A stretch of DNA of 64,000 bases, taken from the NCBI GenBank assembly GCA_025963725.1, contig JAOQAE010000004.1:124001-188000 (forward strand), given 5' to 3'. Every line of letters begins with the position of its first letter. The first letter of the stretch is position 1. Below, piece by piece: positions 1 through 64,000 of the stretch. The notes beneath the pieces are model-generated. The model had not been told where the DNA came from, did no database searches, and was given only the letters and a program-made list of their open reading frames with translations. The DNA is from Bacteroidota bacterium. GTDB taxonomy: Bacteria > Bacteroidota > Bacteroidia > 2-12-FULL-35-15. The position numbers and the translations under genes are program-made.

Positions 1-265
1 TAATGTCGTACTGCCATACCCACATCCCGAAATAGAGGCCGGGAGCAAGTGTCCTTGCCTGGAATCCCGCCTCGCCTTTGGTTGCCACCATGCGGCTGTC
101 GGTTAACTCTTTGTTCTCACCAAAGAGGACGAATTTTTTTGTTACAAGACCGATGCGGTCTTCCGGGATAATGACCATGCCGAATAAAAGGCGAAGGATC
201 ACTTTGTAAAGCAGGATCAATAGGACGAGCAGCAGGAGCCACCAATAGCTTTCGAGAAATTCCAT
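1..265 (-). CDS. SPFH/band-7 (flotillin-like) protein, partial at left edge
   Basis: Only the first 88 residues are in the window; the frame stays open to base 1. The protein starts with a short acidic stretch, then one strongly hydrophobic segment (about residues 8-31, rich in Leu), then a region containing 'VIIPEDRIGLVTKKF', typical of the start of an SPFH/band-7 domain just after a membrane anchor. Such proteins form membrane-bound oligomeric scaffolds. The ATG at 263-265 directly precedes the hydrophobic segment and no upstream in-frame start looks better. The family call rests on this short N-terminal region only, so the subfamily cannot be given. Confidence 0.6.
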   Translation of the reverse strand, partial: MEFLESYWWLLLLVLLILLYKVILRLLFGMVIIPEDRIGLVTKKFVLFGENKELTDSRMVATKGEAGFQARTLAPGLYFGMWVWQYDI

Positions 266-426
266 AAGAAGGGTTTTTTGTTTGAGTTCTGTGTAGTAAA
301 AATACGGGGCAAAGGTAGAGCGATTTCCTGCAGGGGCAGAAAAGCGCGGGTTGATAATATGCACAACATATCAACCGCAGAGCAGCAGTTTTGACAGGAA
401 ATGTCAGGTCAAGGTCTCTGAAATCC

Positions 427-1680
427 TTAGTGATTTACGTTCTTTACTTCTTCAGGATTGTGCTTGTGCTTGAAGAATATGGCAAATGCAACCGTGATCA
501 CCAGTGCATAGAGAGAAAAGCAGAGCCAGATGGAATGCCAGTCCATTACGCCGCCCTTGCTGAAATACTTATCGATGAGGATCCCGCTGACCTTCGCGCC
601 CAGTACAGCGCCGAAGCCGTTGGTGATCAGCATGAAAAGCCCCTGTGCGCTGGAGCGGATCTTGGGGTCGGTGGTTGTTTCAATGAAGAGCGAGCCGGAA
701 ATGTTAAAGAAATCGAAAGCCATTCCATATACAATGCAGGAAAGGATGATCATCCAGAGGCCGCCTGCCGGATCGCCATAAGCGAACAGCCCGAAGCGCA
801 GCACCCAGGCCAGCATCGCAAACAGCATCACCTGCTTGATACCGAAGCGTTTCAGGAAAAAGGGGATCGCGAGGATAAACAGTGTTTCCGAGATCTGCGA
901 GATAGACATGATAATGGTGGAATACTTTACTACAAAGGAATCTGCATACTCCGGGATGCTCTCGAAATTGGAAAGGAAACGGTCGCCGTACATGTTGGTG
1001 AGTTGCAGGGCGGCTCCAAGGAACATGGAGAATGTAAAGAATAAGGCTATCTTATAGTTGGCGAACAGCTTAAAAGCATCCAGTCCGAGTTTCTGCGCAA
1101 AGGTGGAGTTCTCGGAAATGAGCTTTGGCGGCGGACATTTGGGCAGGGTAAAGGAATAGATCCCGAGCGCGATGGCTGCCGCCGCTGAAATGTAGAACAT
1201 GTTTGCGGATGCCTTGTTTCCTGTAAGGTTGGTGGTCCACATGGCCGCAATAAAGCCTACGGTGCCCCAAACGCGGATCGGCGGGAACACCTTTACAACA
1301 TCGTAATTATTATCCTTTAAAATGCGGTAGGCAATGGAGTTGGAAAGGGAAATGGTGGGCATATAGCACATCATTGCCATGAAAATGACCCAGAAAAATG
1401 AGCGGGTGGTTTCTACCTGAGGAATGCAGATCAGCACAATGCCTCCTAATATGTGCAGGATCCCGTAAAGCTTTTCAGCGTTGATCCATTTGTCGGCAAT
1501 GATGCCGGTAAGGGCAGGCATGAGAATGGAAGAGTAGCCAAGTGTAGCGAAGATATCACCGAAGTCGTCGCTGCTCCATTGTTTTGTTGCAAACCAATAA
1601 TTCCCAACGGTGATCAGCCAGGCCCCCCAGGTAAAGAACTGGAGGAAACTCATTAAGGTGAGGCGGCTCTTTATGTTCAT
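427..1680 (-). CDS. MFS nucleoside:H+ symporter-like permease
   Basis: A 417-residue inner-membrane transporter of about 12 helices. The N-terminus ('MSFLQFFTWGAWLITVGNYW') and the segment around 'GYSSILMPALTGIIADKW' match the NupG/XapB-type nucleoside permease branch of the major facilitator superfamily, whose members import nucleosides with protons. The central loop rich in Pro and Lys ('LPKCPPPK') separates the two six-helix halves. Length fits the family (about 400-420). It lies 27 bases downstream of the DUF151 gene on the same strand, so it may share its transcript. Substrate is inferred from the family; some Bacteroidota members are annotated only as general MFS transporters. Confidence 0.75.
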   Translation of the reverse strand: MNIKSRLTLMSFLQFFTWGAWLITVGNYWFATKQWSSDDFGDIFATLGYSSILMPALTGIIADKWINAEKLYGILHILGGIVLICIPQVETTRSFFWVIFMAMMCYMPTISLSNSIAYRILKDNNYDVVKVFPPIRVWGTVGFIAAMWTTNLTGNKASANMFYISAAAAIALGIYSFTLPKCPPPKLISENSTFAQKLGLDAFKLFANYKIALFFTFSMFLGAALQLTNMYGDRFLSNFESIPEYADSFVVKYSTIIMSISQISETLFILAIPFFLKRFGIKQVMLFAMLAWVLRFGLFAYGDPAGGLWMIILSCIVYGMAFDFFNISGSLFIETTTDPKIRSSAQGLFMLITNGFGAVLGAKVSGILIDKYFSKGGVMDWHSIWLCFSLYALVITVAFAIFFKHKHNPEEVKNVNH

Positions 1681-1707
1681 AGCGTTCTTGTGAAAAGATG
1701 CGCTAAT

Positions 1708-2301
1708 CTACGACTTTTTCCGGTTGTTTATTTCATCGCGGATGCGGGAGGCTTTTTCATAATCCTCGTCGGCCAAGGCTGCATCAAGCAATTGCTTCAG
1801 CTCTTCCGTGGATTTTTTCAGGTAGTCGTTCACATCGGCTTCCACGAGGTCGTCCATCTCACCGCTTTCTCCGGCGGCATTAATGGCTTCATCATCGAGG
1901 ATGATGCCGGCCTGTGACAATATGAATTCGTAGGTATTGATCGGGCAGTTGAACCTGACGGCAACTGCAATGGCATCGGAAGTACGGGCATCTATCTCCA
2001 CATCTTTTTCTCCGTTGCTGCAGATGATCTTCGCGAAAAAGATGCCTTCCACGAGGTTGTAGATAAGCACTTCGCTTACGCTGATGTCGAAGCCTTCAGC
2101 GAAGCTTTTGAAGAGGTCATGGGTGAGCGGCCTGCTTGGGGTCATCTTCTCCAGCTCAATGGCAATGGCCTGAGCCTCAAAGCCGCCGATAATGATCGGC
2201 AGCCTGCGTTTGCCCTTTGATTCTCCAAGTACAAGCGCATACGCCCCTGTTTGTGTCTGACTGTATGATAACCCTACGATCTCTAATTTAACTTTTTTCA
2301 C
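1708..2301 (-). CDS. DUF151 bifunctional nuclease family protein with C-terminal UVR motif
   Basis: A 197-residue cytoplasmic protein. Residues 1-130 form the DUF151/BFN domain, with 'LPIIIGGFEAQAIAIELE' and 'IDARTSDAIAVAVRF' as the clearest signatures. An acidic linker (about 130-160) leads to a C-terminal helix pair, 'LKQLLDAALADEDYEKASRI', which is a UvrB/UvrC (UVR) motif. The BFN-plus-UVR architecture is common in Bacteroidota. Family members have been reported as nucleases in plants and bacteria, but the physiological role here is unknown. The start is the only ATG before the conserved core. Confidence 0.85.
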   Translation of the reverse strand: MKKVKLEIVGLSYSQTQTGAYALVLGESKGKRRLPIIIGGFEAQAIAIELEKMTPSRPLTHDLFKSFAEGFDISVSEVLIYNLVEGIFFAKIICSNGEKDVEIDARTSDAIAVAVRFNCPINTYEFILSQAGIILDDEAINAAGESGEMDDLVEADVNDYLKKSTEELKQLLDAALADEDYEKASRIRDEINNRKKS

Positions 2302-2402
2302 TTGTAATGTTTTTTAATCCCAAAATCTTTTTCGCTAAAAAAAGATGCCTGAACCTGTATAACTAAATTACGAAATTTCTTAAACTCGGCAATCGGTAAG
2401 GC

Positions 2403-3374
2403 TTAATTATGATTAGCCCTGAAATTCTTAACTGCGGCAACCAGCTTCGGCACTATCTCGAATGCATCGCCAACGATCCCGTAATCAGCCGATTTAAAGA
2501 AAGGAGCTTCCTTGTCGGAGTTGATCACCACAATGGTTTTGCTGCCGTTCACGCCTGCAAGGTGCTGAATAGCGCCGGAGATCCCGATCGCAATATACAG
2601 GTTCGGGCGGATGGCAACGCCCGTCTGGCCAACGTGCTCATGGTGCGGCCTCCAGTGCATATCGGCAACCGGTCGGGAGCATGCTGTAGCAGCGCCCAGC
2701 TCTTTTGCCAGCTCTTCCACCATTGCCCAGTGCTCAGGGCCTTTCATTCCGCGGCCTGCAGATACAACCAGCTCCGCATCCGGAAGGTTGAGCTCGGAGG
2801 TCACTTTTTTCACTTCTTTTACTTTCACAGGGGAGTTCACATTGTCGAGGTTCACCGCGAAATCGGATACTTCTGCTGTGCCTTCGCCCAATGTTACAGG
2901 GAATGAGTTCGGCAGCAGGGAAATGATCTTTTTAGCCGAATGGATCGCGTACATCGCAGTCGCTTTTCCTGAAAATACATTTTTCTTTACGGTGAAAGAA
3001 TCGCCGGAGATCACAGGATCGCCAACGGCGCCCGACACAATTCCAGCCTTTAATTTGGCAGCCAGTCGCGGTGCAACCTCTTTACCCGTAAAATCACTTG
3101 AAAATATAATTACCGCTGCATTTTCAGCAGTGGCAGCCTGCTCGATGGCAGCTGTGAGGTATTGTCCGTTAAGGTCGGAAAGCTTATCGCTTTTCAGGCG
3201 CAGCACTTTTTTTGCACCGGCTTTTCCGAGGTCGGAAAGGTCTGCATCACCGATCACCACGGCAGTAACGCCGGTGTTCATCTGCGCTGCAATGCGGTTT
3301 CCGTAGTTAACGGCTTCCAGCGATGCCTTCTTGATCTTTCCTTTTGCTATTTCTGTATATACTAAAACTGACAT
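2403..3374 (-). CDS. etfA: Electron transfer flavoprotein alpha subunit
   Basis: A 323-residue protein with an N-terminal ETF alpha/beta fold (residues about 1-180) and the C-terminal FAD-binding domain. The FAD site is seen as 'VVSAGRGMKGPEHW', then 'RPVADMHWRPHHEHVGQTG' and 'LYIAIGISGAIQHLAGVNGS'. With EtfB it forms the heterodimer that takes electrons from acyl-CoA dehydrogenases and passes them to ETF-quinone oxidoreductase. It follows etfB by 92 bases; this spacer carries a GCAGAG repeat (3411-3436) rather than an obvious terminator, so co-transcription is likely. Confidence 0.95.
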   Translation of the reverse strand: MSVLVYTEIAKGKIKKASLEAVNYGNRIAAQMNTGVTAVVIGDADLSDLGKAGAKKVLRLKSDKLSDLNGQYLTAAIEQAATAENAAVIIFSSDFTGKEVAPRLAAKLKAGIVSGAVGDPVISGDSFTVKKNVFSGKATAMYAIHSAKKIISLLPNSFPVTLGEGTAEVSDFAVNLDNVNSPVKVKEVKKVTSELNLPDAELVVSAGRGMKGPEHWAMVEELAKELGAATACSRPVADMHWRPHHEHVGQTGVAIRPNLYIAIGISGAIQHLAGVNGSKTIVVINSDKEAPFFKSADYGIVGDAFEIVPKLVAAVKNFRANHN

Positions 3375-3410
3375 AGTTTATATAATTTTAGAGTTGTTGA
3401 ATTGTTGAAT

Positions 3411-3436
3411 CTCGCAGAGTCGCAGAGGGCGCAGAG
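3411..3436. repeat. Short intergenic GCAGAG tandem repeat
   Basis: Three close copies of the unit (C/G)GCAGAG lie between etfB and etfA. A related, more degenerate copy is at 10455-10480. Both are outside genes. Confidence 0.55.
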
Positions 3437-3466
3437 TTACTCCTTCCTCCCAGCTCCAGTCTCCTA

Positions 3467-4207
3467 TTAGATCACCTTCGCTTCGTTATGCAGCAATTCG
3501 ATCAATTGCTCGGGATGAGCCGCATCAATGAATTTGCATTCCGTTCTTCCTTTTGCAAGCTCGTAGCTTTTGATGCTTGTGAGCTTGTCGGCAGCCGCCG
3601 CAGGAACAACTGTTAGAGGCTTTGTGCGTGCAGCCATGATCCCGCGCATGTTAGGGATGCGCGCTTCCGCCATTCCTTTGTTCGCAGAAAGCACCAGCGG
3701 CAGCGGGCATTCCACTACTTCGGTACCTCCGTCGATGTCGTGCTCGATGGTGGCGGTTGTTCCTGAAATATCCAGCTTGGTAGCCATTGAAATAAAAGGG
3801 AGGTTCAGCAATTCGGCCAGCATGGCGCCAACCATGGAACCGTTGTAGTTGATGGTTTCTTTACCGGCCATGATCAGGTCGAAGCCTTTGTCTTTTGCAT
3901 AAGCCGCGATCTGTTCAGCTACGGCAAAAGCATCGTTCGCCTCTGCATCTATGCGTACCGCATCATCAGCGCCGATCGCAAGGCCTTTGCGGATAGTTGC
4001 TTCACTGTCGGCAGCCCCAACATGTATGATCGTAACATTTCCACCGAGGGTTTCCTTCAGCTCCAGCGCACGCACCAGCGCATACCACTCATCGTACGGG
4101 TTGATCACAAACTGAACGCCCGCGGTGTTAAAAGTGGAGTTGTCTGCAGAGAAGGTAACTTTGGTAGTTGTGTCCGGCACATTACTGATACAAACTAATA
4201 TTTTCAT
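3467..4207 (-). CDS. etfB: Electron transfer flavoprotein beta subunit
   Basis: A 246-residue EtfB. The start 'MKILVCISNVPDTTTKV' is the standard EtfB N-terminus, and 'LIMAGKETINYNGSMVGAMLAELL' with 'GGTEVVECPLPLVLSANKGMAE' marks the AMP-binding and recognition-loop region. It is the first gene of the etfB-etfA pair, preceded by a TAnnTTTG box on the minus strand. Function: cytoplasmic electron carrier linking acyl-CoA (and other) dehydrogenases to the quinone pool. Confidence 0.95.
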   Translation of the reverse strand: MKILVCISNVPDTTTKVTFSADNSTFNTAGVQFVINPYDEWYALVRALELKETLGGNVTIIHVGAADSEATIRKGLAIGADDAVRIDAEANDAFAVAEQIAAYAKDKGFDLIMAGKETINYNGSMVGAMLAELLNLPFISMATKLDISGTTATIEHDIDGGTEVVECPLPLVLSANKGMAEARIPNMRGIMAARTKPLTVVPAAAADKLTSIKSYELAKGRTECKFIDAAHPEQLIELLHNEAKVI

Positions 4208-4241
4208 AGAATACGGATTTTTAATTTTTTTAAACGAAGGG

Positions 4242-4249
4242 CAAATTTA
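4242..4249 (-). promoter_or_regulatory. Bacteroidota-type -7 box (TAAATTTG) for etfB
   Basis: The minus strand reads TAAATTTG, an exact match to the Bacteroidota -7 consensus TAnnTTTG, about 35 bases before the etfB start. No clear -33 TTTG partner is visible. Confidence 0.45.
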
Positions 4250-4421
4250 ACAATATCTGCCGTATAAAAAAATGATTTTTTTGGGGTATTTCCCGCTGAA
4301 AAAAAGGCGGAACAGGTGATAAAGCAGCTTCTGTCACTTTCCCGGTAACAATGCGGCCTTGTGGCTGTATCTTAATGCTGATCTTTCGTTATAGGAGAAA
4401 GCCTTGATCAAATATGCTCTG

Positions 4422-5738
4422 ATGCCGGGAAGAATTACATTGATAGTGGTTTGTGTCAGCTTGTTCGCCCGCGTTTACGGGCAGGTGCAGCTTCGCGACC
4501 TTGTTTGCAGGTCGGAGCGCTATTACAGGAACGATACCCTGTACACGGGAAGCTACATTGTGAAGCAAAGGGATTGCGTGAAGGAGTTCGTTTTTGAAGA
4601 AGGCCGGATGGTGCAGGGAAGGCATGAGGGCAAGGTGCTTTTCAGGAATTCGGCTGCGGCGCTGATAGGTGAAGGCACGTATGTAAATGGCGTAAAAGAG
4701 GGCCTGTGGACGGATGTAAGGGCCAGCCCCACCGAATGCAGCGAACCCGCGTATTATATAGAAAAGGGAACATATCGTTCGGGGATAAAAACCGGGTACT
4801 GGACGGAATACGCAGGTGCTGCGGAAGGGTATTACAGGAACGGGCAAAAAGAAGGAACCTGGACCTTTTATAACCAGGATTTTTCGGATGATGGCTCCAC
4901 TTTCCGGTACGTGAAAGCAGAGCAGGGAAAATATGTGAACGGTAAAAAAGAAGGCACCTGGAAAAAATGGAGCAGTAAAAGGCTGGAGGAAGTGGCGCAG
5001 TATAAAAACGACATGCCGGACGGCGATTTTATTTCATATTACTATAACTGGCAGAAGAATCTCCCGGTGAAATATACCCTCAAAAAAGGCGCTTACAGCA
5101 AAGGGAAAGAAACGGGCACCTGGAAAATATATAATAACTTTTCTGCATCTCCGCTCTCCATTGGAAGCTACGAAGAGGGTAAGATGGAGAACCTCTGGGC
5201 CTATTACGATGAAAAGGGCAGGGTTTGCCTCAAAAGATGGTACAGCGAGGGCGTGCTTTTAAAGGAGGAGAATTTTATGCGGGGCGATCCTGCCGTAATA
5301 TGCATCACTGAGAACCGTTATGTGAATGCCCTGCTTGCAGAAGTGATCGTTACACGGAAAAATGCAAAGAATGAGCTTCTGGAAGTTGTTGTGAATAAGC
5401 GGGATTTCGATGATGAGCTGTTTGAGTACGAGCATACGTATTACAAATATCTTGACGGGAAATTGTTCGAGGTGGCAACCTTAAGGCAAAATGAGAACGG
5501 ACAGGCGGAAAAGCGCGGGATCACCTGCACGGGGATAAGGGATGTGATCTGCTACAGCGGGGGCAGCCGTTTTTACAAAGATCCAAAAGATGTGATAAAG
5601 GAGGATGGCCGCCTTTCACGGAAATATGACAAGGGAAAAGTGCTGGAGCTCTTTATATACCGGTACCAGGATGGGAAGCAAATGCTTTTTGCACACCGGA
5701 TCTACAATAAGGATACAGAGGCCTGGCAGGATTTTTAA
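4422..5738 (+). CDS. Secreted MORN-like (YwqK-type) repeat protein
   Basis: About 438 residues. A signal peptide is clear ('RITLIVVCVSLFARVYG' then Q). The body has at least six MORN-like units of the form G-x-Y-x-N-G-x-K-x-G-x-W, e.g. 'GTYVNGVKEGLWTD', 'GYYRNGQKEGTWTFY', 'GKYVNGKKEGTWKKW' and 'GAYSKGKETGTWKIY', ending near residue 285; the last third has no recognisable repeats. Proteins with these repeats are often labelled YwqK-family antitoxins, but no toxin partner is adjacent, so a cell-envelope structural role is as likely. An upstream TTG at 4404, preceded by AGGAGA, is an alternative start; ATG 4422 gives a more normal signal peptide. Confidence 0.7.
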   Translation: MPGRITLIVVCVSLFARVYGQVQLRDLVCRSERYYRNDTLYTGSYIVKQRDCVKEFVFEEGRMVQGRHEGKVLFRNSAAALIGEGTYVNGVKEGLWTDVRASPTECSEPAYYIEKGTYRSGIKTGYWTEYAGAAEGYYRNGQKEGTWTFYNQDFSDDGSTFRYVKAEQGKYVNGKKEGTWKKWSSKRLEEVAQYKNDMPDGDFISYYYNWQKNLPVKYTLKKGAYSKGKETGTWKIYNNFSASPLSIGSYEEGKMENLWAYYDEKGRVCLKRWYSEGVLLKEENFMRGDPAVICITENRYVNALLAEVIVTRKNAKNELLEVVVNKRDFDDELFEYEHTYYKYLDGKLFEVATLRQNENGQAEKRGITCTGIRDVICYSGGSRFYKDPKDVIKEDGRLSRKYDKGKVLELFIYRYQDGKQMLFAHRIYNKDTEAWQDF

Positions 5739-5787
5739 GTAGATGAAGGCAGACATCAATTTAATCTGGTGTTTGCCAAAAAATGCT

Positions 5788-5795
5788 TATATTTG
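5788..5795 (+). promoter_or_regulatory. -7 box (TATATTTG) for the DUF4290 gene
   Basis: TATATTTG matches TAnnTTTG and lies about 35 bases before the DUF4290 start. A TTTG at 5772-5775 is closer than the usual -33 spacing. Confidence 0.5.
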
Positions 5796-5829
5796 AACCG
5801 TTAAAGTTACCACCTCAATACAATTGTCA

Positions 5830-6516
5830 ATGGACTACAATACCGATCTGCCACAACTGATCATTCCTGAATACGGCAGAAACATTCAAAAAATGCTTGA
5901 TTTCGCGATCACCGTTCCCGACCGCGAAGAACGTAATAAAGTTGCCCGCGCCATCATCGATGTAATGGGCCAGCTTAACCCGCACCTGCGCGATGTCACC
6001 GATTTCAAGCACAAGCTCTGGGATCACCTGTTCATCATTTCCGATTTTCAGCTCGATGTGGATTCCCCATACCCGAAGCCTACCCGTGAAACATTCCAGA
6101 CCAAGCCCGAGCTGCTGAAATACCCGCATAACGATATCCGTTACAAGCATTACGGTAAAACCGTGGAGCAGATCATTGCGAAAGCAAGGGAATATCCCGA
6201 TGGCGAAGAAAGAAATGAGCTGATCAACCAGATCGCAAACCTGATGAAGCGCTCGTACCTGAACTGGAACCGCGACAGCGTGAATGATGAGGTGATCATC
6301 AAGCAGCTCGAGGAATTGTCGAAAGGACATTTGAAAGCCGATATTTCCGTGTTGAAAAGCACGCAGACATTCGTTCCGCGCAACAGCAATACCGGAACGC
6401 AGCACAAGGATAAAAAGAAGCATTCCGGCGGCGGCAAGCAGAATGCCGGCGGACACAAGCATCACAAAAGCAACAACAGCGGCAACAACCAGAATTTCAA
6501 GCGCAAGCCGTTTTAA
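5830..6516 (+). CDS. DUF4290 family protein
   Basis: A 228-residue cytoplasmic protein. Residues 1-180 match the DUF4290 family, found almost only in Bacteroidota: 'MDYNTDLPQLIIPEYGRNIQ', 'VPDREERNKVARAIIDVMGQLNPHLRD' and 'KLWDHLFIISDFQLDVDSPYP'. The last 45 residues are a basic, Gly/His/Lys/Asn-rich disordered tail. The gene sits directly before murA, as it does in many Bacteroidota genomes, but no biochemical function is known. I chose ATG 5830 over the TTG two codons upstream because the conserved family start is MDYNT. A hairpin terminator follows at 6541. Confidence 0.85.
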   Translation: MDYNTDLPQLIIPEYGRNIQKMLDFAITVPDREERNKVARAIIDVMGQLNPHLRDVTDFKHKLWDHLFIISDFQLDVDSPYPKPTRETFQTKPELLKYPHNDIRYKHYGKTVEQIIAKAREYPDGEERNELINQIANLMKRSYLNWNRDSVNDEVIIKQLEELSKGHLKADISVLKSTQTFVPRNSNTGTQHKDKKKHSGGGKQNAGGHKHHKSNNSGNNQNFKRKPF

Positions 6517-6540
6517 GTTCCCGGATAAAATAGTAAAATG

Positions 6541-6571
6541 AGGATTCTTCAAGCGGAGAGTCCTTTTTTTT
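6541..6571 (+). terminator. Rho-independent terminator after the DUF4290 gene
   Basis: AGGATTCT pairs with AGAGTCCT (8 bp, one G-U) around an 8-base loop, followed by a run of T. It lies 25 bases after the DUF4290 stop. Confidence 0.7.
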
Positions 6572-6592
6572 ATCCCGTCACATATAGAGTCC

Positions 6593-6673
6593 GTCATCCC
6601 GTGCTCCGACACGGGATCTCATAAATGGTAGCAGTTTCTTTTGAGGGGATCCCGTGTCGTGGCACGGGATGAC
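6593..6673. repeat. Long inverted repeat, GTCATCCCGTG family
   Basis: Two 27-base arms (GTCATCCCGTG... and ...CACGGGATGAC) are inverted copies matching at 24 of 27 positions, separated by about 27 bases. Each arm also folds on itself (CCCGTG/CACGGG). A second complete copy is at 53713-53816 and single arms occur at 10743-10758. Confidence 0.8.
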
Positions 6674-6855
6674 AGTTATCGACTAAGTACAGTTGTTTTA
6701 ATAATGAATTGAAATAAATACAACCCTGCTATTAACAACTCCCGGTTGGTAAAAAGCCACATACCCTCTTCAACTCTTTTTGTTTTACCTCGTACTTCGT
6801 AAAGAGGTTCAGAAAACTTCCCAACCATTAATTTTCAATTTTAATTCAAAACAAA

Positions 6856-8160
6856 ATGAGTGTATTCGAGATCATAGGCGGTACTAAGCTGAAAGGCGAG
6901 ATCATCCCGCAGGGCGCTAAGAATGAAGCATTGCAGATCCTCTGCGCAGTGCTGCTCACCCCCGAAAAGGTGGTGATCCAGAACATCCCCGATATTGTGG
7001 ATGTGAACAAGCTCATCGACCTGCTGCGCGACCTGGGCGTAAAGATCGAAAAGACAGGGCATGAGGAATACACCTTCCAGGCTGATGATGTGAATGTGGA
7101 TTACCTGAATTCGGAAGAGTTCAAAAAGAAAGGCGGAAGCCTCCGCGGGTCCATCATGATCGTAGGGCCGCTGCTTTCCCGTTTCGGCAAGGGATATATT
7201 CCGCGTCCCGGCGGCGATAAGATCGGAAGAAGAAGGCTGGATACACACTTTATCGGGTTCCAGAACCTCGGTGCCAAATTCATTTACGATGAAGGAAATG
7301 ATTTTTATAAGGTAGAGGCCAGCAACCTGAAAGGATGCTACATGCTCCTCGATGAAGCTTCCGTTACCGGTACCGCCAATATTATTATGGCGGCGGTGCT
7401 TGCAGAAGGCCGCACAACCATCTTCAACGCAGCCTGCGAGCCGTACATCCAGCAGCTCTGCAAAATGCTGAACAGGATGGGTGCGAAGATCACCGGCATC
7501 GGCTCCAACTTGTTGTACATCGACGGCGTGGAGAAAATGAAAGGCTGCACGCACCGTATGCTGCCCGATATGATCGAGATCGGCAGCTTTATCGGCATGG
7601 CGGCCATGACACAATCCGAGATCACCATCAAGGATGTGGCGTATGACCAGCTTGGGATCATCCCGAATACCTTCCAGCGATTAGGAATAAAAATGGAGCG
7701 CCGCGGCGATGATATTTTTATCCCTGAGCAGGACCATTACCAGATCGATACCTTTATCGACGGCTCCATCCTTACCATTGCAGATGCGATCTGGCCCGGA
7801 TTAACGCCCGATCTGCTGAGCATTATTTTAGTAGTGGCAACACAGGCAAAAGGAACCGTGCTCATTCACCAGAAAATGTTCGAAAGCCGCCTGTTCTTTG
7901 TGGATAAGCTTATTGATATGGGAGCGCAGATCATTCTTTGCGACCCGCACCGCGCAACGGTGATCGGCCTTAACCACGAGCACCGCCTCAAAGGCATCTC
8001 CATGACCTCGCCCGATATCCGCGCGGGTGTATCGCTCTTGATCGCGGCGCTTTCCGCAAACGGGAAAAGCACGATTCATAATATAGAGCAGATCGACAGG
8101 GGATATCAGAACATCGATGCACGTTTACAGAAACTTGGCGCACAAATTGTTAGGAAGTAG
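6856..8160 (+). CDS. murA: UDP-N-acetylglucosamine 1-carboxyvinyltransferase
   Basis: A 434-residue EPSP-synthase-fold enzyme that transfers enolpyruvate from PEP to UDP-GlcNAc, the first committed step of peptidoglycan synthesis. Seen: 'GGTKLKGEIIPQGAKNEALQILCA' (KN pair at 22-23, equivalent to the Lys-Asn of the active site), 'LRGSIMIVGPLLSRFG' and 'RAGVSLLIAALSANGKSTI'. The active-site loop reads 'RPGGDKIGRRRLD': the residue equivalent to the Cys115 nucleophile of E. coli MurA is Asp121 (codon GAT 7216-7218). MurA enzymes with Asp here stay active but are insensitive to fosfomycin. Length is slightly above the usual 420. Confidence 0.95.
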   Translation: MSVFEIIGGTKLKGEIIPQGAKNEALQILCAVLLTPEKVVIQNIPDIVDVNKLIDLLRDLGVKIEKTGHEEYTFQADDVNVDYLNSEEFKKKGGSLRGSIMIVGPLLSRFGKGYIPRPGGDKIGRRRLDTHFIGFQNLGAKFIYDEGNDFYKVEASNLKGCYMLLDEASVTGTANIIMAAVLAEGRTTIFNAACEPYIQQLCKMLNRMGAKITGIGSNLLYIDGVEKMKGCTHRMLPDMIEIGSFIGMAAMTQSEITIKDVAYDQLGIIPNTFQRLGIKMERRGDDIFIPEQDHYQIDTFIDGSILTIADAIWPGLTPDLLSIILVVATQAKGTVLIHQKMFESRLFFVDKLIDMGAQIILCDPHRATVIGLNHEHRLKGISMTSPDIRAGVSLLIAALSANGKSTIHNIEQIDRGYQNIDARLQKLGAQIVRK

Positions 8161-8192
8161 CATTCTTCAACAAAAAAATGTATTTTTAAGCC

Positions 8193-8759
8193 ATGAAAAA
8201 AGTAAATGTCCTCTTGATCCTTGCCGCATGTTCGGTGCTTGCATACGGATTTATCGCAAAAACAAATACCCCCGCACAGTCTGGTGCCGTTGAGGGAACA
8301 AATGTCGGAAATATTGCTCCGGACCTTAAATTCATGAGCCCGCAGGGAAAAGAGATCGCTCTTTCTTCCTTACGCGGAAAAGTAGTGCTGATCGATTTCT
8401 GGGCTTCCTGGTGCGGCCCCTGCAGAAGGGAAATGCCAACCGTGGTTGCTGCATACAATAAGTTCAAGGATCAGAAATTCAATAAGAAAGCAAAAGGATT
8501 CACCATCTATAGCTTATCGCTCGATAACAATAAGGATGCATGGGTGAACGCCATCGCGAAAGATGGCCTTGTATGGGAAAACCATGTAAGCGACCTTGGC
8601 GGATGGCAGTCGAAAGGCGCCGCACAGTACGGCGTTACGGGCATCCCTGCGGGCTTCTTAATTGACGAGAACGGTGTGATCGTTGCAAAAGGCGATGTGC
8701 TGAGAGGCCCGGGACTTGAGAACGAGCTGAACAAGCTGATCAAGACAGGCGCAAAATAA
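8193..8759 (+). CDS. TlpA-family membrane-anchored thioredoxin
   Basis: A 188-residue periplasm-facing thiol-disulfide oxidoreductase. Residues about 3-20 form a signal or anchor segment ('VNVLLILAACSVLAYGFIA'). The AhpC/TSA-TlpA fold follows with 'WASWCGPCRREMP', giving the redox pair in a WCGPC motif, and the cis-Pro region 'YGVTGIPAGFLID'. Proteins of this group reduce or rearrange disulfides, for instance in cytochrome c maturation; the target here is not shown. It stands alone, with a terminator 69 bases downstream. Confidence 0.9.
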   Translation: MKKVNVLLILAACSVLAYGFIAKTNTPAQSGAVEGTNVGNIAPDLKFMSPQGKEIALSSLRGKVVLIDFWASWCGPCRREMPTVVAAYNKFKDQKFNKKAKGFTIYSLSLDNNKDAWVNAIAKDGLVWENHVSDLGGWQSKGAAQYGVTGIPAGFLIDENGVIVAKGDVLRGPGLENELNKLIKTGAK

Positions 8760-8787
8760 GCAGCGGATACGAAAGGCTAAAACCGTC

Positions 8788-8820
8788 ATTCGTACAATTC
8801 GTAACTATTCGTATTTCGTA
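8788..8820. repeat. ATTCGTA tandem repeat
   Basis: Four imperfect copies of ATTCGTA in the spacer after the TlpA gene. The same unit recurs at 22968-23000. Confidence 0.5.
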
Positions 8821-8827
8821 GGAATAT

Positions 8828-8865
8828 AAAAGACAGGATTCATTTGGGTCCTGTCTTTTGTTTTT
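8828..8865 (+). terminator. Rho-independent terminator after the TlpA gene
   Basis: AAAAGACAGGA and TCCTGTCTTTT form a perfect 11-bp stem with a 10-base loop, followed by GTTTTT. The A/T ends suggest it works in either direction. Confidence 0.85.
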
Positions 8866-8868
8866 CCT

Positions 8869-8876
8869 TAGCTTTG
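8869..8876 (+). promoter_or_regulatory. -7 box (TAGCTTTG) for the OmpA fusion gene
   Basis: TAGCTTTG matches TAnnTTTG and lies directly after the terminator, 21 bases before the ATG at 8898. A TTTG at 8843-8846 is 22 bases upstream, near the expected -33 spacing, though it falls in the terminator loop. Confidence 0.5.
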
Positions 8877-8897
8877 GTTCTTAAATAAGAACAAATC

Positions 8898-10451
8898 ATG
8901 AAAAAACTGCTTTTGATTCTTTGCCTCCTGGGCCCGCTGTTTTCGTTCGCACAAACAACGAAACCCGCAGTGCACATGGGCTGTTACGCCAGCGGCGATA
9001 CGCTTACCGTTGAAGCCGTGAAGCGTGTGAGCTCGGTGAACCTGTTCGGCGACGGCTCGGGCGATTATAGCCTGAAGGAATGGAGCTTCGCCATGACCGT
9101 CAATAACAAAAAAACATACACTTTTAAGCACAACCCCAAGGCGACAAATGTGATCACCCCGCAAATGAAGGATGCCATGCTGGATAAGTTCAAGGCGGTG
9201 ACAAGAGTAGTCATCAAGGATATTGTGATCGAAAGAAAGGGCGTGGAATCGAAGCTCGACTCCGTAGTGTTTTACCTCAATAATAAAGCGCTGAAAGTAT
9301 GTGATGAAAAAACCGCACAGGCGAAGGACGACCTCATGCTGAAGTTTTCCTGCTTCAAGAACGGCGATGTGGCTTCCGTGAAAGACCTCCTGCATTACCC
9401 TACATTCTCCATCATTAATTTTAACCCGAAAGTGAACGTAAGGATCGTGTCGTATACGTTCGTGGTTCCGAAAATGGATGTGCGCAGAAATCCGAAGGCC
9501 ATCGAAGGAATTGAAAACACGGGCATCGAACTTAACGCGGAAAGCTTTGAGATGGCAAAGAAGCTGGCCCCCGGCGAAGAGTTCATGATCAGCAACATCA
9601 AGGTGGAATTCAGCAACAGCAAAACAAAAACGAAGGAGATCGTTACCGTAGCGCCTATCAGCATCAGCATTGCGCGGAAAAGCAGTGAAGCCTGCGGCGA
9701 GGCCGGTTCCGACACGCTCTTTGTGCTCGAGTATTCAGGGAAGCTGCTCACCGGTAAGGACCGGAATCTGCCGGTAGTGGGCGAAAAAGTGCAGCTGAAG
9801 GATTCGCGCGATTCCGTGGTACAGATCACCGTTACCAACAGCTATGGAGATTTTACGTTCCGCAATCTCAAAGCCGATGAATCTTACAAGCTGAGCGTGA
9901 TGGCGGCCGATAACCCGAAGCTGAAGGACCAGATCCTTTACCTCGCCAAGGTGGACGGCACCATTGTGAAAAGCTTTGAGAAAAAAGGGAACCTGTTCGT
10001 TTATTCCGTGCTTCCCGCCGAGCTGTTCCAGCTGGCAAAGGAGGACGAGGAAGATACCGAGCTCCGCATCCGTAATTTCGGAAAGTCGAGCCAGAGTGAG
10101 CTTACCGTGATCGAGGATATTTACTATGCGCCCAATTCATACGAGATCAACGACCTTTCCATCGCGCAGCTGGATAAGATCATCAGCGCGATGAAGCAGA
10201 ACCCCGCTTTAAAACTTGCTATTTCCAGCCATACCGATGCCAACGGCGATGATGCCTACAACATGGGGCTTTCGGAAAAAAGAGCGAAAAAAGTAATGGA
10301 ATACCTCGTTGCAAAAGGCATCGGGCAGGAGCGGCTGAAAGCCAAAGGATTCGGCGAAACGATGATCAAGAACCGCTGTAAGAATGGCGTGGATTGCTCG
10401 GAGCTGGAGCATGAATTGAACAGGCGGACGGAATTCAAGTTCACAAAATAA
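8898..10451 (+). CDS. GldM-like / Cna-B-like / OmpA fusion protein
   Basis: A 517-residue envelope protein. After a signal peptide ending 'FSFA' before Q, residues about 20-140 and 165-255 each resemble a GldM C-terminal domain: 'EWSFAMTVNNKKTYTF' with 'VIKDIVIERKG', and 'VSYTFVVPKMDV' with 'LAPGEEFMISNIKVEF'. Residues about 275-350 look like a carboxypeptidase-regulatory (Cna-B) fold ('TVTNSYGDFTFRNLKADESYKLSV'). Residues about 400-517 are an OmpA domain that should bind peptidoglycan ('IYYAPNSYEINDLS', 'SSHTDANGDDAYNMGLSEKRA', 'LNRRTEF'). GldM is a core motor protein of gliding and type IX secretion; the two GldM-like matches are by eye and need a profile search. Confidence 0.7.
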   Translation: MKKLLLILCLLGPLFSFAQTTKPAVHMGCYASGDTLTVEAVKRVSSVNLFGDGSGDYSLKEWSFAMTVNNKKTYTFKHNPKATNVITPQMKDAMLDKFKAVTRVVIKDIVIERKGVESKLDSVVFYLNNKALKVCDEKTAQAKDDLMLKFSCFKNGDVASVKDLLHYPTFSIINFNPKVNVRIVSYTFVVPKMDVRRNPKAIEGIENTGIELNAESFEMAKKLAPGEEFMISNIKVEFSNSKTKTKEIVTVAPISISIARKSSEACGEAGSDTLFVLEYSGKLLTGKDRNLPVVGEKVQLKDSRDSVVQITVTNSYGDFTFRNLKADESYKLSVMAADNPKLKDQILYLAKVDGTIVKSFEKKGNLFVYSVLPAELFQLAKEDEEDTELRIRNFGKSSQSELTVIEDIYYAPNSYEINDLSIAQLDKIISAMKQNPALKLAISSHTDANGDDAYNMGLSEKRAKKVMEYLVAKGIGQERLKAKGFGETMIKNRCKNGVDCSELEHELNRRTEFKFTK

Positions 10452-10454
10452 ATT

Positions 10455-10480
10455 ACCGCAGAGGCGCAAAGACGAAGAGG
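10455..10480. repeat. GCAGAG-type intergenic repeat, degenerate
   Basis: Reads CCGCAGAGGCGCAAAGACGAAGAG, related to the three-unit copy at 3411-3436. Confidence 0.5.
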
Positions 10481-10742
10481 TTTGTCGGGACGGGCACGCA
10501 AAAAAATCAATCGCTAAGCGATACAATCTGCCTTCATTTAATTCATACAGAATCTGTGAATCTGCGGCAGATAAAGCATTACAGCAAATAACAAGATCCC
10601 TCCGCTGCGGTCGGGATGACAACTGCTCCGGCAAAGCCATAGCAGGATCAGATCATAATTAATCATAGGTCGCTCAAGCGATCATCGTTTAAAGCATAAA
10701 AATCTTAAGAGATCTGCGTTCCATTCTACACAGCTTTAGCAA

Positions 10743-10758
10743 CGTAGCACGGAATGAC
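10743..10758. repeat. Single arm of the GTCATTCCGTGCTACG repeat
   Basis: Sixteen bases identical to the reverse complement of the left arm at 53713. A related arm, GATCCCTCCGCTGCGGTCGGGATGAC, lies at 10595-10620. Confidence 0.55.
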
Positions 10759-10833
10759 TGTGTCATTGCGGGAGCCTATGCTTTTTTTAATTGAATTGCG
10801 GCAGCCCGGGCAAATTATGTCAAATTGTCTTAT

Positions 10834-10841
10834 TATCTTTG
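10834..10841 (+). promoter_or_regulatory. -7 box (TATCTTTG) for grpE-dnaJ
   Basis: TATCTTTG matches TAnnTTTG and lies 40 bases before the first possible grpE ATG. No CIRCE (HrcA) element is visible nearby. Confidence 0.45.
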
Positions 10842-10881
10842 TTGGCAGGCATTTTGAATAACCGGATGGTCTGAAAAATGA

Positions 10882-11460
10882 ATGAAAAACATTAAAAAAT
10901 TATTTAAAAAGATGAGCACACAGGAGAACGAAACCGTGAATGAGCAAAACGAGCAGGAACAGGAGCAGCAGCAACAGGAGAGCCCTGTACAGGAGTCCGA
11001 CCCGAGGGATGTTAAATTGAGCGAGATGAAGGCAAAGGTGGATGAGCTGAATGATAAATACCTCCGTTTGTATTCCGAATTTGATAATTTCAGGAAGCGC
11101 ACTGCAAAAGAAAAGCAGGAGCTGATCCAGTCCGGTGGCGAAGATGTTTTTAAAAGCATACTTCCTGTGATCGACGACTTTGAAAGGGCCATTAAATCAA
11201 ACAGCGAAACCTCCGATGTGAAAGCCGTGAACGATGGTGTAAACCTCATTTATAACAAACTGAAATCAACCCTGAACCAGAAGGGCCTTGAAGAGATGAA
11301 AGCGCTGGGTGAGCCTTTCAATGCCGATGTGCACGAGGCGATCACCAGCATTCCTTCACCTTCCGAAGACATGAAAGGCAAAGTGCTGGATGAGCTCGAA
11401 AAAGGATATATGCTGAATGGAAAGATCATCCGCTTCGCAAAAGTGGTGATCGGAAATTAA
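10882..11460 (+). CDS. grpE: Nucleotide exchange factor GrpE
   Basis: A 192-residue protein: an acidic Glu/Gln-rich N-terminal tail (about 10-40), a long coiled coil ('LSEMKAKVDELNDKYLRLYS') running into 'EFDNFRKRTAKEKQEL', then the C-terminal beta domain ending 'ALGEPFNADVHEAI' and 'LNGKIIRFAKVVIGN'. It releases ADP from DnaK and acts with DnaJ, encoded 50 bases downstream. ATG 10912 (MSTQENE) is an equally good start, ten codons in, because the tail is not conserved. dnaK is not in the window. Confidence 0.93.
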   Translation: MKNIKKLFKKMSTQENETVNEQNEQEQEQQQQESPVQESDPRDVKLSEMKAKVDELNDKYLRLYSEFDNFRKRTAKEKQELIQSGGEDVFKSILPVIDDFERAIKSNSETSDVKAVNDGVNLIYNKLKSTLNQKGLEEMKALGEPFNADVHEAITSIPSPSEDMKGKVLDELEKGYMLNGKIIRFAKVVIGN

Positions 11461-11510
11461 TGAGAGTTAAATTGTGCCGCACATTGTAGTGCAGAAGAAA
11501 CATACAGATT

Positions 11511-12665
11511 ATGTCAAAAAGAGATTATTACGAGATCCTGGAAGTGTCGAGGAGCGCGAGTGCCGATGAGATAAAAAAGGCATACCGTAAAATGGCCATT
11601 AAATACCATCCCGATAAAAATCCGGGTGATAAGGCTGCGGAAGAGAAATTCAAGGAAGCTGCGGAAGCATACGAGATCCTGAGCAATGCCGAGAAAAAGC
11701 AGCGCTACGATCAGTACGGCCACGCCGGCGTTGGCGGAAGCTCCGGATTTGGCGGCGGAGGTGGCGGCGGCTTTGGCGGCATGAACATGGATGATATTTT
11801 CAGCCAGTTCGGCGATGTGTTCGGCGGACATTTCGGCGGCGGCGGATTTGGTGGAGGCAGAGGCAGGCGCGTAAACCGCGGATCCAACCTGCGCGGAAAA
11901 GTGAAGCTTACGCTGGAAGAGATCGCCAACGGAGTTGAGAAAAAAATTACGGTGAATAAGTTTGTTTCCTGCAAGCCTTGTAACGGCTCCGGGGCGCAGA
12001 ACGCTTCCGCTAAAAATACATGCTCTACCTGTCGCGGTACAGGCCAGGTTACCCGGATGACGCAAACCATCCTCGGTGCCATGCAAACCTCCAGCACCTG
12101 CCCGTCATGCGGAGGTGAAGGACAAACAATTACCGATAAATGTAAATCCTGCCATGGAGAAGGAATTGTGCGCGAAGAAGAAGTAGTTACATTCCAGGTG
12201 CCTGCAGGCGTTGCCGAAGGCATGCAGCTTTCCGTTGCAGGCCGTGGGAACATGGGCGCGCGCGGAGGTGTTGCCGGCGACCTGATCGTAGTGATCGAGG
12301 AAGTGGAGCATGAGCTGCTGAAGCGCGATGGAATGAACCTGTTCTACGATCATTACATCAGTATCGCGGATGCCGCGCTTGGCACACAGATCGAGGTTCC
12401 TACGATCGACGGAAAAGCAAAGGTGAAGATAGAGCCCGGAACGCAAAGCGGTAAAGTGCTGCGCTTAAAAGGCAAGGGGCTGCCCGACCTCAACAGCTAT
12501 TCACGCGGCGATATCCTGGTGAACATCAACGTATGGACACCGCAGAACCTGACCAAGGAAGAGAAGAAGATCCTGGAAGACCTGCGCAGCGCGGAAAATT
12601 TCAAACCGCACCCGAGCAGGAAAGACAAAGGCTTCTTTGAGCGGATGAAAGAATATTTCAATTAA
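11511..12665 (+). CDS. dnaJ: Chaperone protein DnaJ
   Basis: A 384-residue type I J-protein. J domain at residues 1-70 with the HPD tripeptide in '[10 protein letters not shown]'; Gly/Phe-rich linker about 75-125; then all four zinc-binding repeats, [24 protein letters not shown] and CKSCHGEG; then the C-terminal substrate-binding domains ('[21 protein letters not shown]', 'LRLKGKGLP'). It delivers unfolded clients to DnaK and stimulates its ATPase. It forms an operon with grpE and probably the three following genes. Confidence 0.97.
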
Positions 12666-12684
12666 AGATCATTAACCATCGGTC

Positions 12685-13116
12685 ATGTTAAAAAGCGCGC
12701 TGGCCCTTTTCGTTTGTTTGCTTGCCGCGAATGTATTGCAGGCGCAGGACACGGTGAGGATCCGGCGGCCGGAAGATGACAGGTACTGCACGCTCCGGAT
12801 CTGTATCAAAAAAGAGTGCTTTACCGACAGCATTCCGCTGTCGGCACTTTCCGGTGATGTAAATATGGAGCTTACCATTGACGATCGCTGTGATACAAAG
12901 AAGCATGCAGATGTGTTTGTTGCTTCGTTTGAGCTCTGGGCAGGCAGCGGCGTTACGGCGCATTCGCTGATGGCGTACAGCTCCTTCTTCACAGGCTCCC
13001 AGAAGAAAATGCTCCTTAACCTGAAAAAAGGAGAAGCCTTCACAGTTAAAAATGTAGTGGTTCATGCGCCGGACGGGTTTGCAAAAATGGATTCCCTCCG
13101 CGTAATAATTAAATAA
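12685..13116 (+). CDS. Small secreted protein, possible single GldM-like domain
   Basis: A 143-residue protein with a signal peptide ('LALFVCLLAANVLQA' before Q). The rest, 'FELWAGSGVTAHSLMAYSSF' followed by 'LLNLKKGEAFTVKNVVVHAP', follows the same pattern as the GldM C-terminal domain: a beta hairpin, a Lys-rich loop, then '(L)KKGE-F-(V)-N-(V)-(V)'. Four Cys (in the segments 'YCTLRICIKKECF' and 'DDRCDT') could form disulfides. It sits between dnaJ and the ABC transporter genes, 9 bases before the latter. Function unknown; the GldM likeness is a visual inference. Confidence 0.55.
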   Translation: MLKSALALFVCLLAANVLQAQDTVRIRRPEDDRYCTLRICIKKECFTDSIPLSALSGDVNMELTIDDRCDTKKHADVFVASFELWAGSGVTAHSLMAYSSFFTGSQKKMLLNLKKGEAFTVKNVVVHAPDGFAKMDSLRVIIK

Positions 13117-13125
13117 CGATAAAGG

Positions 13126-14076
13126 ATGCCTTCAATTTTATCTGCTCAGAACATTGTTAAACGGTACGCAACACATACGGCGCTCGACGATGTATCACTT
13201 GAAATTCCCGCACAAAGTATTTTCGGATTGCTCGGCCCTAACGGCGCCGGCAAAACTTCGCTGATCCGCATCATCAACCAGATCACCGGCCCCGATTCGG
13301 GCACCGTGCTGTTTGAAGGGCAGAAGCTTTCTCCGCAGCATATCGAAAACATCGGCTACCTGCCGGAAGAAAGAGGGCTCTATAAAAAGATGGAAGTGGG
13401 CGAGCAGGCTTTGTACCTTGCGCAGCTGAAGGGAATGCCAAAGGCCGAAGCGAAGAAAAAGCTGAAGGTTTGGTTCGATAAGTTCGATATGAACGCATGG
13501 TGGAACAAAAAGGTGGAAGAGCTTTCAAAAGGGATGCAGCAAAAGGTGCAGTTCATTGTCACCGTGCTACACGAGCCGAAGCTGCTCATCCTCGATGAGC
13601 CGTTCAGCGGCTTCGACCCGATCAATGCCAACCTTATTAAGAACGAGATCCTGAGCCTGAAGGAAAAAGGCTCCACGATCCTTTTTTCTACACATAACAT
13701 GGGCTCGGTGGAAGAGCTGTGCGATCACATCGCGCTGATCAACCGTTCGAAAAAGATCCTCGACGGGCCGGTGAAGGAGATCCGCAAAAATCATAAATCG
13801 AATACATACGAGATCGAGTTCAGCGGCAACATGATGGGCTTCACCAATTCACTGTGGACCTTCGGCAAGCTTGGAGAGCACAAGCTGGAAGGTGAGTACT
13901 GCAAGGCGCAGGTGGTGCTTACTCCCGGAACTACCGCGAACCAATTGCTGGAATCCATCCTGCCTGTAGCGCAGATCCATTCCTTCCGCGAGATCATTCC
14001 AAGTATGAACGATATTTTCATCTCGAAAGTGAACGCTGAAAACCCGTTGGGAACAAAAAGTAATTTCACTGAGTAA
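13126..14076 (+). CDS. ABC transporter ATP-binding protein (NatA-type)
   Basis: A 316-residue nucleotide-binding subunit. Walker A 'GPNGAGKTS' (about residue 38), signature 'LSKGMQQKV', Walker B 'LLILDEPFSG', then the switch His in 'ILFSTHNM'. The last 90 residues match the DUF4162 extension found on NatA-like exporters. It pairs with the permease 63 bases downstream to form an ABC-2 type exporter, probably of ions, drugs or lipids; the substrate cannot be read from sequence. Confidence 0.92.
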   Translation: MPSILSAQNIVKRYATHTALDDVSLEIPAQSIFGLLGPNGAGKTSLIRIINQITGPDSGTVLFEGQKLSPQHIENIGYLPEERGLYKKMEVGEQALYLAQLKGMPKAEAKKKLKVWFDKFDMNAWWNKKVEELSKGMQQKVQFIVTVLHEPKLLILDEPFSGFDPINANLIKNEILSLKEKGSTILFSTHNMGSVEELCDHIALINRSKKILDGPVKEIRKNHKSNTYEIEFSGNMMGFTNSLWTFGKLGEHKLEGEYCKAQVVLTPGTTANQLLESILPVAQIHSFREIIPSMNDIFISKVNAENPLGTKSNFTE

Positions 14077-14078
14077 TT

Positions 14079-14103
14079 GTCATTGCGGGCATAGTAGCAC
14101 CCA
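14079..14103. repeat. GTCATTGCGGG intergenic element
   Basis: Begins GTCATTGCGGGC in the ABC spacer. Related starts occur at 10762 and 15515; all three lie between genes. Confidence 0.4.
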
Positions 14104-14139
14104 AGATTCGTAAATTAGAACAAATTCGTTATCCGTAAT

Positions 14140-15507
14140 ATGAATAAGATCCTTCTCATCATCAAGCGTGAATACCTTTCGAGGGTACGGAAAAAATCCT
14201 TCATTCTTATGACCATCCTCGGCCCGATACTGATGGCGGGAATCCTTGTGGTGCCGATCTGGCTGTCGCTTCAGAAATCCGAAAAGCAAAAGATAGAGGT
14301 GATCGATGAGAGCTACCAGTTCTCTTACATCAGCAGCAAGGACGGGCTTCGCAAAGGATTGATCCCGGAGAATGAAAGCGTTCATTTTGATTATCCCGAG
14401 ATAAAGATAGAAGATGCACGCGCCGGATTTTACGATACCGATTACGACGCCATCCTGTATGTGCCGCGGAACCTGCTGAATGGCGGACAGCTCGGCATCA
14501 GCCTTTTCTACAAGAAGCAGCTCAGCAACAGCGTGCAGGAGCACATCCGCACGAGCATGAGCAAAATGATCTACGAGGTAATGCTGTCGCAGAACAAGGT
14601 GAACATGAACGTGATCAAGGATGCGAAGGATAAATCTACGTTCGAGCTCAAAACGATCCAGCTGGATGAAACCGGCAAGGACAAAGAAACAAACACCGCG
14701 GTGAATGTCGGGATCGGCTTCGCATGCGCCATCGCTATTTATTTCCTGATCTTCTTTTACGGCGCCCAGGTAATGCGCGGCGTAATGGAAGAGAAGACCA
14801 GCCGCATCGTGGAGGTGATCCTGTCCTCCGTAAAGCCTTTTCAGCTGATGATGGGAAAGATCATCGGTGTGGCGATGGTAGGGCTTACACAGTTCATCCT
14901 TTGGGTGATCCTCACCACAAGCATTTATTCGATCGCTGCTGCAACCGTGCTGAAAGGCATGGACATTAAGCGCGTGCAGCAGAAGGAAGAGGTGATCCGC
15001 ATCAGCCAGGACCTCGATGCAAGCCACATGGGCAAGATCGAGCGCAACCCGGTGGTCGACCTCTGGAGCAAATTCGAGAATGTGGATATGCCCGAGATCC
15101 TTGTTTGCTTCCTGCTTTATTTCCTTGCCGGCTACCTGCTGTACAGCGCTCTTTTTGCTGCGATAGGCTCGGCTGTGGACAATGAAGCCGAAACCAACCA
15201 GTTCATGCTGCCCGTCACCATACCGCTCGTGTTCTCCTTTATGATCGCGCAGTTTGTTACCCAGGATCCGCAGGGAAGCCTCGCCTTCTGGTTCTCCATG
15301 ATCCCGCTTACATCGCCGGTGGTGATGATGGTGCGCCTTCCGTTCGGTGTGCCAATGTGGGAGCTGGCATTGTCCATAAGCCTGCTGATCGGCGGTTTTG
15401 TGGCAACCACCTGGCTTGCAGGCCGCATTTACCGCACCGGCATTCTTATGTATGGCAAAAAGGTAAGCTGGAAAGAGCTGGGTAAATGGCTGTTCTATAA
15501 GGGATAA
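14140..15507 (+). CDS. ABC-2 type exporter permease (NatB-type)
   Basis: A 455-residue membrane protein. One helix near the N-terminus (about 22-42, after 'REYLSRVRKKSFILMTILGP'), a large extracytoplasmic domain to about residue 185, then five or six helices in the second half. The conserved cytoplasmic motif 'VMEEKTSRIVEVILSSVKPFQLMMGKI' marks the NatB/ABC2_membrane_3 family. It forms the channel for the ATPase encoded upstream. An antisense open frame covers the whole gene but has no protein-like features. Confidence 0.9.
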   Translation: MNKILLIIKREYLSRVRKKSFILMTILGPILMAGILVVPIWLSLQKSEKQKIEVIDESYQFSYISSKDGLRKGLIPENESVHFDYPEIKIEDARAGFYDTDYDAILYVPRNLLNGGQLGISLFYKKQLSNSVQEHIRTSMSKMIYEVMLSQNKVNMNVIKDAKDKSTFELKTIQLDETGKDKETNTAVNVGIGFACAIAIYFLIFFYGAQVMRGVMEEKTSRIVEVILSSVKPFQLMMGKIIGVAMVGLTQFILWVILTTSIYSIAAATVLKGMDIKRVQQKEEVIRISQDLDASHMGKIERNPVVDLWSKFENVDMPEILVCFLLYFLAGYLLYSALFAAIGSAVDNEAETNQFMLPVTIPLVFSFMIAQFVTQDPQGSLAFWFSMIPLTSPVVMMVRLPFGVPMWELALSISLLIGGFVATTWLAGRIYRTGILMYGKKVSWKELGKWLFYKG

Positions 15508-15514
15508 TTTTAAC

Positions 15515-15553
15515 GTCATTGCGATCCGCCGCGGCGGAGAAGCAATCTCATCC
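15515..15553. repeat. GTCATTGCG...GCAATCTC palindromic element
   Basis: GTCATTGCGATCCGCC and GGCGGAGAAGCAATCTCATCC flank a CCGCCGCGGCGG palindrome. Ends are roughly inverted (ATTGCGA / GCAAT). Confidence 0.55.
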
Positions 15554-15646
15554 TAAGAACAATTTTATTGTTTCCATTGCTTGTATCCTACGCCTGTAAT
15601 AGCTACATTTAAGCCTATAAACAATTAATGAAGAGAGAAGCGATTT

Positions 15647-16570
15647 ATGAGGATTGCCGTTATAGACCTGGGGACAAATACATTCAACATTCTTATCGTA
15701 GAGGTCGCTTCCGATAAAAGCTACAGCACCATTTTCCAGGCAAAGCTTCCCGTAAAGCTTGGCGAAGGAGGCATCAACGAGAACATGATCCAGCCTGTGC
15801 CCTTTCAGCGCGGCATCAACGCCTTAAAACAGCACCAGAAAACCATAGAGCAGTATGATGTGCACCAGGTATATGCCTTTGCCACTTCGGCTGTGCGTGA
15901 AGCAGTCAACGGGCAGGAATTCGTGGAAAAGCTGAAGCTCGAGACAGGCTTTGAAGTGCAGGTGATCGATGGCGACAGGGAAGCCGAATTTATTTATTAC
16001 GGCGTGCGTGAAGCTGTGGAGCTTACGGATGAGAACTCGCTCATTATTGATATTGGCGGTGGCAGCACGGAGTTCATCATCGCCAACAAAGACAAGATCT
16101 TCTGGAAGCAAAGCTTTTTACTTGGGGCGGCACGCCTGCTCGAGCGCTTCAATCCTTCCGACCCCATTACCGATAAACAGATCGCAGAGATCAACAGCTA
16201 TCTGAAAGAGCAGCTGCAGCCATTGTTTGATGCGGTGCAGGAATATCCGGTAACAGAGCTGATCGGCTCATCCGGCTCTTTTGATTCGCTTGCGGAAATG
16301 ATCACGCACCGCTTTTACACGCCCGAGGTTCTCGATGGAAAAACGGAGTATACATTCAACCTCGATGATTGCGCCGCGGTGTATGATATTATTTTAAAGT
16401 CGACGCGCGAGGAACGCCTGAATATGAAAGGGCTTGTGGAAATGCGGGTGGACATGATCGTTATTTCCAGCATTATCGTTTATTTCACTCTTACATCCTT
16501 TGAGATAAAGAAGATGCGCCTCTCTACCTACGCCCTTAAAGAAGGCGTGATGTATGAGTTGCTGAATTGA
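15647..16570 (+). CDS. Ppx/GppA-family phosphatase
   Basis: A 307-residue enzyme of the actin-like ATPase fold. The first phosphate loop reads 'VIDLGTNTFNILIVEV' and the second 'IIDIGGGSTEFIIANK', with catalytic Glu expected in 'FATSAVREA'. Family members hydrolyse polyphosphate or the terminal phosphate of pppGpp. Length equals the short, two-domain form, lacking the C-terminal HD domain of E. coli Ppx. No polyphosphate kinase gene is adjacent. It lies 40 bases before the response regulator gene, which seems to have its own promoter. Confidence 0.9.
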   Translation: MRIAVIDLGTNTFNILIVEVASDKSYSTIFQAKLPVKLGEGGINENMIQPVPFQRGINALKQHQKTIEQYDVHQVYAFATSAVREAVNGQEFVEKLKLETGFEVQVIDGDREAEFIYYGVREAVELTDENSLIIDIGGGSTEFIIANKDKIFWKQSFLLGAARLLERFNPSDPITDKQIAEINSYLKEQLQPLFDAVQEYPVTELIGSSGSFDSLAEMITHRFYTPEVLDGKTEYTFNLDDCAAVYDIILKSTREERLNMKGLVEMRVDMIVISSIIVYFTLTSFEIKKMRLSTYALKEGVMYELLN

Positions 16571-16582
16571 TGCACGTTTTTT

Positions 16583-16590
16583 TAATTTTG
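16583..16590 (+). promoter_or_regulatory. -7 box (TAATTTTG) for the NtrX-like regulator
   Basis: TAATTTTG matches TAnnTTTG and lies 20 bases before the ATG at 16610, giving a very short leader. Confidence 0.45.
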
Positions 16591-16609
16591 AACTTCATAA
16601 CTTTACACA

Positions 16610-17776
16610 ATGGCCAAGATCCTGATAATCGACGATGAAAAAAGTATCCGCAAAACCCTGCGGGAGATCCTCGAGTACGAAAAGTACCAGGTGGATGAAG
16701 CTTCGGATGGAGTGGAAGGCTTAGGAATGATCCAGAAAGAAAGATATGATATTGTGCTGTGCGACATTAAAATGCCGAAGATGGATGGCATCGAAGTGCT
16801 TGAGAAAGTGATGCAGCTTTCCATCGATACGCCTGTTGTGATGGTTTCCGGCCACGGTAATATTGAAACGGCAGTAGAGGCAGTAAAGAAAGGGGCTTTT
16901 GATTTTATTGCAAAGCCCCTCGACCTGAACCGCCTGCTGGTCACCATCCGCAACGCAATGGACAAGTCGGTGCTGGTAAAGGAAACAAAAGTGCTGAAGA
17001 AAAAAGTAAGCAAAACATTTGATATGATCGGCGAATCAAAAGCCATTGGCCAGATCAAGGAAATGGTGGAGCGTGTAGCGCCTACCGATGCGCGTGTCCT
17101 TATCACAGGGGGCAACGGAAGCGGGAAGGAGCTGGTGGCGCGCTGGCTGCATGAAAAGAGCAGCCGCTCGGCAGCGCCGCTCATAGAGGTGAACTGTGCC
17201 GCTATCCCCAGCGAGCTGATCGAAAGTGAATTGTTCGGGCATGAGAAAGGCGCCTTTACTTCCGCGATCAACCAGCGCAAAGGAAAATTTGAGCAGGCCG
17301 AAGGAGGCACGCTGTTCATGGACGAGATCGGCGATATGAGCCTTTCCGCGCAGGCAAAGGTGTTGCGCGCCTTACAGGAGAATAAGATCACACGTGTAGG
17401 AGGAGAGAAGGAAATTAAAGTGAATGTTCGCGTGATTGCTGCAACCAATAAAGACCTTCAGAAAGAAATAGCGGCAGGGAATTTTCGCGAGGATCTCTAT
17501 CATCGCCTGAGCGTGATCCTCATCCATGTGCCATCGCTGAATGAGCGGAAGGATGATATTCCGCTGCTTGCAGAACATTTTTTAAAGATGATCTGCGAGG
17601 ATCATAACATGCCTTTGAAAAGCTTCAGCAAGGATGCGATCAAAGAATTACAAAAGATCAATTGGACGGGAAATATCCGCGAGTTCCGCAATGTGGTGGA
17701 GCGACTCATCATTCTTTGCGATAAAACCATTACCGACAAGGATGTGATCGCGTATGCACGGCCCCTGAAAGGCTAA
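16610..17776 (+). CDS. NtrX-like sigma-54 response regulator lacking a DNA-binding domain
   Basis: 388 residues. Receiver domain (1-120) with acidic pair 'IDDEKS' and phospho-acceptor Asp52 in 'LCDIKMP'. AAA+ domain (about 140-370): Walker A variant 'GGNGSGKE', Walker B 'GGTLFMDEIGD', and the sigma-54 contact loop reads GAFTSA (residues 214-219) instead of GAFTGA. The chain ends at 'DVIAYARPLKG' right after the AAA+ lid, so there is no Fis-type helix-turn-helix. This architecture with a 'GNGSGK' Walker A resembles NtrX-type proteins of Bacteroidota. It may act from solution or at membranes rather than by binding enhancers. No adjacent histidine kinase gene. Confidence 0.88.
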   Translation: MAKILIIDDEKSIRKTLREILEYEKYQVDEASDGVEGLGMIQKERYDIVLCDIKMPKMDGIEVLEKVMQLSIDTPVVMVSGHGNIETAVEAVKKGAFDFIAKPLDLNRLLVTIRNAMDKSVLVKETKVLKKKVSKTFDMIGESKAIGQIKEMVERVAPTDARVLITGGNGSGKELVARWLHEKSSRSAAPLIEVNCAAIPSELIESELFGHEKGAFTSAINQRKGKFEQAEGGTLFMDEIGDMSLSAQAKVLRALQENKITRVGGEKEIKVNVRVIAATNKDLQKEIAAGNFREDLYHRLSVILIHVPSLNERKDDIPLLAEHFLKMICEDHNMPLKSFSKDAIKELQKINWTGNIREFRNVVERLIILCDKTITDKDVIAYARPLKG

Positions 17777-17781
17777 ACAGC

Positions 17782-18606
17782 TTAATGCTTAAAATCAACC
17801 TGGTAAAGATCCTTCCATAATTTGCCGGTTACATAGATTTTGTCGGAGATGGAATCATAGGCGATGCCGTTCAGCACTTCGGCATTTGAGTATTTTCTTT
17901 TCGCATCGTCGGTAAGCGAAGCAAAGTTCAGCAGCCCTGTTACCTTTCCGCTTGCCGGATCGATCTTCACCACGTAATTCTTCATCCACACATTCGCATA
18001 GATCGATCCCCTGATGTATTCCAGCTCGTTCAGGTAATCTTCGGCATATCCGCCATTGGTGACATTCAGCGTTTTTGTGACTTTCAGCGTTTGCGGATCG
18101 AGGTATGTTAATACGTTGGTTCCGTCGCTCATGATAAGCGAAGTGCCGTCCGTGGTCATTCCCCAGCCTTCCTTGCTGTTAAAGCTGAAGCGTCCGAGCT
18201 GCTTATATGTTTTTGCATCGTAGATAAATCCTACCTGGTTCTTGTAGGTGAGCTGGTAGATCTTGTTGTTGAGGAACACAATGCCTTCACCGAAATATGT
18301 TTTAGGATCCAGCTCGGCCTTTACATCAATTTTCCCCGTTTTAGGGTCCACCGGGCCTAACACAGAGCGCAGCCCGGGAAAATCCTCCGGTGATCCGGTG
18401 CTTTCAAATAATTTTCCGTCGTGGAACAACAGGCCTTCCGTAAACGATAAGGTGTCGTGAGGCAATGTACCCGCCAGCGTATACTCAATGGTAGGCACAA
18501 ACTCTTCCACTTTCGTTTCCTCGGGTTTGTTTTCGGGTGGTGTTGGATTGTCGCTGCATGCCGTGAGAGATGCGATCGCGATCAGGGAAAAGATATATTT
18601 TTTCAT
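17782..18606 (-). CDS. Glutaminyl-peptide cyclotransferase (plant-type fold), lipoprotein
   Basis: A 274-residue protein with a lipoprotein signal peptide ending 'SLTAC', so it should be anchored in the envelope. The body matches the glutamine cyclotransferase five-bladed propeller family: 'LPHDTLSFTEGLLFHDGKLFESTGSPEDFPGLR' region (read in two parts), 'VFLNNKIYQLTYKNQVGFIYD', 'EGWGMTTDGTSLIMSDGTN' and 'LNELEYIRGSIYANVWMKN'. It turns N-terminal Gln into pyroglutamate on exported proteins. Many exported proteins in this window have Gln at the mature N-terminus, which fits. It lies 9 bases after the CpsB-like phosphatase gene on the same strand. Confidence 0.9.
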   Translation of the reverse strand: MKKYIFSLIAIASLTACSDNPTPPENKPEETKVEEFVPTIEYTLAGTLPHDTLSFTEGLLFHDGKLFESTGSPEDFPGLRSVLGPVDPKTGKIDVKAELDPKTYFGEGIVFLNNKIYQLTYKNQVGFIYDAKTYKQLGRFSFNSKEGWGMTTDGTSLIMSDGTNVLTYLDPQTLKVTKTLNVTNGGYAEDYLNELEYIRGSIYANVWMKNYVVKIDPASGKVTGLLNFASLTDDAKRKYSNAEVLNGIAYDSISDKIYVTGKLWKDLYQVDFKH

Positions 18607-18614
18607 GCTTGAAA

Positions 18615-19361
18615 TTATAAAGTTGTATTCAGCAGCTTCCCGCTTTCCATGAGCTTCTGCAGGTGCGGCTCATACACCACTTCCTTCATCAGGTTGATGT
18701 GGCCGGTGTGATGGCAGTCGGTGCCCAGCAGCGAGATCATGTTCTTGTCGATCATCTGCTCTGCAATTTTTTTTGTAGCCATGGAGTAATACCCGCTGAG
18801 CGAATTGATATTGAGCTGCAGCAGCACGCCTTTGTCGATGAATGATTCATACTTCTCAAAATCGGGATGCCAGAAATTGTAACGCTCCGGATGCGCCAGC
18901 ACGGGCTTGTACCCGAGGGTTTGCATCTTGAAGATGGCATGGTACAGGTTATCCGGCGGGTTCATGTACGACACTTCAAACAGCAGGTAATTGTTTCCGA
19001 AGGTCAGCAGCTTTTCGTTGTCGAGCTTTCTTTCAAAGTCAAAATCGAGGTAATATTCGGCAGCGGCGCTGAGGTCGACCGGGATGCCTTTCTCTTTCAG
19101 CGCAGCCTTCACCGGCTCCAGTCCGCCGAGAATAGTTTCAGGAGTGTTCCTGTAGGCATCGCTCATGATGTGCGGCGTGGTGATGATCTTTTTGTAGCCC
19201 ATCTCATACAGCTTCGTGATCATGTTCACGCTGTCGTCGAGGCCTTTGGAGCCGTCATCGATGTTGGGAACGAGATGGGAATGGATGTCGCAGCCGAGGA
19301 GAGAAAGGTCTACCGGCTCTTTCAGGCGCTTGTTCTTTTTGAAGATGCTGAAGATTCCCAT
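18615..19361 (-). CDS. CpsB/YwqE-type tyrosine-protein phosphatase (PHP fold)
   Basis: A 248-residue metal-dependent phosphatase of the PHP superfamily. Metal ligands are visible in 'GCDIHSHLVPNIDDGSK', 'ITTPHIM', 'EYYLD', 'PVLAHPERY' and 'LGTDCHHTGH'. CpsB/YwqE enzymes remove phosphate from the tyrosine kinases (Wzc/CpsD) that control polysaccharide export. The kinase itself is not in the window. Position at the downstream end of the nucleotide-sugar cluster supports a role in capsule or exopolysaccharide control. Confidence 0.9.
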   Translation of the reverse strand: MGIFSIFKKNKRLKEPVDLSLLGCDIHSHLVPNIDDGSKGLDDSVNMITKLYEMGYKKIITTPHIMSDAYRNTPETILGGLEPVKAALKEKGIPVDLSAAAEYYLDFDFERKLDNEKLLTFGNNYLLFEVSYMNPPDNLYHAIFKMQTLGYKPVLAHPERYNFWHPDFEKYESFIDKGVLLQLNINSLSGYYSMATKKIAEQMIDKNMISLLGTDCHHTGHINLMKEVVYEPHLQKLMESGKLLNTTL

Positions 19362-19406
19362 GTTTGTTTACTGAAATTTATAGTAACTCTAATTTTTATA
19401 AACTGC

Positions 19407-19496
19407 GTCACTTCGAGTACGTAACGCAGTGGAGTGTATCGAGAAGTAGACCAGTTCTCGATACTTTCGCCAAAAAAGGCGAAAACTCGAACTGAC
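19407..19496. repeat. Multi-stem palindromic intergenic element (GTCACTTCGAGT family)
   Basis: Outer arms GTCACTTCGAGT and ACTCGAACTGAC pair at 11 of 12 positions. Inside are TATCGAGAA/TTCTCGATA (perfect 9 bp) and TTTCGCC/GGCGAAA (perfect 7 bp around A6). The element fills the spacer between the phosphatase and epimerase genes. Confidence 0.75.
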
Positions 19497-19553
19497 ATCC
19501 CTATCACAACATTTTTATAAAAACTTTACTTTATATAAAAACTGTGACGGTTA

Positions 19554-20546
19554 TCACTTCTTCAATCCCGAACGGAACCATTCCAGCGTAAGCTGTAATC
19601 CTTCTTCAATTTTGTATCCGGGATCGTATCCCAATGCTGTTCTTGCTTTTGTAATATCGGCAAGCGAATCGCGGATGTCGCCGGAGCGCTCTGCCCTGTA
19701 CGTTTGGTCTGCCGTGCTGCCTGTCAGCTTTTTCAGGATCCCGATCAGCTGGTTCAGTGAAACACGCTCGCCGACCGCAATGTTGAAAACGCTTCCTTCT
19801 GCCGGCGCATTTGACCCGAGCATGGCTTTTACATTTGCCTGTACGGCATTCGCCACAAATGTGAAATCGCGTGTCTGCTCGCCGTCGCCGTTGATCGCGG
19901 GCGATTGGTTGTTGAGCAGTGCGTTGATGAATAAAGGGATCGCTGCGGCATATTCTCCCTGCGGGTTCTGGCGTGGGCCGAAAATATTAAAATAGCGCAA
20001 GCCGATGATCTGCATGTTGTAGGTCTTTGCGAAGATCTCCCCGTACAGCTCATTTGTCATTTTGGAAACGGCATAGGGTGAAAGCTGCTTGCCGATCTGC
20101 TCTTCCACTTTTGGAAGCACTTTGCTGTCGCCGTAAACGGAAGATGAGCTTGCATACACCACGCGCTTAACGCCCGCATCGCGTGCTGCGATCAGCACAT
20201 TTATAAAGCCTGTGGCATTCACGTTATGCGTAGCGATCGGATTTTTGATGGAGCGCGGCACAGAGCCCAGCGCCGCCTGGTGAAACACATAATCGATCCC
20301 GGCGCATGCCTTGATGCAATCATCGAGGCTGCAGATATCGCCTTTGATGAATTGAAAGTTCGGAGCAGATGCGAAGAGCTGAATGTTCTCTTCAAAGCCG
20401 GTGGAAAGGTTATCGAGCACCACCACTTTTCCTGCACGGTGCTTCAGCAGGTATTGCACAATGTTGGAGCCGATGAAGCCTGCGCCGCCTGTTACCAGGA
20501 AAGCCTTGTCTGAGATGTCGGAAGCGTGGAACGGAGTAGTGTACAT
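19554..20546 (-). CDS. WbpP/TviC-like UDP-N-acetylglucosamine 4-epimerase
   Basis: A 330-residue extended SDR enzyme. NAD-binding 'VTGGAGFIGSNI', catalytic Ser in 'YASSSSVYGD' and Tyr-Lys in 'SPYAVSKMTNELY'. The stretches 'HQAALGSVPRSIKNPI', 'GLRYFNIFGPRQNPQGEYAA' and 'INGDGEQTRDFTFV' match the WbpP/TviC group, which interconverts UDP-GlcNAc and UDP-GalNAc (or their uronic acids). In the same cluster a WbpO/TviB-like dehydrogenase is present, as in Vi antigen and P. aeruginosa O6 loci. Other epimerase substrates cannot be excluded. Confidence 0.85.
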   Translation of the reverse strand: MYTTPFHASDISDKAFLVTGGAGFIGSNIVQYLLKHRAGKVVVLDNLSTGFEENIQLFASAPNFQFIKGDICSLDDCIKACAGIDYVFHQAALGSVPRSIKNPIATHNVNATGFINVLIAARDAGVKRVVYASSSSVYGDSKVLPKVEEQIGKQLSPYAVSKMTNELYGEIFAKTYNMQIIGLRYFNIFGPRQNPQGEYAAAIPLFINALLNNQSPAINGDGEQTRDFTFVANAVQANVKAMLGSNAPAEGSVFNIAVGERVSLNQLIGILKKLTGSTADQTYRAERSGDIRDSLADITKARTALGYDPGYKIEEGLQLTLEWFRSGLKK

Positions 20547-20582
20547 TTTAATCAGGTTGATCGGACCGGTGCAGGATTTAAT

Positions 20583-21641
20583 TTACCGTTTAGCGTACTG
20601 GTCTTCGTAATATTTTTTATAATCGCCGGATGTTACACCCTTGAGCCATTCTTCATTGGAAAGGTACCAGTCTACCGTTTTCTCCAGCCCTTCTTCAAAC
20701 TGCAGGGAAGGCGTCCAGCCCAGCTCATGCTGCAGCTTCGAGGAGTCAATGGCATAACGGAGGTCATGCCCCGCGCGGTCTTTCACAAATGTGATGAGCT
20801 TCGCAGATTCGCCTTCCGCACGCCCCAGCTTTTTATCCATAATGCTGCACAGCAGGCGGATCACGTCGATGTTCTTCCATTCATTGTGCCCGCCGATGTT
20901 GTAGGTATCGCCGGCTTTTGCCTTGTGAAAAACAATGTCGATCGCCCTTGCATGGTCTTCTACATACAGCCAGTCGCGCACATTCTCGCCCTTCCCGTAA
21001 ACAGGTACGGGCTTATTGTTCTTAATGTTGTGGATCGCCAGCGGGATCAGCTTTTCCGGGAAATGATGGCTTCCGTAATTATTGGAGCAGTTGGAAATAA
21101 CAATATCCAGTCCGTATGTATCATGGTATGCCCTTACGAAATGATCGGAAGAGGCTTTGGATGCCGAATACGGACTGTGCGGATCATACTTTGTTTCTTC
21201 GGTGAACATTCCTGTTTCACCCAATGCGCCATACACTTCATCGGTGGAAACATGGTAGAAGCGTTTCGATGAAAAGTCGTCCTTCCATTCCTGCTTTGCA
21301 GCATTCAGCAGGTTCACCGTGCCGATCACATTCGTCATCACAAATTCAAGCGGGTTGGAAATGCTGCGGTCAACATGGCTTTCCGCCGCAAGGTGGATCA
21401 CCGCGTCAAATTTATGTTCCGCAAACAGTGCGGAGATAAATGCCGCATCAACAATATCGCCTTTTACAAATGTGTAATTCGGCTTGTTCTCGATGTCCGT
21501 TAAATTCGCCAGGTTTCCGGCGTAGGTGAGCTTATCGAGGTTTACAATGCTGTAAGCCGGGTACTTGTTCACGAACAGGCGCACTACGTGCGATCCGATG
21601 AAGCCGGCGCCGCCGGTAATGAGTATCTTTTTGTCTGACAT
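20583..21641 (-). CDS. rfbB: dTDP-glucose 4,6-dehydratase
   Basis: A 352-residue extended SDR. 'ILITGGAGFIGSHVVRLF' binds NAD; 'HLAAESHVDRSI' and 'YHVSTDEVYGALG' carry the catalytic Thr-Asp-Glu; 'SPYSASKASSDHFVRAY' carries Tyr-Lys; 'NCSNNYGSHHFPEKLIPL' and 'YGKGENVRDWLYVEDH' are RmlB hallmarks. It makes dTDP-4-keto-6-deoxyglucose, precursor of rhamnose and other deoxysugars. The partner genes rfbA, rfbC and rfbD are not in the window. Its ATG overlaps the stop of the upstream dehydrogenase by one base (TAATG), which indicates translational coupling. Confidence 0.93.
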   Translation of the reverse strand: MSDKKILITGGAGFIGSHVVRLFVNKYPAYSIVNLDKLTYAGNLANLTDIENKPNYTFVKGDIVDAAFISALFAEHKFDAVIHLAAESHVDRSISNPLEFVMTNVIGTVNLLNAAKQEWKDDFSSKRFYHVSTDEVYGALGETGMFTEETKYDPHSPYSASKASSDHFVRAYHDTYGLDIVISNCSNNYGSHHFPEKLIPLAIHNIKNNKPVPVYGKGENVRDWLYVEDHARAIDIVFHKAKAGDTYNIGGHNEWKNIDVIRLLCSIMDKKLGRAEGESAKLITFVKDRAGHDLRYAIDSSKLQHELGWTPSLQFEEGLEKTVDWYLSNEEWLKGVTSGDYKKYYEDQYAKR

Positions 21642-22930
21642 TACAGGCTCCAGTAAGTTAAACTTTTGATCTTTCCTCTCAGGATCCCTTTTATATCCAC
21701 TAAGATCCCGCCTTCGGAAAGCACCGATTTATAGTAGGCTTCATCGAGTGTAAGATAATCCCTGTGATTTACTGCAACTACAACGGCATCGTAGCCCTTG
21801 CCAACAGATGGCGCAAGTCCGAAGCCGTATTCATGTTCCAGCTCATGTGATTCCGCGTAAGGGTCAACCACATCCACCTGTACGCCGAATGATTTGAATT
21901 CTTTAATAACATCCGCCACTTTTGAGTTGCGGATATCGCTCACGTTCTCCTTGAAGGTAGCGCCCATCACAAGCACCCGCGATTCTGACAGGTTTTTCTT
22001 TGCTGCAATGATCTTTTTCACGGTTTGCTTCGCCACGTAGAATCCCATCGAGTCGTTCACATAACGTCCGGAGTTGATCACGCGCGCATGGTAGCCGAGC
22101 TCTTCCGCCTTGTAGGTAAGGTAATACGGGTCTACGCCAATGCAGTGGCCGCCAACCAGCCCCGGCGAAAATTTAAGAAAGTTCCACTTGGTTCCCGCTG
22201 CTTCGAGCACATCGTACGTATTGATGCCAAGGCGGCTGAAGATGATCGAGAGCTCATTCATGAGCGCAATGTTCACATCGCGCTGTGTGTTCTCGATGAT
22301 CTTTGCAGCTTCGGCCACCTTGATGGATGCTGCTTTGTGAACGCCGGGCTCCACAATGATCTTGTATGTTTCAGCGATCACCTCCAGCGATTCCTCATCG
22401 CATCCTGAAACTACTTTTAATATTTTGGTGATGGTATGTTCCTTGTCGCCCGGATTGATGCGCTCCGGTGAATAGCCGACCTTAAAATCTGACATGAATT
22501 TCAATCCCGAGATATCTTCGAGGACGGGGATACAATCTTCTTCGGTGCAACCCGGATATACGGTGGATTCATAAACTACATAATCTCCTTTTTTGAGGGC
22601 TTTGCCAACGGAGCGGGATGCGCCGAGCAAAGGCTTCAGGTCGGGAAGATTGTGCTCATCGATAGGGGTGGGAACGGCGATAATGAAAAAATTCGCCTGT
22701 TTCAGCACGTCGATGGAAGCGGTGAACTCGATGTCGCAGCCTTCAAAGTCTTTGGCTTCCAGCTCCTGCGAAGGATCGATATTGTTCTGCATCATTTTCA
22801 CGCGCTCTTCGTTGATGTCGAAGCCGATCACCTTTACTTTCTTCGCAAAGGCAAGCGCGATCGGTAATCCCACGTAGCCAAGGCCGATGACGGCGATCTT
22901 GGCTTCCTTGTTTTTGATCTTGTTTATCAT
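21641..22930 (-). CDS. UDP-N-acetyl sugar 6-dehydrogenase (WbpA/WbpO/TviB-like)
   Basis: A 429-residue nucleotide-sugar dehydrogenase. N-terminal NAD domain 'IAVIGLGYVGLPIALAFA', catalytic Cys in 'GLVGGHCIGVDPYYLTYKA', and C-terminal domain 'GATFKENVSDIRNSKV'. The 'GHCIGVDPYYL' form of the Cys motif and the 'YSPERINPGDKEH' segment mark the branch acting on UDP-GlcNAc or UDP-GalNAc rather than UDP-glucose. Two NAD-dependent oxidations turn the C6 alcohol to a carboxylate. With the WbpB-, WbpE- and WbpD-like enzymes nearby it would start UDP-2,3-diacetamido-glucuronate synthesis; with the WbpP-like epimerase it could serve UDP-GalNAcA. Confidence 0.9.
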   Translation of the reverse strand: MINKIKNKEAKIAVIGLGYVGLPIALAFAKKVKVIGFDINEERVKMMQNNIDPSQELEAKDFEGCDIEFTASIDVLKQANFFIIAVPTPIDEHNLPDLKPLLGASRSVGKALKKGDYVVYESTVYPGCTEEDCIPVLEDISGLKFMSDFKVGYSPERINPGDKEHTITKILKVVSGCDEESLEVIAETYKIIVEPGVHKAASIKVAEAAKIIENTQRDVNIALMNELSIIFSRLGINTYDVLEAAGTKWNFLKFSPGLVGGHCIGVDPYYLTYKAEELGYHARVINSGRYVNDSMGFYVAKQTVKKIIAAKKNLSESRVLVMGATFKENVSDIRNSKVADVIKEFKSFGVQVDVVDPYAESHELEHEYGFGLAPSVGKGYDAVVVAVNHRDYLTLDEAYYKSVLSEGGILVDIKGILRGKIKSLTYWSL

Positions 22931-22967
22931 ATCATCATTCTTTTTACCACTAAGGCATTAAGTGCGC

Positions 22968-23000
22968 TTAGATTCGTAATTCGTTTAGATTCGTAATTCG
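22968..23000. repeat. Tandem repeat TTAGATTCGTAATTCG x2
   Basis: Two perfect 16-base copies one base apart, between two sugar-nucleotide genes. Shares the ATTCGTA unit with 8788-8820. Confidence 0.7.
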
Positions 23001-23003
23001 CTG

Positions 23004-24026
23004 TTAACTTTTTTTGTCAGGCCCGCGCAATGCATAGATCCGCTCGATCATATCCACCACCTTTAATCCTTCCATGGCATTCGTAGTGATCGTTGTCCGG
23101 CCTTTCAATGTATCGATCACATTCGCGATGATCTGCGGGTGATTGTTTGCGGAGCCTTTGTAAGCGCCATAATCATTGGCTTCGTTGGTAGGTGCAAGCG
23201 ATGGCAATGTATAGTCCTTGATGTTGCAATGCTCCACCTGGTCCATGTATTGTCCGCCCACTTTCACGCTTCCCTGGCTTCCGATGATCGTGATGCTGCT
23301 TTCCAGGTTGGAGTTCCACACGGCAGTGGAATAATTGATGCTTCCCATTCCGCCGTTCACAAAGTTAAAGCTGACGAATCCGCTGTCTTCAAAATCCGTT
23401 AAAGCGGCATGGTTAAAATCGCTGAACTTCGCCTGGATGTCTTTAATGTCGCCGAAGATCCAGAACAGCAGGTCGATCCAGTGGGAGAACTGTGTGAACA
23501 GCGTTCCGCCATCGAGCTCCTGCGTGCCTTTCCAGCCACCTTTTTTATAGTAGCGCTCATCGCGGTTCCAGTAGCAGTTCAGCTGCACCATGTACACGTC
23601 GCCGATGATCTTTTCCTCTACAATTTTTTTCAGCCATACCGATGGAGGCGAGTACCTGTTCTGCATCACGCAGAAAACGGTTTTGTGATGCTGCAATGCC
23701 TTGTACAGCATAGCTTCACAATCCGCTTTGCTTAACGCCATCGGCTTTTCACATACCACGTTCTTTCCTGCTTCAAGCGCTAACAGTGAATGCTGTGCAT
23801 GCAGGCCGTTTGGCGTGCATACATTCACCACCTCAATTTCGGGATGCTTTGCAAGCATTTCTTCCGGACTGGAAAAAAAATCTTCTTTTAGATCCGCAAT
23901 GCCTAATTGCTCTTTTGTGGCTACATCACATACGGCAACCAGCTCCGCTTCGGGGTTCCTGCGAACCATTTCTGCGTGGCGCTTCCCGATATGTCCCTGG
24001 CCTATGACTGCGAATTTTATTTTCAT
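23004..24026 (-). CDS. Gfo/Idh/MocA oxidoreductase, WbpB/WlbA-like
   Basis: A 340-residue NAD-dependent oxidoreductase. Rossmann start 'FAVIGQGHIGKRHAEMV', conserved 'VNVCTPNGLHAQHSLLALEAG', and the family EKP motif 'NVVCEKPMALSK'. In WbpB/WlbA the enzyme oxidises C3 of UDP-GlcNAcA to give the 3-keto sugar for transamination. It lies 5 bases after the WbpD-like acetyltransferase gene on the same strand, the same pairing seen in wbp/wlb loci. Substrate assignment rests on this context. Confidence 0.85.
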   Translation of the reverse strand: MKIKFAVIGQGHIGKRHAEMVRRNPEAELVAVCDVATKEQLGIADLKEDFFSSPEEMLAKHPEIEVVNVCTPNGLHAQHSLLALEAGKNVVCEKPMALSKADCEAMLYKALQHHKTVFCVMQNRYSPPSVWLKKIVEEKIIGDVYMVQLNCYWNRDERYYKKGGWKGTQELDGGTLFTQFSHWIDLLFWIFGDIKDIQAKFSDFNHAALTDFEDSGFVSFNFVNGGMGSINYSTAVWNSNLESSITIIGSQGSVKVGGQYMDQVEHCNIKDYTLPSLAPTNEANDYGAYKGSANNHPQIIANVIDTLKGRTTITTNAMEGLKVVDMIERIYALRGPDKKS

Positions 24027-24031
24027 TTTAT

Positions 24032-24604
24032 CTAACCAATCTTACTTACTTTACCACTTTCCAATTTGTACTTCTCCTTGCTCTCGGGGCATTCCGCATT
24101 TCCGTCCTTATCGAACTGCAGGCGGTGTCCGTATTCACTGATCCAGCCCAGCTGCTTCGCCGGGTTCCCCACCCATAATGAGTAAGGAGGAACGTCCTTC
24201 GTCACTACCGCGCCTGCGCCGATAAATGCATAGTCACCGATGTTGTGCCCGCATACGATAGTTGCATTTGCACCGATCGAAGCGCCTTTTCCAACATGTG
24301 TTTTTGCGTATTCATTTTTGCGGTTCACAGCGCTTCTCGGGTTGATCACATTGGTGAACACCATTGATGGCCCCAGGAATACATCGTCATCGCAGGTTAC
24401 GCCGGTATAGATCGAAACGTTGTTCTGCACCTTTACATTGCTGCCCAGCACTACCTGCGGCGAGATCACCACGTTCTGCCCGATGTTGCAATTCTCCCCG
24501 AGCGTGCAGCCCGGCATGATATGCGAGAAATGCCAGATCTTCGTTCCTTTGCCAATCGTGCAGCCTTCGTCTATTATTGCGGTTTCGTGAGAAAAGTACT
24601 CCAT
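24032..24604 (-). CDS. WbpD/WlbB-like UDP-3-amino sugar N-acetyltransferase
   Basis: A 190-residue left-handed beta-helix acyltransferase made of hexapeptide repeats. 'GKGTKIWHFSHIMPGCTLGENCNIGQN' (two parts), 'VQNNVSIYTGVTCDDDVFLG', 'NPRSAVNRKNEYAKT' and 'VGNPAKQLGWISEYGHRL' match WbpD/WlbB, which acetylates the 3-amino group of UDP-GlcNAc3NA using acetyl-CoA. 'SHIMPG' carries the expected catalytic His region. It completes the pathway with the WbpB- and WbpE-like enzymes. Confidence 0.9.
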   Translation of the reverse strand: MEYFSHETAIIDEGCTIGKGTKIWHFSHIMPGCTLGENCNIGQNVVISPQVVLGSNVKVQNNVSIYTGVTCDDDVFLGPSMVFTNVINPRSAVNRKNEYAKTHVGKGASIGANATIVCGHNIGDYAFIGAGAVVTKDVPPYSLWVGNPAKQLGWISEYGHRLQFDKDGNAECPESKEKYKLESGKVSKIG

Positions 24605-24649
24605 TCAGTTTATAGTTTCTTTTTATGAACACAGCCCTAACTCCTCTTC

Positions 24650-24668
24650 CTTCGGCTACGCTCAGGAT
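24650..24668. repeat. CTTCGGCTACGCTCAGGAT intergenic phrase
   Basis: Lies in the 180-base spacer between the acetyltransferase and UDP-xylose synthase genes. It resembles one arm of the GGATGAC-type intergenic repeats; only one copy in the window. Confidence 0.35.
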
Positions 24669-24784
24669 AAACCGGGGAATTGATCCTGCTCTGATGTTTG
24701 ATTTATTTTCAAAGTTTAAATAGCGGCAGAATTATGACTGTTAACCGTCTCCGATCTCCCAACTCCAACCTCCCAACTATCTGG

Positions 24785-25756
24785 CTAACTAAAACTCCTG
24801 TGTTCCGTTTTATTCAGCTCTTCTTTCGAGAGCGATTTAAAATATTCATAGGTGATCTTCAATCCTTCCTCGCGTCCTACTTTGGGCTCCCATTTTAAGA
24901 TCTCGCGTGCTTTTGTAATGTCCGGCTTACGCTGTTTCGGATCATCCTGCGGCAGGGGCTTTGAAATTAATTTTTGTTTGGTGCCTGTCAGCTTAATGAT
25001 CTCCTCGCCAAATTCCTTGATCGTGATCTCGCTCGGGTTGCCAATGTTCATCGGCTGTACATAATCGCTCATCAGCAGTCGGTAAATGCCTTCCACGAGG
25101 TCGTCCACATAGCAGAATGAACGTGTCTGGGATCCGTCGCCGAACATGGTGAGGTCTTCTCCGCGGAGCGCCTGCCCGATGAATGCCGGCAATACGCGCC
25201 CGTCATTGAGGCGCATGCGTGGGCCGTAGGTGTTAAAGATGCGGATGATGCGGGTTTCCACGCCGTGGTACGTATGATAGGCCATTGTCATGGCTTCCAT
25301 AAAGCGTTTTGCTTCATCGTACACGCCGCGGGGGCCAACGGGATTAACATTTCCCCAGTATTCTTCCGTTTGCGGGTGTACCAGCGGATCGCCGTACACT
25401 TCGGATGTGGAAGCAACAAGGATGCGCGCTTTTTTTACACGTGCAAGTCCAAGGAGGTTATGTGTTCCGAGAGAGCTCACCTTGAGCGTCTGGATCGGGA
25501 TCTTGAGGTAATCGATAGGGGAGGCCGGTGATGCGAAGTGCAGGATGTAATCCAGTTCGCCCGGCACAAATACGAATTTTGAAACATCATGGTGATAGAA
25601 TTCAAAGTTCTTCAGCTTCATCAGGTGCTCGATGTTCTTAAGATCGCCGGTAATGAGATTGTCCATCCCGATCACAAAATAGCCTTCCTTGATGAACCTG
25701 TCGCAAAGGTGTGAGCCTAAAAATCCGGCAGCACCTGTAATTAGTATTCTTTTCAT
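24785..25756 (-). CDS. uxs: UDP-glucuronate decarboxylase (UDP-xylose synthase)
   Basis: A 323-residue SDR. '[20 protein letters not shown]' binds NAD; '[18 protein letters not shown]', '[17 protein letters not shown]', '[13 protein letters not shown]' (Tyr-Lys pair) and '[17 protein letters not shown]' are diagnostic of UXS. It converts UDP-glucuronate to UDP-xylose and CO2. Its substrate is made by the UDP-glucose dehydrogenase encoded 83 bases upstream, so the two form a pathway pair. Confidence 0.92.
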
Positions 25757-25839
25757 AATTCAGTTTTAGAATTTCAGGATTTTTAATTTTAGACTTGAAT
25801 CCAGCAATTCAAAAAATCTAAAATTCAGCAATTCAAAAA
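25757..25839. repeat. AT-rich spacer with direct repeat CAGCAATTCAAAAA x2
   Basis: Copies at 25802-25815 and 25826-25839, within a spacer of AATTTTAGA/TCTAAAATT phrases. Similar AATTTTAGATTCCTGAATG wording occurs after 27155. Confidence 0.5.
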
Positions 25840-27150
25840 TTATTTTACATTCTCTCTTCCGATGCTGTAATACGTATATCCAAGCTCCTTCATCTGTTCG
25901 ATGCCGTACAAGTTGCGTCCGTCAAAGATCAGCTTGTTTTTCAGCAATGCGCTTACCTTTTCAAAGTTCGGCGTGCGGAACAGCCCCCATTCGGTTGCGA
26001 TCAGCAATGCATCCGCATCTTTCAGCGCTTCGTACTCATCAGCGGCATAGCTGATCTTATCGCCGATCAGCTTCTTCACGTTCTTCATTCCTTCCGGGTC
26101 ATACGCTGTAACGGTAGCTCCCGCTTTCAGCAATTCCTCTATGAGGTACAATGCAGGCGCTTCGCGGATATCGTCTGTATCGGGCTTAAATGCAAGTCCC
26201 CAGAGGGCTATCTTTTTTCCTTTGAGGTCGTTGTTGAAATGCGCTTTGATCCTTGGGATGATGATCGTTTTTTGCTTTTCATTGATCTCCATCACCGCAT
26301 CGAGGATCTTGAAATCATAATTCACTTCTGCCGCCGATTTGGCTAAGGCCTGTACATCTTTCGGGAAGCAGCTTCCGCCGTAGCCGATGCCCGGGAACAG
26401 GAAGCGTTTGCCGATCCTGTCGTCGGAGCCGATCCCGATGCGTACCGAATCAACATCGGCGCCCACCTTTTCGCAGAGGTTTGCGATCTCGTTCATGAAA
26501 GTGATCTTGGTGGCGAGGAATGCGTTGGCAGCGTATTTTGTAAGCTCGGCAGATTTTTCATCCATGAAGATGATCGGGTTGCCCTGGCGTACATAAGGCT
26601 TGTAGAGCTCTTCCATTGTTTTGCGCGCTTTCTCGGAGGATGTGCCGATCACTACGCGGTCGGGCTTCAGGAAATCGTCCACTGCAAAGCCTTCACGCAG
26701 GAACTCGGGGTTGGAAACAATATCGAATTCCACGTTTGCATTCTTTGCGACAGCCTGGCGCACTTTCTCTGCGGTGCCTACCGGCACTGTGCTTTTATCA
26801 ACGATCACTTTGTAATCCTTGATAAGTTTCCCAAGGTCGTTTGCAACGCCGAGGATATAGCTGAGGTCGGCAGATCCGTCTTCGCCCGGAGGCGTTGGAA
26901 GCGCGAGGAAAATGATCTTGACGTTTTCAATGGCAGTGGCGAGGTCGGTGGTAAAGGTAAGCCTTCCCTGCTTGATGTTGCGCTCGAACAGCACATCGAG
27001 GTGCGGCTCATAAATAGGAAGGATGCCCGATTGCATCTGTTTTACTTTTTCCTGGTTGATGTCCACACAGATCACATCGTTTCCTGTTTCTGCAAGGCAG
27101 GTGCCTGTAACCAGCCCTACATAACCCGTCCCTACTACTGCTATATTCAT
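25840..27150 (-). CDS. ugd: UDP-glucose 6-dehydrogenase
   Basis: A 436-residue enzyme. 'IAVVGTGYVGLVTGTCLAE' binds NAD, 'DKSTVPVGTAEKV' and 'SNPEFLREGFAVDDFLKPDR' are conserved, the catalytic Cys lies in 'PGIGYGGSCFPKDVQAL', and 'ALWGLAFKPDTDDIREAP' begins the C-terminal domain. The 'GGSCFPKD' motif separates it from the N-acetyl sugar dehydrogenase in the same cluster. It makes UDP-glucuronate, the substrate of the downstream UDP-xylose synthase. Confidence 0.95.
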   Translation of the reverse strand: MNIAVVGTGYVGLVTGTCLAETGNDVICVDINQEKVKQMQSGILPIYEPHLDVLFERNIKQGRLTFTTDLATAIENVKIIFLALPTPPGEDGSADLSYILGVANDLGKLIKDYKVIVDKSTVPVGTAEKVRQAVAKNANVEFDIVSNPEFLREGFAVDDFLKPDRVVIGTSSEKARKTMEELYKPYVRQGNPIIFMDEKSAELTKYAANAFLATKITFMNEIANLCEKVGADVDSVRIGIGSDDRIGKRFLFPGIGYGGSCFPKDVQALAKSAAEVNYDFKILDAVMEINEKQKTIIIPRIKAHFNNDLKGKKIALWGLAFKPDTDDIREAPALYLIEELLKAGATVTAYDPEGMKNVKKLIGDKISYAADEYEALKDADALLIATEWGLFRTPNFEKVSALLKNKLIFDGRNLYGIEQMKELGYTYYSIGRENVK

Positions 27151-27209
27151 ATAATTTTAATTTTAGATTCCTGAATGTTTGAATTTCGAATAAAGATCCG
27201 CGCTTGAAT

Positions 27210-28349
27210 TTAGTTGCAGAATTCCAGCACGCTGGATGTGATGTATTTCAATGTTTCCTCATCCAGCTCGGTGTGCATTGGCAGTGAAACCACGCAGTCG
27301 CAGAGCTTTTCCGTTACCGGGAAGTCGCCGGCCTTGTAGCGCGGGTCGAGGTATGCCTTCTGCATGTGCAGCGGGATCGGGTAATAGATCATTGCCGGGA
27401 TGTCCTTCGATGCCAGGAAATCACGCAGCGCTGCCCTGTCAACACCGTTCAGCTGCAATGTGTATTGGTGAAATACGTGGTCCGAATATTTTGCGCGGGC
27501 CGGTGTTTTCAATTTTGAGTTTCCTGCAAAAGCCTTGTCGTAATAATCTGCAGCCTTGTTCCTTGCCGCTGCGTAATTATCGAGGTCGCGCAGCTTGATG
27601 CGCAGGATCGCAGCCTGGATGCTGTCGAGGCGGGAGTTCACGCCGATCGAATCATGTACATACTGAACCGATTGTCCGTGGTTGGCGATCATCCTGATCT
27701 TTGCGGCAAGCGCATCATCGTTGGTGAAGATCGCTCCGCCATCGCCATAGCAGCCTAAGTTCTTTGAGGGGAAAAAGGAGGTGCAGCCGATGGTTCCGAT
27801 GGTGCCTGCTTTTTTGCGTGTGCCGTCGGCGTAAATGTATTCGGCGCCGATCGCCTGGGCGGTATCTTCGATCACGTGCAGGTTATGCTTCTTCGCCAGC
27901 GCCATGAGCGCTTCCATGTTGGCGCACTGGCCAAACAGGTGTACAGGCACGATCGCTTTTGTTTTCGGGGTGATCGCTTTTTCGATCGCGTTAATATCTA
28001 TGTCGAAGGTATCCGGGATCACATCCACGAGCACCGGCTTTAATCCAAGCAGGGCGATCACTTCGGCCGTAGCCACATACGTAAAATCAGCGGTGATCAC
28101 TTCGTCGCCCGGCTTCAGGTCGAGCGCCATCATGGCTATCTGCAGGGCATCCGTGCCGTTTGCGCAGGGGATCACATGCTTTGCACCGAGGTATTGCTCC
28201 AGCTCCGCCTGGAATGCTTTCACTTCGGGGCCATTGATGAATGCCGTGTTGTTCAGCACATTCTGGATGGCGGCATCCACTTCGGGTTTTATTTTTTCGT
28301 ATTGACTTTTCAGGTCAACCATCTGGATCTTTTTAGCTAATTTTTCCAT
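27210..28349 (-). CDS. DegT/DnrJ/EryC1 aminotransferase, WbpE-like
   Basis: About 379 residues from the ATG at 28347-28349. PLP-dependent sugar aminotransferase: 'NGTDALQIAMMALDLKPGDEVI', 'TFVATAEV'-like 'DFTYVATAEVIALLG', 'EDTAQAIGAEY', and the Schiff-base Lys in 'TSFFPSKNLGCYGDGGAIF'. These match WbpE/WlbC, which aminates UDP-3-keto-GlcNAcA using glutamate. The open frame extends 34 codons upstream to a TTG at 28451, but that part overlaps the divergent promoter and is not family-like. It is the first gene of the minus-strand sugar cluster. Confidence 0.9.
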   Translation of the reverse strand: MEKLAKKIQMVDLKSQYEKIKPEVDAAIQNVLNNTAFINGPEVKAFQAELEQYLGAKHVIPCANGTDALQIAMMALDLKPGDEVITADFTYVATAEVIALLGLKPVLVDVIPDTFDIDINAIEKAITPKTKAIVPVHLFGQCANMEALMALAKKHNLHVIEDTAQAIGAEYIYADGTRKKAGTIGTIGCTSFFPSKNLGCYGDGGAIFTNDDALAAKIRMIANHGQSVQYVHDSIGVNSRLDSIQAAILRIKLRDLDNYAAARNKAADYYDKAFAGNSKLKTPARAKYSDHVFHQYTLQLNGVDRAALRDFLASKDIPAMIYYPIPLHMQKAYLDPRYKAGDFPVTEKLCDCVVSLPMHTELDEETLKYITSSVLEFCN

Positions 28350-28439
28350 TGTTTCAGTGTCTGAATTAAGAATGCGAATATAATGAAAATTAACAAACCG
28401 GGCGGGCAATTTTGACCCCTTTAATTCGTTAAAAAAGGC

Positions 28440-28447
28440 TATATTTG
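28440..28447 (+). promoter_or_regulatory. -7 box (TATATTTG) for the outer-membrane barrel gene
   Basis: TATATTTG matches TAnnTTTG, 16 bases before the ATG at 28464, in the spacer shared with the divergent aminotransferase gene. Confidence 0.5.
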
Positions 28448-28463
28448 ACAATTATTTCACACG

Positions 28464-29216
28464 ATGAAAAAAATCCTTATTCTATTTACGATTGCATTTC
28501 TTTTTAAGGCGGATTTAAGGTCGCAGGTGAGCATTAAGGACTCTTCCATTTACACGCCCATGATCGGCGCTTCATACGGCTATTACCTGCCTGCAGGCGA
28601 TATGGTGAAGCGTTTCGGAAATAATTCCACCCTGCAGCTGAATGTTGATTTTAAAACAAGATACAACTGGGTGCTCGGGATCAACGGGAGCTACTTTTTC
28701 GGGAAGCAGGTCAAGGAAAGGCTGTTCGACAGCATTTCAACTTCCAGCGGCTACCTGATCACGCAGGATGGCGAGCTGGCCGACATCCGCCTCTACGAGC
28801 GCGGCTTCACCGTGTCGGGCACGATCGGCAGGCTGATCGCATTCAAAAAGCCGAACCCTAATTCGGGCATCCGTGTAGACCTTGGCTTTGGCTTTATGCA
28901 GCATAAGATCCGCATCGAGACCATCGGCAACAAGGTTCCGCAGATGGCGAAGGAATACAAGAAGGGCTACGATAAATTATCCAATGGCTTTCTCCTTACG
29001 GAAAGTATCGGTTATCAGTACCTGAGCAACAACAGGCTGGCGAATTTTTACATCGGCTTCGATTGCATGCAGGGCTTTACACGCAGCCGCAGGAGCTTCG
29101 ATTACGACCTGATGATGCAGGATACCAAAAAAAGAATGGATATTTTATTCGGGGCGCGGCTAACATGGATCCTGCCGCTGTATAAAAAAGCACCGCAGGA
29201 ATTTTATACCTACTGA
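28464..29216 (+). CDS. Predicted outer-membrane beta-barrel protein
   Basis: A 250-residue protein with a signal peptide ('ILILFTIAFLFKADLRS' before Q). The rest alternates polar and aromatic residues as expected for an eight-strand barrel ('YGYYLPAGDMVKRFG', 'WVLGINGSYFFGKQ', 'IGYQYLSNNRLANFYIGFD', 'DILFGARLTWILPLY'). No specific function is recognisable. It precedes waaA by 36 bases on the same strand, which suggests a link with lipopolysaccharide assembly. Confidence 0.65.
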   Translation: MKKILILFTIAFLFKADLRSQVSIKDSSIYTPMIGASYGYYLPAGDMVKRFGNNSTLQLNVDFKTRYNWVLGINGSYFFGKQVKERLFDSISTSSGYLITQDGELADIRLYERGFTVSGTIGRLIAFKKPNPNSGIRVDLGFGFMQHKIRIETIGNKVPQMAKEYKKGYDKLSNGFLLTESIGYQYLSNNRLANFYIGFDCMQGFTRSRRSFDYDLMMQDTKKRMDILFGARLTWILPLYKKAPQEFYTY

Positions 29217-29252
29217 TCTCCACAATCCCCTTTAAATAAGGGATGCAGCTCT

Positions 29253-30491
29253 ATGAGAATACTTTATAACATTTCAATACATGTCTATAAGATCCTTATA
29301 ACTGCCGCTTCGTCCCTCAATCCCAAAGCAAAATTATGGCTGGATGGCCGGAGAAATATTTTTGAAAAATTAGCTTCCTCCATCTCATCGCTGCGCAGTC
29401 CCGGTTCAACGCTGATCTGGTTCCATTGCGCTTCCCTCGGGGAGTTCGAGCAGGGCCGTCCTCTCATCGAACGATACAAAGCGCAGCAGCCGGGTGTGAA
29501 AATATTGCTTACCTTTTTTTCACCTTCGGGCTACGAGATCCGGAAAGATTACAAGGGCGCAGATCTCGTTTGCTATCTTCCTGCCGATACTCCTTCAAAT
29601 GCAAAACGGTTCATAGAGATCGTAAAGCCTTCCGCTGTTTTTTTTGTCAAGTATGAGTTCTGGTTCAACTACCTTGCTGAGCTGAAGAAACGGGATGTTC
29701 CAACCTACCTGATCAGCGGGATCTTCCGGGAAGAGCAGCATTTCTTTAAGTTTTACGGCTCCTGGTTCAGGAGGCAGTTCAGCAGCTTCACGCATTTTTT
29801 CCTGCAGGACGGGAGATCGGAAGAGCTGCTGCACTCCATTGGTTATAAAAACACAACGGTGACCGGTGATACCCGTTTCGACAGGGTTTCAGAGATCGCG
29901 AAGAACGTGAGGCCGTTTCCGCTGATTGAAAAATTCAGAGGCGGTCAGGATGTGCTGATCGCGGGAAGCACCTGGAAAGAGGATGAAGAGCTGATCGCAG
30001 GCGCGAAGCCGGAACATGTAAAGCTGATCATCGCGTCGCATGAGATCGATGAAAAGCACATCGAAGCGATCTGTGAATTGTTTTCGAAATATCCTGTGAT
30101 CCGCTATTCGCACGCAACTGAAAGCACGGTGGCACAGGCTCAGGTACTGGTGATCGACAACATCGGGATGCTTTCGTCCTTATACCAGTACGGCACTTTT
30201 GCTTTTATCGGCGGCGGTTTCGGAAAGGGCATCCATAATATTTTAGAGGCAGCCACCTTCGGGTTGCCGGTTGTTTTTGGCCCTAATTATGAACGCTTCA
30301 AAGAGGCTGTCGACCTTGTAAAAACAGGTGGCGCCTTTGCGGTTTCGGACAATGCGGAATTCCAAAATGTGATAGCGCTGCTCAGCGATAAGCAGGTGCT
30401 TAAAACGGCTTCGCATATTTCGAAGCATTATGTGGAAAGCAGGACCGGCGCAACGGAGAAGATCATGGCTGCCGTGAAAATCAGATCTTAA
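29253..30491 (+). CDS. waaA: 3-deoxy-D-manno-octulosonic acid (Kdo) transferase
   Basis: A 412-residue GT30 glycosyltransferase of GT-B fold. 'SLGEFEQGRPLIERYK' contains the conserved acidic catalytic region, with 'FFVKYEFWFNYLAELKKR' and 'LLHSIGYKNTTVTGDTRFDRV' typical of WaaA; the donor-binding half has 'IAGSTWKEDEELI', 'SLYQYGTFAFIGGGFGKGIHNILEAATFG' (two parts) and 'LPVVFGPNYERFKEA'. It adds Kdo to lipid A precursor at the inner membrane, so this organism makes LPS. It faces the amino-acid permease gene, with only 8 bases between stops. Confidence 0.93.
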   Translation: MRILYNISIHVYKILITAASSLNPKAKLWLDGRRNIFEKLASSISSLRSPGSTLIWFHCASLGEFEQGRPLIERYKAQQPGVKILLTFFSPSGYEIRKDYKGADLVCYLPADTPSNAKRFIEIVKPSAVFFVKYEFWFNYLAELKKRDVPTYLISGIFREEQHFFKFYGSWFRRQFSSFTHFFLQDGRSEELLHSIGYKNTTVTGDTRFDRVSEIAKNVRPFPLIEKFRGGQDVLIAGSTWKEDEELIAGAKPEHVKLIIASHEIDEKHIEAICELFSKYPVIRYSHATESTVAQAQVLVIDNIGMLSSLYQYGTFAFIGGGFGKGIHNILEAATFGLPVVFGPNYERFKEAVDLVKTGGAFAVSDNAEFQNVIALLSDKQVLKTASHISKHYVESRTGATEKIMAAVKIRS

Positions 30492-30499
30492 TTCATCTC

Positions 30500-31825
30500 T
30501 TACCGGCTTTTCAGCTGCGGCTTCCTCCAGATGATCAGCTGCCAGATCACTTCCGCGGAAAGCAGCGTTGCCAAGGCGATCAGCACCGGCGTTAATGTTC
30601 CTCCCGCATCCGAGAATGCACCCATCAGCGCAATCACATACACACCCACAGGCAGCAGGAACATGATGCAAAGGCCTGCGATGTTCAATGGAATTTTAAA
30701 CGGGCGCGGCCTGTCGGGCTCTCTCCGGCGCAGGATGATCAGCGCCACGAATTCAAGGAATAAAGCGGCGCCGTACAGGATCACATCGATGATCAGCAGG
30801 TCGGCAAACGTGAGCATCACCATAACGCTTACTACGAGGGAGCAGCAGATGATAGAGATGTAGGGCGTTCCGAATTTAGGGTGCAGCCTGTGAAGCTGCG
30901 GGGGAAGCAGCTCATCGTCCGACATCACTTTGGGGATGCGCGATACGGAGAGCAGCACTGCCGAATACAATCCAAGCCCGCTTGCAAGCCCGCCCACAGC
31001 GATGAGCGCGCCAAGCCATTGTCCGCCCACAAATACGCCAAGCGCCGGAAACCCTTCTTCGGCCAGTGTTTCGGGGTTCATTCCCGATTGAATGGAAATG
31101 AAAAGCGCCATGAAGTAAACGATGAAGATCAGTGCAAACGCAGTGAATACAGACACAAGATACGTGCGGATCGGCTGCGTCACTTCTTCGGCATAGGTGG
31201 TCACATTGTCCCAGCCTAAAAAATTCCACATCACCGTGTACAACGCAAGTCCGAGTGCGGGGAATTTAACGCCTTCCAGCGAAGGTGAAGGAAGCGCAAG
31301 CGGGCCGCTGTGATGAAGAAGAAAATAAAAGAAGAGAATAAAGAAAGGCGCAAGAATGATGATCCCGAGGATCACGGAAAATTTTCCCACGGGCACAATG
31401 CCGCGGATGTTGAGCAATGCGCATGACCAGATGATGATCAGACAGACCGGGAGCTTGTACGCTTCCGCTTCGGGAAAAAAGAAGCCGAGGTATTCAACAA
31501 ACAATACCGGGTAGATCGCCAGGTCCACAAAGGTGTATAGCCAGGTCCACCAGCCTTCATACCATGCAAAGCGCAGCCCCAGCGCATGCTTCACCCATTG
31601 ATAATAGCCACCGGTAACAGGCATCATGCTGTTTAGCTCGAGGATGGTGAAGATGGTTGGAATGTCCCAGAGGATCGGCGTGATGATGAGCAGGATGAAC
31701 ACGCCGTGATCTCCCACGTAGCTGATGAGGGATTCCAGTCCGTACGGCCCGCCGGAGATCGTAAGAAAGATGATCGCGGCTAATTGCAGCGGACGTAATC
31801 TTTTTACGGATGCTGCTTTACTCAT
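30500..31825 (-). CDS. APC-family amino acid permease
   Basis: A 441-residue inner-membrane protein with about 12 helices. 'TISGGPYGLESLISYVGDHG' at helix 1, 'LNSMMPVTGGYYQWVKHALG' at helix 2-3, and 'WDNVTTYAEEV' are typical of the amino acid/polyamine/organocation superfamily. Substrate unknown. It stands alone between waaA and the divergent sugar-transporter gene. Confidence 0.88.
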   Translation of the reverse strand: MSKAASVKRLRPLQLAAIIFLTISGGPYGLESLISYVGDHGVFILLIITPILWDIPTIFTILELNSMMPVTGGYYQWVKHALGLRFAWYEGWWTWLYTFVDLAIYPVLFVEYLGFFFPEAEAYKLPVCLIIIWSCALLNIRGIVPVGKFSVILGIIILAPFFILFFYFLLHHSGPLALPSPSLEGVKFPALGLALYTVMWNFLGWDNVTTYAEEVTQPIRTYLVSVFTAFALIFIVYFMALFISIQSGMNPETLAEEGFPALGVFVGGQWLGALIAVGGLASGLGLYSAVLLSVSRIPKVMSDDELLPPQLHRLHPKFGTPYISIICCSLVVSVMVMLTFADLLIIDVILYGAALFLEFVALIILRRREPDRPRPFKIPLNIAGLCIMFLLPVGVYVIALMGAFSDAGGTLTPVLIALATLLSAEVIWQLIIWRKPQLKSR

Positions 31826-32019
31826 GTGAAACGTTCGGTTGTTGTCTGGTTGTTCGTGTCATATAAATCAAGTGATCTCAAAGCTCCGCTATAAAAATAA
31901 ACAAATATGGAACAGGCGGCGGGAAAATAGTATAAATGGTAATTGCGGATAACTTTATGAAAGGTTCAATTTTATTTCCCGATTATTTTATTATTTTTCG
32001 GTAAATAAAAAAACGGTTT

Positions 32020-33438
32020 ATGGAACAGAAAAAGAATTATTCAATGCCCCTCGCATTTCTTACAATGCTGTTTTTTATGTGGGGCTTCATTACCTGCCTG
32101 AACGATATTCTGATCCCGCATTTCAAAGCGATCTTTGTCCTTACTTATTTTGAATCCATGCTCATCCAGTTCGCTTTTTTCAGCGCATACTTCGTGGGCT
32201 CCCTCATTTACTTTATCATCTCCTCCCTTTATGGCGATCCTATTAACAAGATCGGGTATAAGAACGGGATCCTGCTCGGCCTGCTGATCTCCGCGATCGG
32301 TACATTCTTGTTTTACCCTGCGGCATTGATGCAGTCCTTTGCCTTTTTCCTTGCAGCACTGTTCGTGCTTGCGCTCGGATTTACCTTATTACAGATCGCG
32401 GCGAACCCTTATGTGATCCTGCTCGGCCGCCCCGAAACAGGCTCGCACCGTTTGAGCCTCGCCGGCGCCATCAATTCGTTCGGTACTACCATTGCCCCGA
32501 TCATTGGCGGCACGTTGATCCTGTCCACATCGGGGCATGAAACCGACATCGATTCCGTGAAGATGCCTTACCTCGTGCTCACGGGGATTTTCCTCGTGCT
32601 GATCGTTGTATTTAAAATGGTCCCGCTTCCCAATTTCACCAATCACCAGAACATTGAAAAAGGTATGGGCGCATTAAAATATCCGCAGCTTACATGGGGA
32701 ATTCTCGCGATCTTCTTTTATGTTGGCGGTGAAGTAACTGTTGGCAGTTTCATGACAGGGTTTGTCGGATTACCTGAGATCAAGGGGGTTCCACCGGCAG
32801 CGGCAACAATCTATGTAGCGCTGTATTGGGGAAGCCTGATGGTGGGGCGTTTCACAAGCTCTGTATCCGTGTTCAATCTCTCACCAATATTAAAAAAGGT
32901 ATTCACCGCTGTGCTGCCTGTTGTCACTTTCTTCTTCATCCTGCTGATCTTTAAGATCAAATCGGGTGATACGCCTTTCGATTTTCAGTCCATGCTGCTG
33001 TACCTTCCTTTCATCGCGATCAGCATCATTGCCTTTTTTATCGGGCAGGAAAAGCCGGCGCGTACCTTGCTGCTCTTCTCTGTCATCTGTATTTTACTAT
33101 TGATCGTTTCCCTGTTCACTACGGGTGAAGTAGCGCTGTGGTCGGTGATCAGTCTCGGTCTTTACAATTCCATCATGTGGCCTTCTATTTTTGCGCTGGC
33201 TATTGCAGGGCTTGGAAAAAATACAAGCCAGGGCTCGTCGCTGCTGGTGATGGCCATCCTTGGCGGCGCGCTCATTCCTCCTGTGCAGGGCCTGATCGCA
33301 GATTTGTATGGCGTTCACATCTCGTTCGTGATCCCTATCTTTTGCTATGTATACCTGGCCTTTTATGCGTACATCGTAAAAGGGATCTACAGCAGCCAGG
33401 GAATTGAATTCGATAAGGCCATCAGCCCCAATCATTAA
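32020..33438 (+). CDS. FucP-like sugar:H+ symporter (MFS)
   Basis: A 472-residue permease of 12 helices. 'FFMWGFITCLNDILIPHFK' and 'FFSAYFVGSLIYFIIS' are hallmarks of the FucP/GluP/NagP group, with 'LLQIAANPYVILLGRPE' in the middle and 'NSIMWPSIFALAIAGLGKNTSQGSS' near the end. Members import fucose, glucose/galactose or GlcNAc. As first gene of the N-glycan operon, with a ROK kinase 18 bases downstream, it most likely imports a sugar released by the operon hydrolases (GlcNAc or mannose). Confidence 0.9.
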   Translation: MEQKKNYSMPLAFLTMLFFMWGFITCLNDILIPHFKAIFVLTYFESMLIQFAFFSAYFVGSLIYFIISSLYGDPINKIGYKNGILLGLLISAIGTFLFYPAALMQSFAFFLAALFVLALGFTLLQIAANPYVILLGRPETGSHRLSLAGAINSFGTTIAPIIGGTLILSTSGHETDIDSVKMPYLVLTGIFLVLIVVFKMVPLPNFTNHQNIEKGMGALKYPQLTWGILAIFFYVGGEVTVGSFMTGFVGLPEIKGVPPAAATIYVALYWGSLMVGRFTSSVSVFNLSPILKKVFTAVLPVVTFFFILLIFKIKSGDTPFDFQSMLLYLPFIAISIIAFFIGQEKPARTLLLFSVICILLLIVSLFTTGEVALWSVISLGLYNSIMWPSIFALAIAGLGKNTSQGSSLLVMAILGGALIPPVQGLIADLYGVHISFVIPIFCYVYLAFYAYIVKGIYSSQGIEFDKAISPNH

Positions 33439-33456
33439 TCGCTTAACCATTCAGTG

Positions 33457-34404
33457 ATGAAACAATATTTAGTAGCAGGTGTAGACATAGGCGGCACAAA
33501 CACCGTGTTCGGGCTCGTGGATAAGAACGGGAAGATCCTCCTGAAGGAAACCGTTTCAACGGAGCATTTTCCTGTTCCGGAAGATCTGGTGATGGTAGTA
33601 AGCGAGCGGATAAAAAAAGCAGTCTCGCAATTTCCCGATCATGAGCTCGCCGGGGTCGGCATCGGCGCACCCAACGGCAATTGCTTTAAAGGCACTATTG
33701 AGTTCGCTCCCAATCTAAAATGGGAAGGCGTGATCCCGCTTGCGAAATTATTTTCCGAAAGGCTGAAGACAAAGGTGATGCTCACCAACGATGCCAATGC
33801 AGCCGCGATCGGTGAAATGATCTTCGGCGGCGCGAAAGGCATGAAGGATTTTATTTTCATTACGCTGGGAACCGGCCTTGGCAGCGGCATTGTGGCGAAT
33901 GGTGAAATGATCTACGGGCACGACAGCTTTGCAGGCGAGATCGGCCACGTGATCATGTTCCCCGACGGCAGGCAATGCGGCTGCGGAAGAAAGGGTTGCC
34001 TTGAGACCTATTGCTCGGCAACTGGCATCAAAAGGACTTTTTCCGACCTGCAGATGAGCCATCACATGAAGACGGATATGCGCGGGCTTGTTGCCGATGC
34101 AAAGTTCATCCATGAAAAAGCCCTTGCGGGGGATAAAGACGCGATAGAAGCATTTAACTACACCGGCGAGATCCTTGGGCTGGGGCTGGCAAACAGCGTT
34201 GCATACACAAGCCCGCAGGCGATCTTTCTTTTCGGCGGACTCGCGCTTGCCGGCGATTTTATTTTCAAGCCTACAAGGGCAAGCTTCGAAAAGCACCTGC
34301 TGCACATTTACAGGAATAAGATAAAGATCCTTCCTTCCCAGCTGAAAGAGAATGATGCTGCGCTTCTTGGCGCCGCTTCACTGATCTGGAAGGAGCTGAA
34401 ATAA
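33457..34404 (+). CDS. ROK-family sugar kinase
   Basis: A 315-residue kinase of the actin-like fold. Phosphate loop 'VAGVDIGGTNTVFGLVD'; catalytic Asp in 'TNDANAAAIGE'; 'FITLGTGLGSGIV'; the sugar-binding 'GEIGH'; and the ROK zinc site 'QCGCGRKGCLETYCS'. It phosphorylates glucose, mannose or GlcNAc at C6; the operon suggests GlcNAc or mannose. ATG 33457 is preferred to the GTG one codon upstream. Its stop overlaps the start of the next gene by one base (TAATG). Confidence 0.92.
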   Translation: MKQYLVAGVDIGGTNTVFGLVDKNGKILLKETVSTEHFPVPEDLVMVVSERIKKAVSQFPDHELAGVGIGAPNGNCFKGTIEFAPNLKWEGVIPLAKLFSERLKTKVMLTNDANAAAIGEMIFGGAKGMKDFIFITLGTGLGSGIVANGEMIYGHDSFAGEIGHVIMFPDGRQCGCGRKGCLETYCSATGIKRTFSDLQMSHHMKTDMRGLVADAKFIHEKALAGDKDAIEAFNYTGEILGLGLANSVAYTSPQAIFLFGGLALAGDFIFKPTRASFEKHLLHIYRNKIKILPSQLKENDAALLGAASLIWKELK

Positions 34405-35462
34405 TGACGCCGGAAAAGAACAATGAACAGAAATTGCTTGATGTGGTTGTTAAGCTCATCAACGTGATCATTTGCCTGATGCTGCTTGCTGGCGCGCTGG
34501 TGTATGTGAATTTTTGTGGTGTCCCGGAGATCTTCCTTCCTTCAAAAATCGTGGTGGCGGATGCCGCTGCGCCTGCGGAGAAAAAGTCCGCTCCTGCGCA
34601 GGATGTATGGATCGCGCCGGATACCTTATCAATTCCTGCCGGAGCAGAAGGCGAGCTTATCCGTTACGGAAGGTCGCTGATCGTGAACACATCCTATTAT
34701 CTCGGGCCCAAGGGTACAGTGCAGCATAGCAGCAACGGCATGAATTGCCAGAACTGCCACCTCGATGCAGGCACAAAGCCCTTCGGAAATAATTACAGCG
34801 CCGTGGCTTCAACCTATCCTAAATTCCGTGAGCGCTCGGGAAGAACAGAAAGCATTTATAAAAGAGTGAACGATTGTTTTGAGCGCAGCCTCAACGGAAA
34901 AGCGCTGGATAGCATGAGCCGCGAGATGCAGGCGATCACAGCCTATATCGTATGGCTGGGAAAGGACGTAAAGAAAGGTGATAAGCCAAAAGGGGTGGGA
35001 ATTACTGATCTCGCATTCATGGATCATGCTGCCGATCCGGTGAAAGGTAAATCGATATATGCTGCAAAATGCCAATCCTGCCATGCCGCAGGCGGCGAAG
35101 GCAAAATGAACGCTGATCTTTTAACCTACCAGTATCCGCCGCTCTGGGGCGCGCACAGCTACAACACGGGCGCCGGATTGTACCGCCTGTCGAGGTTTGC
35201 CGGATATGTAATGTCGAACATGCCTTTCGGCGCAAGCTATGATGCACCGCAGCTGAGCGCGGAAGAGGCCTGGGATGTGGCGGCGTATGTGAACTCACAG
35301 CAAAGGCCGGCAAAGGATCTTGCCCTGGACTGGCCGAAGATAGAAGGAAAGCCGGTGGATCATCCTTTCGGCCCGTATGTCGATAGCTTTAACGAGCAGC
35401 AGCATAAATACGGGCCTTTCGCGCCGATCGCAGAATTTAAAAAAAAGCATGCAAAAAAATAA
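34404..35462 (+). CDS. TsdA-like dihaem cytochrome c
   Basis: A 352-residue membrane-anchored protein. One helix (about 13-36) then a periplasmic part with two haem sites: CQNCH (115-119) and CQSCH (223-227). The flanks match thiosulfate dehydrogenase/tetrathionate reductase TsdA: 'CHLDAGTKPFGNNYSAVASTYP', 'RVNDCFERSLNGKALD' (Cys158 at the place of the TsdA/SoxA axial Cys ligand), 'YQYPPLWGAHSYNTGAGL', 'SNMPFG' (Met273, likely axial ligand of haem 2) and 'EEAWDVAAYVNSQQRP'. TsdA joins two thiosulfates into tetrathionate or does the reverse. The gene is coupled to the ROK gene before it and lies 7 bases before the SoxB-like gene. Confidence 0.85.
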   Translation: MTPEKNNEQKLLDVVVKLINVIICLMLLAGALVYVNFCGVPEIFLPSKIVVADAAAPAEKKSAPAQDVWIAPDTLSIPAGAEGELIRYGRSLIVNTSYYLGPKGTVQHSSNGMNCQNCHLDAGTKPFGNNYSAVASTYPKFRERSGRTESIYKRVNDCFERSLNGKALDSMSREMQAITAYIVWLGKDVKKGDKPKGVGITDLAFMDHAADPVKGKSIYAAKCQSCHAAGGEGKMNADLLTYQYPPLWGAHSYNTGAGLYRLSRFAGYVMSNMPFGASYDAPQLSAEEAWDVAAYVNSQQRPAKDLALDWPKIEGKPVDHPFGPYVDSFNEQQHKYGPFAPIAEFKKKHAKK

Positions 35463-35469
35463 ATCCGCT

Positions 35470-37215
35470 ATGGAGCAGAAGAAGAACCATGTTAGTGAAT
35501 GCGCCTGCACTTCCTGCATCCCGGTGGATACAAACGGCTTTTCGCGGAAGGATTTTCTGCGTAAGCTCGGCGCCGTAACCGCGGGCCTCGGGCTTGCACC
35601 TGTTACTGCTTATGCGCTCACTGAAAAAGGAAAAGCGGAAGAGATCCTGAAAAGCCGGAGTATAAAAAGCGGGAAGGTGCAGCATTTATCATTGCTGCAC
35701 ACAAGCGATATTCACGGGCAGGTGAATGTGCATGATGAATTTTTCATGGAGAATGATAAGGCCGTCTTTAAAAAGCGCGGAGGCTTTGCGCATCTGAAAA
35801 CGATGATTGAAGGGCTGAGAAAGCAAAATCCGAATACGCTTCTGCTCGATGGCGGCGATTGCTTCCAGGGCAGCGGGCTGGCTTCCTTGTCGGAGGGCCG
35901 CGCCATGATCCCGCTCATGAACAACCTCGGCTACGATCTTGTATTGCCGGGCAACTGGGAGGTTGTATACGGAAAGCAGATGCTGCTCAACGATATGGGC
36001 GCTTACAATGCGCAAAAGATCTGCGCGAACATGTTCAACGATGATGCAGCCGGCGAGATGATGTTCTCGCCATACAGCGTGTTTTACATCGCCGGCATTA
36101 AGATCGGCTTCATCGGCTACAACGACCCGCTCACGCCTGTGCGGCAGGCTCCCGCTTACAACAAAGGAATTCGCTTCAGCGCGCCTGAAAAGAACCTGGC
36201 AAAGTATGTGAAGGTGCTGAAAGAGCAGGAGCAATGTAAAATGGTTTTTGTGATGTCGCACATGGGGCTCACGCAGCAGCTCGACCTTGCTTCACAGCCT
36301 TATGCGGAAGGGGTTGATTACATCCTCGGCGCCGATACGCACGAGCGCATCCGCGAGCCGCTGGCCGGAAAATATGCGAAGGTCACAGAGCCGGGCGCAT
36401 TCGCATCCTTCATCGGTAAGCTCGATCTCGTGATCGAAGACGGGAAGATAAAAGAGGAATCGTACGAGCTGCTCGAAGTGGACCCGGAAAAGTATGCAGC
36501 GGATGAAGAGATGAAAAGCCTCATCGCGACAGCGTATCAGCCGTATGAAAAAGAGCTGAAGCGCGTGATCGGAAAAACAAAAACAACGCTCATGCGGTAT
36601 TATGTGCTGGAAACGCCGATGGATAATATGATCACCGATGCGATCATGTGGAAGTTCAATCCCGACATCAGCATTGCAAATGGCTTCCGTTTTTGTCCGC
36701 CGCTGGTTGCCGACAGCAATAACGTTGCGGAGATCACCTCCGATTATTTATACAGCATGATCCCCGGCAATAATAATTTAATAATGGCCGATGTGAGTGG
36801 AAGGCAAATTATGGAATGGCTCGAGAAGGAGCTGGAAAATGTTTTTTCAAAAGAGCCTGCCAAGCGGATCGGCGGCTGGCTGGTACGTTTCCAGGGAATG
36901 AAAATAAAATTCACGATAAATGCTGAGCCCGGAAAACGCATCGGGGAGATCACCGTAAAAGGAAAAAAGCTGGAGCCGGAAAAGGTGTACAAGGTAGCTT
37001 CCTGCGAAAGGGAGGGCGATCCCGAAAGCCTGCTGTGCAGGATCAGGGACGTGAAGAATACAAAGCGGCTCGGCTATCTTGTTCACGATGTGATGGAAGA
37101 ATACCTTGCAAAGCATTCGCCGGTTAGCCCGGTGCTCGAAGGGCGCGCCGTGGCTACGGATGCGCCGGCCACATTGTTAACACAGGTAAAAGGATCAAAC
37201 TATCAATTCAGGTAA
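35470..37215 (+). CDS. SoxB-like metallophosphoesterase, Tat-exported
   Basis: 581 residues from ATG 35470; earlier in-frame starts lie inside the cytochrome gene. N-terminus: Cys cluster 'SECACTSC', then a Tat-like signal 'FSRKDFLRKLGAVTAGLGL' with Arg-Lys instead of Arg-Arg. Metal-binding motifs of the 5'-nucleotidase/SoxB family: 'LLHTSDIHGQ' (75-84), 'LLDGGDCFQGSG', 'GNWEVVYGKQ' (161-170), 'VFVMSHMGLTQQ', 'ILGADTHERI'. 5'-nucleotidases have GNHEFD at 161; the Trp here follows SoxB (GHWEF). SoxB hydrolyses the sulfate end from thiosulfate bound to SoxY. No soxYZ, soxA or soxX is in the window. A nucleotidase or other sulfonate/phosphate hydrolase is possible. Confidence 0.78.
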   Translation: MEQKKNHVSECACTSCIPVDTNGFSRKDFLRKLGAVTAGLGLAPVTAYALTEKGKAEEILKSRSIKSGKVQHLSLLHTSDIHGQVNVHDEFFMENDKAVFKKRGGFAHLKTMIEGLRKQNPNTLLLDGGDCFQGSGLASLSEGRAMIPLMNNLGYDLVLPGNWEVVYGKQMLLNDMGAYNAQKICANMFNDDAAGEMMFSPYSVFYIAGIKIGFIGYNDPLTPVRQAPAYNKGIRFSAPEKNLAKYVKVLKEQEQCKMVFVMSHMGLTQQLDLASQPYAEGVDYILGADTHERIREPLAGKYAKVTEPGAFASFIGKLDLVIEDGKIKEESYELLEVDPEKYAADEEMKSLIATAYQPYEKELKRVIGKTKTTLMRYYVLETPMDNMITDAIMWKFNPDISIANGFRFCPPLVADSNNVAEITSDYLYSMIPGNNNLIMADVSGRQIMEWLEKELENVFSKEPAKRIGGWLVRFQGMKIKFTINAEPGKRIGEITVKGKKLEPEKVYKVASCEREGDPESLLCRIRDVKNTKRLGYLVHDVMEEYLAKHSPVSPVLEGRAVATDAPATLLTQVKGSNYQFR

Positions 37216-37216
37216 T

Positions 37217-38845
37217 ATGAAGATCAGGATCAGCATTGCATTATTTTTTTTAATCCGCGTTTGCTTTGCGCAGACGGCTGAACAGGCTGCCATCATCCCG
37301 CAGCCGAATTATGTTTCGTTCACGGGAGGCACATTTGCGTTGTCGGATACCACCGTGATCGTTGCCGGTGAAAATGTGTTCGAGGCAAATTACCTGAAAG
37401 AGTATTTAAAGGAGAATTATGGGATCAATGTGATCATCGATTCGCATTATCCGCCGTTCAAAAATTTTATTTCGTTTCTGACTATCCTTTCCAACAACAA
37501 TGCGGAACTGGATCCTGAATATTATGATCTTAAGATAACGAAGAAAGGCATCACCATTAAATCGAATGCCACTGCCGGTTCCTTCTATGCTGTGCAGTCG
37601 CTCATCCAGCTGCTGCCTGTGGAAAAGAGCAGGCGCCTCGTGGTTCCCTGCCTGCAGGTGTTTGATGCGCCGCGTTACAAATGGCGCGGAATGCACCTCG
37701 ATTGCAGCCGGCATTTTTTCTCAACGGCAGAAGTGAAAAAGTACATTGATTATCTCGCCATGTACAAGATGAATACATTCCACTGGCACCTTACCGACGA
37801 CCAGGGATGGAGGGTGGAGATCAAAAAATATCCCCTGCTCACGCAGGTCTCTTCGCAGCGGAAAGCGACCGTGATCGGCAAGCCCGTTGATACCCGGGGC
37901 AAGCCATTGAAGGATGTAAAATATGACAGCACCGCTTACGGCGGATTTTATTCGCAGGACGAGATCCGCGAGGTGGTTGCCTATGCGGCTAAGCTGCACA
38001 TCACCATTGTCCCTGAAATTGAGATGCCGGGGCATGCCCTTGCTGCGCTTGCAGCATACCCGCAGTATTCCTGCACGGGCGGGCCGTTTGAAACTTATAC
38101 CACCTGGGGCGTTTCGGATGATGTGTATTGTGCCGGCAACGACAGCACCTTTGCATTCATTGAAAATATACTTGCGGAAGTGATGGACCTGTTCCCCGGA
38201 CAGTACATTCACATTGGCGGTGACGAATGTCCGAAAGTGCGCTGGGAGAAATGCCCGAAATGCCAGAAGCGGATCAAAGATGAGAAGCTGAAGGATGAGC
38301 ACCAGCTGCAAAGCTATTTTATCACCCGTATCGAAAAGTTCATCAATTCAAAAGGCCGGAAGATCATCGGATGGGATGAGATCCTTGAAGGAGGGCTTGC
38401 GCCGAATGCTTCCGTGATGAGCTGGCGCGGCACCAAAGGAGGAATTGCTGCGGCGAAGCTGGAGCATTATGTGGTAATGAGCCCCGGAAAGCCTTGTTAT
38501 TTCGATCACTACCAGGTGAAGGACCGTACAAATGAACCCATGGCGATCGGTGGCTTCAATCCGGTTGATTCTGTTTATAATTATGACCCTACGCCGGCAG
38601 CGCTCGGGCCCTATGAGCAGAAATATATTTTAGGAGCGCAGGGAAATGTGTGGACAGAATACATTGTTGATTTTAAGCACGTGGAGTATATGTCGATGCC
38701 CCGCATGGCGGCACTATCGGAAACACTTTGGACGAAGCCTGAGAACAAGGATTATAAAAAATTCATCGCGCGGCTGAAGATCCATTCAAAATTACTCGAC
38801 CGCATGAATGTGAATTATGCAAAGCATGTGATCACTCAAAATTAA
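37217..38845 (+). CDS. GH20 beta-N-acetylhexosaminidase
   Basis: A 542-residue exported enzyme: signal peptide ending 'RVCFA' before Q, an N-terminal GH20b domain (about 25-150), then the catalytic barrel beginning 'RYKWRGMHLDCSRHF'. The catalytic Asp-Glu pair is Asp336-Glu337 in 'YIHIGGDECPK', with 'FHWHLTDDQGWRVEIKKYP' and 'GWDEILEGGLAPNASVMSWRG' as further signatures. It removes terminal beta-linked GlcNAc or GalNAc. It starts one base after the SoxB-like stop and 5 bases precede the next gene, so all belong to one operon. Confidence 0.95.
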   Translation: MKIRISIALFFLIRVCFAQTAEQAAIIPQPNYVSFTGGTFALSDTTVIVAGENVFEANYLKEYLKENYGINVIIDSHYPPFKNFISFLTILSNNNAELDPEYYDLKITKKGITIKSNATAGSFYAVQSLIQLLPVEKSRRLVVPCLQVFDAPRYKWRGMHLDCSRHFFSTAEVKKYIDYLAMYKMNTFHWHLTDDQGWRVEIKKYPLLTQVSSQRKATVIGKPVDTRGKPLKDVKYDSTAYGGFYSQDEIREVVAYAAKLHITIVPEIEMPGHALAALAAYPQYSCTGGPFETYTTWGVSDDVYCAGNDSTFAFIENILAEVMDLFPGQYIHIGGDECPKVRWEKCPKCQKRIKDEKLKDEHQLQSYFITRIEKFINSKGRKIIGWDEILEGGLAPNASVMSWRGTKGGIAAAKLEHYVVMSPGKPCYFDHYQVKDRTNEPMAIGGFNPVDSVYNYDPTPAALGPYEQKYILGAQGNVWTEYIVDFKHVEYMSMPRMAALSETLWTKPENKDYKKFIARLKIHSKLLDRMNVNYAKHVITQN

Positions 38846-38850
38846 AGGAC

Positions 38851-39849
38851 ATGAGCGACAGGAGAAATTTTATAAAAACATCGGCAATGGCTGCGGCTGC
38901 CCTGCTTGCGAACCAGGAAGCTTCATCGAAGGAAAATGTAAAAGTGGCGGCCGGTAAAAATGCAGTAAGAAAGCCGGTCGTGATCTCCACCTGGAAATTC
39001 GGGCTCGAAGCCAATGAGGCTGCATGGAAAATATTAAAGGACAAGGGAAGGGCGCTCGATGCAGTGGAGGCGGGCGTAATGGTGCCGGAGGCCGATCCGA
39101 AGGAAAGAAGCGTGGGCTACGGTGGCCGTCCCGACCGCGATGGCAGGGTAACGCTGGATGCCTGCATCATGGACGAATTTTCAAACATCGGATCGGTGGC
39201 AGCGCTTGAATTCATAAAGCACCCGGTTTCAGTGGCGCGCGCTGTGATGGAAAAAACACCGCATGTGATGCTGGTTGGCGAAGGCGCTTTGCAGTTTGCA
39301 TTATCGCAGGGCTTTAAAAAGGAAAACCTGCTGGTGGAGGATTCGGAGAAGGAATGGAAAGAATGGCTGAAAACCAGTAATTATAAACCTGTCGTAAATA
39401 TTGAGAACCATGATACCATCGGCATGATCGCGCTGGATGAGATGGGAAATTTATCGGGCGCCTGCACCACCAGCGGCATGGCGTACAAGATGCACGGCCG
39501 TGTGGGCGATTCGCCGATCATTGGCGCCGGCCTGTACGTAGATAATGAGGTTGGCGCTGCAACGGCAACGGGCCATGGTGAAGAAGTGATCCGCATTGCA
39601 GGCTGCCACCTCGTGGTGGAGCTGATGCGGCAGAACAGATCGCCGCAGGAAGCCTGCATAGAGGCAGTGAACCGCGTGGTGAACTTAATGAAGCTGCGTA
39701 AAAAAGAGCTGAAGGATATCCAGGTGGGGTTTATTGCCCTGGACAAGAATGGCGAACACGGTTCCTACTGCGTGCAGCGGGGCTTCAATTATGCGGTATG
39801 CGATGCAACGGGTAACCGCCTCATCGATGCTGATTACCATTTGAAATAA
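38851..39849 (+). CDS. N4-(beta-N-acetylglucosaminyl)-L-asparaginase
   Basis: A 332-residue Ntn-hydrolase with a Tat-type signal 'DRRNFIKTSAMAAAALLAN'. The precursor should cut itself before Thr189 in 'NIENHDTIGMIALDEMGNLSG', which becomes the catalytic N-terminal nucleophile; 'GRVGDSPIIGAGLYVDNEVGA' and 'TATGHGEE' complete the active site. It cleaves the bond between the first GlcNAc and asparagine, the last step of N-glycan removal once the peptide is gone. Its presence points strongly to N-linked glycopeptides as operon substrate. Confidence 0.93.
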   Translation: MSDRRNFIKTSAMAAAALLANQEASSKENVKVAAGKNAVRKPVVISTWKFGLEANEAAWKILKDKGRALDAVEAGVMVPEADPKERSVGYGGRPDRDGRVTLDACIMDEFSNIGSVAALEFIKHPVSVARAVMEKTPHVMLVGEGALQFALSQGFKKENLLVEDSEKEWKEWLKTSNYKPVVNIENHDTIGMIALDEMGNLSGACTTSGMAYKMHGRVGDSPIIGAGLYVDNEVGAATATGHGEEVIRIAGCHLVVELMRQNRSPQEACIEAVNRVVNLMKLRKKELKDIQVGFIALDKNGEHGSYCVQRGFNYAVCDATGNRLIDADYHLK

Positions 39850-39856
39850 CAATTCA

Positions 39857-40531
39857 ATGAAACGGAATTTCCTTGAAATAGCCTGCTTCAATGCGGAATC
39901 GGCCGCAATCGCACAGTCGGCCGGCGCCGACCGGATCGAGCTGTGCGATGATCTTGCCGCAGGTGGCATCACACCGGGGATCTTAACAATTGAACAGGTA
40001 AGGACTGAAGCTGAAATTCCGCTGTTCATTATGATCCGTCCGCGTGGCGGTGATTTTGTGTACACTGAAAAGGAATTCGAACAGATGAAGCAGGAGATCG
40101 CTTTTATAAAACGAATGGGTGTGGATGGATTTGTGTTCGGCATTCTCAATGAAGATGGAACCGTAGATAAGCAGCGCAACCTGGAGCTTGTGAGATTGGC
40201 AGACCCATTGAGCTGCACCTTTCATCGTGCTTTCGACCGTGTTCCCGATCCTTTTAAAGCGATGGAAGATGTGATCGCCTGCGGCTTTCGCACCATCCTT
40301 ACATCCGGGAAAGCGGCAGCTGCAAGTGAAGGAATGCCGTTATTGTCCTGCCTCGTGCAGGATGCAAAGAACCGGATCACGATAATGCCCGGCGGCGGTG
40401 TGCGTTCTTCCAGCATCGCGGCATTGAAGCAAGCTACAAATGCGCTGTTTTATCATTCCTCCGCGATCACTGACAAGAGCGGCATTGCAGATCAGAAAGA
40501 GATCAAACTCATGAAAGAAAAATTACGTTGA
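39857..40531 (+). CDS. cutC: CutC family protein
   Basis: A 224-residue TIM-barrel protein. 'FLEIACFNAESAAIAQSAGADRIELCDDLAAGGITPG' (read in two parts), 'IMIRPRGGDFVYTEKE', 'GVDGFVFGILNEDGTVD', 'TFHRAFDRVPDP' and 'ILTSGKAAAASEG' match CutC. It is named for copper homeostasis, but its activity is not settled. Here it is embedded in a glycan operon, coupled by a 4-base overlap to the beta-mannosidase gene, so a carbohydrate role deserves thought. Confidence 0.92.
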   Translation: MKRNFLEIACFNAESAAIAQSAGADRIELCDDLAAGGITPGILTIEQVRTEAEIPLFIMIRPRGGDFVYTEKEFEQMKQEIAFIKRMGVDGFVFGILNEDGTVDKQRNLELVRLADPLSCTFHRAFDRVPDPFKAMEDVIACGFRTILTSGKAAAASEGMPLLSCLVQDAKNRITIMPGGGVRSSSIAALKQATNALFYHSSAITDKSGIADQKEIKLMKEKLR

Positions 40532-43065
40532 ACAGGCTATTCCTCATATATGCATTTCTTTTCTTAGCCCCGTTTTTTGCCCTGGCGCAAAAGCAGGAAA
40601 GAAGCCTCGATGGCGGGCACTGGAAGTTCAGGAAAGCGGGGGATGGTGTATGGCATGCGGCAACAGTTCCGGGCACGGTGCATACCGATCTTTTTAAGAA
40701 CAAGCTCATCCCTGATCCCTTTGCCGGTAACAATGAAAAGCAATTGCAGTGGATCGAGAATGAGGACTGGGAATACAAAACAAGCTTTAAGGTTTCTAAA
40801 AAAGAGTTCGCGAAGAAGCACCTTGAGCTGCAATGCGATGGATTGGATACTTACGCCGATGTTTTTCTGAACGATTCGCTTATTCTTTCTGCAAATAATA
40901 TGTTCCGCTCCTGGGATGTGAATATCAGGCCTTTTGTACGCGAAGGAAAAAATGAGCTGCGGATCATTTTTCATTCTGCCGTTAAAAAAGGAAGGTCCGA
41001 AGCGGCGAAGCTTTCCTATACATTGCCCGGCGATGAAAAGGTATTCACGCGAAAGGCTCAATACCAGTATGGCTGGGATTGGGGCCCGCGTTATGTTACC
41101 TGCGGCATCTGGAAAAGCATAAAGCTTGTTTCCTGGGAAGATGCACGGATCCTCAGTGTGCAGTGCATCCAGCATTCCCTGTCGGATTCAATTGCAGAGC
41201 TCGAATTCATCTGCGGGATCGAGAGTGAGATCGATAACTCTGCCTACATCGACATTACGTATTCACACACGCAGGACATTTCCGGGCAGCGTACGCGGAA
41301 GATCAGGCTGCAAAAAGGAGTGGCAAGCTACTCGATCTTTTATACGGTAAAGCAGCCGCAGCGCTGGTGGACCAACGACCTCGGCTTTCCCGTAACCTAC
41401 GGCTTCACGATCGACCTCTCCTACGATTCGCGCTTTCTCGATTCAAAGAGCACCACTGTCGGGCTGCGCACACTGGAGCTGGTGCAGGAAAAAGATTCGC
41501 TCGGAACTTCCTTTTATTTCAGGCTGAATGGCGTTCCGGTTTTTATTAAAGGCGCGAACTATATTCCGCCCGATAATTTTCTTCCGCGTGTGAAAAGCAA
41601 TGCGTATGAAAAAATAGTGCTTGATGCAAAAGAGTCGAACATGAACATGCTGCGCGTATGGGGCGGCGGTGTGTATGGTGAGGATGAATTTTATACCGCC
41701 TGCGATAAAAATGGCATCCTCGTTTGGCAGGACCTCATGTTTGCCTGCGCCATGTATCCCGGCGATAATGATTTTACAAAGAATGTGGCCGAAGAAGTGG
41801 AGCAGCAGGTAAAGCGGCTGAGGAACCATCCGAGCCTTGCGCTGTGGTGCGGAAATAATGAGAGCGATGAAGGCTGGAAGAACTGGGGCTGGCAGAAGCA
41901 GTACGGGTATTCAAATGCTGATTCCGCAAAGATCGCAAGTGATTATGATCTCCTGTTCAATAATCTTTTAAAGGATCTGTTTAAGATCTACGACCCGGAA
42001 CGTCCGTACTGGCCTTCTTCTCCGTCCATCGGCTGGGGGCACCCGGAGAGTTTGCTCGAGGGCGATGCTCATTATTGGGGCGTGTGGTGGGGAATGCAGC
42101 CCTTCGAAGTGTACAAGCAGAAAACCGGCAGGTTCATGTCGGAATACGGCTTCCAGGGGATGCCGGAAATGAGCACCTTCGAAAAGATGGGCCTGAATGC
42201 ATCGTCCGCTGCATTTGATTCGCTCACGTTCAAAGCGCACCAGAAGCATCCTTCAGGCTATGAGACCATCCGCACCTACATGGAGCGCGATTACAAAGTT
42301 CCGGCAAGCCTGGAGAATTATGCCTACGTTTCACAGCTGCTGCAGGCAAGGGGAATGAAGATTGCCATAGAAGCGCACCGCAGGGCGAAGCCTTATTGCA
42401 TGGGAACGATGTACTGGCAGCTGAACGATTGCTGGCCGGTGACCTCCTGGAGCAGCAGCGATTATTACGGCAGCTGGAAAGCGCTGCAATACGAGGTGAA
42501 AAGGGATTATCACGACATCGTGATCTCCGTGAACGAAACAGAAGATTCGTGCGAAGTATATATCATTTCCGACAGGCTGAAAAATGTGAAGGCGGAGCTG
42601 GCGGTAGAGCTGTTTGATTTTGACGGGAACCTGCTTTGGTTCAAGTATCTTCCGGTGGATGTGAATGCCAGTTCAAGCAAGGTGTATTTTAAATTTGATA
42701 AGGGCATTGCCGGCCACTTCAATAAAAGCAGCATCGTGTTGCGTTCATCATTGAGAACAGTGGACAGCTACCTCTCGGATGTGAAAGACATGCATTATTT
42801 TGTGAAGCCGAAGGAGCTTGCGCTGAAAAGGCCGCTGGTGTCCATTTATAAGCCAACCTGTGAAAATGTTCAATGCATCTCCGTAAGCTCGGATGTGCTG
42901 ATGAAAGACGTGTACATCCGCATCAAAGGCGAATCAGTTCAGCTGAGCGATAACTTTTTTGACCTTCTCCCCGGGGAGGAAAGAACCATCTATCTGCCAA
43001 AGGACGTACACATCCGGAAGCTCGGGAAAAAAATCATTATAAAATCATTAGTCGATACCTATTAA
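40528..43065 (+). CDS. GH2 beta-mannosidase
   Basis: An 845-residue exported enzyme with signal peptide 'LIYAFLFLAPFFALA' before Q. Order: sugar-binding jelly roll (about 25-210, 'WEYKTSFKVSKKEFAKKHLEL'), Ig-like domain, TIM barrel with acid/base Glu445 in 'LWCGNNESDEGW' and nucleophile Glu539 in 'RFMSEYGFQGMPE', then C-terminal Ig-like domains. 'YQYGWDWGPRYVTCGIWK' is typical of beta-mannosidases of this family. It removes the single beta-mannose of the N-glycan core. It begins with TTG in TTGA, overlapping the CutC stop; no in-frame ATG lies before the signal peptide. Confidence 0.93.
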   Translation: MNRLFLIYAFLFLAPFFALAQKQERSLDGGHWKFRKAGDGVWHAATVPGTVHTDLFKNKLIPDPFAGNNEKQLQWIENEDWEYKTSFKVSKKEFAKKHLELQCDGLDTYADVFLNDSLILSANNMFRSWDVNIRPFVREGKNELRIIFHSAVKKGRSEAAKLSYTLPGDEKVFTRKAQYQYGWDWGPRYVTCGIWKSIKLVSWEDARILSVQCIQHSLSDSIAELEFICGIESEIDNSAYIDITYSHTQDISGQRTRKIRLQKGVASYSIFYTVKQPQRWWTNDLGFPVTYGFTIDLSYDSRFLDSKSTTVGLRTLELVQEKDSLGTSFYFRLNGVPVFIKGANYIPPDNFLPRVKSNAYEKIVLDAKESNMNMLRVWGGGVYGEDEFYTACDKNGILVWQDLMFACAMYPGDNDFTKNVAEEVEQQVKRLRNHPSLALWCGNNESDEGWKNWGWQKQYGYSNADSAKIASDYDLLFNNLLKDLFKIYDPERPYWPSSPSIGWGHPESLLEGDAHYWGVWWGMQPFEVYKQKTGRFMSEYGFQGMPEMSTFEKMGLNASSAAFDSLTFKAHQKHPSGYETIRTYMERDYKVPASLENYAYVSQLLQARGMKIAIEAHRRAKPYCMGTMYWQLNDCWPVTSWSSSDYYGSWKALQYEVKRDYHDIVISVNETEDSCEVYIISDRLKNVKAELAVELFDFDGNLLWFKYLPVDVNASSSKVYFKFDKGIAGHFNKSSIVLRSSLRTVDSYLSDVKDMHYFVKPKELALKRPLVSIYKPTCENVQCISVSSDVLMKDVYIRIKGESVQLSDNFFDLLPGEERTIYLPKDVHIRKLGKKIIIKSLVDTY

Positions 43066-45999
43066 ATGAAGCGCATTTTATTTTTTACGTTAAGCATGCT
43101 GCTTGCCTGTACTGCAGCTGCGCAGCAAACAAGTTTTGTTCAGTATGTGGATCCTATGATCGGCACGGGCGGGCACGGACATACCTTTCCCGGCGCAACC
43201 GTTCCATTCGGGATGGTGCAGCTCTCGCCCGATACGCGCATCGATGGCAGCTGGGATGGCTGCAGCGGCTATCATTACAGCGATTCGGTGATCTATGGCT
43301 TTTCGCATACGCACCTGAGCGGCACCGGCTGCAGCGATTACGGCGATATTGTGCTCATGCCCTTTACAGGCAGCGCAACACTTGACCTTAGTAAATTCCA
43401 ATCAAAATTTTCTCACAAAAGCGAAAAGGCCGCGGCAGGCTTTTATTCCGTTAAATTATCGAACGGCGTGGAAGTAGAGCTGACAAGCACTACGCGCGTC
43501 GGCTTTCACCGTTATACGTTTCCTGAAAAATCGCAGGGCAATGTAGTGATCGATCTTTCCCTGCGCGATAAAACGCTGGAATCGTCGCTCGACAGCATCA
43601 GTCCGACCCGCCTTGAAGGCATGCGCAGAAGCCAGGCCTGGGCTACCGACCAGCATATTTATTTCGTCATCGAATTCTCCGCGCCTTTCCGCATTAAGAT
43701 GGCTGATAATGAGATCGGGCTGTGGCAGGGTGAAGACGGACTGGAAAGAGTTCCCAACGGCGACAAGATGTGCCTGCAGTTCAATACAAAGCTGAACAGG
43801 ACCGTGATGGTCAAGGTTGGGATCTCAACAGTGAGCATTGAAGGTGCGCGGAAAAACCTCGAAGCCGAGCTGAAAGGATGGGATTTTGAAAAAACAAAAC
43901 AGGAAGCGGCAGCGCTCTGGAACAAGGAGCTGGGGAAGATCGAAGTGACGGACGCTGATAAGGAAAAGCTGAAAATCTTTTATACCGCGCTGTATCATAC
44001 GATGATCCAGCCGAATGTGAACATGGATGTGGATGGCATGTACCGCGGCCGCGACAACAAGATCCACAAGGCGGATGGCTTTACCTATTACTCCGTATTC
44101 TCGCTGTGGGATACGTTCCGCGCTGCGCATCCTTTGTACACGATCATTGATCAAAAGCGCAGCTCCGATTTCATCAATACCTTTCTTGCACAGTACGAGC
44201 AGGGCGGAAGGCTTCCTGTGTGGGAGCTGGCAAGCAATGAAACCGACTGCATGATCGGCTATCATTCGGTGAGCGTGATCGCCGATGCCATGGTGAAAGG
44301 GATCAAAGGCTTCGATTATGAAAAGGCGTTTGAAGCAAGCCGGCACAGCGCCATGCTTGATCATTTCGGGTTAAGCGCATATAAGATGAATGGCTTTATC
44401 AGCATGGACGATGAGCATGAAAGCGTTTCGAAGACACTGGAATATGCGTATGACGACTGGTGCATTTCGCAGATGGCGAAGCTTCTTAATAAGGAAAATG
44501 AATATGCATATTTTACGGAGCGCTCCCAGAGCTGGAAGAATGTGTTCGACCCTCAAACCGGCTTCATGCGCCCGAAGAAGAACGGCGGCTGGCTCAGTCC
44601 CTTTGATCCGCGCGAGGTCAATAATAATTTTACGGAAGGCAATTCATGGCAGTATACATTTTTTGTCCCGCAGGATCTCCCCGGATTGATCGCAATGATG
44701 GGAGGAAAGGAAAAGTTTGAAAAGAAGCTGGATGAATTATTTACGGCCCCGGCACAAACTACCGGACGTGAACAAGCCGATATTACAGGCCTCATCGGGC
44801 AGTATGCGCATGGTAATGAGCCAAGCCATCACATGGCCTATCTCTACAATTATGTGAATGCTCCGGCAAAAACAGAATTCAGGCTGCACCAGGTAATGAA
44901 GGATTTTTACAAGCCTGCGCCGGATGGTCTCATCGGGAATGAAGACTGTGGGCAGATGAGCGCATGGTATGTGCTGAATGCCCTGGGAATTTACGAGGTA
45001 ACGCCGGGAACCGACAAGTACCTGCTGGGAACGCCCTTGTTTAAAAGCGCAAAAGTGCATCTCGAAAATGGAAAAATATTTTCAGTGAATGCAGAGAACC
45101 TGTCAGAAGCAAATTTTTATGTGCAGTCGAGAAAAATGCATGACCAGCTTTTGAAGGAGAATTATATTTCCTATGCATCCATCATGAACGGGGAGAATAT
45201 AAGCTTCGCAATGGGTGGAAAGCCTGGAAGCCTCGATGCTCCGGGTTGGGCCGCTGCATTGAACGAGCCGCCTGCCTTTAAGATCTGCCCGGTGCCTTCC
45301 ATCAATTCTTCTGCACGTGTGTTCGACGACAGCCTGCTTGTTAAAATAGAGGCGCCTGACCCGGCAGGCAAGATCTATTATTCGGTAAGAGAGCTGCCCG
45401 GCGATAAAGGAACATACGAATTTTATCCGGGGCCTTTTGCTGTGAAGCGCACCTCCAAAGTGTTTACCTTCAGTGATAACGGCAGCTCAAAAAGCGATAC
45501 CGTTTCAGGCACCTTCTATAAGCGTCCGAACCATTGGAAAATAAAGATCAATTCGAAATACAATGCGCAGTACACGGCAGGTGGCGATGAAGGGATCATC
45601 GATGGCTTGCATGGAACGGAGAACTGGAGAAAGGGCGACTGGCAGGGTTACCAGGGCCAAAATTTTGAAGCGGTGGTCGACCTGCTGAAAGAGCAGAAGG
45701 TCAGCTCCGTTTCTTCAACGTATTTACAGGACACACGCTCCTGGATCATTTTCCCCGTTAAGGTTATATACTCCTTTTCGACTGATGGCATTCACTTCAG
45801 CAATGCAATAGAGGTGGAGAATCCCGTGGATGTGCAGAATTACACGGTGCAGGTAAAAGACTTCTCCATGCTTTTGCCGCAGAAAATTTCAGCGCGGTAC
45901 GTAAAGGTGGAAGCGGTAAATTACGGTAAGCTCCCCGCATGGCACCAGGGCGTGGGAGGCGATGCCTTTATCTTTATTGACGAGATCGGAATAAAATAA
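43066..45999 (+). CDS. GH92 alpha-mannosidase with C-terminal add-on domains
   Basis: A 977-residue exported enzyme with signal peptide 'ILFFTLSMLLACTAAA' before Q. The GH92 unit (about 25-745) has 'YVDPMIGTGGHGHTFPGA', 'YGFSHTHLSGTGCSDYGD', 'YYSVFSLWDTFRAAHPL', 'PVWELASNETDCMIGYHS', 'YAHGNEPSHHMAYLYNY' (general acid Glu region) and 'IGNEDCGQMSAWYVLNALG'. It removes alpha-linked mannose with inversion, using calcium. After it come an Ig-like domain (about 750-830) and a discoidin-like beta-sandwich (about 850-977), so it is about 200 residues longer than plain GH92. It starts directly at the base after the GH2 stop. Confidence 0.93.
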   Translation: MKRILFFTLSMLLACTAAAQQTSFVQYVDPMIGTGGHGHTFPGATVPFGMVQLSPDTRIDGSWDGCSGYHYSDSVIYGFSHTHLSGTGCSDYGDIVLMPFTGSATLDLSKFQSKFSHKSEKAAAGFYSVKLSNGVEVELTSTTRVGFHRYTFPEKSQGNVVIDLSLRDKTLESSLDSISPTRLEGMRRSQAWATDQHIYFVIEFSAPFRIKMADNEIGLWQGEDGLERVPNGDKMCLQFNTKLNRTVMVKVGISTVSIEGARKNLEAELKGWDFEKTKQEAAALWNKELGKIEVTDADKEKLKIFYTALYHTMIQPNVNMDVDGMYRGRDNKIHKADGFTYYSVFSLWDTFRAAHPLYTIIDQKRSSDFINTFLAQYEQGGRLPVWELASNETDCMIGYHSVSVIADAMVKGIKGFDYEKAFEASRHSAMLDHFGLSAYKMNGFISMDDEHESVSKTLEYAYDDWCISQMAKLLNKENEYAYFTERSQSWKNVFDPQTGFMRPKKNGGWLSPFDPREVNNNFTEGNSWQYTFFVPQDLPGLIAMMGGKEKFEKKLDELFTAPAQTTGREQADITGLIGQYAHGNEPSHHMAYLYNYVNAPAKTEFRLHQVMKDFYKPAPDGLIGNEDCGQMSAWYVLNALGIYEVTPGTDKYLLGTPLFKSAKVHLENGKIFSVNAENLSEANFYVQSRKMHDQLLKENYISYASIMNGENISFAMGGKPGSLDAPGWAAALNEPPAFKICPVPSINSSARVFDDSLLVKIEAPDPAGKIYYSVRELPGDKGTYEFYPGPFAVKRTSKVFTFSDNGSSKSDTVSGTFYKRPNHWKIKINSKYNAQYTAGGDEGIIDGLHGTENWRKGDWQGYQGQNFEAVVDLLKEQKVSSVSSTYLQDTRSWIIFPVKVIYSFSTDGIHFSNAIEVENPVDVQNYTVQVKDFSMLLPQKISARYVKVEAVNYGKLPAWHQGVGGDAFIFIDEIGIK

Positions 46000-47172
46000 T
46001 TATTTGGCATTCCTCGGGTCGCCCGGGTAGTCGATCATGCCAAGCTTCCGCAGGACCCTGCGCTCCGTTTTAAGCGCTTTGAAGCGGTATCCTACAAACA
46101 CCATTGCCTTTCCAGTGCTGTAATTAAAGGTGCAGTTTACTTTGCTGAAGTTGAAGAAGAAGTCGTACATCCCCATGGTGCCGTAATAAAAATTTCCTGT
46201 ATCGTAGCCAAAGCCCAGCCGCAAGTTTACCTTCGCGGAAGGCCCGTAGCTGCTCCTGAACCTGCTCGCGTCGGTACGCTCATAGGTGGTCTGCTCGAGG
46301 CCAAACCCCGGAACAACCGAAGTGGTCGCATAGAATTTCTTTTTCACATACGTGTAAATATAGCCCGCATTGATCCCGAAGGTCTGCGAGCTTCCTTTCC
46401 AGACCCGCGATAAGGAATCAAAGGAACCGATGAAGATGCTCGACACAAGGCTCGAATCGCTTCGTACCCCGAACAGCGTATAATATGCCCCAAGCAAGGG
46501 CGAGCCTGCGCTTTTCAGCTGGCTCTCCGTAAAAGCGAAGGTGCTGCGGTAGGAGAATTTTTTATAATTGAACACATAGTAGGTGCTGGTTGAGAACAGG
46601 GTGGTTTTTACATCCGGCCGCACCTCAAATTTATGGTTGTCCTCATGCGTATAATCATGCGTGTTCGCAATGTAAAATCCCCTGTAATACTGATAGCTGA
46701 TGTCGGAGGTCACCCGCTTGCCGTACAGGTTCAGCTGGATGTCGTTATACCGCGTAACGCCGCGCGACTTGTTATTGCGGTTGTAAATGGTAAGCCCGGT
46801 ATTGGCAATGAATGTAGCCCAGCGGGAGCTGATGCCAATGCAGATGTCGTACCGGTAATTAGGCGTATACTGCAGGCGCTTGCCTGCTTTCCAGTCCACG
46901 AGGTCGAAGTGCATCAGCCGCGTGGTTATTGGCATTGTAATGATAAATCGCTTCGAATAGGATTTGATATAGGTGGTATCATACGCTTTTTTCCGCTCCT
47001 TGATGATCGTGAATACGGTGGCACGGTGCGGCCACATCCAGAGCTCATGCGGCGTTTTATGGGGAATGTCGAAAACGCCTTTTTTTGTCGGTGCCGACTG
47101 GCCTGCGCTTTGCTGCGTAAAGAAAAGAAAGAGTAATGCTGTGATTAATTTAATGGTAATAGGATTCTTCAT
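46000..47172 (-). CDS. DUF4421-like outer-membrane protein
   Basis: A 390-residue protein with signal peptide ('ITALLFLFFTQQSAG' before Q). 'DTTYIKSYSKRFIITMPITTR' near residue 65 and many amphipathic strands ending in aromatic residues, up to 'MVFVGYRFKALKTER', suggest a Bacteroidota outer-membrane barrel of the DUF4421 type. Function unknown. Its stop abuts the GH92 stop on the other strand, so it is not part of that operon; it is divergent from the UbiA-like gene. Confidence 0.6.
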   Translation of the reverse strand: MKNPITIKLITALLFLFFTQQSAGQSAPTKKGVFDIPHKTPHELWMWPHRATVFTIIKERKKAYDTTYIKSYSKRFIITMPITTRLMHFDLVDWKAGKRLQYTPNYRYDICIGISSRWATFIANTGLTIYNRNNKSRGVTRYNDIQLNLYGKRVTSDISYQYYRGFYIANTHDYTHEDNHKFEVRPDVKTTLFSTSTYYVFNYKKFSYRSTFAFTESQLKSAGSPLLGAYYTLFGVRSDSSLVSSIFIGSFDSLSRVWKGSSQTFGINAGYIYTYVKKKFYATTSVVPGFGLEQTTYERTDASRFRSSYGPSAKVNLRLGFGYDTGNFYYGTMGMYDFFFNFSKVNCTFNYSTGKAMVFVGYRFKALKTERRVLRKLGMIDYPGDPRNAK

Positions 47173-47185
47173 ATATTAAAACAAG

Positions 47186-47193
47186 TACTTTTG
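47186..47193 (+). promoter_or_regulatory. -7 box (TACTTTTG) for the UbiA-like gene
   Basis: TACTTTTG matches TAnnTTTG and ends at 47193. It rules against the GTG start at 47193 and fits translation from ATG 47208. Confidence 0.45.
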
Positions 47194-47207
47194 TGTGTAT
47201 TCAAAAC

Positions 47208-48089
47208 ATGCGCCACCTGTTCAAGCGACTTACAGACTTTTTTATCTTCAGCAACCTCTTCATCGCTGTTGCTGCGGTATTGTTCACTGTGCAATCGCAG
47301 ATCCAGCTCGGAATGCATCCCGACTGGCATCCCTATCTCTTCCTCATCCTGTTTGCAACCCTCTTTGAATACAACCTTCATAAGTTCGTGGCCGTTTTTT
47401 TCTACAAGCATGCCCTGCTCGAGGATAAGTTCAGCTGGATCGCGCGGAACCTTAAGCTGTTTTATTTCATAGTCTTTTCTTCGGTTGCAGGCTTTATCAT
47501 CTCCGCCTGCTTTGCAAAATGGGAGGTGCTGGTTACGCTGTTTCCGCTCGGTGTCATCACCTTCCTGTATTCCTTCCCCGTGTATAAAAAAGGTATAAAG
47601 ATCTTCCGCCTGCGCGAAGTGCCGCTCGTTAAAATATTCATCATTTCCCTCGTATGGTCTGCAACCTGCATCCTGCTGCCCCTTGTGCAGGCAGGGTTAA
47701 GGGTTGATCCCCCGCTGGTGCTTCTCCTCGTCGCCGAGCGTTTTCTCTTTGTGTTCGCCATCACTGTGCCTTTCGATATCCGTGATATGGAAAGCGATAA
47801 AAAAGCAGGGCTAAGAACATTGCCGCTGCTGGCAGGTGAAAGGCGGGCCGGCATGATGGCGAATGCCGCACTGCTGGCGTTTATGGTACTCTGCAGCATA
47901 CACTACATATACGCGCAGCAAATTCATTTTGTCGCCGCATTTCTACTTTCAGGCCTAAGCACATTGTATTTTTTAAACAGTCCGCGGATCAAGAACCTGC
48001 AGCATTACCATTATGGAGTGCTGGATGGCACAATGGCTTTGCAGGGATTGCTCGTGATCGCAGCCTGGTTCCTGTTTCAGCAATTCTGA
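47208..48089 (+). CDS. UbiA-fold prenyltransferase homologue
   Basis: About 293 residues with roughly eight or nine membrane helices. The second Asp-rich motif of the UbiA superfamily is present as 'FDIRDMESDKKAGLRTLP', but the place where the first motif (NDxxDxxxD) should be reads 'ATLFEYNLHKFVAVFF' with no Asp. The usual enzymes use both motifs to bind magnesium and prenyl diphosphate. It may be a divergent transferase or a non-enzymatic relative. I start it at ATG 47208 because a -7 box covers the upstream GTG. No menaquinone or haem genes are adjacent. Confidence 0.7.
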   Translation: MRHLFKRLTDFFIFSNLFIAVAAVLFTVQSQIQLGMHPDWHPYLFLILFATLFEYNLHKFVAVFFYKHALLEDKFSWIARNLKLFYFIVFSSVAGFIISACFAKWEVLVTLFPLGVITFLYSFPVYKKGIKIFRLREVPLVKIFIISLVWSATCILLPLVQAGLRVDPPLVLLLVAERFLFVFAITVPFDIRDMESDKKAGLRTLPLLAGERRAGMMANAALLAFMVLCSIHYIYAQQIHFVAAFLLSGLSTLYFLNSPRIKNLQHYHYGVLDGTMALQGLLVIAAWFLFQQF

Positions 48090-48161
48090 TGATAAAGGTA
48101 AAGCATCATGTTGTAATGGCACAGTTTTTTTGTTAAAAGTACCAACCAAAAAGCTACGACC

Positions 48162-48719
48162 ATGAAAAAGATACTGATATACCTGCTGTTTCCGGCTGCC
48201 ACACTCACACTTACTTCTTGTATGAGCAGCAAGACCGACAGCAAAAGAATGGCAATGGAAGAGAACAAAACAAAGTTCCCAAAGGATAAGTGCGGCGATA
48301 CGAGGTTTGCAGTATGTGCCGCTGATGGCGGGATGCTCGAAGTAAAGCTTGCGGAGCTGGCCCAGTCCAATGCTTCTGCTGCCTCCGTAAAGCAGTTTGC
48401 GAAAACAATGCTCGAGAGCCATACCAAGGCAAATGCTGAGCTGAAAGGCCTGGCAGCAGAAAAGAAGATCAGCCTTCCCGAAAAGCTGAGCGACAAAAGC
48501 CAGAAGACATACGACTGGCTCGCGAAGAAGCAGGGCGCCGATTTCGACAAGGCGTACATGAAATGCATGGTGCACGATCACAAGATGGATGTGTGCGAAT
48601 TTGAAAAGGAAGTGAAGAAGGCAAAGGATCCCGACCTGCAGAAATGGGCATCGGGGAAAGTGCCGGTGTTGAAAGCCCACCTTGACGCAGCGAAGATCAC
48701 CTGTAAAGAATTGAAGTAA
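48162..48719 (+). CDS. DUF4142 family lipoprotein
   Basis: A 185-residue protein with a lipoprotein signal ending 'TLTSC'. The body is a helical bundle of the DUF4142 type: 'LAELAQSNASAASVKQFAKTML', 'SHTKANAELKGLAAEKKISLP' and 'FDKAYMKCMVHDHKMDV'. DUF4142 has a ferritin-like four-helix fold; function is unknown. Five Cys in the mature part besides the lipobox Cys is unusual for the family. A good terminator follows. Confidence 0.85.
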   Translation: MKKILIYLLFPAATLTLTSCMSSKTDSKRMAMEENKTKFPKDKCGDTRFAVCAADGGMLEVKLAELAQSNASAASVKQFAKTMLESHTKANAELKGLAAEKKISLPEKLSDKSQKTYDWLAKKQGADFDKAYMKCMVHDHKMDVCEFEKEVKKAKDPDLQKWASGKVPVLKAHLDAAKITCKELK

Positions 48720-48739
48720 GTTAAAATAGTCAGAATTAT

Positions 48740-48776
48740 ATCCCTGCCCGGCCAAAGCCCGGCGGGGATTTTTTTT
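48740..48776 (+). terminator. Rho-independent terminator after the DUF4142 gene
   Basis: ATCCCTGCCCGGC pairs with GCCCGGCGGGGAT (one C-C mismatch, one wobble) around CAAA, followed by seven or more T. Confidence 0.85.
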
Positions 48777-48870
48777 GCCGCATATTTATTTTTCAATTGC
48801 TGTATGGAATTTTCAGAACAGGGGCATCTCCTGAACAAATCAAACTGAAAACAATCATAAACCATACATT

Positions 48871-51800
48871 ATGCAACACAAGGAACGATCATTTAAAATG
48901 CTGGGGGCCGTCACGCTAAGCGCGGCTGCACTGGCGCTCATCGCCTGGGTGAGCCCTGTCAATTATTACCAGATGATGAGCGACAATGAGCTCACCCGCT
49001 CATTAAAGAAAAAGCTCGACGCTTATAATGAGCAAATGCCTGGGGACCGGATCTATCTTCAGTTCGACAAGCCAATGTACGAACCCGGGGATAACATCTG
49101 GTTCTCCGCTTTTATACGCGATGCGGCTACCATGAAGGCTTCAGGCAAAAGCGATATTGTGCATGTGGAGTTCCTGAACCCGAAAGGCACAGTGGAGAAG
49201 AGCATTAATATCATTGCAAAGAACGGTGTTGCGGCCGGCGACTTTACGCTGGATGCGGAAGCGCTGGGCGGCATCTACAAGGTACGGGCCTACACCAACT
49301 GGATGAAGAACGAAGGAGAGGATAACCAATTTGTGAAAGAGATCCAGGTGCAGGATGTGGTGCTGCCAAATTTAAAGATGAAGCTCGATTTTGAGAAGAA
49401 AGCATTTGGCGCGGGAGATGAAGTGGTAGCGAAGCTCGAGCTGAATACCAACGAGAACAAGCCCCTTTCCAATTACAAGATAAAGTTTGTGGCGAACCTC
49501 GATGGAAAGCAGATCGTTTCAAAAGGCGATGTGACCGATGAGAACGGCCTGCAGTACCTGAAATTTAATCTTCCCGCAGAGCTGAAAACGAACGACGGGC
49601 TCCTGAACGTAATGATCGATTACAACGGGAGCACGGAAAGCATTTCACGCTCTATTCCCATCGTATTGAATACAGTAAAGCTGCAGCTGTTCCCGGAAGG
49701 CGGCGACCTTGTGGCGGGGCTTGAGAGCAAAGTTGCATTCCGTGCGCTCAATGAATTCGGCAAGCCTGCCGATATAGAAGGAATAGTGGTCACTGAAAAA
49801 GGATCGTATGTATCTTCCTTCAGCAGCTTTCACCAGGGAATGGGCGCATTTAAGTTCACACCCAAAGAAGGCGAAAAATATAGTGTGAAGATCACAAAGC
49901 CGGAGAACATCAAAGAAACATTCCCAATGCCGGATGCGCTGGCAAGAGGTTATGTAATGGACGTGGATGCAGGAAGATCAGAGCTTGTATTGAATATCAA
50001 TACAACGGAAACCGAAGAGCTTTCGCTGGTGGCGCAGGTGCGCAACAAGGTGTATTATTCCACCGTGATCGAAGCAAAGAAAGGCAGCAACCGGATCGCG
50101 TTTCCTACCACTAATTTCCCGATCGGCGTAGCGCAGGTTACGTTGTTCGACAGCAAAGGCATTGCCCGCGCCGAGCGCCTCGCTTTTGTGAACAAGCACA
50201 AGCAGCTCAATATTTCAGTGGAAACAGAAAAGGAGAAATACCTGCCGCGTGAAAAAGTGAAAATGACCATCAGCGTAAAGGATGAGCGTGGAATGCCAAT
50301 GCCCGCGAACCTTTCCATGGCCGTGGTGAACGACCAGTTCCTCAGCTTTGCAGATGATAAGTCGGGAAACATTTTATCGGAGCTGCTGCTGCAGCAGGAC
50401 CTCAGCCAGAAAGTGGAAGAGCCTGCATTTTATTTCAGCAGCAAGGAGCCGAAGGCCGATGAAGCGCTTGATTACCTGCTGATGACCGCAGGCTGGAGGC
50501 ACTTCACCTGGGAGAAATTAATGAGCGATAACCTGCCCGCAGCAACTTACCAGGGCGAACGTGCGATCGTTGCAGGAACAGTGCTCGATGCATCCACGGG
50601 TAAAATAATAAAGAACGCGAAGATCAGGATCAACAACGGTGCGGAATATCAAACGGATGAAAATGGAAAGTTCATCTTCAATAAGCTCGACCTGAGCAAT
50701 CCGGTAACATTAGCATACAGTGCCGACGGCTACCGCGGGCAGGCGCAGTATGTCCAGAACTATAATCAAAACCTGCAGATGTACCTGTATGGCAACAGGT
50801 ATTATGACAGTTATTACAATATTCCTGCTTCCTCTTCAAACGTCAATGCGATTGATGCCGCTGCGCCGGGAGAGATGCTGAAGGACTCGGAGAGGGAAGT
50901 TGCCTTTGACAAGCCAATGCGGAAACGCGATGAAGACAAAGCGATGGTCATGAATGAAGCAAAGCCGAAGGCCCCCAACAAAGTAGCGGGTAACAGGAAG
51001 GCGAATGTGGCTGGCGATTTGGTAAGGCAAGATCAGCAGAACGGAGCAGGAAAGGATGTTGCAAAGAAGCAGGAGGTGTTTGCAGGGCTTGCAGCCAACT
51101 CCGGCTGGGCAAGGTCGAAAGAGAACATGGAGGATGATGAGATGAACATGAAGGAGCCGCAGCAGTCTGCCCAGCTGTATTACCGTGCAAAGGAGTTTGC
51201 CGCGCCGGTGTACGACAAGCAGGAAAATGTGGAAGTGCGCAACGATTTCAGGAATACCATTTACTGGAATCCGGATGTGGAGATCGACCGCTCAGGAAAA
51301 AAAACGGTTGAGTTCTATGCTTCGGACGACATTACCTCTTTCCGCACAACGGTGGAAGGCATTGCAGGAGACGGAATGCCGGGCAGGACAGAGAAAAATT
51401 TCTTTACACAATTGCCTTTTGCAATGAGCGCCAAAGTACCGGTGGAAGTTGCAACGGAAGATAACCTGTCCATTCCATTAACGCTGAAAAATAATACAGA
51501 CAAGCCATTGGGCGGATTGCTCACCGTAACGGCCCCTGATGGTTTCCAGGCGCTGGTTGCCATTCCTGCGGTGCAAACTATTATGCCCGGCGCTGCAAAA
51601 ACAATTTACCTCGATTACAAGGTGCTGGATAAGATCGGCTATGGCGACTTTACGCTTACGTTCAAGTCATGCGGCTTAGGCGATGCATTTACACAACGGA
51701 TCAAAATTGCGCCGAAAGGCTTTCCTGCGCAGGTTTCGTTTTCCTCACAGGAGCTTGAAAAAGAGTATTCATTCAGCATGGACCATATTGTGAAAGGCTC

Positions 51801-53313
51801 TGTGAAGGCTACGTTCACAGCGTTCCCGAACGTGGTGAGCGACCTGATGAAAGGCGTGGAAGGAATTCTCCAGGAACCTTACGGCTGCTTTGAACAGACC
51901 TCCTGCACCGCTTACCCGAATGCGATGGTGCTGGATTATATGAAGTCGACAGACAGCAAGGACAATCAAACGCTTGCGCGTGCCACCGACCTGCTGAACC
52001 GCGGATACAAGCGCCTTACAACATTCGAGTCGAGTGAAAAAGGCTACGAATGGTTTGGCGCCAACCCGGGACATGAAGGATTAACTGCTTATGGCATCAT
52101 GGAATTTACAGATATGAAAAATGCGGGTGCGGATGTGGACCAGAAAATGCTCGACCGTACTGTAGCATGGCTCCTGAAGCACAGGAACGGCAAAGGCGGC
52201 TTTAACCGCGAGCAGCATGCTTACCACGATTTCGGAAGGATCAGCGATGAGATCCTGAATGCCTACATCGTGTATGCGCTGGCGGAAGCAGGCTATACCG
52301 ATATTAAAGAGGAGTTCAATGCATCGTTTCAAAAAGCAATGGATACAAAAGATCCCTACATGCTGGCAATGATGGCGAACGCCGCGTACAGCCTGAAAGA
52401 AGCTAAAAAGGCGGATGAGGCGATGAGCCTGCTTGTAAGCAAACAGGCGAAGGACGGCAGCTTTACCGGCACAACGCATTCCATTACTTATTCGCAGGGA
52501 CAATCGCTGAGTATTGAAACAACGTCGCTTGCAATCATGGCAATGCTTAAATCGCAGGGAAAAAATGCAGGCGTGATGACCGGCGCGGTGCAATACCTTG
52601 TAGGTGCAAGAAGCGGATCAGGCGTGTTCAGCTCAACACAGGGAACTATCCTTGCATTGAAGGCGCTTACGGAATATGCGAAGTTCAGCAAAAAAACCAC
52701 CGAGGACGGCACCATCGAGATCTATGTGGATGGAAAGAAAGTGGCGGAGAAGTCGTATAAGGCCGGTGATAAAGGCGCTATTGAGATCAGCGGGCTGGAA
52801 GAATACCTTTCAGCTGAAGGCAAGCATGATGTGAAAATAAAATATGTGGGCGTGAAAACTCCATTGCCTTATTCCATGGCGGTGAATTACAATACCGCTC
52901 TGCCAAACAGCAATAAGGAATGCAGCATCGGCCTGGAAACAAAGCTGGCTGCTAAGACGGCGAACGTCGGACAAACCGTGCGCTTAACAGCTACCATCAC
53001 CAACAGGAAAAACACGGAGGTGCCAAGCACCATGGCGATCATCGGCATCCCTGCCGGGTTTACAGTACAGCCATGGCAGCTGAAAGAGCTGCAGGAAAAA
53101 AAGATGTTCGACTATTACGAGATGAAAGGGAATAACATTGCGGTGTATTATCGCGGAATGGGGCCTTCCGCAGTGAAGGAGATCAATCTCGACCTGAAGG
53201 CTGAAATGCCCGGCAGCTATGATGCTCCCGCTTCCTCGGCATACCTGTACTACACCAACGAGTTCAAAACCTGGAGTGCAACAGACAAGATCACCATCAA
53301 AAAGAATAGCTAA
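48871..53313 (+). CDS. Alpha-2-macroglobulin family protein with thioester
   Basis: 1480 residues. A single N-terminal hydrophobic segment ('LGAVTLSAAALALIAWVSPV') anchors or exports it. MG domains follow ('GDRIYLQFDKPMYEPGDNIWFS'), a carboxypeptidase-regulatory-like insert at about 565-625 ('VAGTVLDASTGKIIKNAKI'), a charged low-complexity stretch at about 655-775 that could be the bait region, then the core domain. The thioester motif is GCFEQ (Cys1006-Gln1009; 51883-51897), inside an alpha/alpha toroid ending near 1290, then the receptor-binding-like end. Such proteins trap proteases that cut the bait. No pbpC partner is adjacent, unlike in Proteobacteria. A strong terminator follows. Confidence 0.9.
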   Translation: MQHKERSFKMLGAVTLSAAALALIAWVSPVNYYQMMSDNELTRSLKKKLDAYNEQMPGDRIYLQFDKPMYEPGDNIWFSAFIRDAATMKASGKSDIVHVEFLNPKGTVEKSINIIAKNGVAAGDFTLDAEALGGIYKVRAYTNWMKNEGEDNQFVKEIQVQDVVLPNLKMKLDFEKKAFGAGDEVVAKLELNTNENKPLSNYKIKFVANLDGKQIVSKGDVTDENGLQYLKFNLPAELKTNDGLLNVMIDYNGSTESISRSIPIVLNTVKLQLFPEGGDLVAGLESKVAFRALNEFGKPADIEGIVVTEKGSYVSSFSSFHQGMGAFKFTPKEGEKYSVKITKPENIKETFPMPDALARGYVMDVDAGRSELVLNINTTETEELSLVAQVRNKVYYSTVIEAKKGSNRIAFPTTNFPIGVAQVTLFDSKGIARAERLAFVNKHKQLNISVETEKEKYLPREKVKMTISVKDERGMPMPANLSMAVVNDQFLSFADDKSGNILSELLLQQDLSQKVEEPAFYFSSKEPKADEALDYLLMTAGWRHFTWEKLMSDNLPAATYQGERAIVAGTVLDASTGKIIKNAKIRINNGAEYQTDENGKFIFNKLDLSNPVTLAYSADGYRGQAQYVQNYNQNLQMYLYGNRYYDSYYNIPASSSNVNAIDAAAPGEMLKDSEREVAFDKPMRKRDEDKAMVMNEAKPKAPNKVAGNRKANVAGDLVRQDQQNGAGKDVAKKQEVFAGLAANSGWARSKENMEDDEMNMKEPQQSAQLYYRAKEFAAPVYDKQENVEVRNDFRNTIYWNPDVEIDRSGKKTVEFYASDDITSFRTTVEGIAGDGMPGRTEKNFFTQLPFAMSAKVPVEVATEDNLSIPLTLKNNTDKPLGGLLTVTAPDGFQALVAIPAVQTIMPGAAKTIYLDYKVLDKIGYGDFTLTFKSCGLGDAFTQRIKIAPKGFPAQVSFSSQELEKEYSFSMDHIVKGSVKATFTAFPNVVSDLMKGVEGILQEPYGCFEQTSCTAYPNAMVLDYMKSTDSKDNQTLARATDLLNRGYKRLTTFESSEKGYEWFGANPGHEGLTAYGIMEFTDMKNAGADVDQKMLDRTVAWLLKHRNGKGGFNREQHAYHDFGRISDEILNAYIVYALAEAGYTDIKEEFNASFQKAMDTKDPYMLAMMANAAYSLKEAKKADEAMSLLVSKQAKDGSFTGTTHSITYSQGQSLSIETTSLAIMAMLKSQGKNAGVMTGAVQYLVGARSGSGVFSSTQGTILALKALTEYAKFSKKTTEDGTIEIYVDGKKVAEKSYKAGDKGAIEISGLEEYLSAEGKHDVKIKYVGVKTPLPYSMAVNYNTALPNSNKECSIGLETKLAAKTANVGQTVRLTATITNRKNTEVPSTMAIIGIPAGFTVQPWQLKELQEKKMFDYYEMKGNNIAVYYRGMGPSAVKEINLDLKAEMPGSYDAPASSAYLYYTNEFKTWSATDKITIKKNS

Positions 53314-53317
53314 CAAC

Positions 53318-53354
53318 AAGATCCCGGCAGTGCAATTTGCTGCCGGGATCTTTT
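53318..53354 (+). terminator. Rho-independent terminator after the macroglobulin gene
   Basis: AAGATCCCGGCAG and CTGCCGGGATCTT form a perfect 13-bp stem with a 9-base loop, followed by TT and AT-rich sequence. Confidence 0.85.
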
Positions 53355-53366
53355 AATAAACACACT

Positions 53367-53693
53367 ATGAGAGTTTCCATTTGTAAAACAATTGCCTGCA
53401 TGCTGGCAATGCTGCTCGTTCATCTTTCGCATGCGCAGCAAAATGCCACGTATCCGCTCAACGATCCGCGCAACCCCGATTGTCCGTGCCACAAGCTGCA
53501 AAAGCAGGCGGAAGAGGAATATGCGCGGCAGCATAAAACGGTTGCGGTAACGACAAAGGCCGGCAACACAACACAGGTAAAAAAGAAAAGGAAAAAATGT
53601 GAGCGCTGGGATGATCTGGTGTTCCGCTGTTCAAAAAGGGTGAGCAATACAAAAAAGATGAAGCCGGATTACACGGTGTGTTACCGATGGTAG
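53367..53693 (+). CDS. Small Cys-containing secreted protein
   Basis: 108 residues from ATG 53367. Signal peptide 'TIACMLAMLLVHLSHA' before Q. The mature part has 'NPDCPCHKLQKQAEEEYARQ', a basic run 'KKKRKKCERW' and two more Cys at the end; the CPC pair plus three others could form disulfides or bind metal. No known family. The open frame extends to 53337, but that start lies within the terminator stem of the preceding gene. Confidence 0.6.
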   Translation: MRVSICKTIACMLAMLLVHLSHAQQNATYPLNDPRNPDCPCHKLQKQAEEEYARQHKTVAVTTKAGNTTQVKKKRKKCERWDDLVFRCSKRVSNTKKMKPDYTVCYRW

Positions 53694-53712
53694 ACGTTGA
53701 GCAAGAGTTATT

Positions 53713-53816
53713 GTCATTCCGTGCTACGACACGGAATCTCTACGCAATGTTAAAACTTGCAGGATTCCCCTCACATTATGATTATAGCGAGATCCCGTGT
53801 CGGGGCACGGGATGAC
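53713..53816. repeat. Long inverted repeat, GTCATTCCGTG family
   Basis: Left arm GTCATTCCGTGCTACGACACGGAATCTC and right arm ending CGGGGCACGGGATGAC are diverged inverted copies around about 50 bases. Same family as 6593-6673. Confidence 0.75.
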
Positions 53817-53831
53817 TTATACATAGGAGTA

Positions 53832-54248
53832 TTATACTAACTTCACCTTATACTTCGCCGCCATTTTCTCCAGCTGCTCATCCGTGATGCCATGCGTGTT
53901 CAGGCCACCATGGCGGTTCTCGACGGTTACAGCAAACACCCTGTAATTATTTGCCGCAGCCATTTTGAAATACGGCTCCAATTCCCATTCAATAGTGAAG
54001 GTATTATCCACGAATATTTTCTGGATCCCGTTCTTCATTGCCGCTTCGCATTGCTCTTCGCATTGCTTGTAAGCGAGGTGATTTTTATAGGGATCAAATG
54101 CATAAGCACCCGTTACAGGATCGGTGAAATAGCTGTCGATAGAAAATACCGGGTATTTCCCGTTCTCACAGAGCAATGTCGCGAGGCTTGATTTTCCGCT
54201 GCCCGGTAATCCGCGGAGAAGAATGAGCGCAGCTTCCGGATGTTCCAT
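53832..54248 (-). CDS. P-loop kinase/ATPase (AAA_33, NEDD4BP2L-like)
   Basis: A 138-residue protein with Walker A 'LLRGLPGSGKSSLATLL' at its N-terminus, 'FSIDSYFTDPVTGAYAFDP', then 'AMKNGIQKIFVDNTF' (Walker B-like Asp) and a C-terminal 'ENRHGGLNTHGIT'. This matches small AAA_33 proteins related to polynucleotide kinases and NEDD4-binding protein 2. Substrate unknown. Its ATG overlaps the stop of the histidine kinase by one base (TAATG), so the two are translated together. Confidence 0.8.
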   Translation of the reverse strand: MEHPEAALILLRGLPGSGKSSLATLLCENGKYPVFSIDSYFTDPVTGAYAFDPYKNHLAYKQCEEQCEAAMKNGIQKIFVDNTFTIEWELEPYFKMAAANNYRVFAVTVENRHGGLNTHGITDEQLEKMAAKYKVKLV

Positions 54249-56236
54249 TATGCAAGCTCTGTTTTTCTTTCCGAAGGAAGATAAATATTGAATTCAGCGC
54301 CTTCGCCGGGCTTGCCGGTGGCATTGATAAAGCCATGATGGTTTGCCACGATCTTCTTGCAGATCGCGAGCCCTATGCCTGTTCCTTCATACTCCGATTT
54401 GCCATGCAGGCGCTGGAACAATTCAAAGATTTTTTCGGCATACTGCTGCTCAAAGCCGATGCCGTTATCGCTGATGGTAATGTGATGATATTTGTTAAGG
54501 TCGAGCGCGGAGTTGCCCGGGATCGCACGGCCTTCCTTCAGGCCGTAGCTGATCTTCACTACAGGCGGAACATCCGGCTTGCTGTATTTTAGCGCATTGC
54601 TGATCAGGTTGCTGAGCAGCTGCTGCAGCTGGATCGGGATCACGTTCATCACCGGCAGCGGATCGGCTATTATCACGGCCTTCGATTCGGCCACTTCCTG
54701 GAGATTATTTTTTATCTCATCGAGCATCATATTTACATCCACCTGCTCGAATCCTTCCTGGGTTTTATCAAGCCTTGAAAAGTTGAGCAGCGCTTCAATA
54801 AGCCGCTGCATCCTGTTCGCAGAGAGCTGAACTTTGCTGAACACATCCTTGCCCCATTCCGAGAGATTGTCATTTTCCTTCTGAAGAAGCCTGCTGGTGA
54901 ATGCCTGGATCTTTCGCAAAGGCTCCTGCAGATCGTGGCTGGCAACGTAGCTGAACGATTCCAGCTCCTTGTTCGCTTCCTCCAGCATTTTGTTCTTCCG
55001 CTCTATCTTTTCCGCATAACGGAGCAGCTTTTCCTCTGCCAGCTTTCTTTCCGTAAGGTCCCTTGTAACTTTTGAGAATCCGAAGATCTGTCCTGCCTCG
55101 TCATGCAGGCTGGTGATCACCACGCTGCCCCAGAACACAGTTCCGTCCTTGCGCACCCGCCATCCTTCATGTGTTGCTCTTCCTTCCTCCCTGGCCCGCT
55201 GCAGGAGCTGGCCCGACAGGTTCTCACTGCGGTCTTTTTCAGTGTAAAAGATGCTGAAATTTTTTCCTACCGCCTCTTCTGCCGTGTAGCCTTTTATTTT
55301 TTCCGCGCCTTTGTTCCAGTTTAAGATCTTGCCTTGCTTATCAAGCAGGATGATCGCATAATCCTGCACCTCGTTGATCATCCCGTGGTAGCGCTCTTCG
55401 CTTTTCTTTAATTCAGTTTCAAATATTTTCTGGGCTGTAACATCCTGCAGTGTGCCGAACATTCTTACTGCTACGCCCTCCTTGTTCGTTTCCGGCTGCC
55501 CCTTGGCATGCACATGCTTTTCTTTACCGCTATTCAGGATGATCCTGTAATAAAAGTCATGCGGTTGCAGTGTCCTGATGGTGCGTTCCATCTCTTCATC
55601 CACAATGGCAGCGTCTTCCGGGTGCGTGAATTTCCTGATGTCGTATTCATTTGCATTGTCCTTATGTTCCAGCTCATAGATGCGGAACATTTCTTCCGAC
55701 CATACCAGGTTCTTTGTGTTCAGGTCCCAGGTCCAGTTCCCGATGTGCGCCAGTGCCTCGGCCTGTTCGTAGAGCCTTTGCTGCAGCTCCATCAGGTGCT
55801 TGAAGCAAAGCGTATCGAACTTTACGGTGAAGGCATCCACTTCTTCCATGATGCGCAATGAAACTGTTATATCAGTAGTGTAGGCGGGAAGGAAATTGCG
55901 GAAGAGCTTCCTCCGCATAAAGCTGATCAGTGTAATGTCTTCCGGCAATAGCTTTTCACGCGAGAACAATGGGATCTGGTTGGCGAGCCATTCTGCGATC
56001 GAGCTTTCAATGTATTGCTCCACCTCATTGTCTTTCAGGTGCTGCAGAAATTTTTTGGTTCTTTCAACTCCGCCTTCTATCAGCTGTTCATCGCTGATGC
56101 CTTCATAGAATTTGAGCATGGGCACTTTCAGCTCCCGAAGCAGCCGTAATTGTTCTGTTGTGAATTCCCTTGCTTTATGATCAAGCAGGAAAGCCGCGTA
56201 GGCAGGCAGATGTTCGAAATGTAAAGCGTCTTTCAT
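54248..56236 (-). CDS. PAS-domain sensor histidine kinase
   Basis: 662 residues, no clear membrane helix, so probably cytoplasmic. Residues 1-145 are a helical sensor region of the RsbR N-terminal type ('PAYAAFLLDHKAREFTTEQL'). Two PAS domains follow (about 160-270 'IGNWTWDLNTKNLVWSEEMF'; about 280-395 'YAIILLDKQGKILNWNKGAE'). A coiled coil leads to HisKA with phospho-acceptor His in 'SYVASHDLQEPLRKIQAF', then HATPase with 'NLISNALKYS', 'ISDNGIGFE' and 'GTGIGLAICKK'. No response regulator is fused or in the same operon; the downstream P-loop kinase is the only partner. Confidence 0.9.
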   Translation of the reverse strand: MKDALHFEHLPAYAAFLLDHKAREFTTEQLRLLRELKVPMLKFYEGISDEQLIEGGVERTKKFLQHLKDNEVEQYIESSIAEWLANQIPLFSREKLLPEDITLISFMRRKLFRNFLPAYTTDITVSLRIMEEVDAFTVKFDTLCFKHLMELQQRLYEQAEALAHIGNWTWDLNTKNLVWSEEMFRIYELEHKDNANEYDIRKFTHPEDAAIVDEEMERTIRTLQPHDFYYRIILNSGKEKHVHAKGQPETNKEGVAVRMFGTLQDVTAQKIFETELKKSEERYHGMINEVQDYAIILLDKQGKILNWNKGAEKIKGYTAEEAVGKNFSIFYTEKDRSENLSGQLLQRAREEGRATHEGWRVRKDGTVFWGSVVITSLHDEAGQIFGFSKVTRDLTERKLAEEKLLRYAEKIERKNKMLEEANKELESFSYVASHDLQEPLRKIQAFTSRLLQKENDNLSEWGKDVFSKVQLSANRMQRLIEALLNFSRLDKTQEGFEQVDVNMMLDEIKNNLQEVAESKAVIIADPLPVMNVIPIQLQQLLSNLISNALKYSKPDVPPVVKISYGLKEGRAIPGNSALDLNKYHHITISDNGIGFEQQYAEKIFELFQRLHGKSEYEGTGIGLAICKKIVANHHGFINATGKPGEGAEFNIYLPSERKTELA

Positions 56237-56685
56237 AAGTAGTTATGCCGGTTTCCCGGATGAGATCTCAATGGCATTAACAAAATTAGGCATTAATTCT
56301 CAAAAAGGCGCGCTTCGTAAAATGGGGAAATAAATTCACAATTCGGGGAAGCTTTCTGCTCTTTGAGGCAGCATTGGGGCAATTAAAAGCCTTGTAATCG
56401 TTTGATAATGCGATATTTCGCTCTGTGTGGAATCAACCTTTTTTCCGAGAAAACAGGAATGTTGAAATTCCCACCTTTGTTTTTTTGAAAAAACAGTCGA
56501 TTTTGAGAAACGGGTAAAATTGATTAACTTTAATAAAGAAAGGACTTTTGGGCTGTTTGACAGAAGAATGAAACCTGTAACAGGAAGTGCTTAAAACTTT
56601 TATTCCCATGGGTAATTGGGGAAATTAATCTACAAAACCGTTTGGTTGTAAATTTGCCAAGGAGGTACGTACAAACAAAAAACAT
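56237..56685. other. Gene-free divergent spacer between two signalling genes
   Basis: 449 AT-rich bases between the minus-strand histidine kinase and the plus-strand sigma-54 activator. No gene or repeat seen. The only supported site is the promoter-like element near 56643-56658. An AAGGAGG at 56659-56665 is 20 bases from the ATG, too far to serve as a normal ribosome-binding site. Confidence 0.55.
56643..56658 (+). promoter_or_regulatory. Possible sigma-54 (-24/-12) promoter overlapping a -7 box
   Basis: TGG at 56643-56645 and TTGC at 56654-56657 place GG and GC exactly 10 bases apart, as in sigma-54 promoters; the CACG part of the consensus is absent. The same bases contain TAAATTTG (56649-56656), a match to the Bacteroidota -7 box. 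Confidence 0.4.
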
Positions 56686-58167
56686 ATGAAAAAATTACTG
56701 ATCATTGAAGACGATATGGACATGAGCCAGCTGCTCAAGCGTTTCCTTACTAAAAACGGCTATGAAGTGGATCTGGCTGTAAATGGTGCCAAAGGCATAG
56801 CTTCCTTTACGGCGAACCCTTCCGACCTTGTGCTTTGTGATTATCGCTTAGGCGACATGGACGGTGTGGAAGTGCTGAAGAAGGTAAAGGATGTGGAGCC
56901 GGGTGTTCCATTCATTATCATGACCGGCTATTCGGATATCCGCACTGCCGTGAATGTAATGAAGATGGGCGCATTCGATTACCTTGCGAAGCCTCTTCTT
57001 CCGGATGAAACACTTCAACTGATCAAGCGTGCATTGAGCACGCAGCAGCCGCTGGCAAATATCGTGGATGATAAAATGAATCACCAGGAATCGTCGGCAG
57101 CAGAAACTGTGGAAAGCGCGCAGGCTTCGGCAGCGGCTTCAACACGTTCGTATGCAGGAAAAAATAATTATGTATTCGGGAAAAGTTCACAATCGAAAGA
57201 GCTGATCAGGCAGATCGAGCTGGTGGCCCCTACCAATTACAGTGTGATCATCTATGGCGAGAGCGGCGCAGGTAAAGAGGTGATCGCGCAAACCATTCAT
57301 AAAAAGAGCAAGCGTGCAAAGCAGCCGTTCATTGCAATGGACTGCGGCGCTATGTCGAAAGAGCTTGCGGGCAGCGAATTGTTCGGGCACGAGAAAGGAT
57401 CCTTCACAGGAGCGCTCGGCACCAAGATCGGGCATTTTGAGCTGGCGAACGGCGGTACCATCTTCCTGGATGAGATCGCTAACCTTCCGTATGATGTTCA
57501 GTCGTCGTTGCTGCGTGTTGTGCAGGAGCGCAAAGTGAAGCGCATCGGCGGCACCAAGGAGATCCCTATCGACGTAAGGATCATTGTGGCCAGCAACGAG
57601 AACTTAAATGACGCTTATAAAAAAGGAAAATTCAGGGAAGATCTTTATCACCGCTTCAATGAGTTCCACCTTACCGTTGCGCCGCTGCGCGAACGCAAGG
57701 ACGATATATTAATGTACGCTAATTTCTTCCTCAGCATCGCCAACCAGGAGCTCGAGAAGAATGTTGAAAGCTATTCGCCTGAAGTGGAAGAGCTGTTTGT
57801 AAAATATCCATGGTACGGAAATCTCCGTGAGATGAAGAACGTGATCCGCAGGGCCGTGCTCCTTACAGAAGGAACAATGGTGGAAGCGAAATCATTGCCG
57901 TTCGAGATCTCCAACTTCACACGCACAACGATGGGAATCGCTGATGACAGGTCGGAGCAGGGCAGCCACCATGCTTCGGAAGAAGTGAAGGATGAGAAGC
58001 CGGATCTTAAATCGGCGGCGCTTGGCGCTGAATACGACCTCATCATCAAGGTGCTGAAGGATGTGAATTTCAACAAGAGCAAAGCAGCACAGATCCTGAA
58101 CATCGACAGGAAAACCCTTTACAATAAGATGAAAGCTTATAACATGGAGGAGAAACTCAGCGAATGA
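56686..58167 (+). CDS. Sigma-54 dependent Fis-family response regulator
   Basis: 493 residues. Receiver domain with 'IIEDDMD' and phospho-acceptor Asp52 in 'VLCDYRLGDMDG'; a Ser/Ala-rich linker (about 130-160); AAA+ domain with Walker A 'YGESGAGKEV', the sigma-54 contact loop 'HEKGSFTGALG', Walker B 'GGTIFLDEIAN' and arginine-finger region 'FREDLYHRFNEF'. After a linker, a Fis-type helix-turn-helix: 'NFNKSKAAQILNIDRKTLYNKM'. It activates sigma-54 RNA polymerase when phosphorylated. Its stop overlaps the following kinase gene by 4 bases (ATGA), which argues that the two are a cognate pair. Confidence 0.93.
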   Translation: MKKLLIIEDDMDMSQLLKRFLTKNGYEVDLAVNGAKGIASFTANPSDLVLCDYRLGDMDGVEVLKKVKDVEPGVPFIIMTGYSDIRTAVNVMKMGAFDYLAKPLLPDETLQLIKRALSTQQPLANIVDDKMNHQESSAAETVESAQASAAASTRSYAGKNNYVFGKSSQSKELIRQIELVAPTNYSVIIYGESGAGKEVIAQTIHKKSKRAKQPFIAMDCGAMSKELAGSELFGHEKGSFTGALGTKIGHFELANGGTIFLDEIANLPYDVQSSLLRVVQERKVKRIGGTKEIPIDVRIIVASNENLNDAYKKGKFREDLYHRFNEFHLTVAPLRERKDDILMYANFFLSIANQELEKNVESYSPEVEELFVKYPWYGNLREMKNVIRRAVLLTEGTMVEAKSLPFEISNFTRTTMGIADDRSEQGSHHASEEVKDEKPDLKSAALGAEYDLIIKVLKDVNFNKSKAAQILNIDRKTLYNKMKAYNMEEKLSE

Positions 58168-59612
58168 AATCTGCGGAAGCCATAAAAATTTTATTGGTAG
58201 AGGATGATGCCGGGGATCACTTCCTGTTCAAGGAATACCTGAGCGACATCAAGAATTACTCCTATTCGCTCACATGGGCAAACTCCTATGAGCAGGGCGT
58301 GGAGCTGGTGAAAAAGAAAGAGCATGATATTTATTTCTTTGATTACCTGCTTGGCGCTAAAACGGGGCTCGACCTTGTACAGCAATGTTTCAGCGACATC
58401 ATCGATGTGCCTGTGATCATCCTTACCGGCCTCGGGAACCAGGAAGCGGATATGAAAGCCATGGAGCTGGGCGTATCCGATTACCTTGTAAAAGATGAGA
58501 TCGACCCGGAGAAGCTGGAGCGTACCATCCGTTATTCCATCGGCCAGAGCCAGATGCTGAAAAAGCTGAAGGCAAGCGAAACAAAATTCAGAAGCATTTT
58601 TGAGAATTCACACGATATTATTTATGTGTCGGACAGCGATGGAAACCTGCTCGACATTAACAAATCGGCGGAGAACCTGTTCGGCTATTCACATGATGAA
58701 TTGCTGAAGATGAACACGGCCGATCTGTATGATAATAAGGAAGACCGTTTGAGCTTTGTGGAGATGATCAACAACACGGGCATTTGCTCCAACTTCGAGG
58801 TAACACTCAGGGATAAGGAAGGCAACAAGAAGTTTTGTACGATCACCGCCAGCATCCAGCGCAGGGATGAAGATAATAATATTTATTACCAGGGGATCAT
58901 TCATGACATGACGCAGCGCAAGAAAGCGGAGCATGACCTGATGATCGCCGAGAAGCTTGCTATTACAGGGAAGATCGCAAGGATCCTTGCACACGAGGTG
59001 CGGAATCCACTGACGAATATCAACCTTTCCGTTGAGCAGCTGGAGGAAGACCTGAAAGATGAATACCAGCCTTACTTCGATATCATCAAAAGGAACAGCA
59101 AGCGCATCAACGACCTTGTAACAGAGCTCATCGAGAACTCGAAGCCTACCGAGCTCAAGGCAAGCAAGTCTACGCTGCAGTCTATTTTACAGGGAACCAT
59201 CGAGCTTGCAAAAGACCGTGCGAACCTGAAGAACATCAAGATCATCACTGATTTTGAAAATGAATCCATCGAGATCGATGCGGATGAATCGAAGCTGAAG
59301 ATCGCGCTGCTGAATGTGCTGATGAACGCAATAGAAGCGGTTGAAGCCAATGCAGGCGAGATCAGGATCGCCTACAAATGCGAGAACAAAAAATGCATGA
59401 TCTCCATCGGCGATAACGGCTGCGGCATAAAAGACGAATACCTTCATAAAATATTTGATCCTTACTTCACGGGTAAAAGCACGGGCGTAGGCCTTGGGCT
59501 TGCCACCACGCGGAGCATCATCAACATGCATAATGGTAAGATCGACGTGGAAACACAGCTTGGAAAAGGCACCGTGTTTCGCATCGAGCTGAACCAGCTC
59601 ATTGCAAATTAA
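58164..59612 (+). CDS. Receiver-PAS-histidine kinase hybrid
   Basis: 482 residues, cytoplasmic. N-terminal receiver domain ('ILLVEDDAGDHFLFKEYLS', phospho-acceptor in 'DIYFFDYLLGAKTGLDLV'), one PAS domain (about 140-260, 'FRSIFENSHDIIYVSDSDGNL'), then HisKA with His in 'ARILAHEVRNPLTNINLS' and HATPase with 'NVLMNAIEAVEAN', 'IGDNGCGI' and 'GVGLGLATTRSI'. Placing the receiver before the kinase means its own activity is probably set by phosphorylation. The coupled sigma-54 activator upstream is its likely target. A terminator follows at 59634. Confidence 0.92.
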   Translation: MKSAEAIKILLVEDDAGDHFLFKEYLSDIKNYSYSLTWANSYEQGVELVKKKEHDIYFFDYLLGAKTGLDLVQQCFSDIIDVPVIILTGLGNQEADMKAMELGVSDYLVKDEIDPEKLERTIRYSIGQSQMLKKLKASETKFRSIFENSHDIIYVSDSDGNLLDINKSAENLFGYSHDELLKMNTADLYDNKEDRLSFVEMINNTGICSNFEVTLRDKEGNKKFCTITASIQRRDEDNNIYYQGIIHDMTQRKKAEHDLMIAEKLAITGKIARILAHEVRNPLTNINLSVEQLEEDLKDEYQPYFDIIKRNSKRINDLVTELIENSKPTELKASKSTLQSILQGTIELAKDRANLKNIKIITDFENESIEIDADESKLKIALLNVLMNAIEAVEANAGEIRIAYKCENKKCMISIGDNGCGIKDEYLHKIFDPYFTGKSTGVGLGLATTRSIINMHNGKIDVETQLGKGTVFRIELNQLIAN

Positions 59613-59633
59613 AACTGGTTTGTGAATTTGCAC

Positions 59634-59669
59634 ATAGCCGTGGCCTTTAGGGTTACGGCTATTTTTTTT
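59634..59669 (+). terminator. Rho-independent terminator after the hybrid kinase gene
   Basis: ATAGCCGT and ACGGCTAT form a perfect 8-bp stem with a 13-base loop, followed by eight T. Confidence 0.85.
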
Positions 59670-59688
59670 GCCATAGGCATACAATTTT

Positions 59689-59706
59689 AATGTTAGAACT
59701 AACATT
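59689..59706. promoter_or_regulatory. Palindrome AATGTTAG-AA-CTAACATT, candidate operator
   Basis: A perfect inverted repeat of 8-base arms around a 2-base centre, 8 bases before the start of the SDR-Ku operon. Size and position suit a dimeric repressor. Confidence 0.6.
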
Positions 59707-59714
59707 GAATCGCT

Positions 59715-60581
59715 ATGCAAAAATCAAATCCAAAGCGTAAAATATTTCCTGCGCAGCCGCAGAACCGTCCCGGGCTCGAATACAAGATGAAGCCCGAGCC
59801 GGTGTATGATAATGCGGCGGCCGGAAGCGGCAAGCTCCTGAATAAGAAATGTGTGATCACCGGCGGCGACAGCGGAATCGGAAAGGCTGTTGCCATTGCC
59901 TTTGCAAAGGAAGGCGCCGATGTGGCCATTATTTACCTGAGCGAGGATAAGGATGCGGAAGCTACGGCAACGATCATCCGCGAGCAGTACCAGCGCGAAT
60001 GTTTGCTGGTGCCTGCGGATATTTCGCGCGAGGCACAATGCAAAAATGCGGCAAAGAAGATCATCCGCAAATTTAAAACGGTTGATGTGGTGGTAAACAA
60101 TGCAGGCGTACATTATCCTGCGGAAAGCATCATGGAGATAGAATCGGACAAGCTGGTAAAAACATTTTCGGTGAATGTGTTTGCGATCTTCTGGCTGGTA
60201 AAGGCATTGCTGCCTGTGATGAAGGAAGGCGGAAGCATTATAAATACCGCTTCGGTAACTGCCTACCGCGGCAGCGCCAACCTTCTGGATTACAGCGCTA
60301 CAAAGGGCGCCATTGTGTCCCTTACGCGGAGCCTTTCTGCAAGCCTTGCAGGAAAGGGGATCCGTGTGAACGGCGTTGCGCCGGGCCCGATCTGGACCCC
60401 GCTTATCCCATCCAGCTTTGAGCCGGATAAAGTAAAATCCTTTGGAACGGAAACACCTATGAAGCGCCCGGGACAGCCGGTGGAAGTTGCGCCCTCCTAT
60501 GTATTTCTTGCCTCCGGGGATTCAGCATATATAACAGGGCAATTTTTACATCCAAACGGAGGGGAAATAGTAAATGGTTAA
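59715..60581 (+). CDS. SDR-family oxidoreductase
   Basis: A 288-residue classical SDR with a 45-residue N-terminal extension ('KMKPEPVYDNAAAGSGKLL') typical of the YghA/general-stress-protein-39 group. 'ITGGDSGIGKAVAIAFAKEGA' binds the cofactor, 'NNAGVHYP' and Ser in 'NTASVTAYRG', Tyr-Lys in 'LDYSATKGAIVSLTRSLS'. Members are NAD(P)-dependent alcohol or sugar dehydrogenases induced by stress. It is the first gene of an operon running to ku and overlaps the next frame by 8 bases. Confidence 0.88.
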   Translation: MQKSNPKRKIFPAQPQNRPGLEYKMKPEPVYDNAAAGSGKLLNKKCVITGGDSGIGKAVAIAFAKEGADVAIIYLSEDKDAEATATIIREQYQRECLLVPADISREAQCKNAAKKIIRKFKTVDVVVNNAGVHYPAESIMEIESDKLVKTFSVNVFAIFWLVKALLPVMKEGGSIINTASVTAYRGSANLLDYSATKGAIVSLTRSLSASLAGKGIRVNGVAPGPIWTPLIPSSFEPDKVKSFGTETPMKRPGQPVEVAPSYVFLASGDSAYITGQFLHPNGGEIVNG

Positions 60582-60960
60582 CATAAAAAGATTATACGGT
60601 ATGGAAACGGATCCGAATGAAGTGCTCAATACTGAGCTGAGCGGAAAGCTTACAATAACGCTGAAGCAGGGGAAAACCCTTGATGAGTTCTGCGAGCGCA
60701 ATTTTGATAATTACAACAGCGACCAGTATGAAGCGGTTGCCATCAGGATGTACTACGGGAAAGAAATGGTGGTAACACTTTACGCGCTCGACAAGGTGCG
60801 GCAGGAGGGAACCACTTACAACATCAATAAGATCCCGGTAAAGAAGTTCAAGAAAACAACGCTCGGATTAACCGAGCTGTTTGCATTCATCGAAGAGTTT
60901 AATTTCACGCTGAGCGCTGGAAATTACGACCTCGATGATATGCAGGTCATTAACAAATAA
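60574..60960 (+). CDS. Unknown small protein between SDR and Ku genes
   Basis: 128 residues, no signal peptide. Contains '[27 protein letters not shown]' (in two parts) and '[21 protein letters not shown]'. I recognise no family. ATG 60574 is preceded by GGAGGGG, an unusually good Shine-Dalgarno for this genome, and gives an 8-base overlap with the SDR gene; ATG 60601 is the alternative (119 residues). It lies 11 bases before ku, so it is probably co-expressed with the end-joining protein. Confidence 0.7.
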
Positions 60961-60971
60961 AAATTACTGCT

Positions 60972-61745
60972 ATGAGAGCAATGTGGACAGGTGCGATCAG
61001 CTTCGGCTTGATCAATATACCGGTGAGGCTTTTTTCCGCGGTTCAGGACAGCCGTCTTAACCTGGATATGCTTGATTCAAGGGATAATTCCAATATCAAG
61101 TTTAAAAGGGTGAATGAAAAGACCGGGCGGGAAGTGCCCTTCGAAAATATTGTGAAGGGCTACATGGTGGACGATCAGTACGTGGTGCTCGACAAGGAAG
61201 ATTTTGAAGCTGCGGATGCGGTGAAGACCAAAACGATCGAGATCATTAATTTTGTAAAACAAAGTGAGATCGACAGCATTTATTACGAGCAGCCTTATTT
61301 CCTGGAGCCTCAGAAGAGCGGGGAAAAAGCATACGCCTTATTGAGGGATGCGCTTGCAGCGGCGGGTAAAGTGGGTGTGACCACGTTTGTATTGAGGAAC
61401 AAGGAAGCGCTTGCGATCATAAAGCCTTACGGCAAAGTGATCATGCTGAACAGGCTGCGCTTTGAGGAAGAGATCAGGAACCCCGAAGAGCTGAACGTGC
61501 CGTCCACAAAAAGCACTTCCAAAGAGCAGGCGATGGCGACCAAGCTCATCGACCAGCTGACGGAGAAATTCAGCATTGCAAAATACAAGGACACTTACAC
61601 GCAGAAGCTTCTGAAAACCATTAAGGACAAAGCGAAAGGAAAGAGTACGAAGAAGGTTCACAAGATGAAGGTTGTACATACCAAATCCGACGACCTCATG
61701 GAAATGCTGAAAGCAAGCCTTCATGGAAAAAAGAAAGCCTCCTGA
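60972..61745 (+). CDS. ku: Non-homologous end-joining protein Ku
   Basis: A 257-residue bacterial Ku. '[23 protein letters not shown]' is the standard N-terminus; '[18 protein letters not shown]', '[14 protein letters not shown]' and '[18 protein letters not shown]' follow the core fold. The C-terminal tail is Lys-rich ('[16 protein letters not shown]'), as in Ku proteins that bind DNA and LigD. As a homodimer it rings broken DNA ends and recruits LigD, encoded convergently just downstream. Confidence 0.95.
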
Positions 61746-61757
61746 GCTTTCTTTTTT
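61727..61757. terminator. Bidirectional terminator between ku and ligD
   Basis: AAAAAAGAAAGC and GCTTTCTTTTTT form a perfect 12-bp stem with a 7-base loop; the ku stop codon is in the loop. The A/T ends allow it to serve both converging genes. Confidence 0.75.
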
Positions 61758-61782
61758 CTTTTAGTTTTATTCTTACCGCTTC

Positions 61783-64000
61783 TTATTCCTTATTCATTTT
61801 CTTCAGGATCTTCATCAGGTCGGCGCCCTTGCCAAGCACAGGCTTCCACAGGTCGCCCTTTTTATCCAGCCTTTTTAAAATTGTTTTGATAGTGAAGCTG
61901 GTTGGGTCCAGCTTGTTATTCACTTCGCTCCATTCGAGCGGCGTAGCCACGGTTGCGCCCGGCTTCGGCCTAACGGAATAAGGCGCGGCAAGCGTTTGTC
62001 CCCTGCGGTTCTGCAGGAAATCGAGATACACTTTTTTCTGGCGCTTTTTCGGACTTCTTAAAATGCTCGTGATGGAAGGAATTCTTGAGAACACCGTTTG
62101 AGCGATCAGCTCTGCAAATGTTTTTACAATATCATAATCATATTTCGCGCCGAGTGGGATGAAGATGTGCAGCCCGGTTGCACCGGAAGTTTTGCAATAG
62201 CAGTCTGCGCCCAGCTCATCAAGCAGCTTCTTCACTTCAAGCGCTGTTTTCACGACTTCTTTAAACGGGATCGCTTCAGGGTCGAGGTCGATCACCGCCC
62301 AGTCGGGATTTTCGATAGACCCTATTCTTGAGTTCCAGGGATTGATCTCGATGCAGCCTAAGTTGGCCATGTACAGCAAGGTTGCTTCATCGTTGCAAAC
62401 GAGATAGTCGACATACTCATTGGTGGATTCTGAAAATATTTTTTCGGTGGTGATCCAGCCCGGCGCCTTGGCAGTGTCTACATCCTTCTGGTAAAAGCTC
62501 GGGCCGCTGATGCCGTTCGGGAACCTGTTCATGGATTGCGGCCTGCCTTTTAAATACGGAAGCATCAATGGCGCCACTTCGCGGTAATAGTTCACGATGT
62601 CGCCCTTGGTGATCTTGTCCTTCGGAAAATAGATCTTGCTTTGATTGGTAAGGTGCAGCGTTACCTTGCCGACTTCGAGGTCGAGATCTCCCGGCTTTTT
62701 CTTTGTGGCTTTCTCTTTTTTTGCAGCTGTTTTTTTTGCGCCTTTTTTTTTCGCCGGCGCCTTCACTGCTTTCCCGGGAACGGTGATCTCATCCGCTTCT
62801 TTATCTATCCGCAAACCAAGGAATACGGGATGCCGCATGTGCCTGTCGTTTGTCCATTCCGAGAACTTCACCTGGCAGATCAGCTCGGGCTCCACCCACT
62901 GGATCTTTCCGGGCACACCTGTTTTTTCCCTGAACACGGCTGTTTTTCTGAACAGCGGAACCAGCTTATTATACAGCTCTTTCAGCATCTGGTCGTTGAA
63001 CCCCGTTCCGCAGTTGCCGATGTACTTAAGCTCATCGCCTTTGTACGCGCCAAGGAGCAGCGATCCGAAATGTTTCCTGCTTCCTTTCGGTTCTGTAAAT
63101 CCTGCGATCACCGCTTCCTCTTCCTGCGTGATCTTGATCTTGAGCCAGTCTTTGCTGCGTTTTCCCGAAGCGTAAATACTGTCGGCGCGCTTTGCCATGA
63201 TGCCTTCAATCCCTTTGTTCATCGCATCCTTGTAAAATGCTTTTCCTTTTTCGGTGATGTGTTCCGAATAATGGATGTTCTTAAGCTTCTGTTTTTTCAG
63301 CAGGAGCTTCAGCAGCTCTTTCCGTTTCAGCAGCGTTAAGCCGCGCGTGTCTTCACCATCGAGGATCAGGATGTCGAACACATAAAATTTCAGCTTGCCT
63401 GTTCCGGTGTTTTGGTAGTTCTGCAGGAGCTGAAAGCCGGAATTTCCTTTTTCATCTTCCACCACCACTTCGCCGTCGAGGATCACATCATGCGGGATCT
63501 TTTGCAGCTCGGGGAGCAGTGGCGCGAAAAGTGAATCGAATGAAAGGTTATTCCTGCTCACAAGGCTCGCATTGCCGTTGGCGATCAGCGCGAGCGCACG
63601 GTAGCCGTCGTACTTTGCTTCAAAGATCCATTCCGGCCCGTCGAAAGCTCCTTCGGTAAGCGTGGCAAGCATTGGCGTGAAATTCCCGGCTGATGTCACC
63701 GCTTTCTTTTCAGCGCTTTTTTTAACCGGCGCTTTCTTCGCAGGGCTTGCGGCTGCAGGTTTTCTGCTGTTCTTCCGCTCTCTCATCTCCAGCTTTTTTT
63801 TGCTGATCACCGATTTATCTTTTTTCAGAATATCGCCTGTTGTTGAATGCTTGTCTTCCTTTTTCACCAGCAGCCATGCGTTCTCCTGGTTTCCTCCGCG
63901 GATCTTGATGAGCGAAAATTCGCCCTTGAGCTTTTTCCCGTTCATGATAAATCGGATGTGGCCTTTCCGTAATCCCGCAAGCAGCTTCTTTTCACCGGCA
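61783..64000 (-). CDS. ligD: ATP-dependent DNA ligase D, partial at right edge
   Basis: The frame stays open to base 64000. Codons upstream of ATG 63945 read 'LLAGLRKGHIRFIMNGKKLKG', the end of the 3'-phosphoesterase domain, so the true start lies beyond the window. Next come a Lys/Ala-rich linker, the ligase domain (nucleotidyl Lys in 'EAKYDGYRAL', codon 63613-63615; 'GIEGIMAKRADSIYASGKRS'), a second Lys-rich linker, and the AEP polymerase domain ('LTNQSKIYFPKDKITKGD', 'WAVIDLDPEAIPF'). The order is phosphoesterase-ligase-polymerase. It seals double-strand breaks held by Ku. Confidence 0.95.
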   Translation of the reverse strand, partial: AGEKKLLAGLRKGHIRFIMNGKKLKGEFSLIKIRGGNQENAWLLVKKEDKHSTTGDILKKDKSVISKKKLEMRERKNSRKPAAASPAKKAPVKKSAEKKAVTSAGNFTPMLATLTEGAFDGPEWIFEAKYDGYRALALIANGNASLVSRNNLSFDSLFAPLLPELQKIPHDVILDGEVVVEDEKGNSGFQLLQNYQNTGTGKLKFYVFDILILDGEDTRGLTLLKRKELLKLLLKKQKLKNIHYSEHITEKGKAFYKDAMNKGIEGIMAKRADSIYASGKRSKDWLKIKITQEEEAVIAGFTEPKGSRKHFGSLLLGAYKGDELKYIGNCGTGFNDQMLKELYNKLVPLFRKTAVFREKTGVPGKIQWVEPELICQVKFSEWTNDRHMRHPVFLGLRIDKEADEITVPGKAVKAPAKKKGAKKTAAKKEKATKKKPGDLDLEVGKVTLHLTNQSKIYFPKDKITKGDIVNYYREVAPLMLPYLKGRPQSMNRFPNGISGPSFYQKDVDTAKAPGWITTEKIFSESTNEYVDYLVCNDEATLLYMANLGCIEINPWNSRIGSIENPDWAVIDLDPEAIPFKEVVKTALEVKKLLDELGADCYCKTSGATGLHIFIPLGAKYDYDIVKTFAELIAQTVFSRIPSITSILRSPKKRQKKVYLDFLQNRRGQTLAAPYSVRPKPGATVATPLEWSEVNNKLDPTSFTIKTILKRLDKKGDLWKPVLGKGADLMKILKKMNKE

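Follow-up and report, generated by a model that had tools for sequence, protein, structure and literature searches.

A TsdA-type cytochrome and a SoxB-like hydrolase within an N-glycan operon: probable core of a Bacteroidota thiosulfate-oxidation module

Mutants of Erythrobacter flavus 21-3 showed genetically that thiosulfate can be converted to tetrathionate and on to sulfate and sulfane sulfur without SoxYZ. This pathway of TsdA, then SoxB, then a sulfur dioxygenase was published in 2020; the E. flavus SoxB was described as near typical SoxBs, and tsdA and soxB sets were reported in Bacteroidetes (PMC7608252). In TsdA, a Cys acts as axial ligand of haem 1 (PMC4423706, PMC5146829), and the substrate residues are Arg109, Arg119, Ser127, and Arg224, of which the Ser is specific to TsdA and not found in SoxA (PMC4423706).

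Here we analyzed a pair of this kind in the window, a 64,000-nt stretch of a Bacteroidota genome, where it lies inside an N-glycan operon composed of:

32020..33438, + strand: MFS sugar transporter, opening the operon (TIGR01272 at 269 bits, exceeding its cut-off)
33454..34404, + strand: ROK sugar kinase, bordering the slot upstream (PF00480)
34404..35462, + strand: TsdA-type dihaem cytochrome c, 352 aa (phmmer, Foldseek, PF21342)
35470..37215, + strand: SoxB-like dimetal hydrolase, 581 aa, Tat signal (TIGR04486, AlphaFold model with Foldseek)
37217..38845, + strand: GH20 hexosaminidase, bordering the slot downstream (PF00728); directly after ROK in six same-genus genomes
38851..39849, + strand: glycosylasparaginase (phmmer 7.4e-151 to 3ljq, N4-(beta-N-acetylglucosaminyl)-L-asparaginase)
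39857..40531, + strand: CutC-family protein (PF03932)
40528..43065, + strand: GH2 beta-mannosidase (phmmer 3.5e-212 to 2vjx)
43066..45999, + strand: GH92 alpha-mannosidase, closing the operon (PF07971, 605 bits; phmmer 1.6e-179)

The junctions around the pair are tight: the ROK stop overlaps the cytochrome ATG by one base at 34404, 7 bases separate the cytochrome stop from the hydrolase ATG, and a single base lies between the end of the hydrolase stop (37215) and the GH20 start (37217). The initial annotation had given the ROK and GH20 junctions and the coordinates and pointed to the odd placement of a sulfur-type pair among N-glycan genes, and both observations are borne out. Its hydrolase reading frame stands as to the stop at 37215, whereas the listed start at 35377 falls within the cytochrome gene; homologues align from ATG 35470, and ATG 35449 is an alternative start.

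The cytochrome comprises an N-terminal membrane anchor (about residues 17-37) and two haem domains. It matches A. vinosum TsdA (phmmer 6.4e-43), scores above the cut-off of PF21342 (SoxA-TsdA_cyt-c), and in Foldseek its top nine matches are all TsdA/TsdBA, with a TM(target) of 0.89-0.91 to A. vinosum TsdA (4wq7 and 4v2k among the matches). The predicted haem sites are:

34746..34760, + strand: haem 1 motif CQNCH, residues 115-119; all 37 homologues keep its cysteines and His
34875..34877, + strand: Cys158, haem 1 axial ligand, equivalent to Cys123 of A. vinosum and Cys138 of C. jejuni TsdA; 37/37 homologues
35070..35084, + strand: haem 2 motif CQSCH, residues 223-227; cysteines and His invariant
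35217..35222, + strand: Asn272-Met273, haem 2 ligand region as in C. jejuni TsdA, where the residues are Asn254-Met255 (PMC5146829); 37/37 homologues

R144, R154, S162, and R261 are also invariant (37/37). A. vinosum TsdA resembles the protein in both haem domains and in fold; its precursor residues Cys123, Arg109, Arg119, Ser127, Gly221, and Arg224 correspond to Cys158, Arg144, Arg154, Ser162, Gly258, and Arg261, and its Met209 (mature numbering) to Met273 in the motif NMPFG (residues 272-276). The position of A. vinosum Lys208 is occupied by Asn, as in C. jejuni TsdA. Unlike either of these enzymes, the cytochrome carries a membrane anchor, and its C-terminal extension (residues about 304-352) reaches past the TsdA match. 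The protein thus combines two CxxCH sites, a Cys axial ligand, the substrate residues, and the TsdA fold; judged from its sequence, it is a TsdA by every testable residue (Cys158, Arg144, Arg154, Ser162, Arg261, and Met273).

The hydrolase scores 295 bits against the SoxB profile TIGR04486, below the cut-off of 550 that was reached in none of the seven genomes searched, and 156 bits or less against 5'-nucleotidases. The best Foldseek match of its AlphaFold model (pLDDT 86) is SoxB (2wdc, E 2.8e-39), and identity to known structures is about 20%. Two motifs are diagnostic:

35950..35961, + strand: GNWE, SoxB-type Trp after a nucleotidase-type Asn; Asn and Trp in 80/80 and 47/47 homologues
36334..36342, + strand: Asp-Thr-His in place of SoxB His-Thr-His; 80/80 and 46/47 homologues

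The first motif reads HWE in canonical SoxB and GNHE in nucleotidases, and its Trp corresponds to active-site Trp175 of Thermus thermophilus SoxB. The hydrolase also shares with that enzyme the two-domain fold, the D, H, D, H set, and the GxR Arg. It differs in that Asn replaces the His preceding the Trp and Asp the first His of His-Thr-His, and in five additional conserved cysteines (C185, C256, C409, C512, and C523), C409 lying two residues past the Arg of a GFRFC motif in 78/80 homologues; moreover, its genome lacks the SoxYZ carrier. Both substitutions align with what we take to be metal-ligand positions, judging by sequence alignment to SoxB and nucleotidases and by what is generally known of the superfamily. 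With departures at these two positions and about 20% identity, homology does not fix the substrate. Canonical SoxB membership was ruled out by the profile score and these residues, and a plain 5'-nucleotidase (UshA type) by the Trp that replaces the catalytic His in all homologues, the profile scores, and the fold rank. By sequence and model, the hydrolase is a protein with the SoxB fold and the SoxB Trp, yet of a separate Bacteroidota subfamily. Hence the earlier calls of a TsdA-like cytochrome with both haem motifs, an axial-type Cys158, and NMPFG, and of a SoxB-like hydrolase with its Trp in GNWEVVYG, agree with profile, fold, and residues; the first protein is no generic cytochrome c, and the second lies nearer SoxB than 5'-nucleotidases.

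The absence of soxYZ noted near the pair extends to the whole genome, in which PF13501 and PF08770 gave 0 matches; a Ruegeria control record was positive for both. YeeE genes are absent from the genome as well. Persulfide dioxygenase (PDO; G000:C6:631026-632375), TauE, and two rhodanese genes lie together on G000:C6 at about 630.3-633.2 kb; the genome thus holds a TsdA-SoxB-SDO set without SoxYZ, in which the hydrolase is no more than SoxB-like. The initial annotation had suggested that the pair may act on a sulfur compound freed from sulfated glycans. We rejected this link: the operon contains no sulfatase gene, most relatives of the pair have no glycan genes nearby, and many lie in inorganic-sulfur islands. 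The rejection is weak in that the five PF00884 matches of the genome are only coarsely classified; two, of about 630 aa, look like LtaS-type membrane proteins by length and N-terminus.

In an even sample of 396 genomes from the class, the hydrolase is present in 58. TsdA accompanies it in 55 of these, within 5 kb in 47 and on the same strand in 46 of the 47 (Fisher p 1e-35 from the raw table, too small given phylogenetic dependence), and 45 genomes have a TsdA homologue without the hydrolase. The coupling of the two genes thus holds, and relatives keep them together. dN/dS between the window and a second genome (G018) is 0.10 for TsdA and 0.06 for the hydrolase, both within the glycan-gene range; purifying selection acts on the pair as strongly as on those genes. 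TsdA and hydrolase protein distances correlate only weakly (Mantel r 0.29, 0/2000 permutations as high), which does not demonstrate long joint inheritance. The pair is real, conserved, and beyond chance neighbourhood.

Outside glycan operons the pair mostly resides in sulfur islands with YeeE/DUF6691, persulfide dioxygenase, rhodanese, DsrE, porin, and TauE genes. Genomes of the window's genus vary at the ROK-GH20 junction: it is empty in six, holds YeeE-YeeE in one, TsdA-YeeE-YeeE-SoxB in four, and, in the window and in two relatives, TsdA-SoxB; the glycan genes are unchanged whether it is occupied or empty. This junction is a slot in which a thiosulfate kit is present, whole or in part, or missing. 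A host-operon tree (quick method) requires at least three changes in hydrolase presence and does not separate gain from loss.

We propose, with a probability of about 0.7, that the two genes form the core of a thiosulfate-oxidation module of Bacteroidota that was taken up into the N-glycan operon between ROK and GH20. Most likely, the pair would oxidize thiosulfate via tetrathionate to sulfate and sulfane sulfur without SoxYZ. Membrane-anchored TsdA would join two thiosulfates to tetrathionate through a Cys158 S-thiosulfonate and pass electrons via a periplasmic cytochrome c to the respiratory chain. The Tat-exported hydrolase would cut the terminal sulfonate off the TsdA product, releasing sulfate and sulfane sulfur, the latter becoming sulfite through the dioxygenase and rhodanese proteins encoded elsewhere; TauE may export the sulfite. 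We infer the direction of TsdA, the hydrolase substrate, and the flow to the dioxygenase alike. Possibly, though this is doubtful, the hydrolase represents a carrier-free thiosulfohydrolase subfamily whose Asn/Trp/Asp-Thr-His site and cysteines cleave tetrathionate or a TsdA-Cys-held thiosulfonate directly. As the simplest guess, joint expression yields extra electrons during growth on glycoproteins, which would be why glycan users carry the pair. In favour of the module we counted the TsdA identity by sequence, fold, and substrate and haem residues; a hydrolase that profile and fold place nearest SoxB and that keeps the SoxB Trp; and co-occurrence, sulfur neighbourhoods, slot polymorphism, the PDO/TauE/rhodanese cluster, low dN/dS, and the E. 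flavus precedent. Against it we counted the hydrolase's departures from SoxB and low identity to known structures, a haem 2 like that of C. jejuni TsdA, which favours tetrathionate reduction, the missing transporter pair in the window lineage, the 45 genomes with TsdA homologues only, a precedent from a different hydrolase lineage, and the phylogenetic dependence that deflates the raw p-value.

TsdA is reversible in vitro (PMC4423706), and the Asn-Met pair of all 37 homologues is that of C. jejuni TsdA, which respires tetrathionate (PMC5146829). TsdA might therefore serve as a tetrathionate reductase and electron sink, with the hydrolase removing or recycling sulfur oxyanions formed on the way. 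We consider this unlikely: the dioxygenase in the islands uses oxygen, a hydrolase that cleaves sulfonates would be a competing consumer of the acceptor, and the residue alone does not set direction, as N254K did not convert C. jejuni TsdA (PMC5146829). Less probable still, the hydrolase would attack glycan parts such as phosphomannose as a phosphatase or sulfatase, with the cytochrome as a hitch-hiker. Membership in the 5'-nucleotidase/metallophosphatase superfamily, the nucleotidase-type Asn, and the mannose-rich operon would suit such an enzyme; the Trp at the place of the catalytic nucleotidase His in all homologues, relatives that neighbour TsdA and often other sulfur genes instead of glycan genes, and same-genus operons that keep their glycan genes without the hydrolase do not.

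That the pair is a mere passenger of the glycan operon, without physiological tie, concerns context only, is compatible with thiosulfate oxidation, and comes close to an even chance. The indifference of the glycan genes to slot occupancy points this way, as do two same-genus genomes with the pair alone (G239) or in a sulfur island (G002). Conversely, hydrolases of about 60% identity are linked to glycan genes, the gene order of such loci takes several forms, and both family groups f1 and f39 contain them; the tight junctions and the strength of selection also argue for a tie. A new two-part enzyme, as once suggested, is not needed given the published pathway (PMC7608252).

The pair is widespread in Bacteroidota, given the 58 of 396 sampled genomes with the hydrolase, and is usually annotated as no more than 'c-type cytochrome' and 'bifunctional metallophosphatase/5'-nucleotidase'. 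Surveys for Sox genes would overlook such a module: the genomes tested yielded no SoxYZ, and the hydrolase falls below the SoxB cut-off. If our proposal is true, thiosulfate oxidation by heterotrophic Bacteroidota is commoner than counted, and one genus ties it to glycoprotein degradation. The hydrolase also opens a direct test of SoxB chemistry without a carrier; with a carrier-free enzyme, two proteins would suffice in Bacteroidota as a minimal substitute for the Sox multienzyme system, co-expressed in one genus with glycoprotein sugar catabolism.

Among known systems, the two half-size YeeE genes of relatives resemble the PmpA/PmpB pair of the SoxT/PmpAB YeeE-family sulfur importers (PMC11582611), which the window genome lacks. 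The E. flavus 21-3 TsdA-SoxB-SdoA/B system is alike in that a single organism, lacking SoxYZ, has TsdA, a SoxB-like hydrolase, and a sulfur dioxygenase. Its SoxB is near typical SoxBs, so this precedent concerns another hydrolase lineage; the present case differs by the separate hydrolase subfamily, the YeeE/DUF6691 partner in relatives, and the N-glycan operon context.

The initial annotation had placed a TsdA-like cytochrome and a SoxB-like hydrolase inside an N-glycan operon. Both ORFs, their junctions and their motifs are all present in the window sequence as claimed.

32020-45999: N-glycan operon, encoding an MFS transporter, ROK kinase, the cytochrome, the hydrolase, GH20, glycosylasparaginase, CutC, GH2 beta-mannosidase and GH92 alpha-mannosidase
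32020-33438: MFS transporter
34404-35462, forward strand: cytochrome
35470-37215, forward strand: hydrolase

The cytochrome gene begins on the final base of the ROK stop codon, a single base separates the hydrolase stop from the GH20 start, and no intergenic gap or overlap in the operon exceeds 15 bases. Alignment with homologues makes ATG 35470, rather than 35377, the most likely hydrolase start. Matches of the glycosylasparaginase (7e-151), the beta-mannosidase (3e-212) and the GH92 alpha-mannosidase (1.6e-179) make the predicted N-glycan role of the operon a firm one.

The cytochrome is a TsdA by sequence, fold and residues. It matches Allochromatium vinosum TsdA at 6e-43 (phmmer), and the first nine Foldseek matches of its AlphaFold model (pLDDT 88) are TsdA and TsdBA only. 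The thiosulfate-binding residues of A. vinosum TsdA, namely Arg109, Arg119, Ser127, the main chain of Gly221, and Arg224 (PMC4423706), correspond to Arg144, Arg154, Ser162, Gly258 and Arg261; the haem 1 ligand Cys123 corresponds to Cys158. All six are invariant among 37 homologues. The family carries Asn272-Met273 at haem 2, like Asn254-Met255 of Campylobacter jejuni TsdA (PMC5146829) and unlike the Lys-Met of A. vinosum.

In fold, the hydrolase belongs with SoxB and the 5'-nucleotidases. SoxB is its top profile (TIGR04486, 295 bits, under the cut-off of 550; runner-up family 156 bits), its top PDB sequence match (2wdc, 1e-31) and its top fold match (2.8e-39, TM(target) 0.82), with 5'-nucleotidases close behind in the last. 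Residue comparison sorts such hydrolases into four groups.

Motifs of the four hydrolase groups
Canonical SoxB: xHWE...GHTHD...GxRWG
Bradyrhizobium/Bosea/Hymenobacter type: AHWE(D)...HTH...GWRYG
Nucleotidases: GNHE...GHxH
Window hydrolase subfamily: PGNWE...GADTHER...GFRFC

The N, W and D-T-H of the subfamily occur in 80/80 sequences of a named-genome search, the window's included; in an even sample of the class (396 genomes), N and W are found in 47/47 and D in 46/47. Cysteines C185, C256, C409, C512 and C523 are conserved and missing from most or all canonical sequences compared; C131 was left out because the search pattern was biased towards it. The Tat motif (R26, R/K27, F29) is conserved, and in a quick-method tree the hydrolase falls in a Bacteroidota clade separated from canonical SoxB by a long branch. 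We rejected membership of canonical SoxB; the protein is SoxB-like only. A Cys-rich CACTSC precedes the Tat motif (35500-35520), in a region expected to be cleaved off; similar motifs occur in 10/47 class-sample homologues.

The proposed coupling of the two genes is borne out across the class. The hydrolase occurs in 58 class-sample genomes, and TsdA in 55/58 with it vs 45/338 without (Fisher p 1e-35, which is too strong since the genomes are related). Forty-seven pairs lie within 5 kb, 46 on the same strand. Survey genes were longest-ORF calls named by BLAST. Common companions in the 58 neighbourhoods are YeeE/DUF6691, persulfide dioxygenase, TauE, porin, rhodanese and DsrE; glycan genes appear in six, five from the window's genus and one from another family code. 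Among the 80 nearest hydrolase loci, fetched with 10-kb flanks, TsdA is present at 63, a YeeE gene at 39, the persulfide dioxygenase family and TauE at 35 each, rhodanese at 29, porin at 27 and DsrE at 20.

This island also occurs in annotated plasmid copies. That of Runella rosea, for instance, carries TauE, two MBL-fold hydrolases, a c-type cytochrome, DsrE, the hydrolase, an OprD porin, YeeE and DUF6691, and a corresponding set on a Hymenobacter plasmid includes the other type of hydrolase. Within 7 kb, the mobilizable Pontibacter akesuensis plasmid Paks1 (L141) encodes three hydrolases of the SoxB/nucleotidase fold that differ in motif class, one adjoining TsdA. A near relative of the hydrolase (58%) on the 9-kb contig QHWJ01000025.1 (L081) of an Acidobacteria-labelled MAG, with no TsdA on that contig, reflects either transfer or mis-binning.

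Across the window's genus the ROK-GH20 junction exists in several states.

States of the ROK-GH20 junction
ROK directly next to GH20 or separated from it by a short gap: G004, G005, G007, G013, G014, G023
YeeE1-YeeE2 (half-size YeeE/DUF6691 genes) only, without TsdA and hydrolase: G006 (L224, G006:C13)
TsdA-YeeE1-YeeE2-hydrolase: G010, G003, G016, G372
TsdA-hydrolase: window genome, G018, G197
TsdA-YeeE1, hydrolase past GH92 on the opposite strand: G043 (L177, G043:C11)

The sulfur genes are therefore a cassette within a glycan operon that also exists without them, and G006 suggests that the transporter half can persist alone. On a host-operon tree (ROK, GH20, glycosylasparaginase), hydrolase presence must change at least three times, compatible with gain or loss. 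Purifying selection acts on the cassette: between the window and G018, dN/dS is 0.10 for TsdA and 0.06 for the hydrolase, within the glycan-gene range. The MFS transporter of the operon shares 97% identity with its G018 counterpart and only about 37–44% with same-position transporters of other same-genus operons; judged by identity, it appears to be a non-orthologous swap adjoining the slot.

Searches of the window genome returned neither SoxY nor SoxZ (a control record gave matches), nor any YeeE-family member (controls gave matches). A further sulfur cluster lies elsewhere in it.

G000:C6, about 630.3-633.2 kb: persulfide dioxygenase-rhodanese, TauE and two rhodanese genes

All or part of this cluster is also found in G018, G003 and G010. 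In the window genome it lies near apparent succinate dehydrogenase genes (L158, G000:C6:622000-641900; 8278-11250), and TauE, dioxygenase-rhodanese and rhodanese near putative succinate dehydrogenase genes recur in the other three.

Deletions and stoichiometry in Erythrobacter flavus 21-3 provide a precedent (Zhang et al. 2020, PMC7608252): TsdA makes tetrathionate, SoxB converts it to sulfate and zero-valent sulfur without SoxYZ, and SdoA/B oxidise the zero-valent sulfur; Bacteroidetes are among the holders of both tsdA and soxB. We infer the activity, direction and substrate of the enzymes of our pair, which together with the distant dioxygenase fits this TsdA-SoxB-SdoA/B scheme. Among open-licence papers we found no account of the present arrangement. 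New here are the distinct hydrolase subfamily, the glycan-operon slot and a conserved cassette with half-size YeeE genes, which resemble the YeeE-family importers PmpA/PmpB (PMC11582611).
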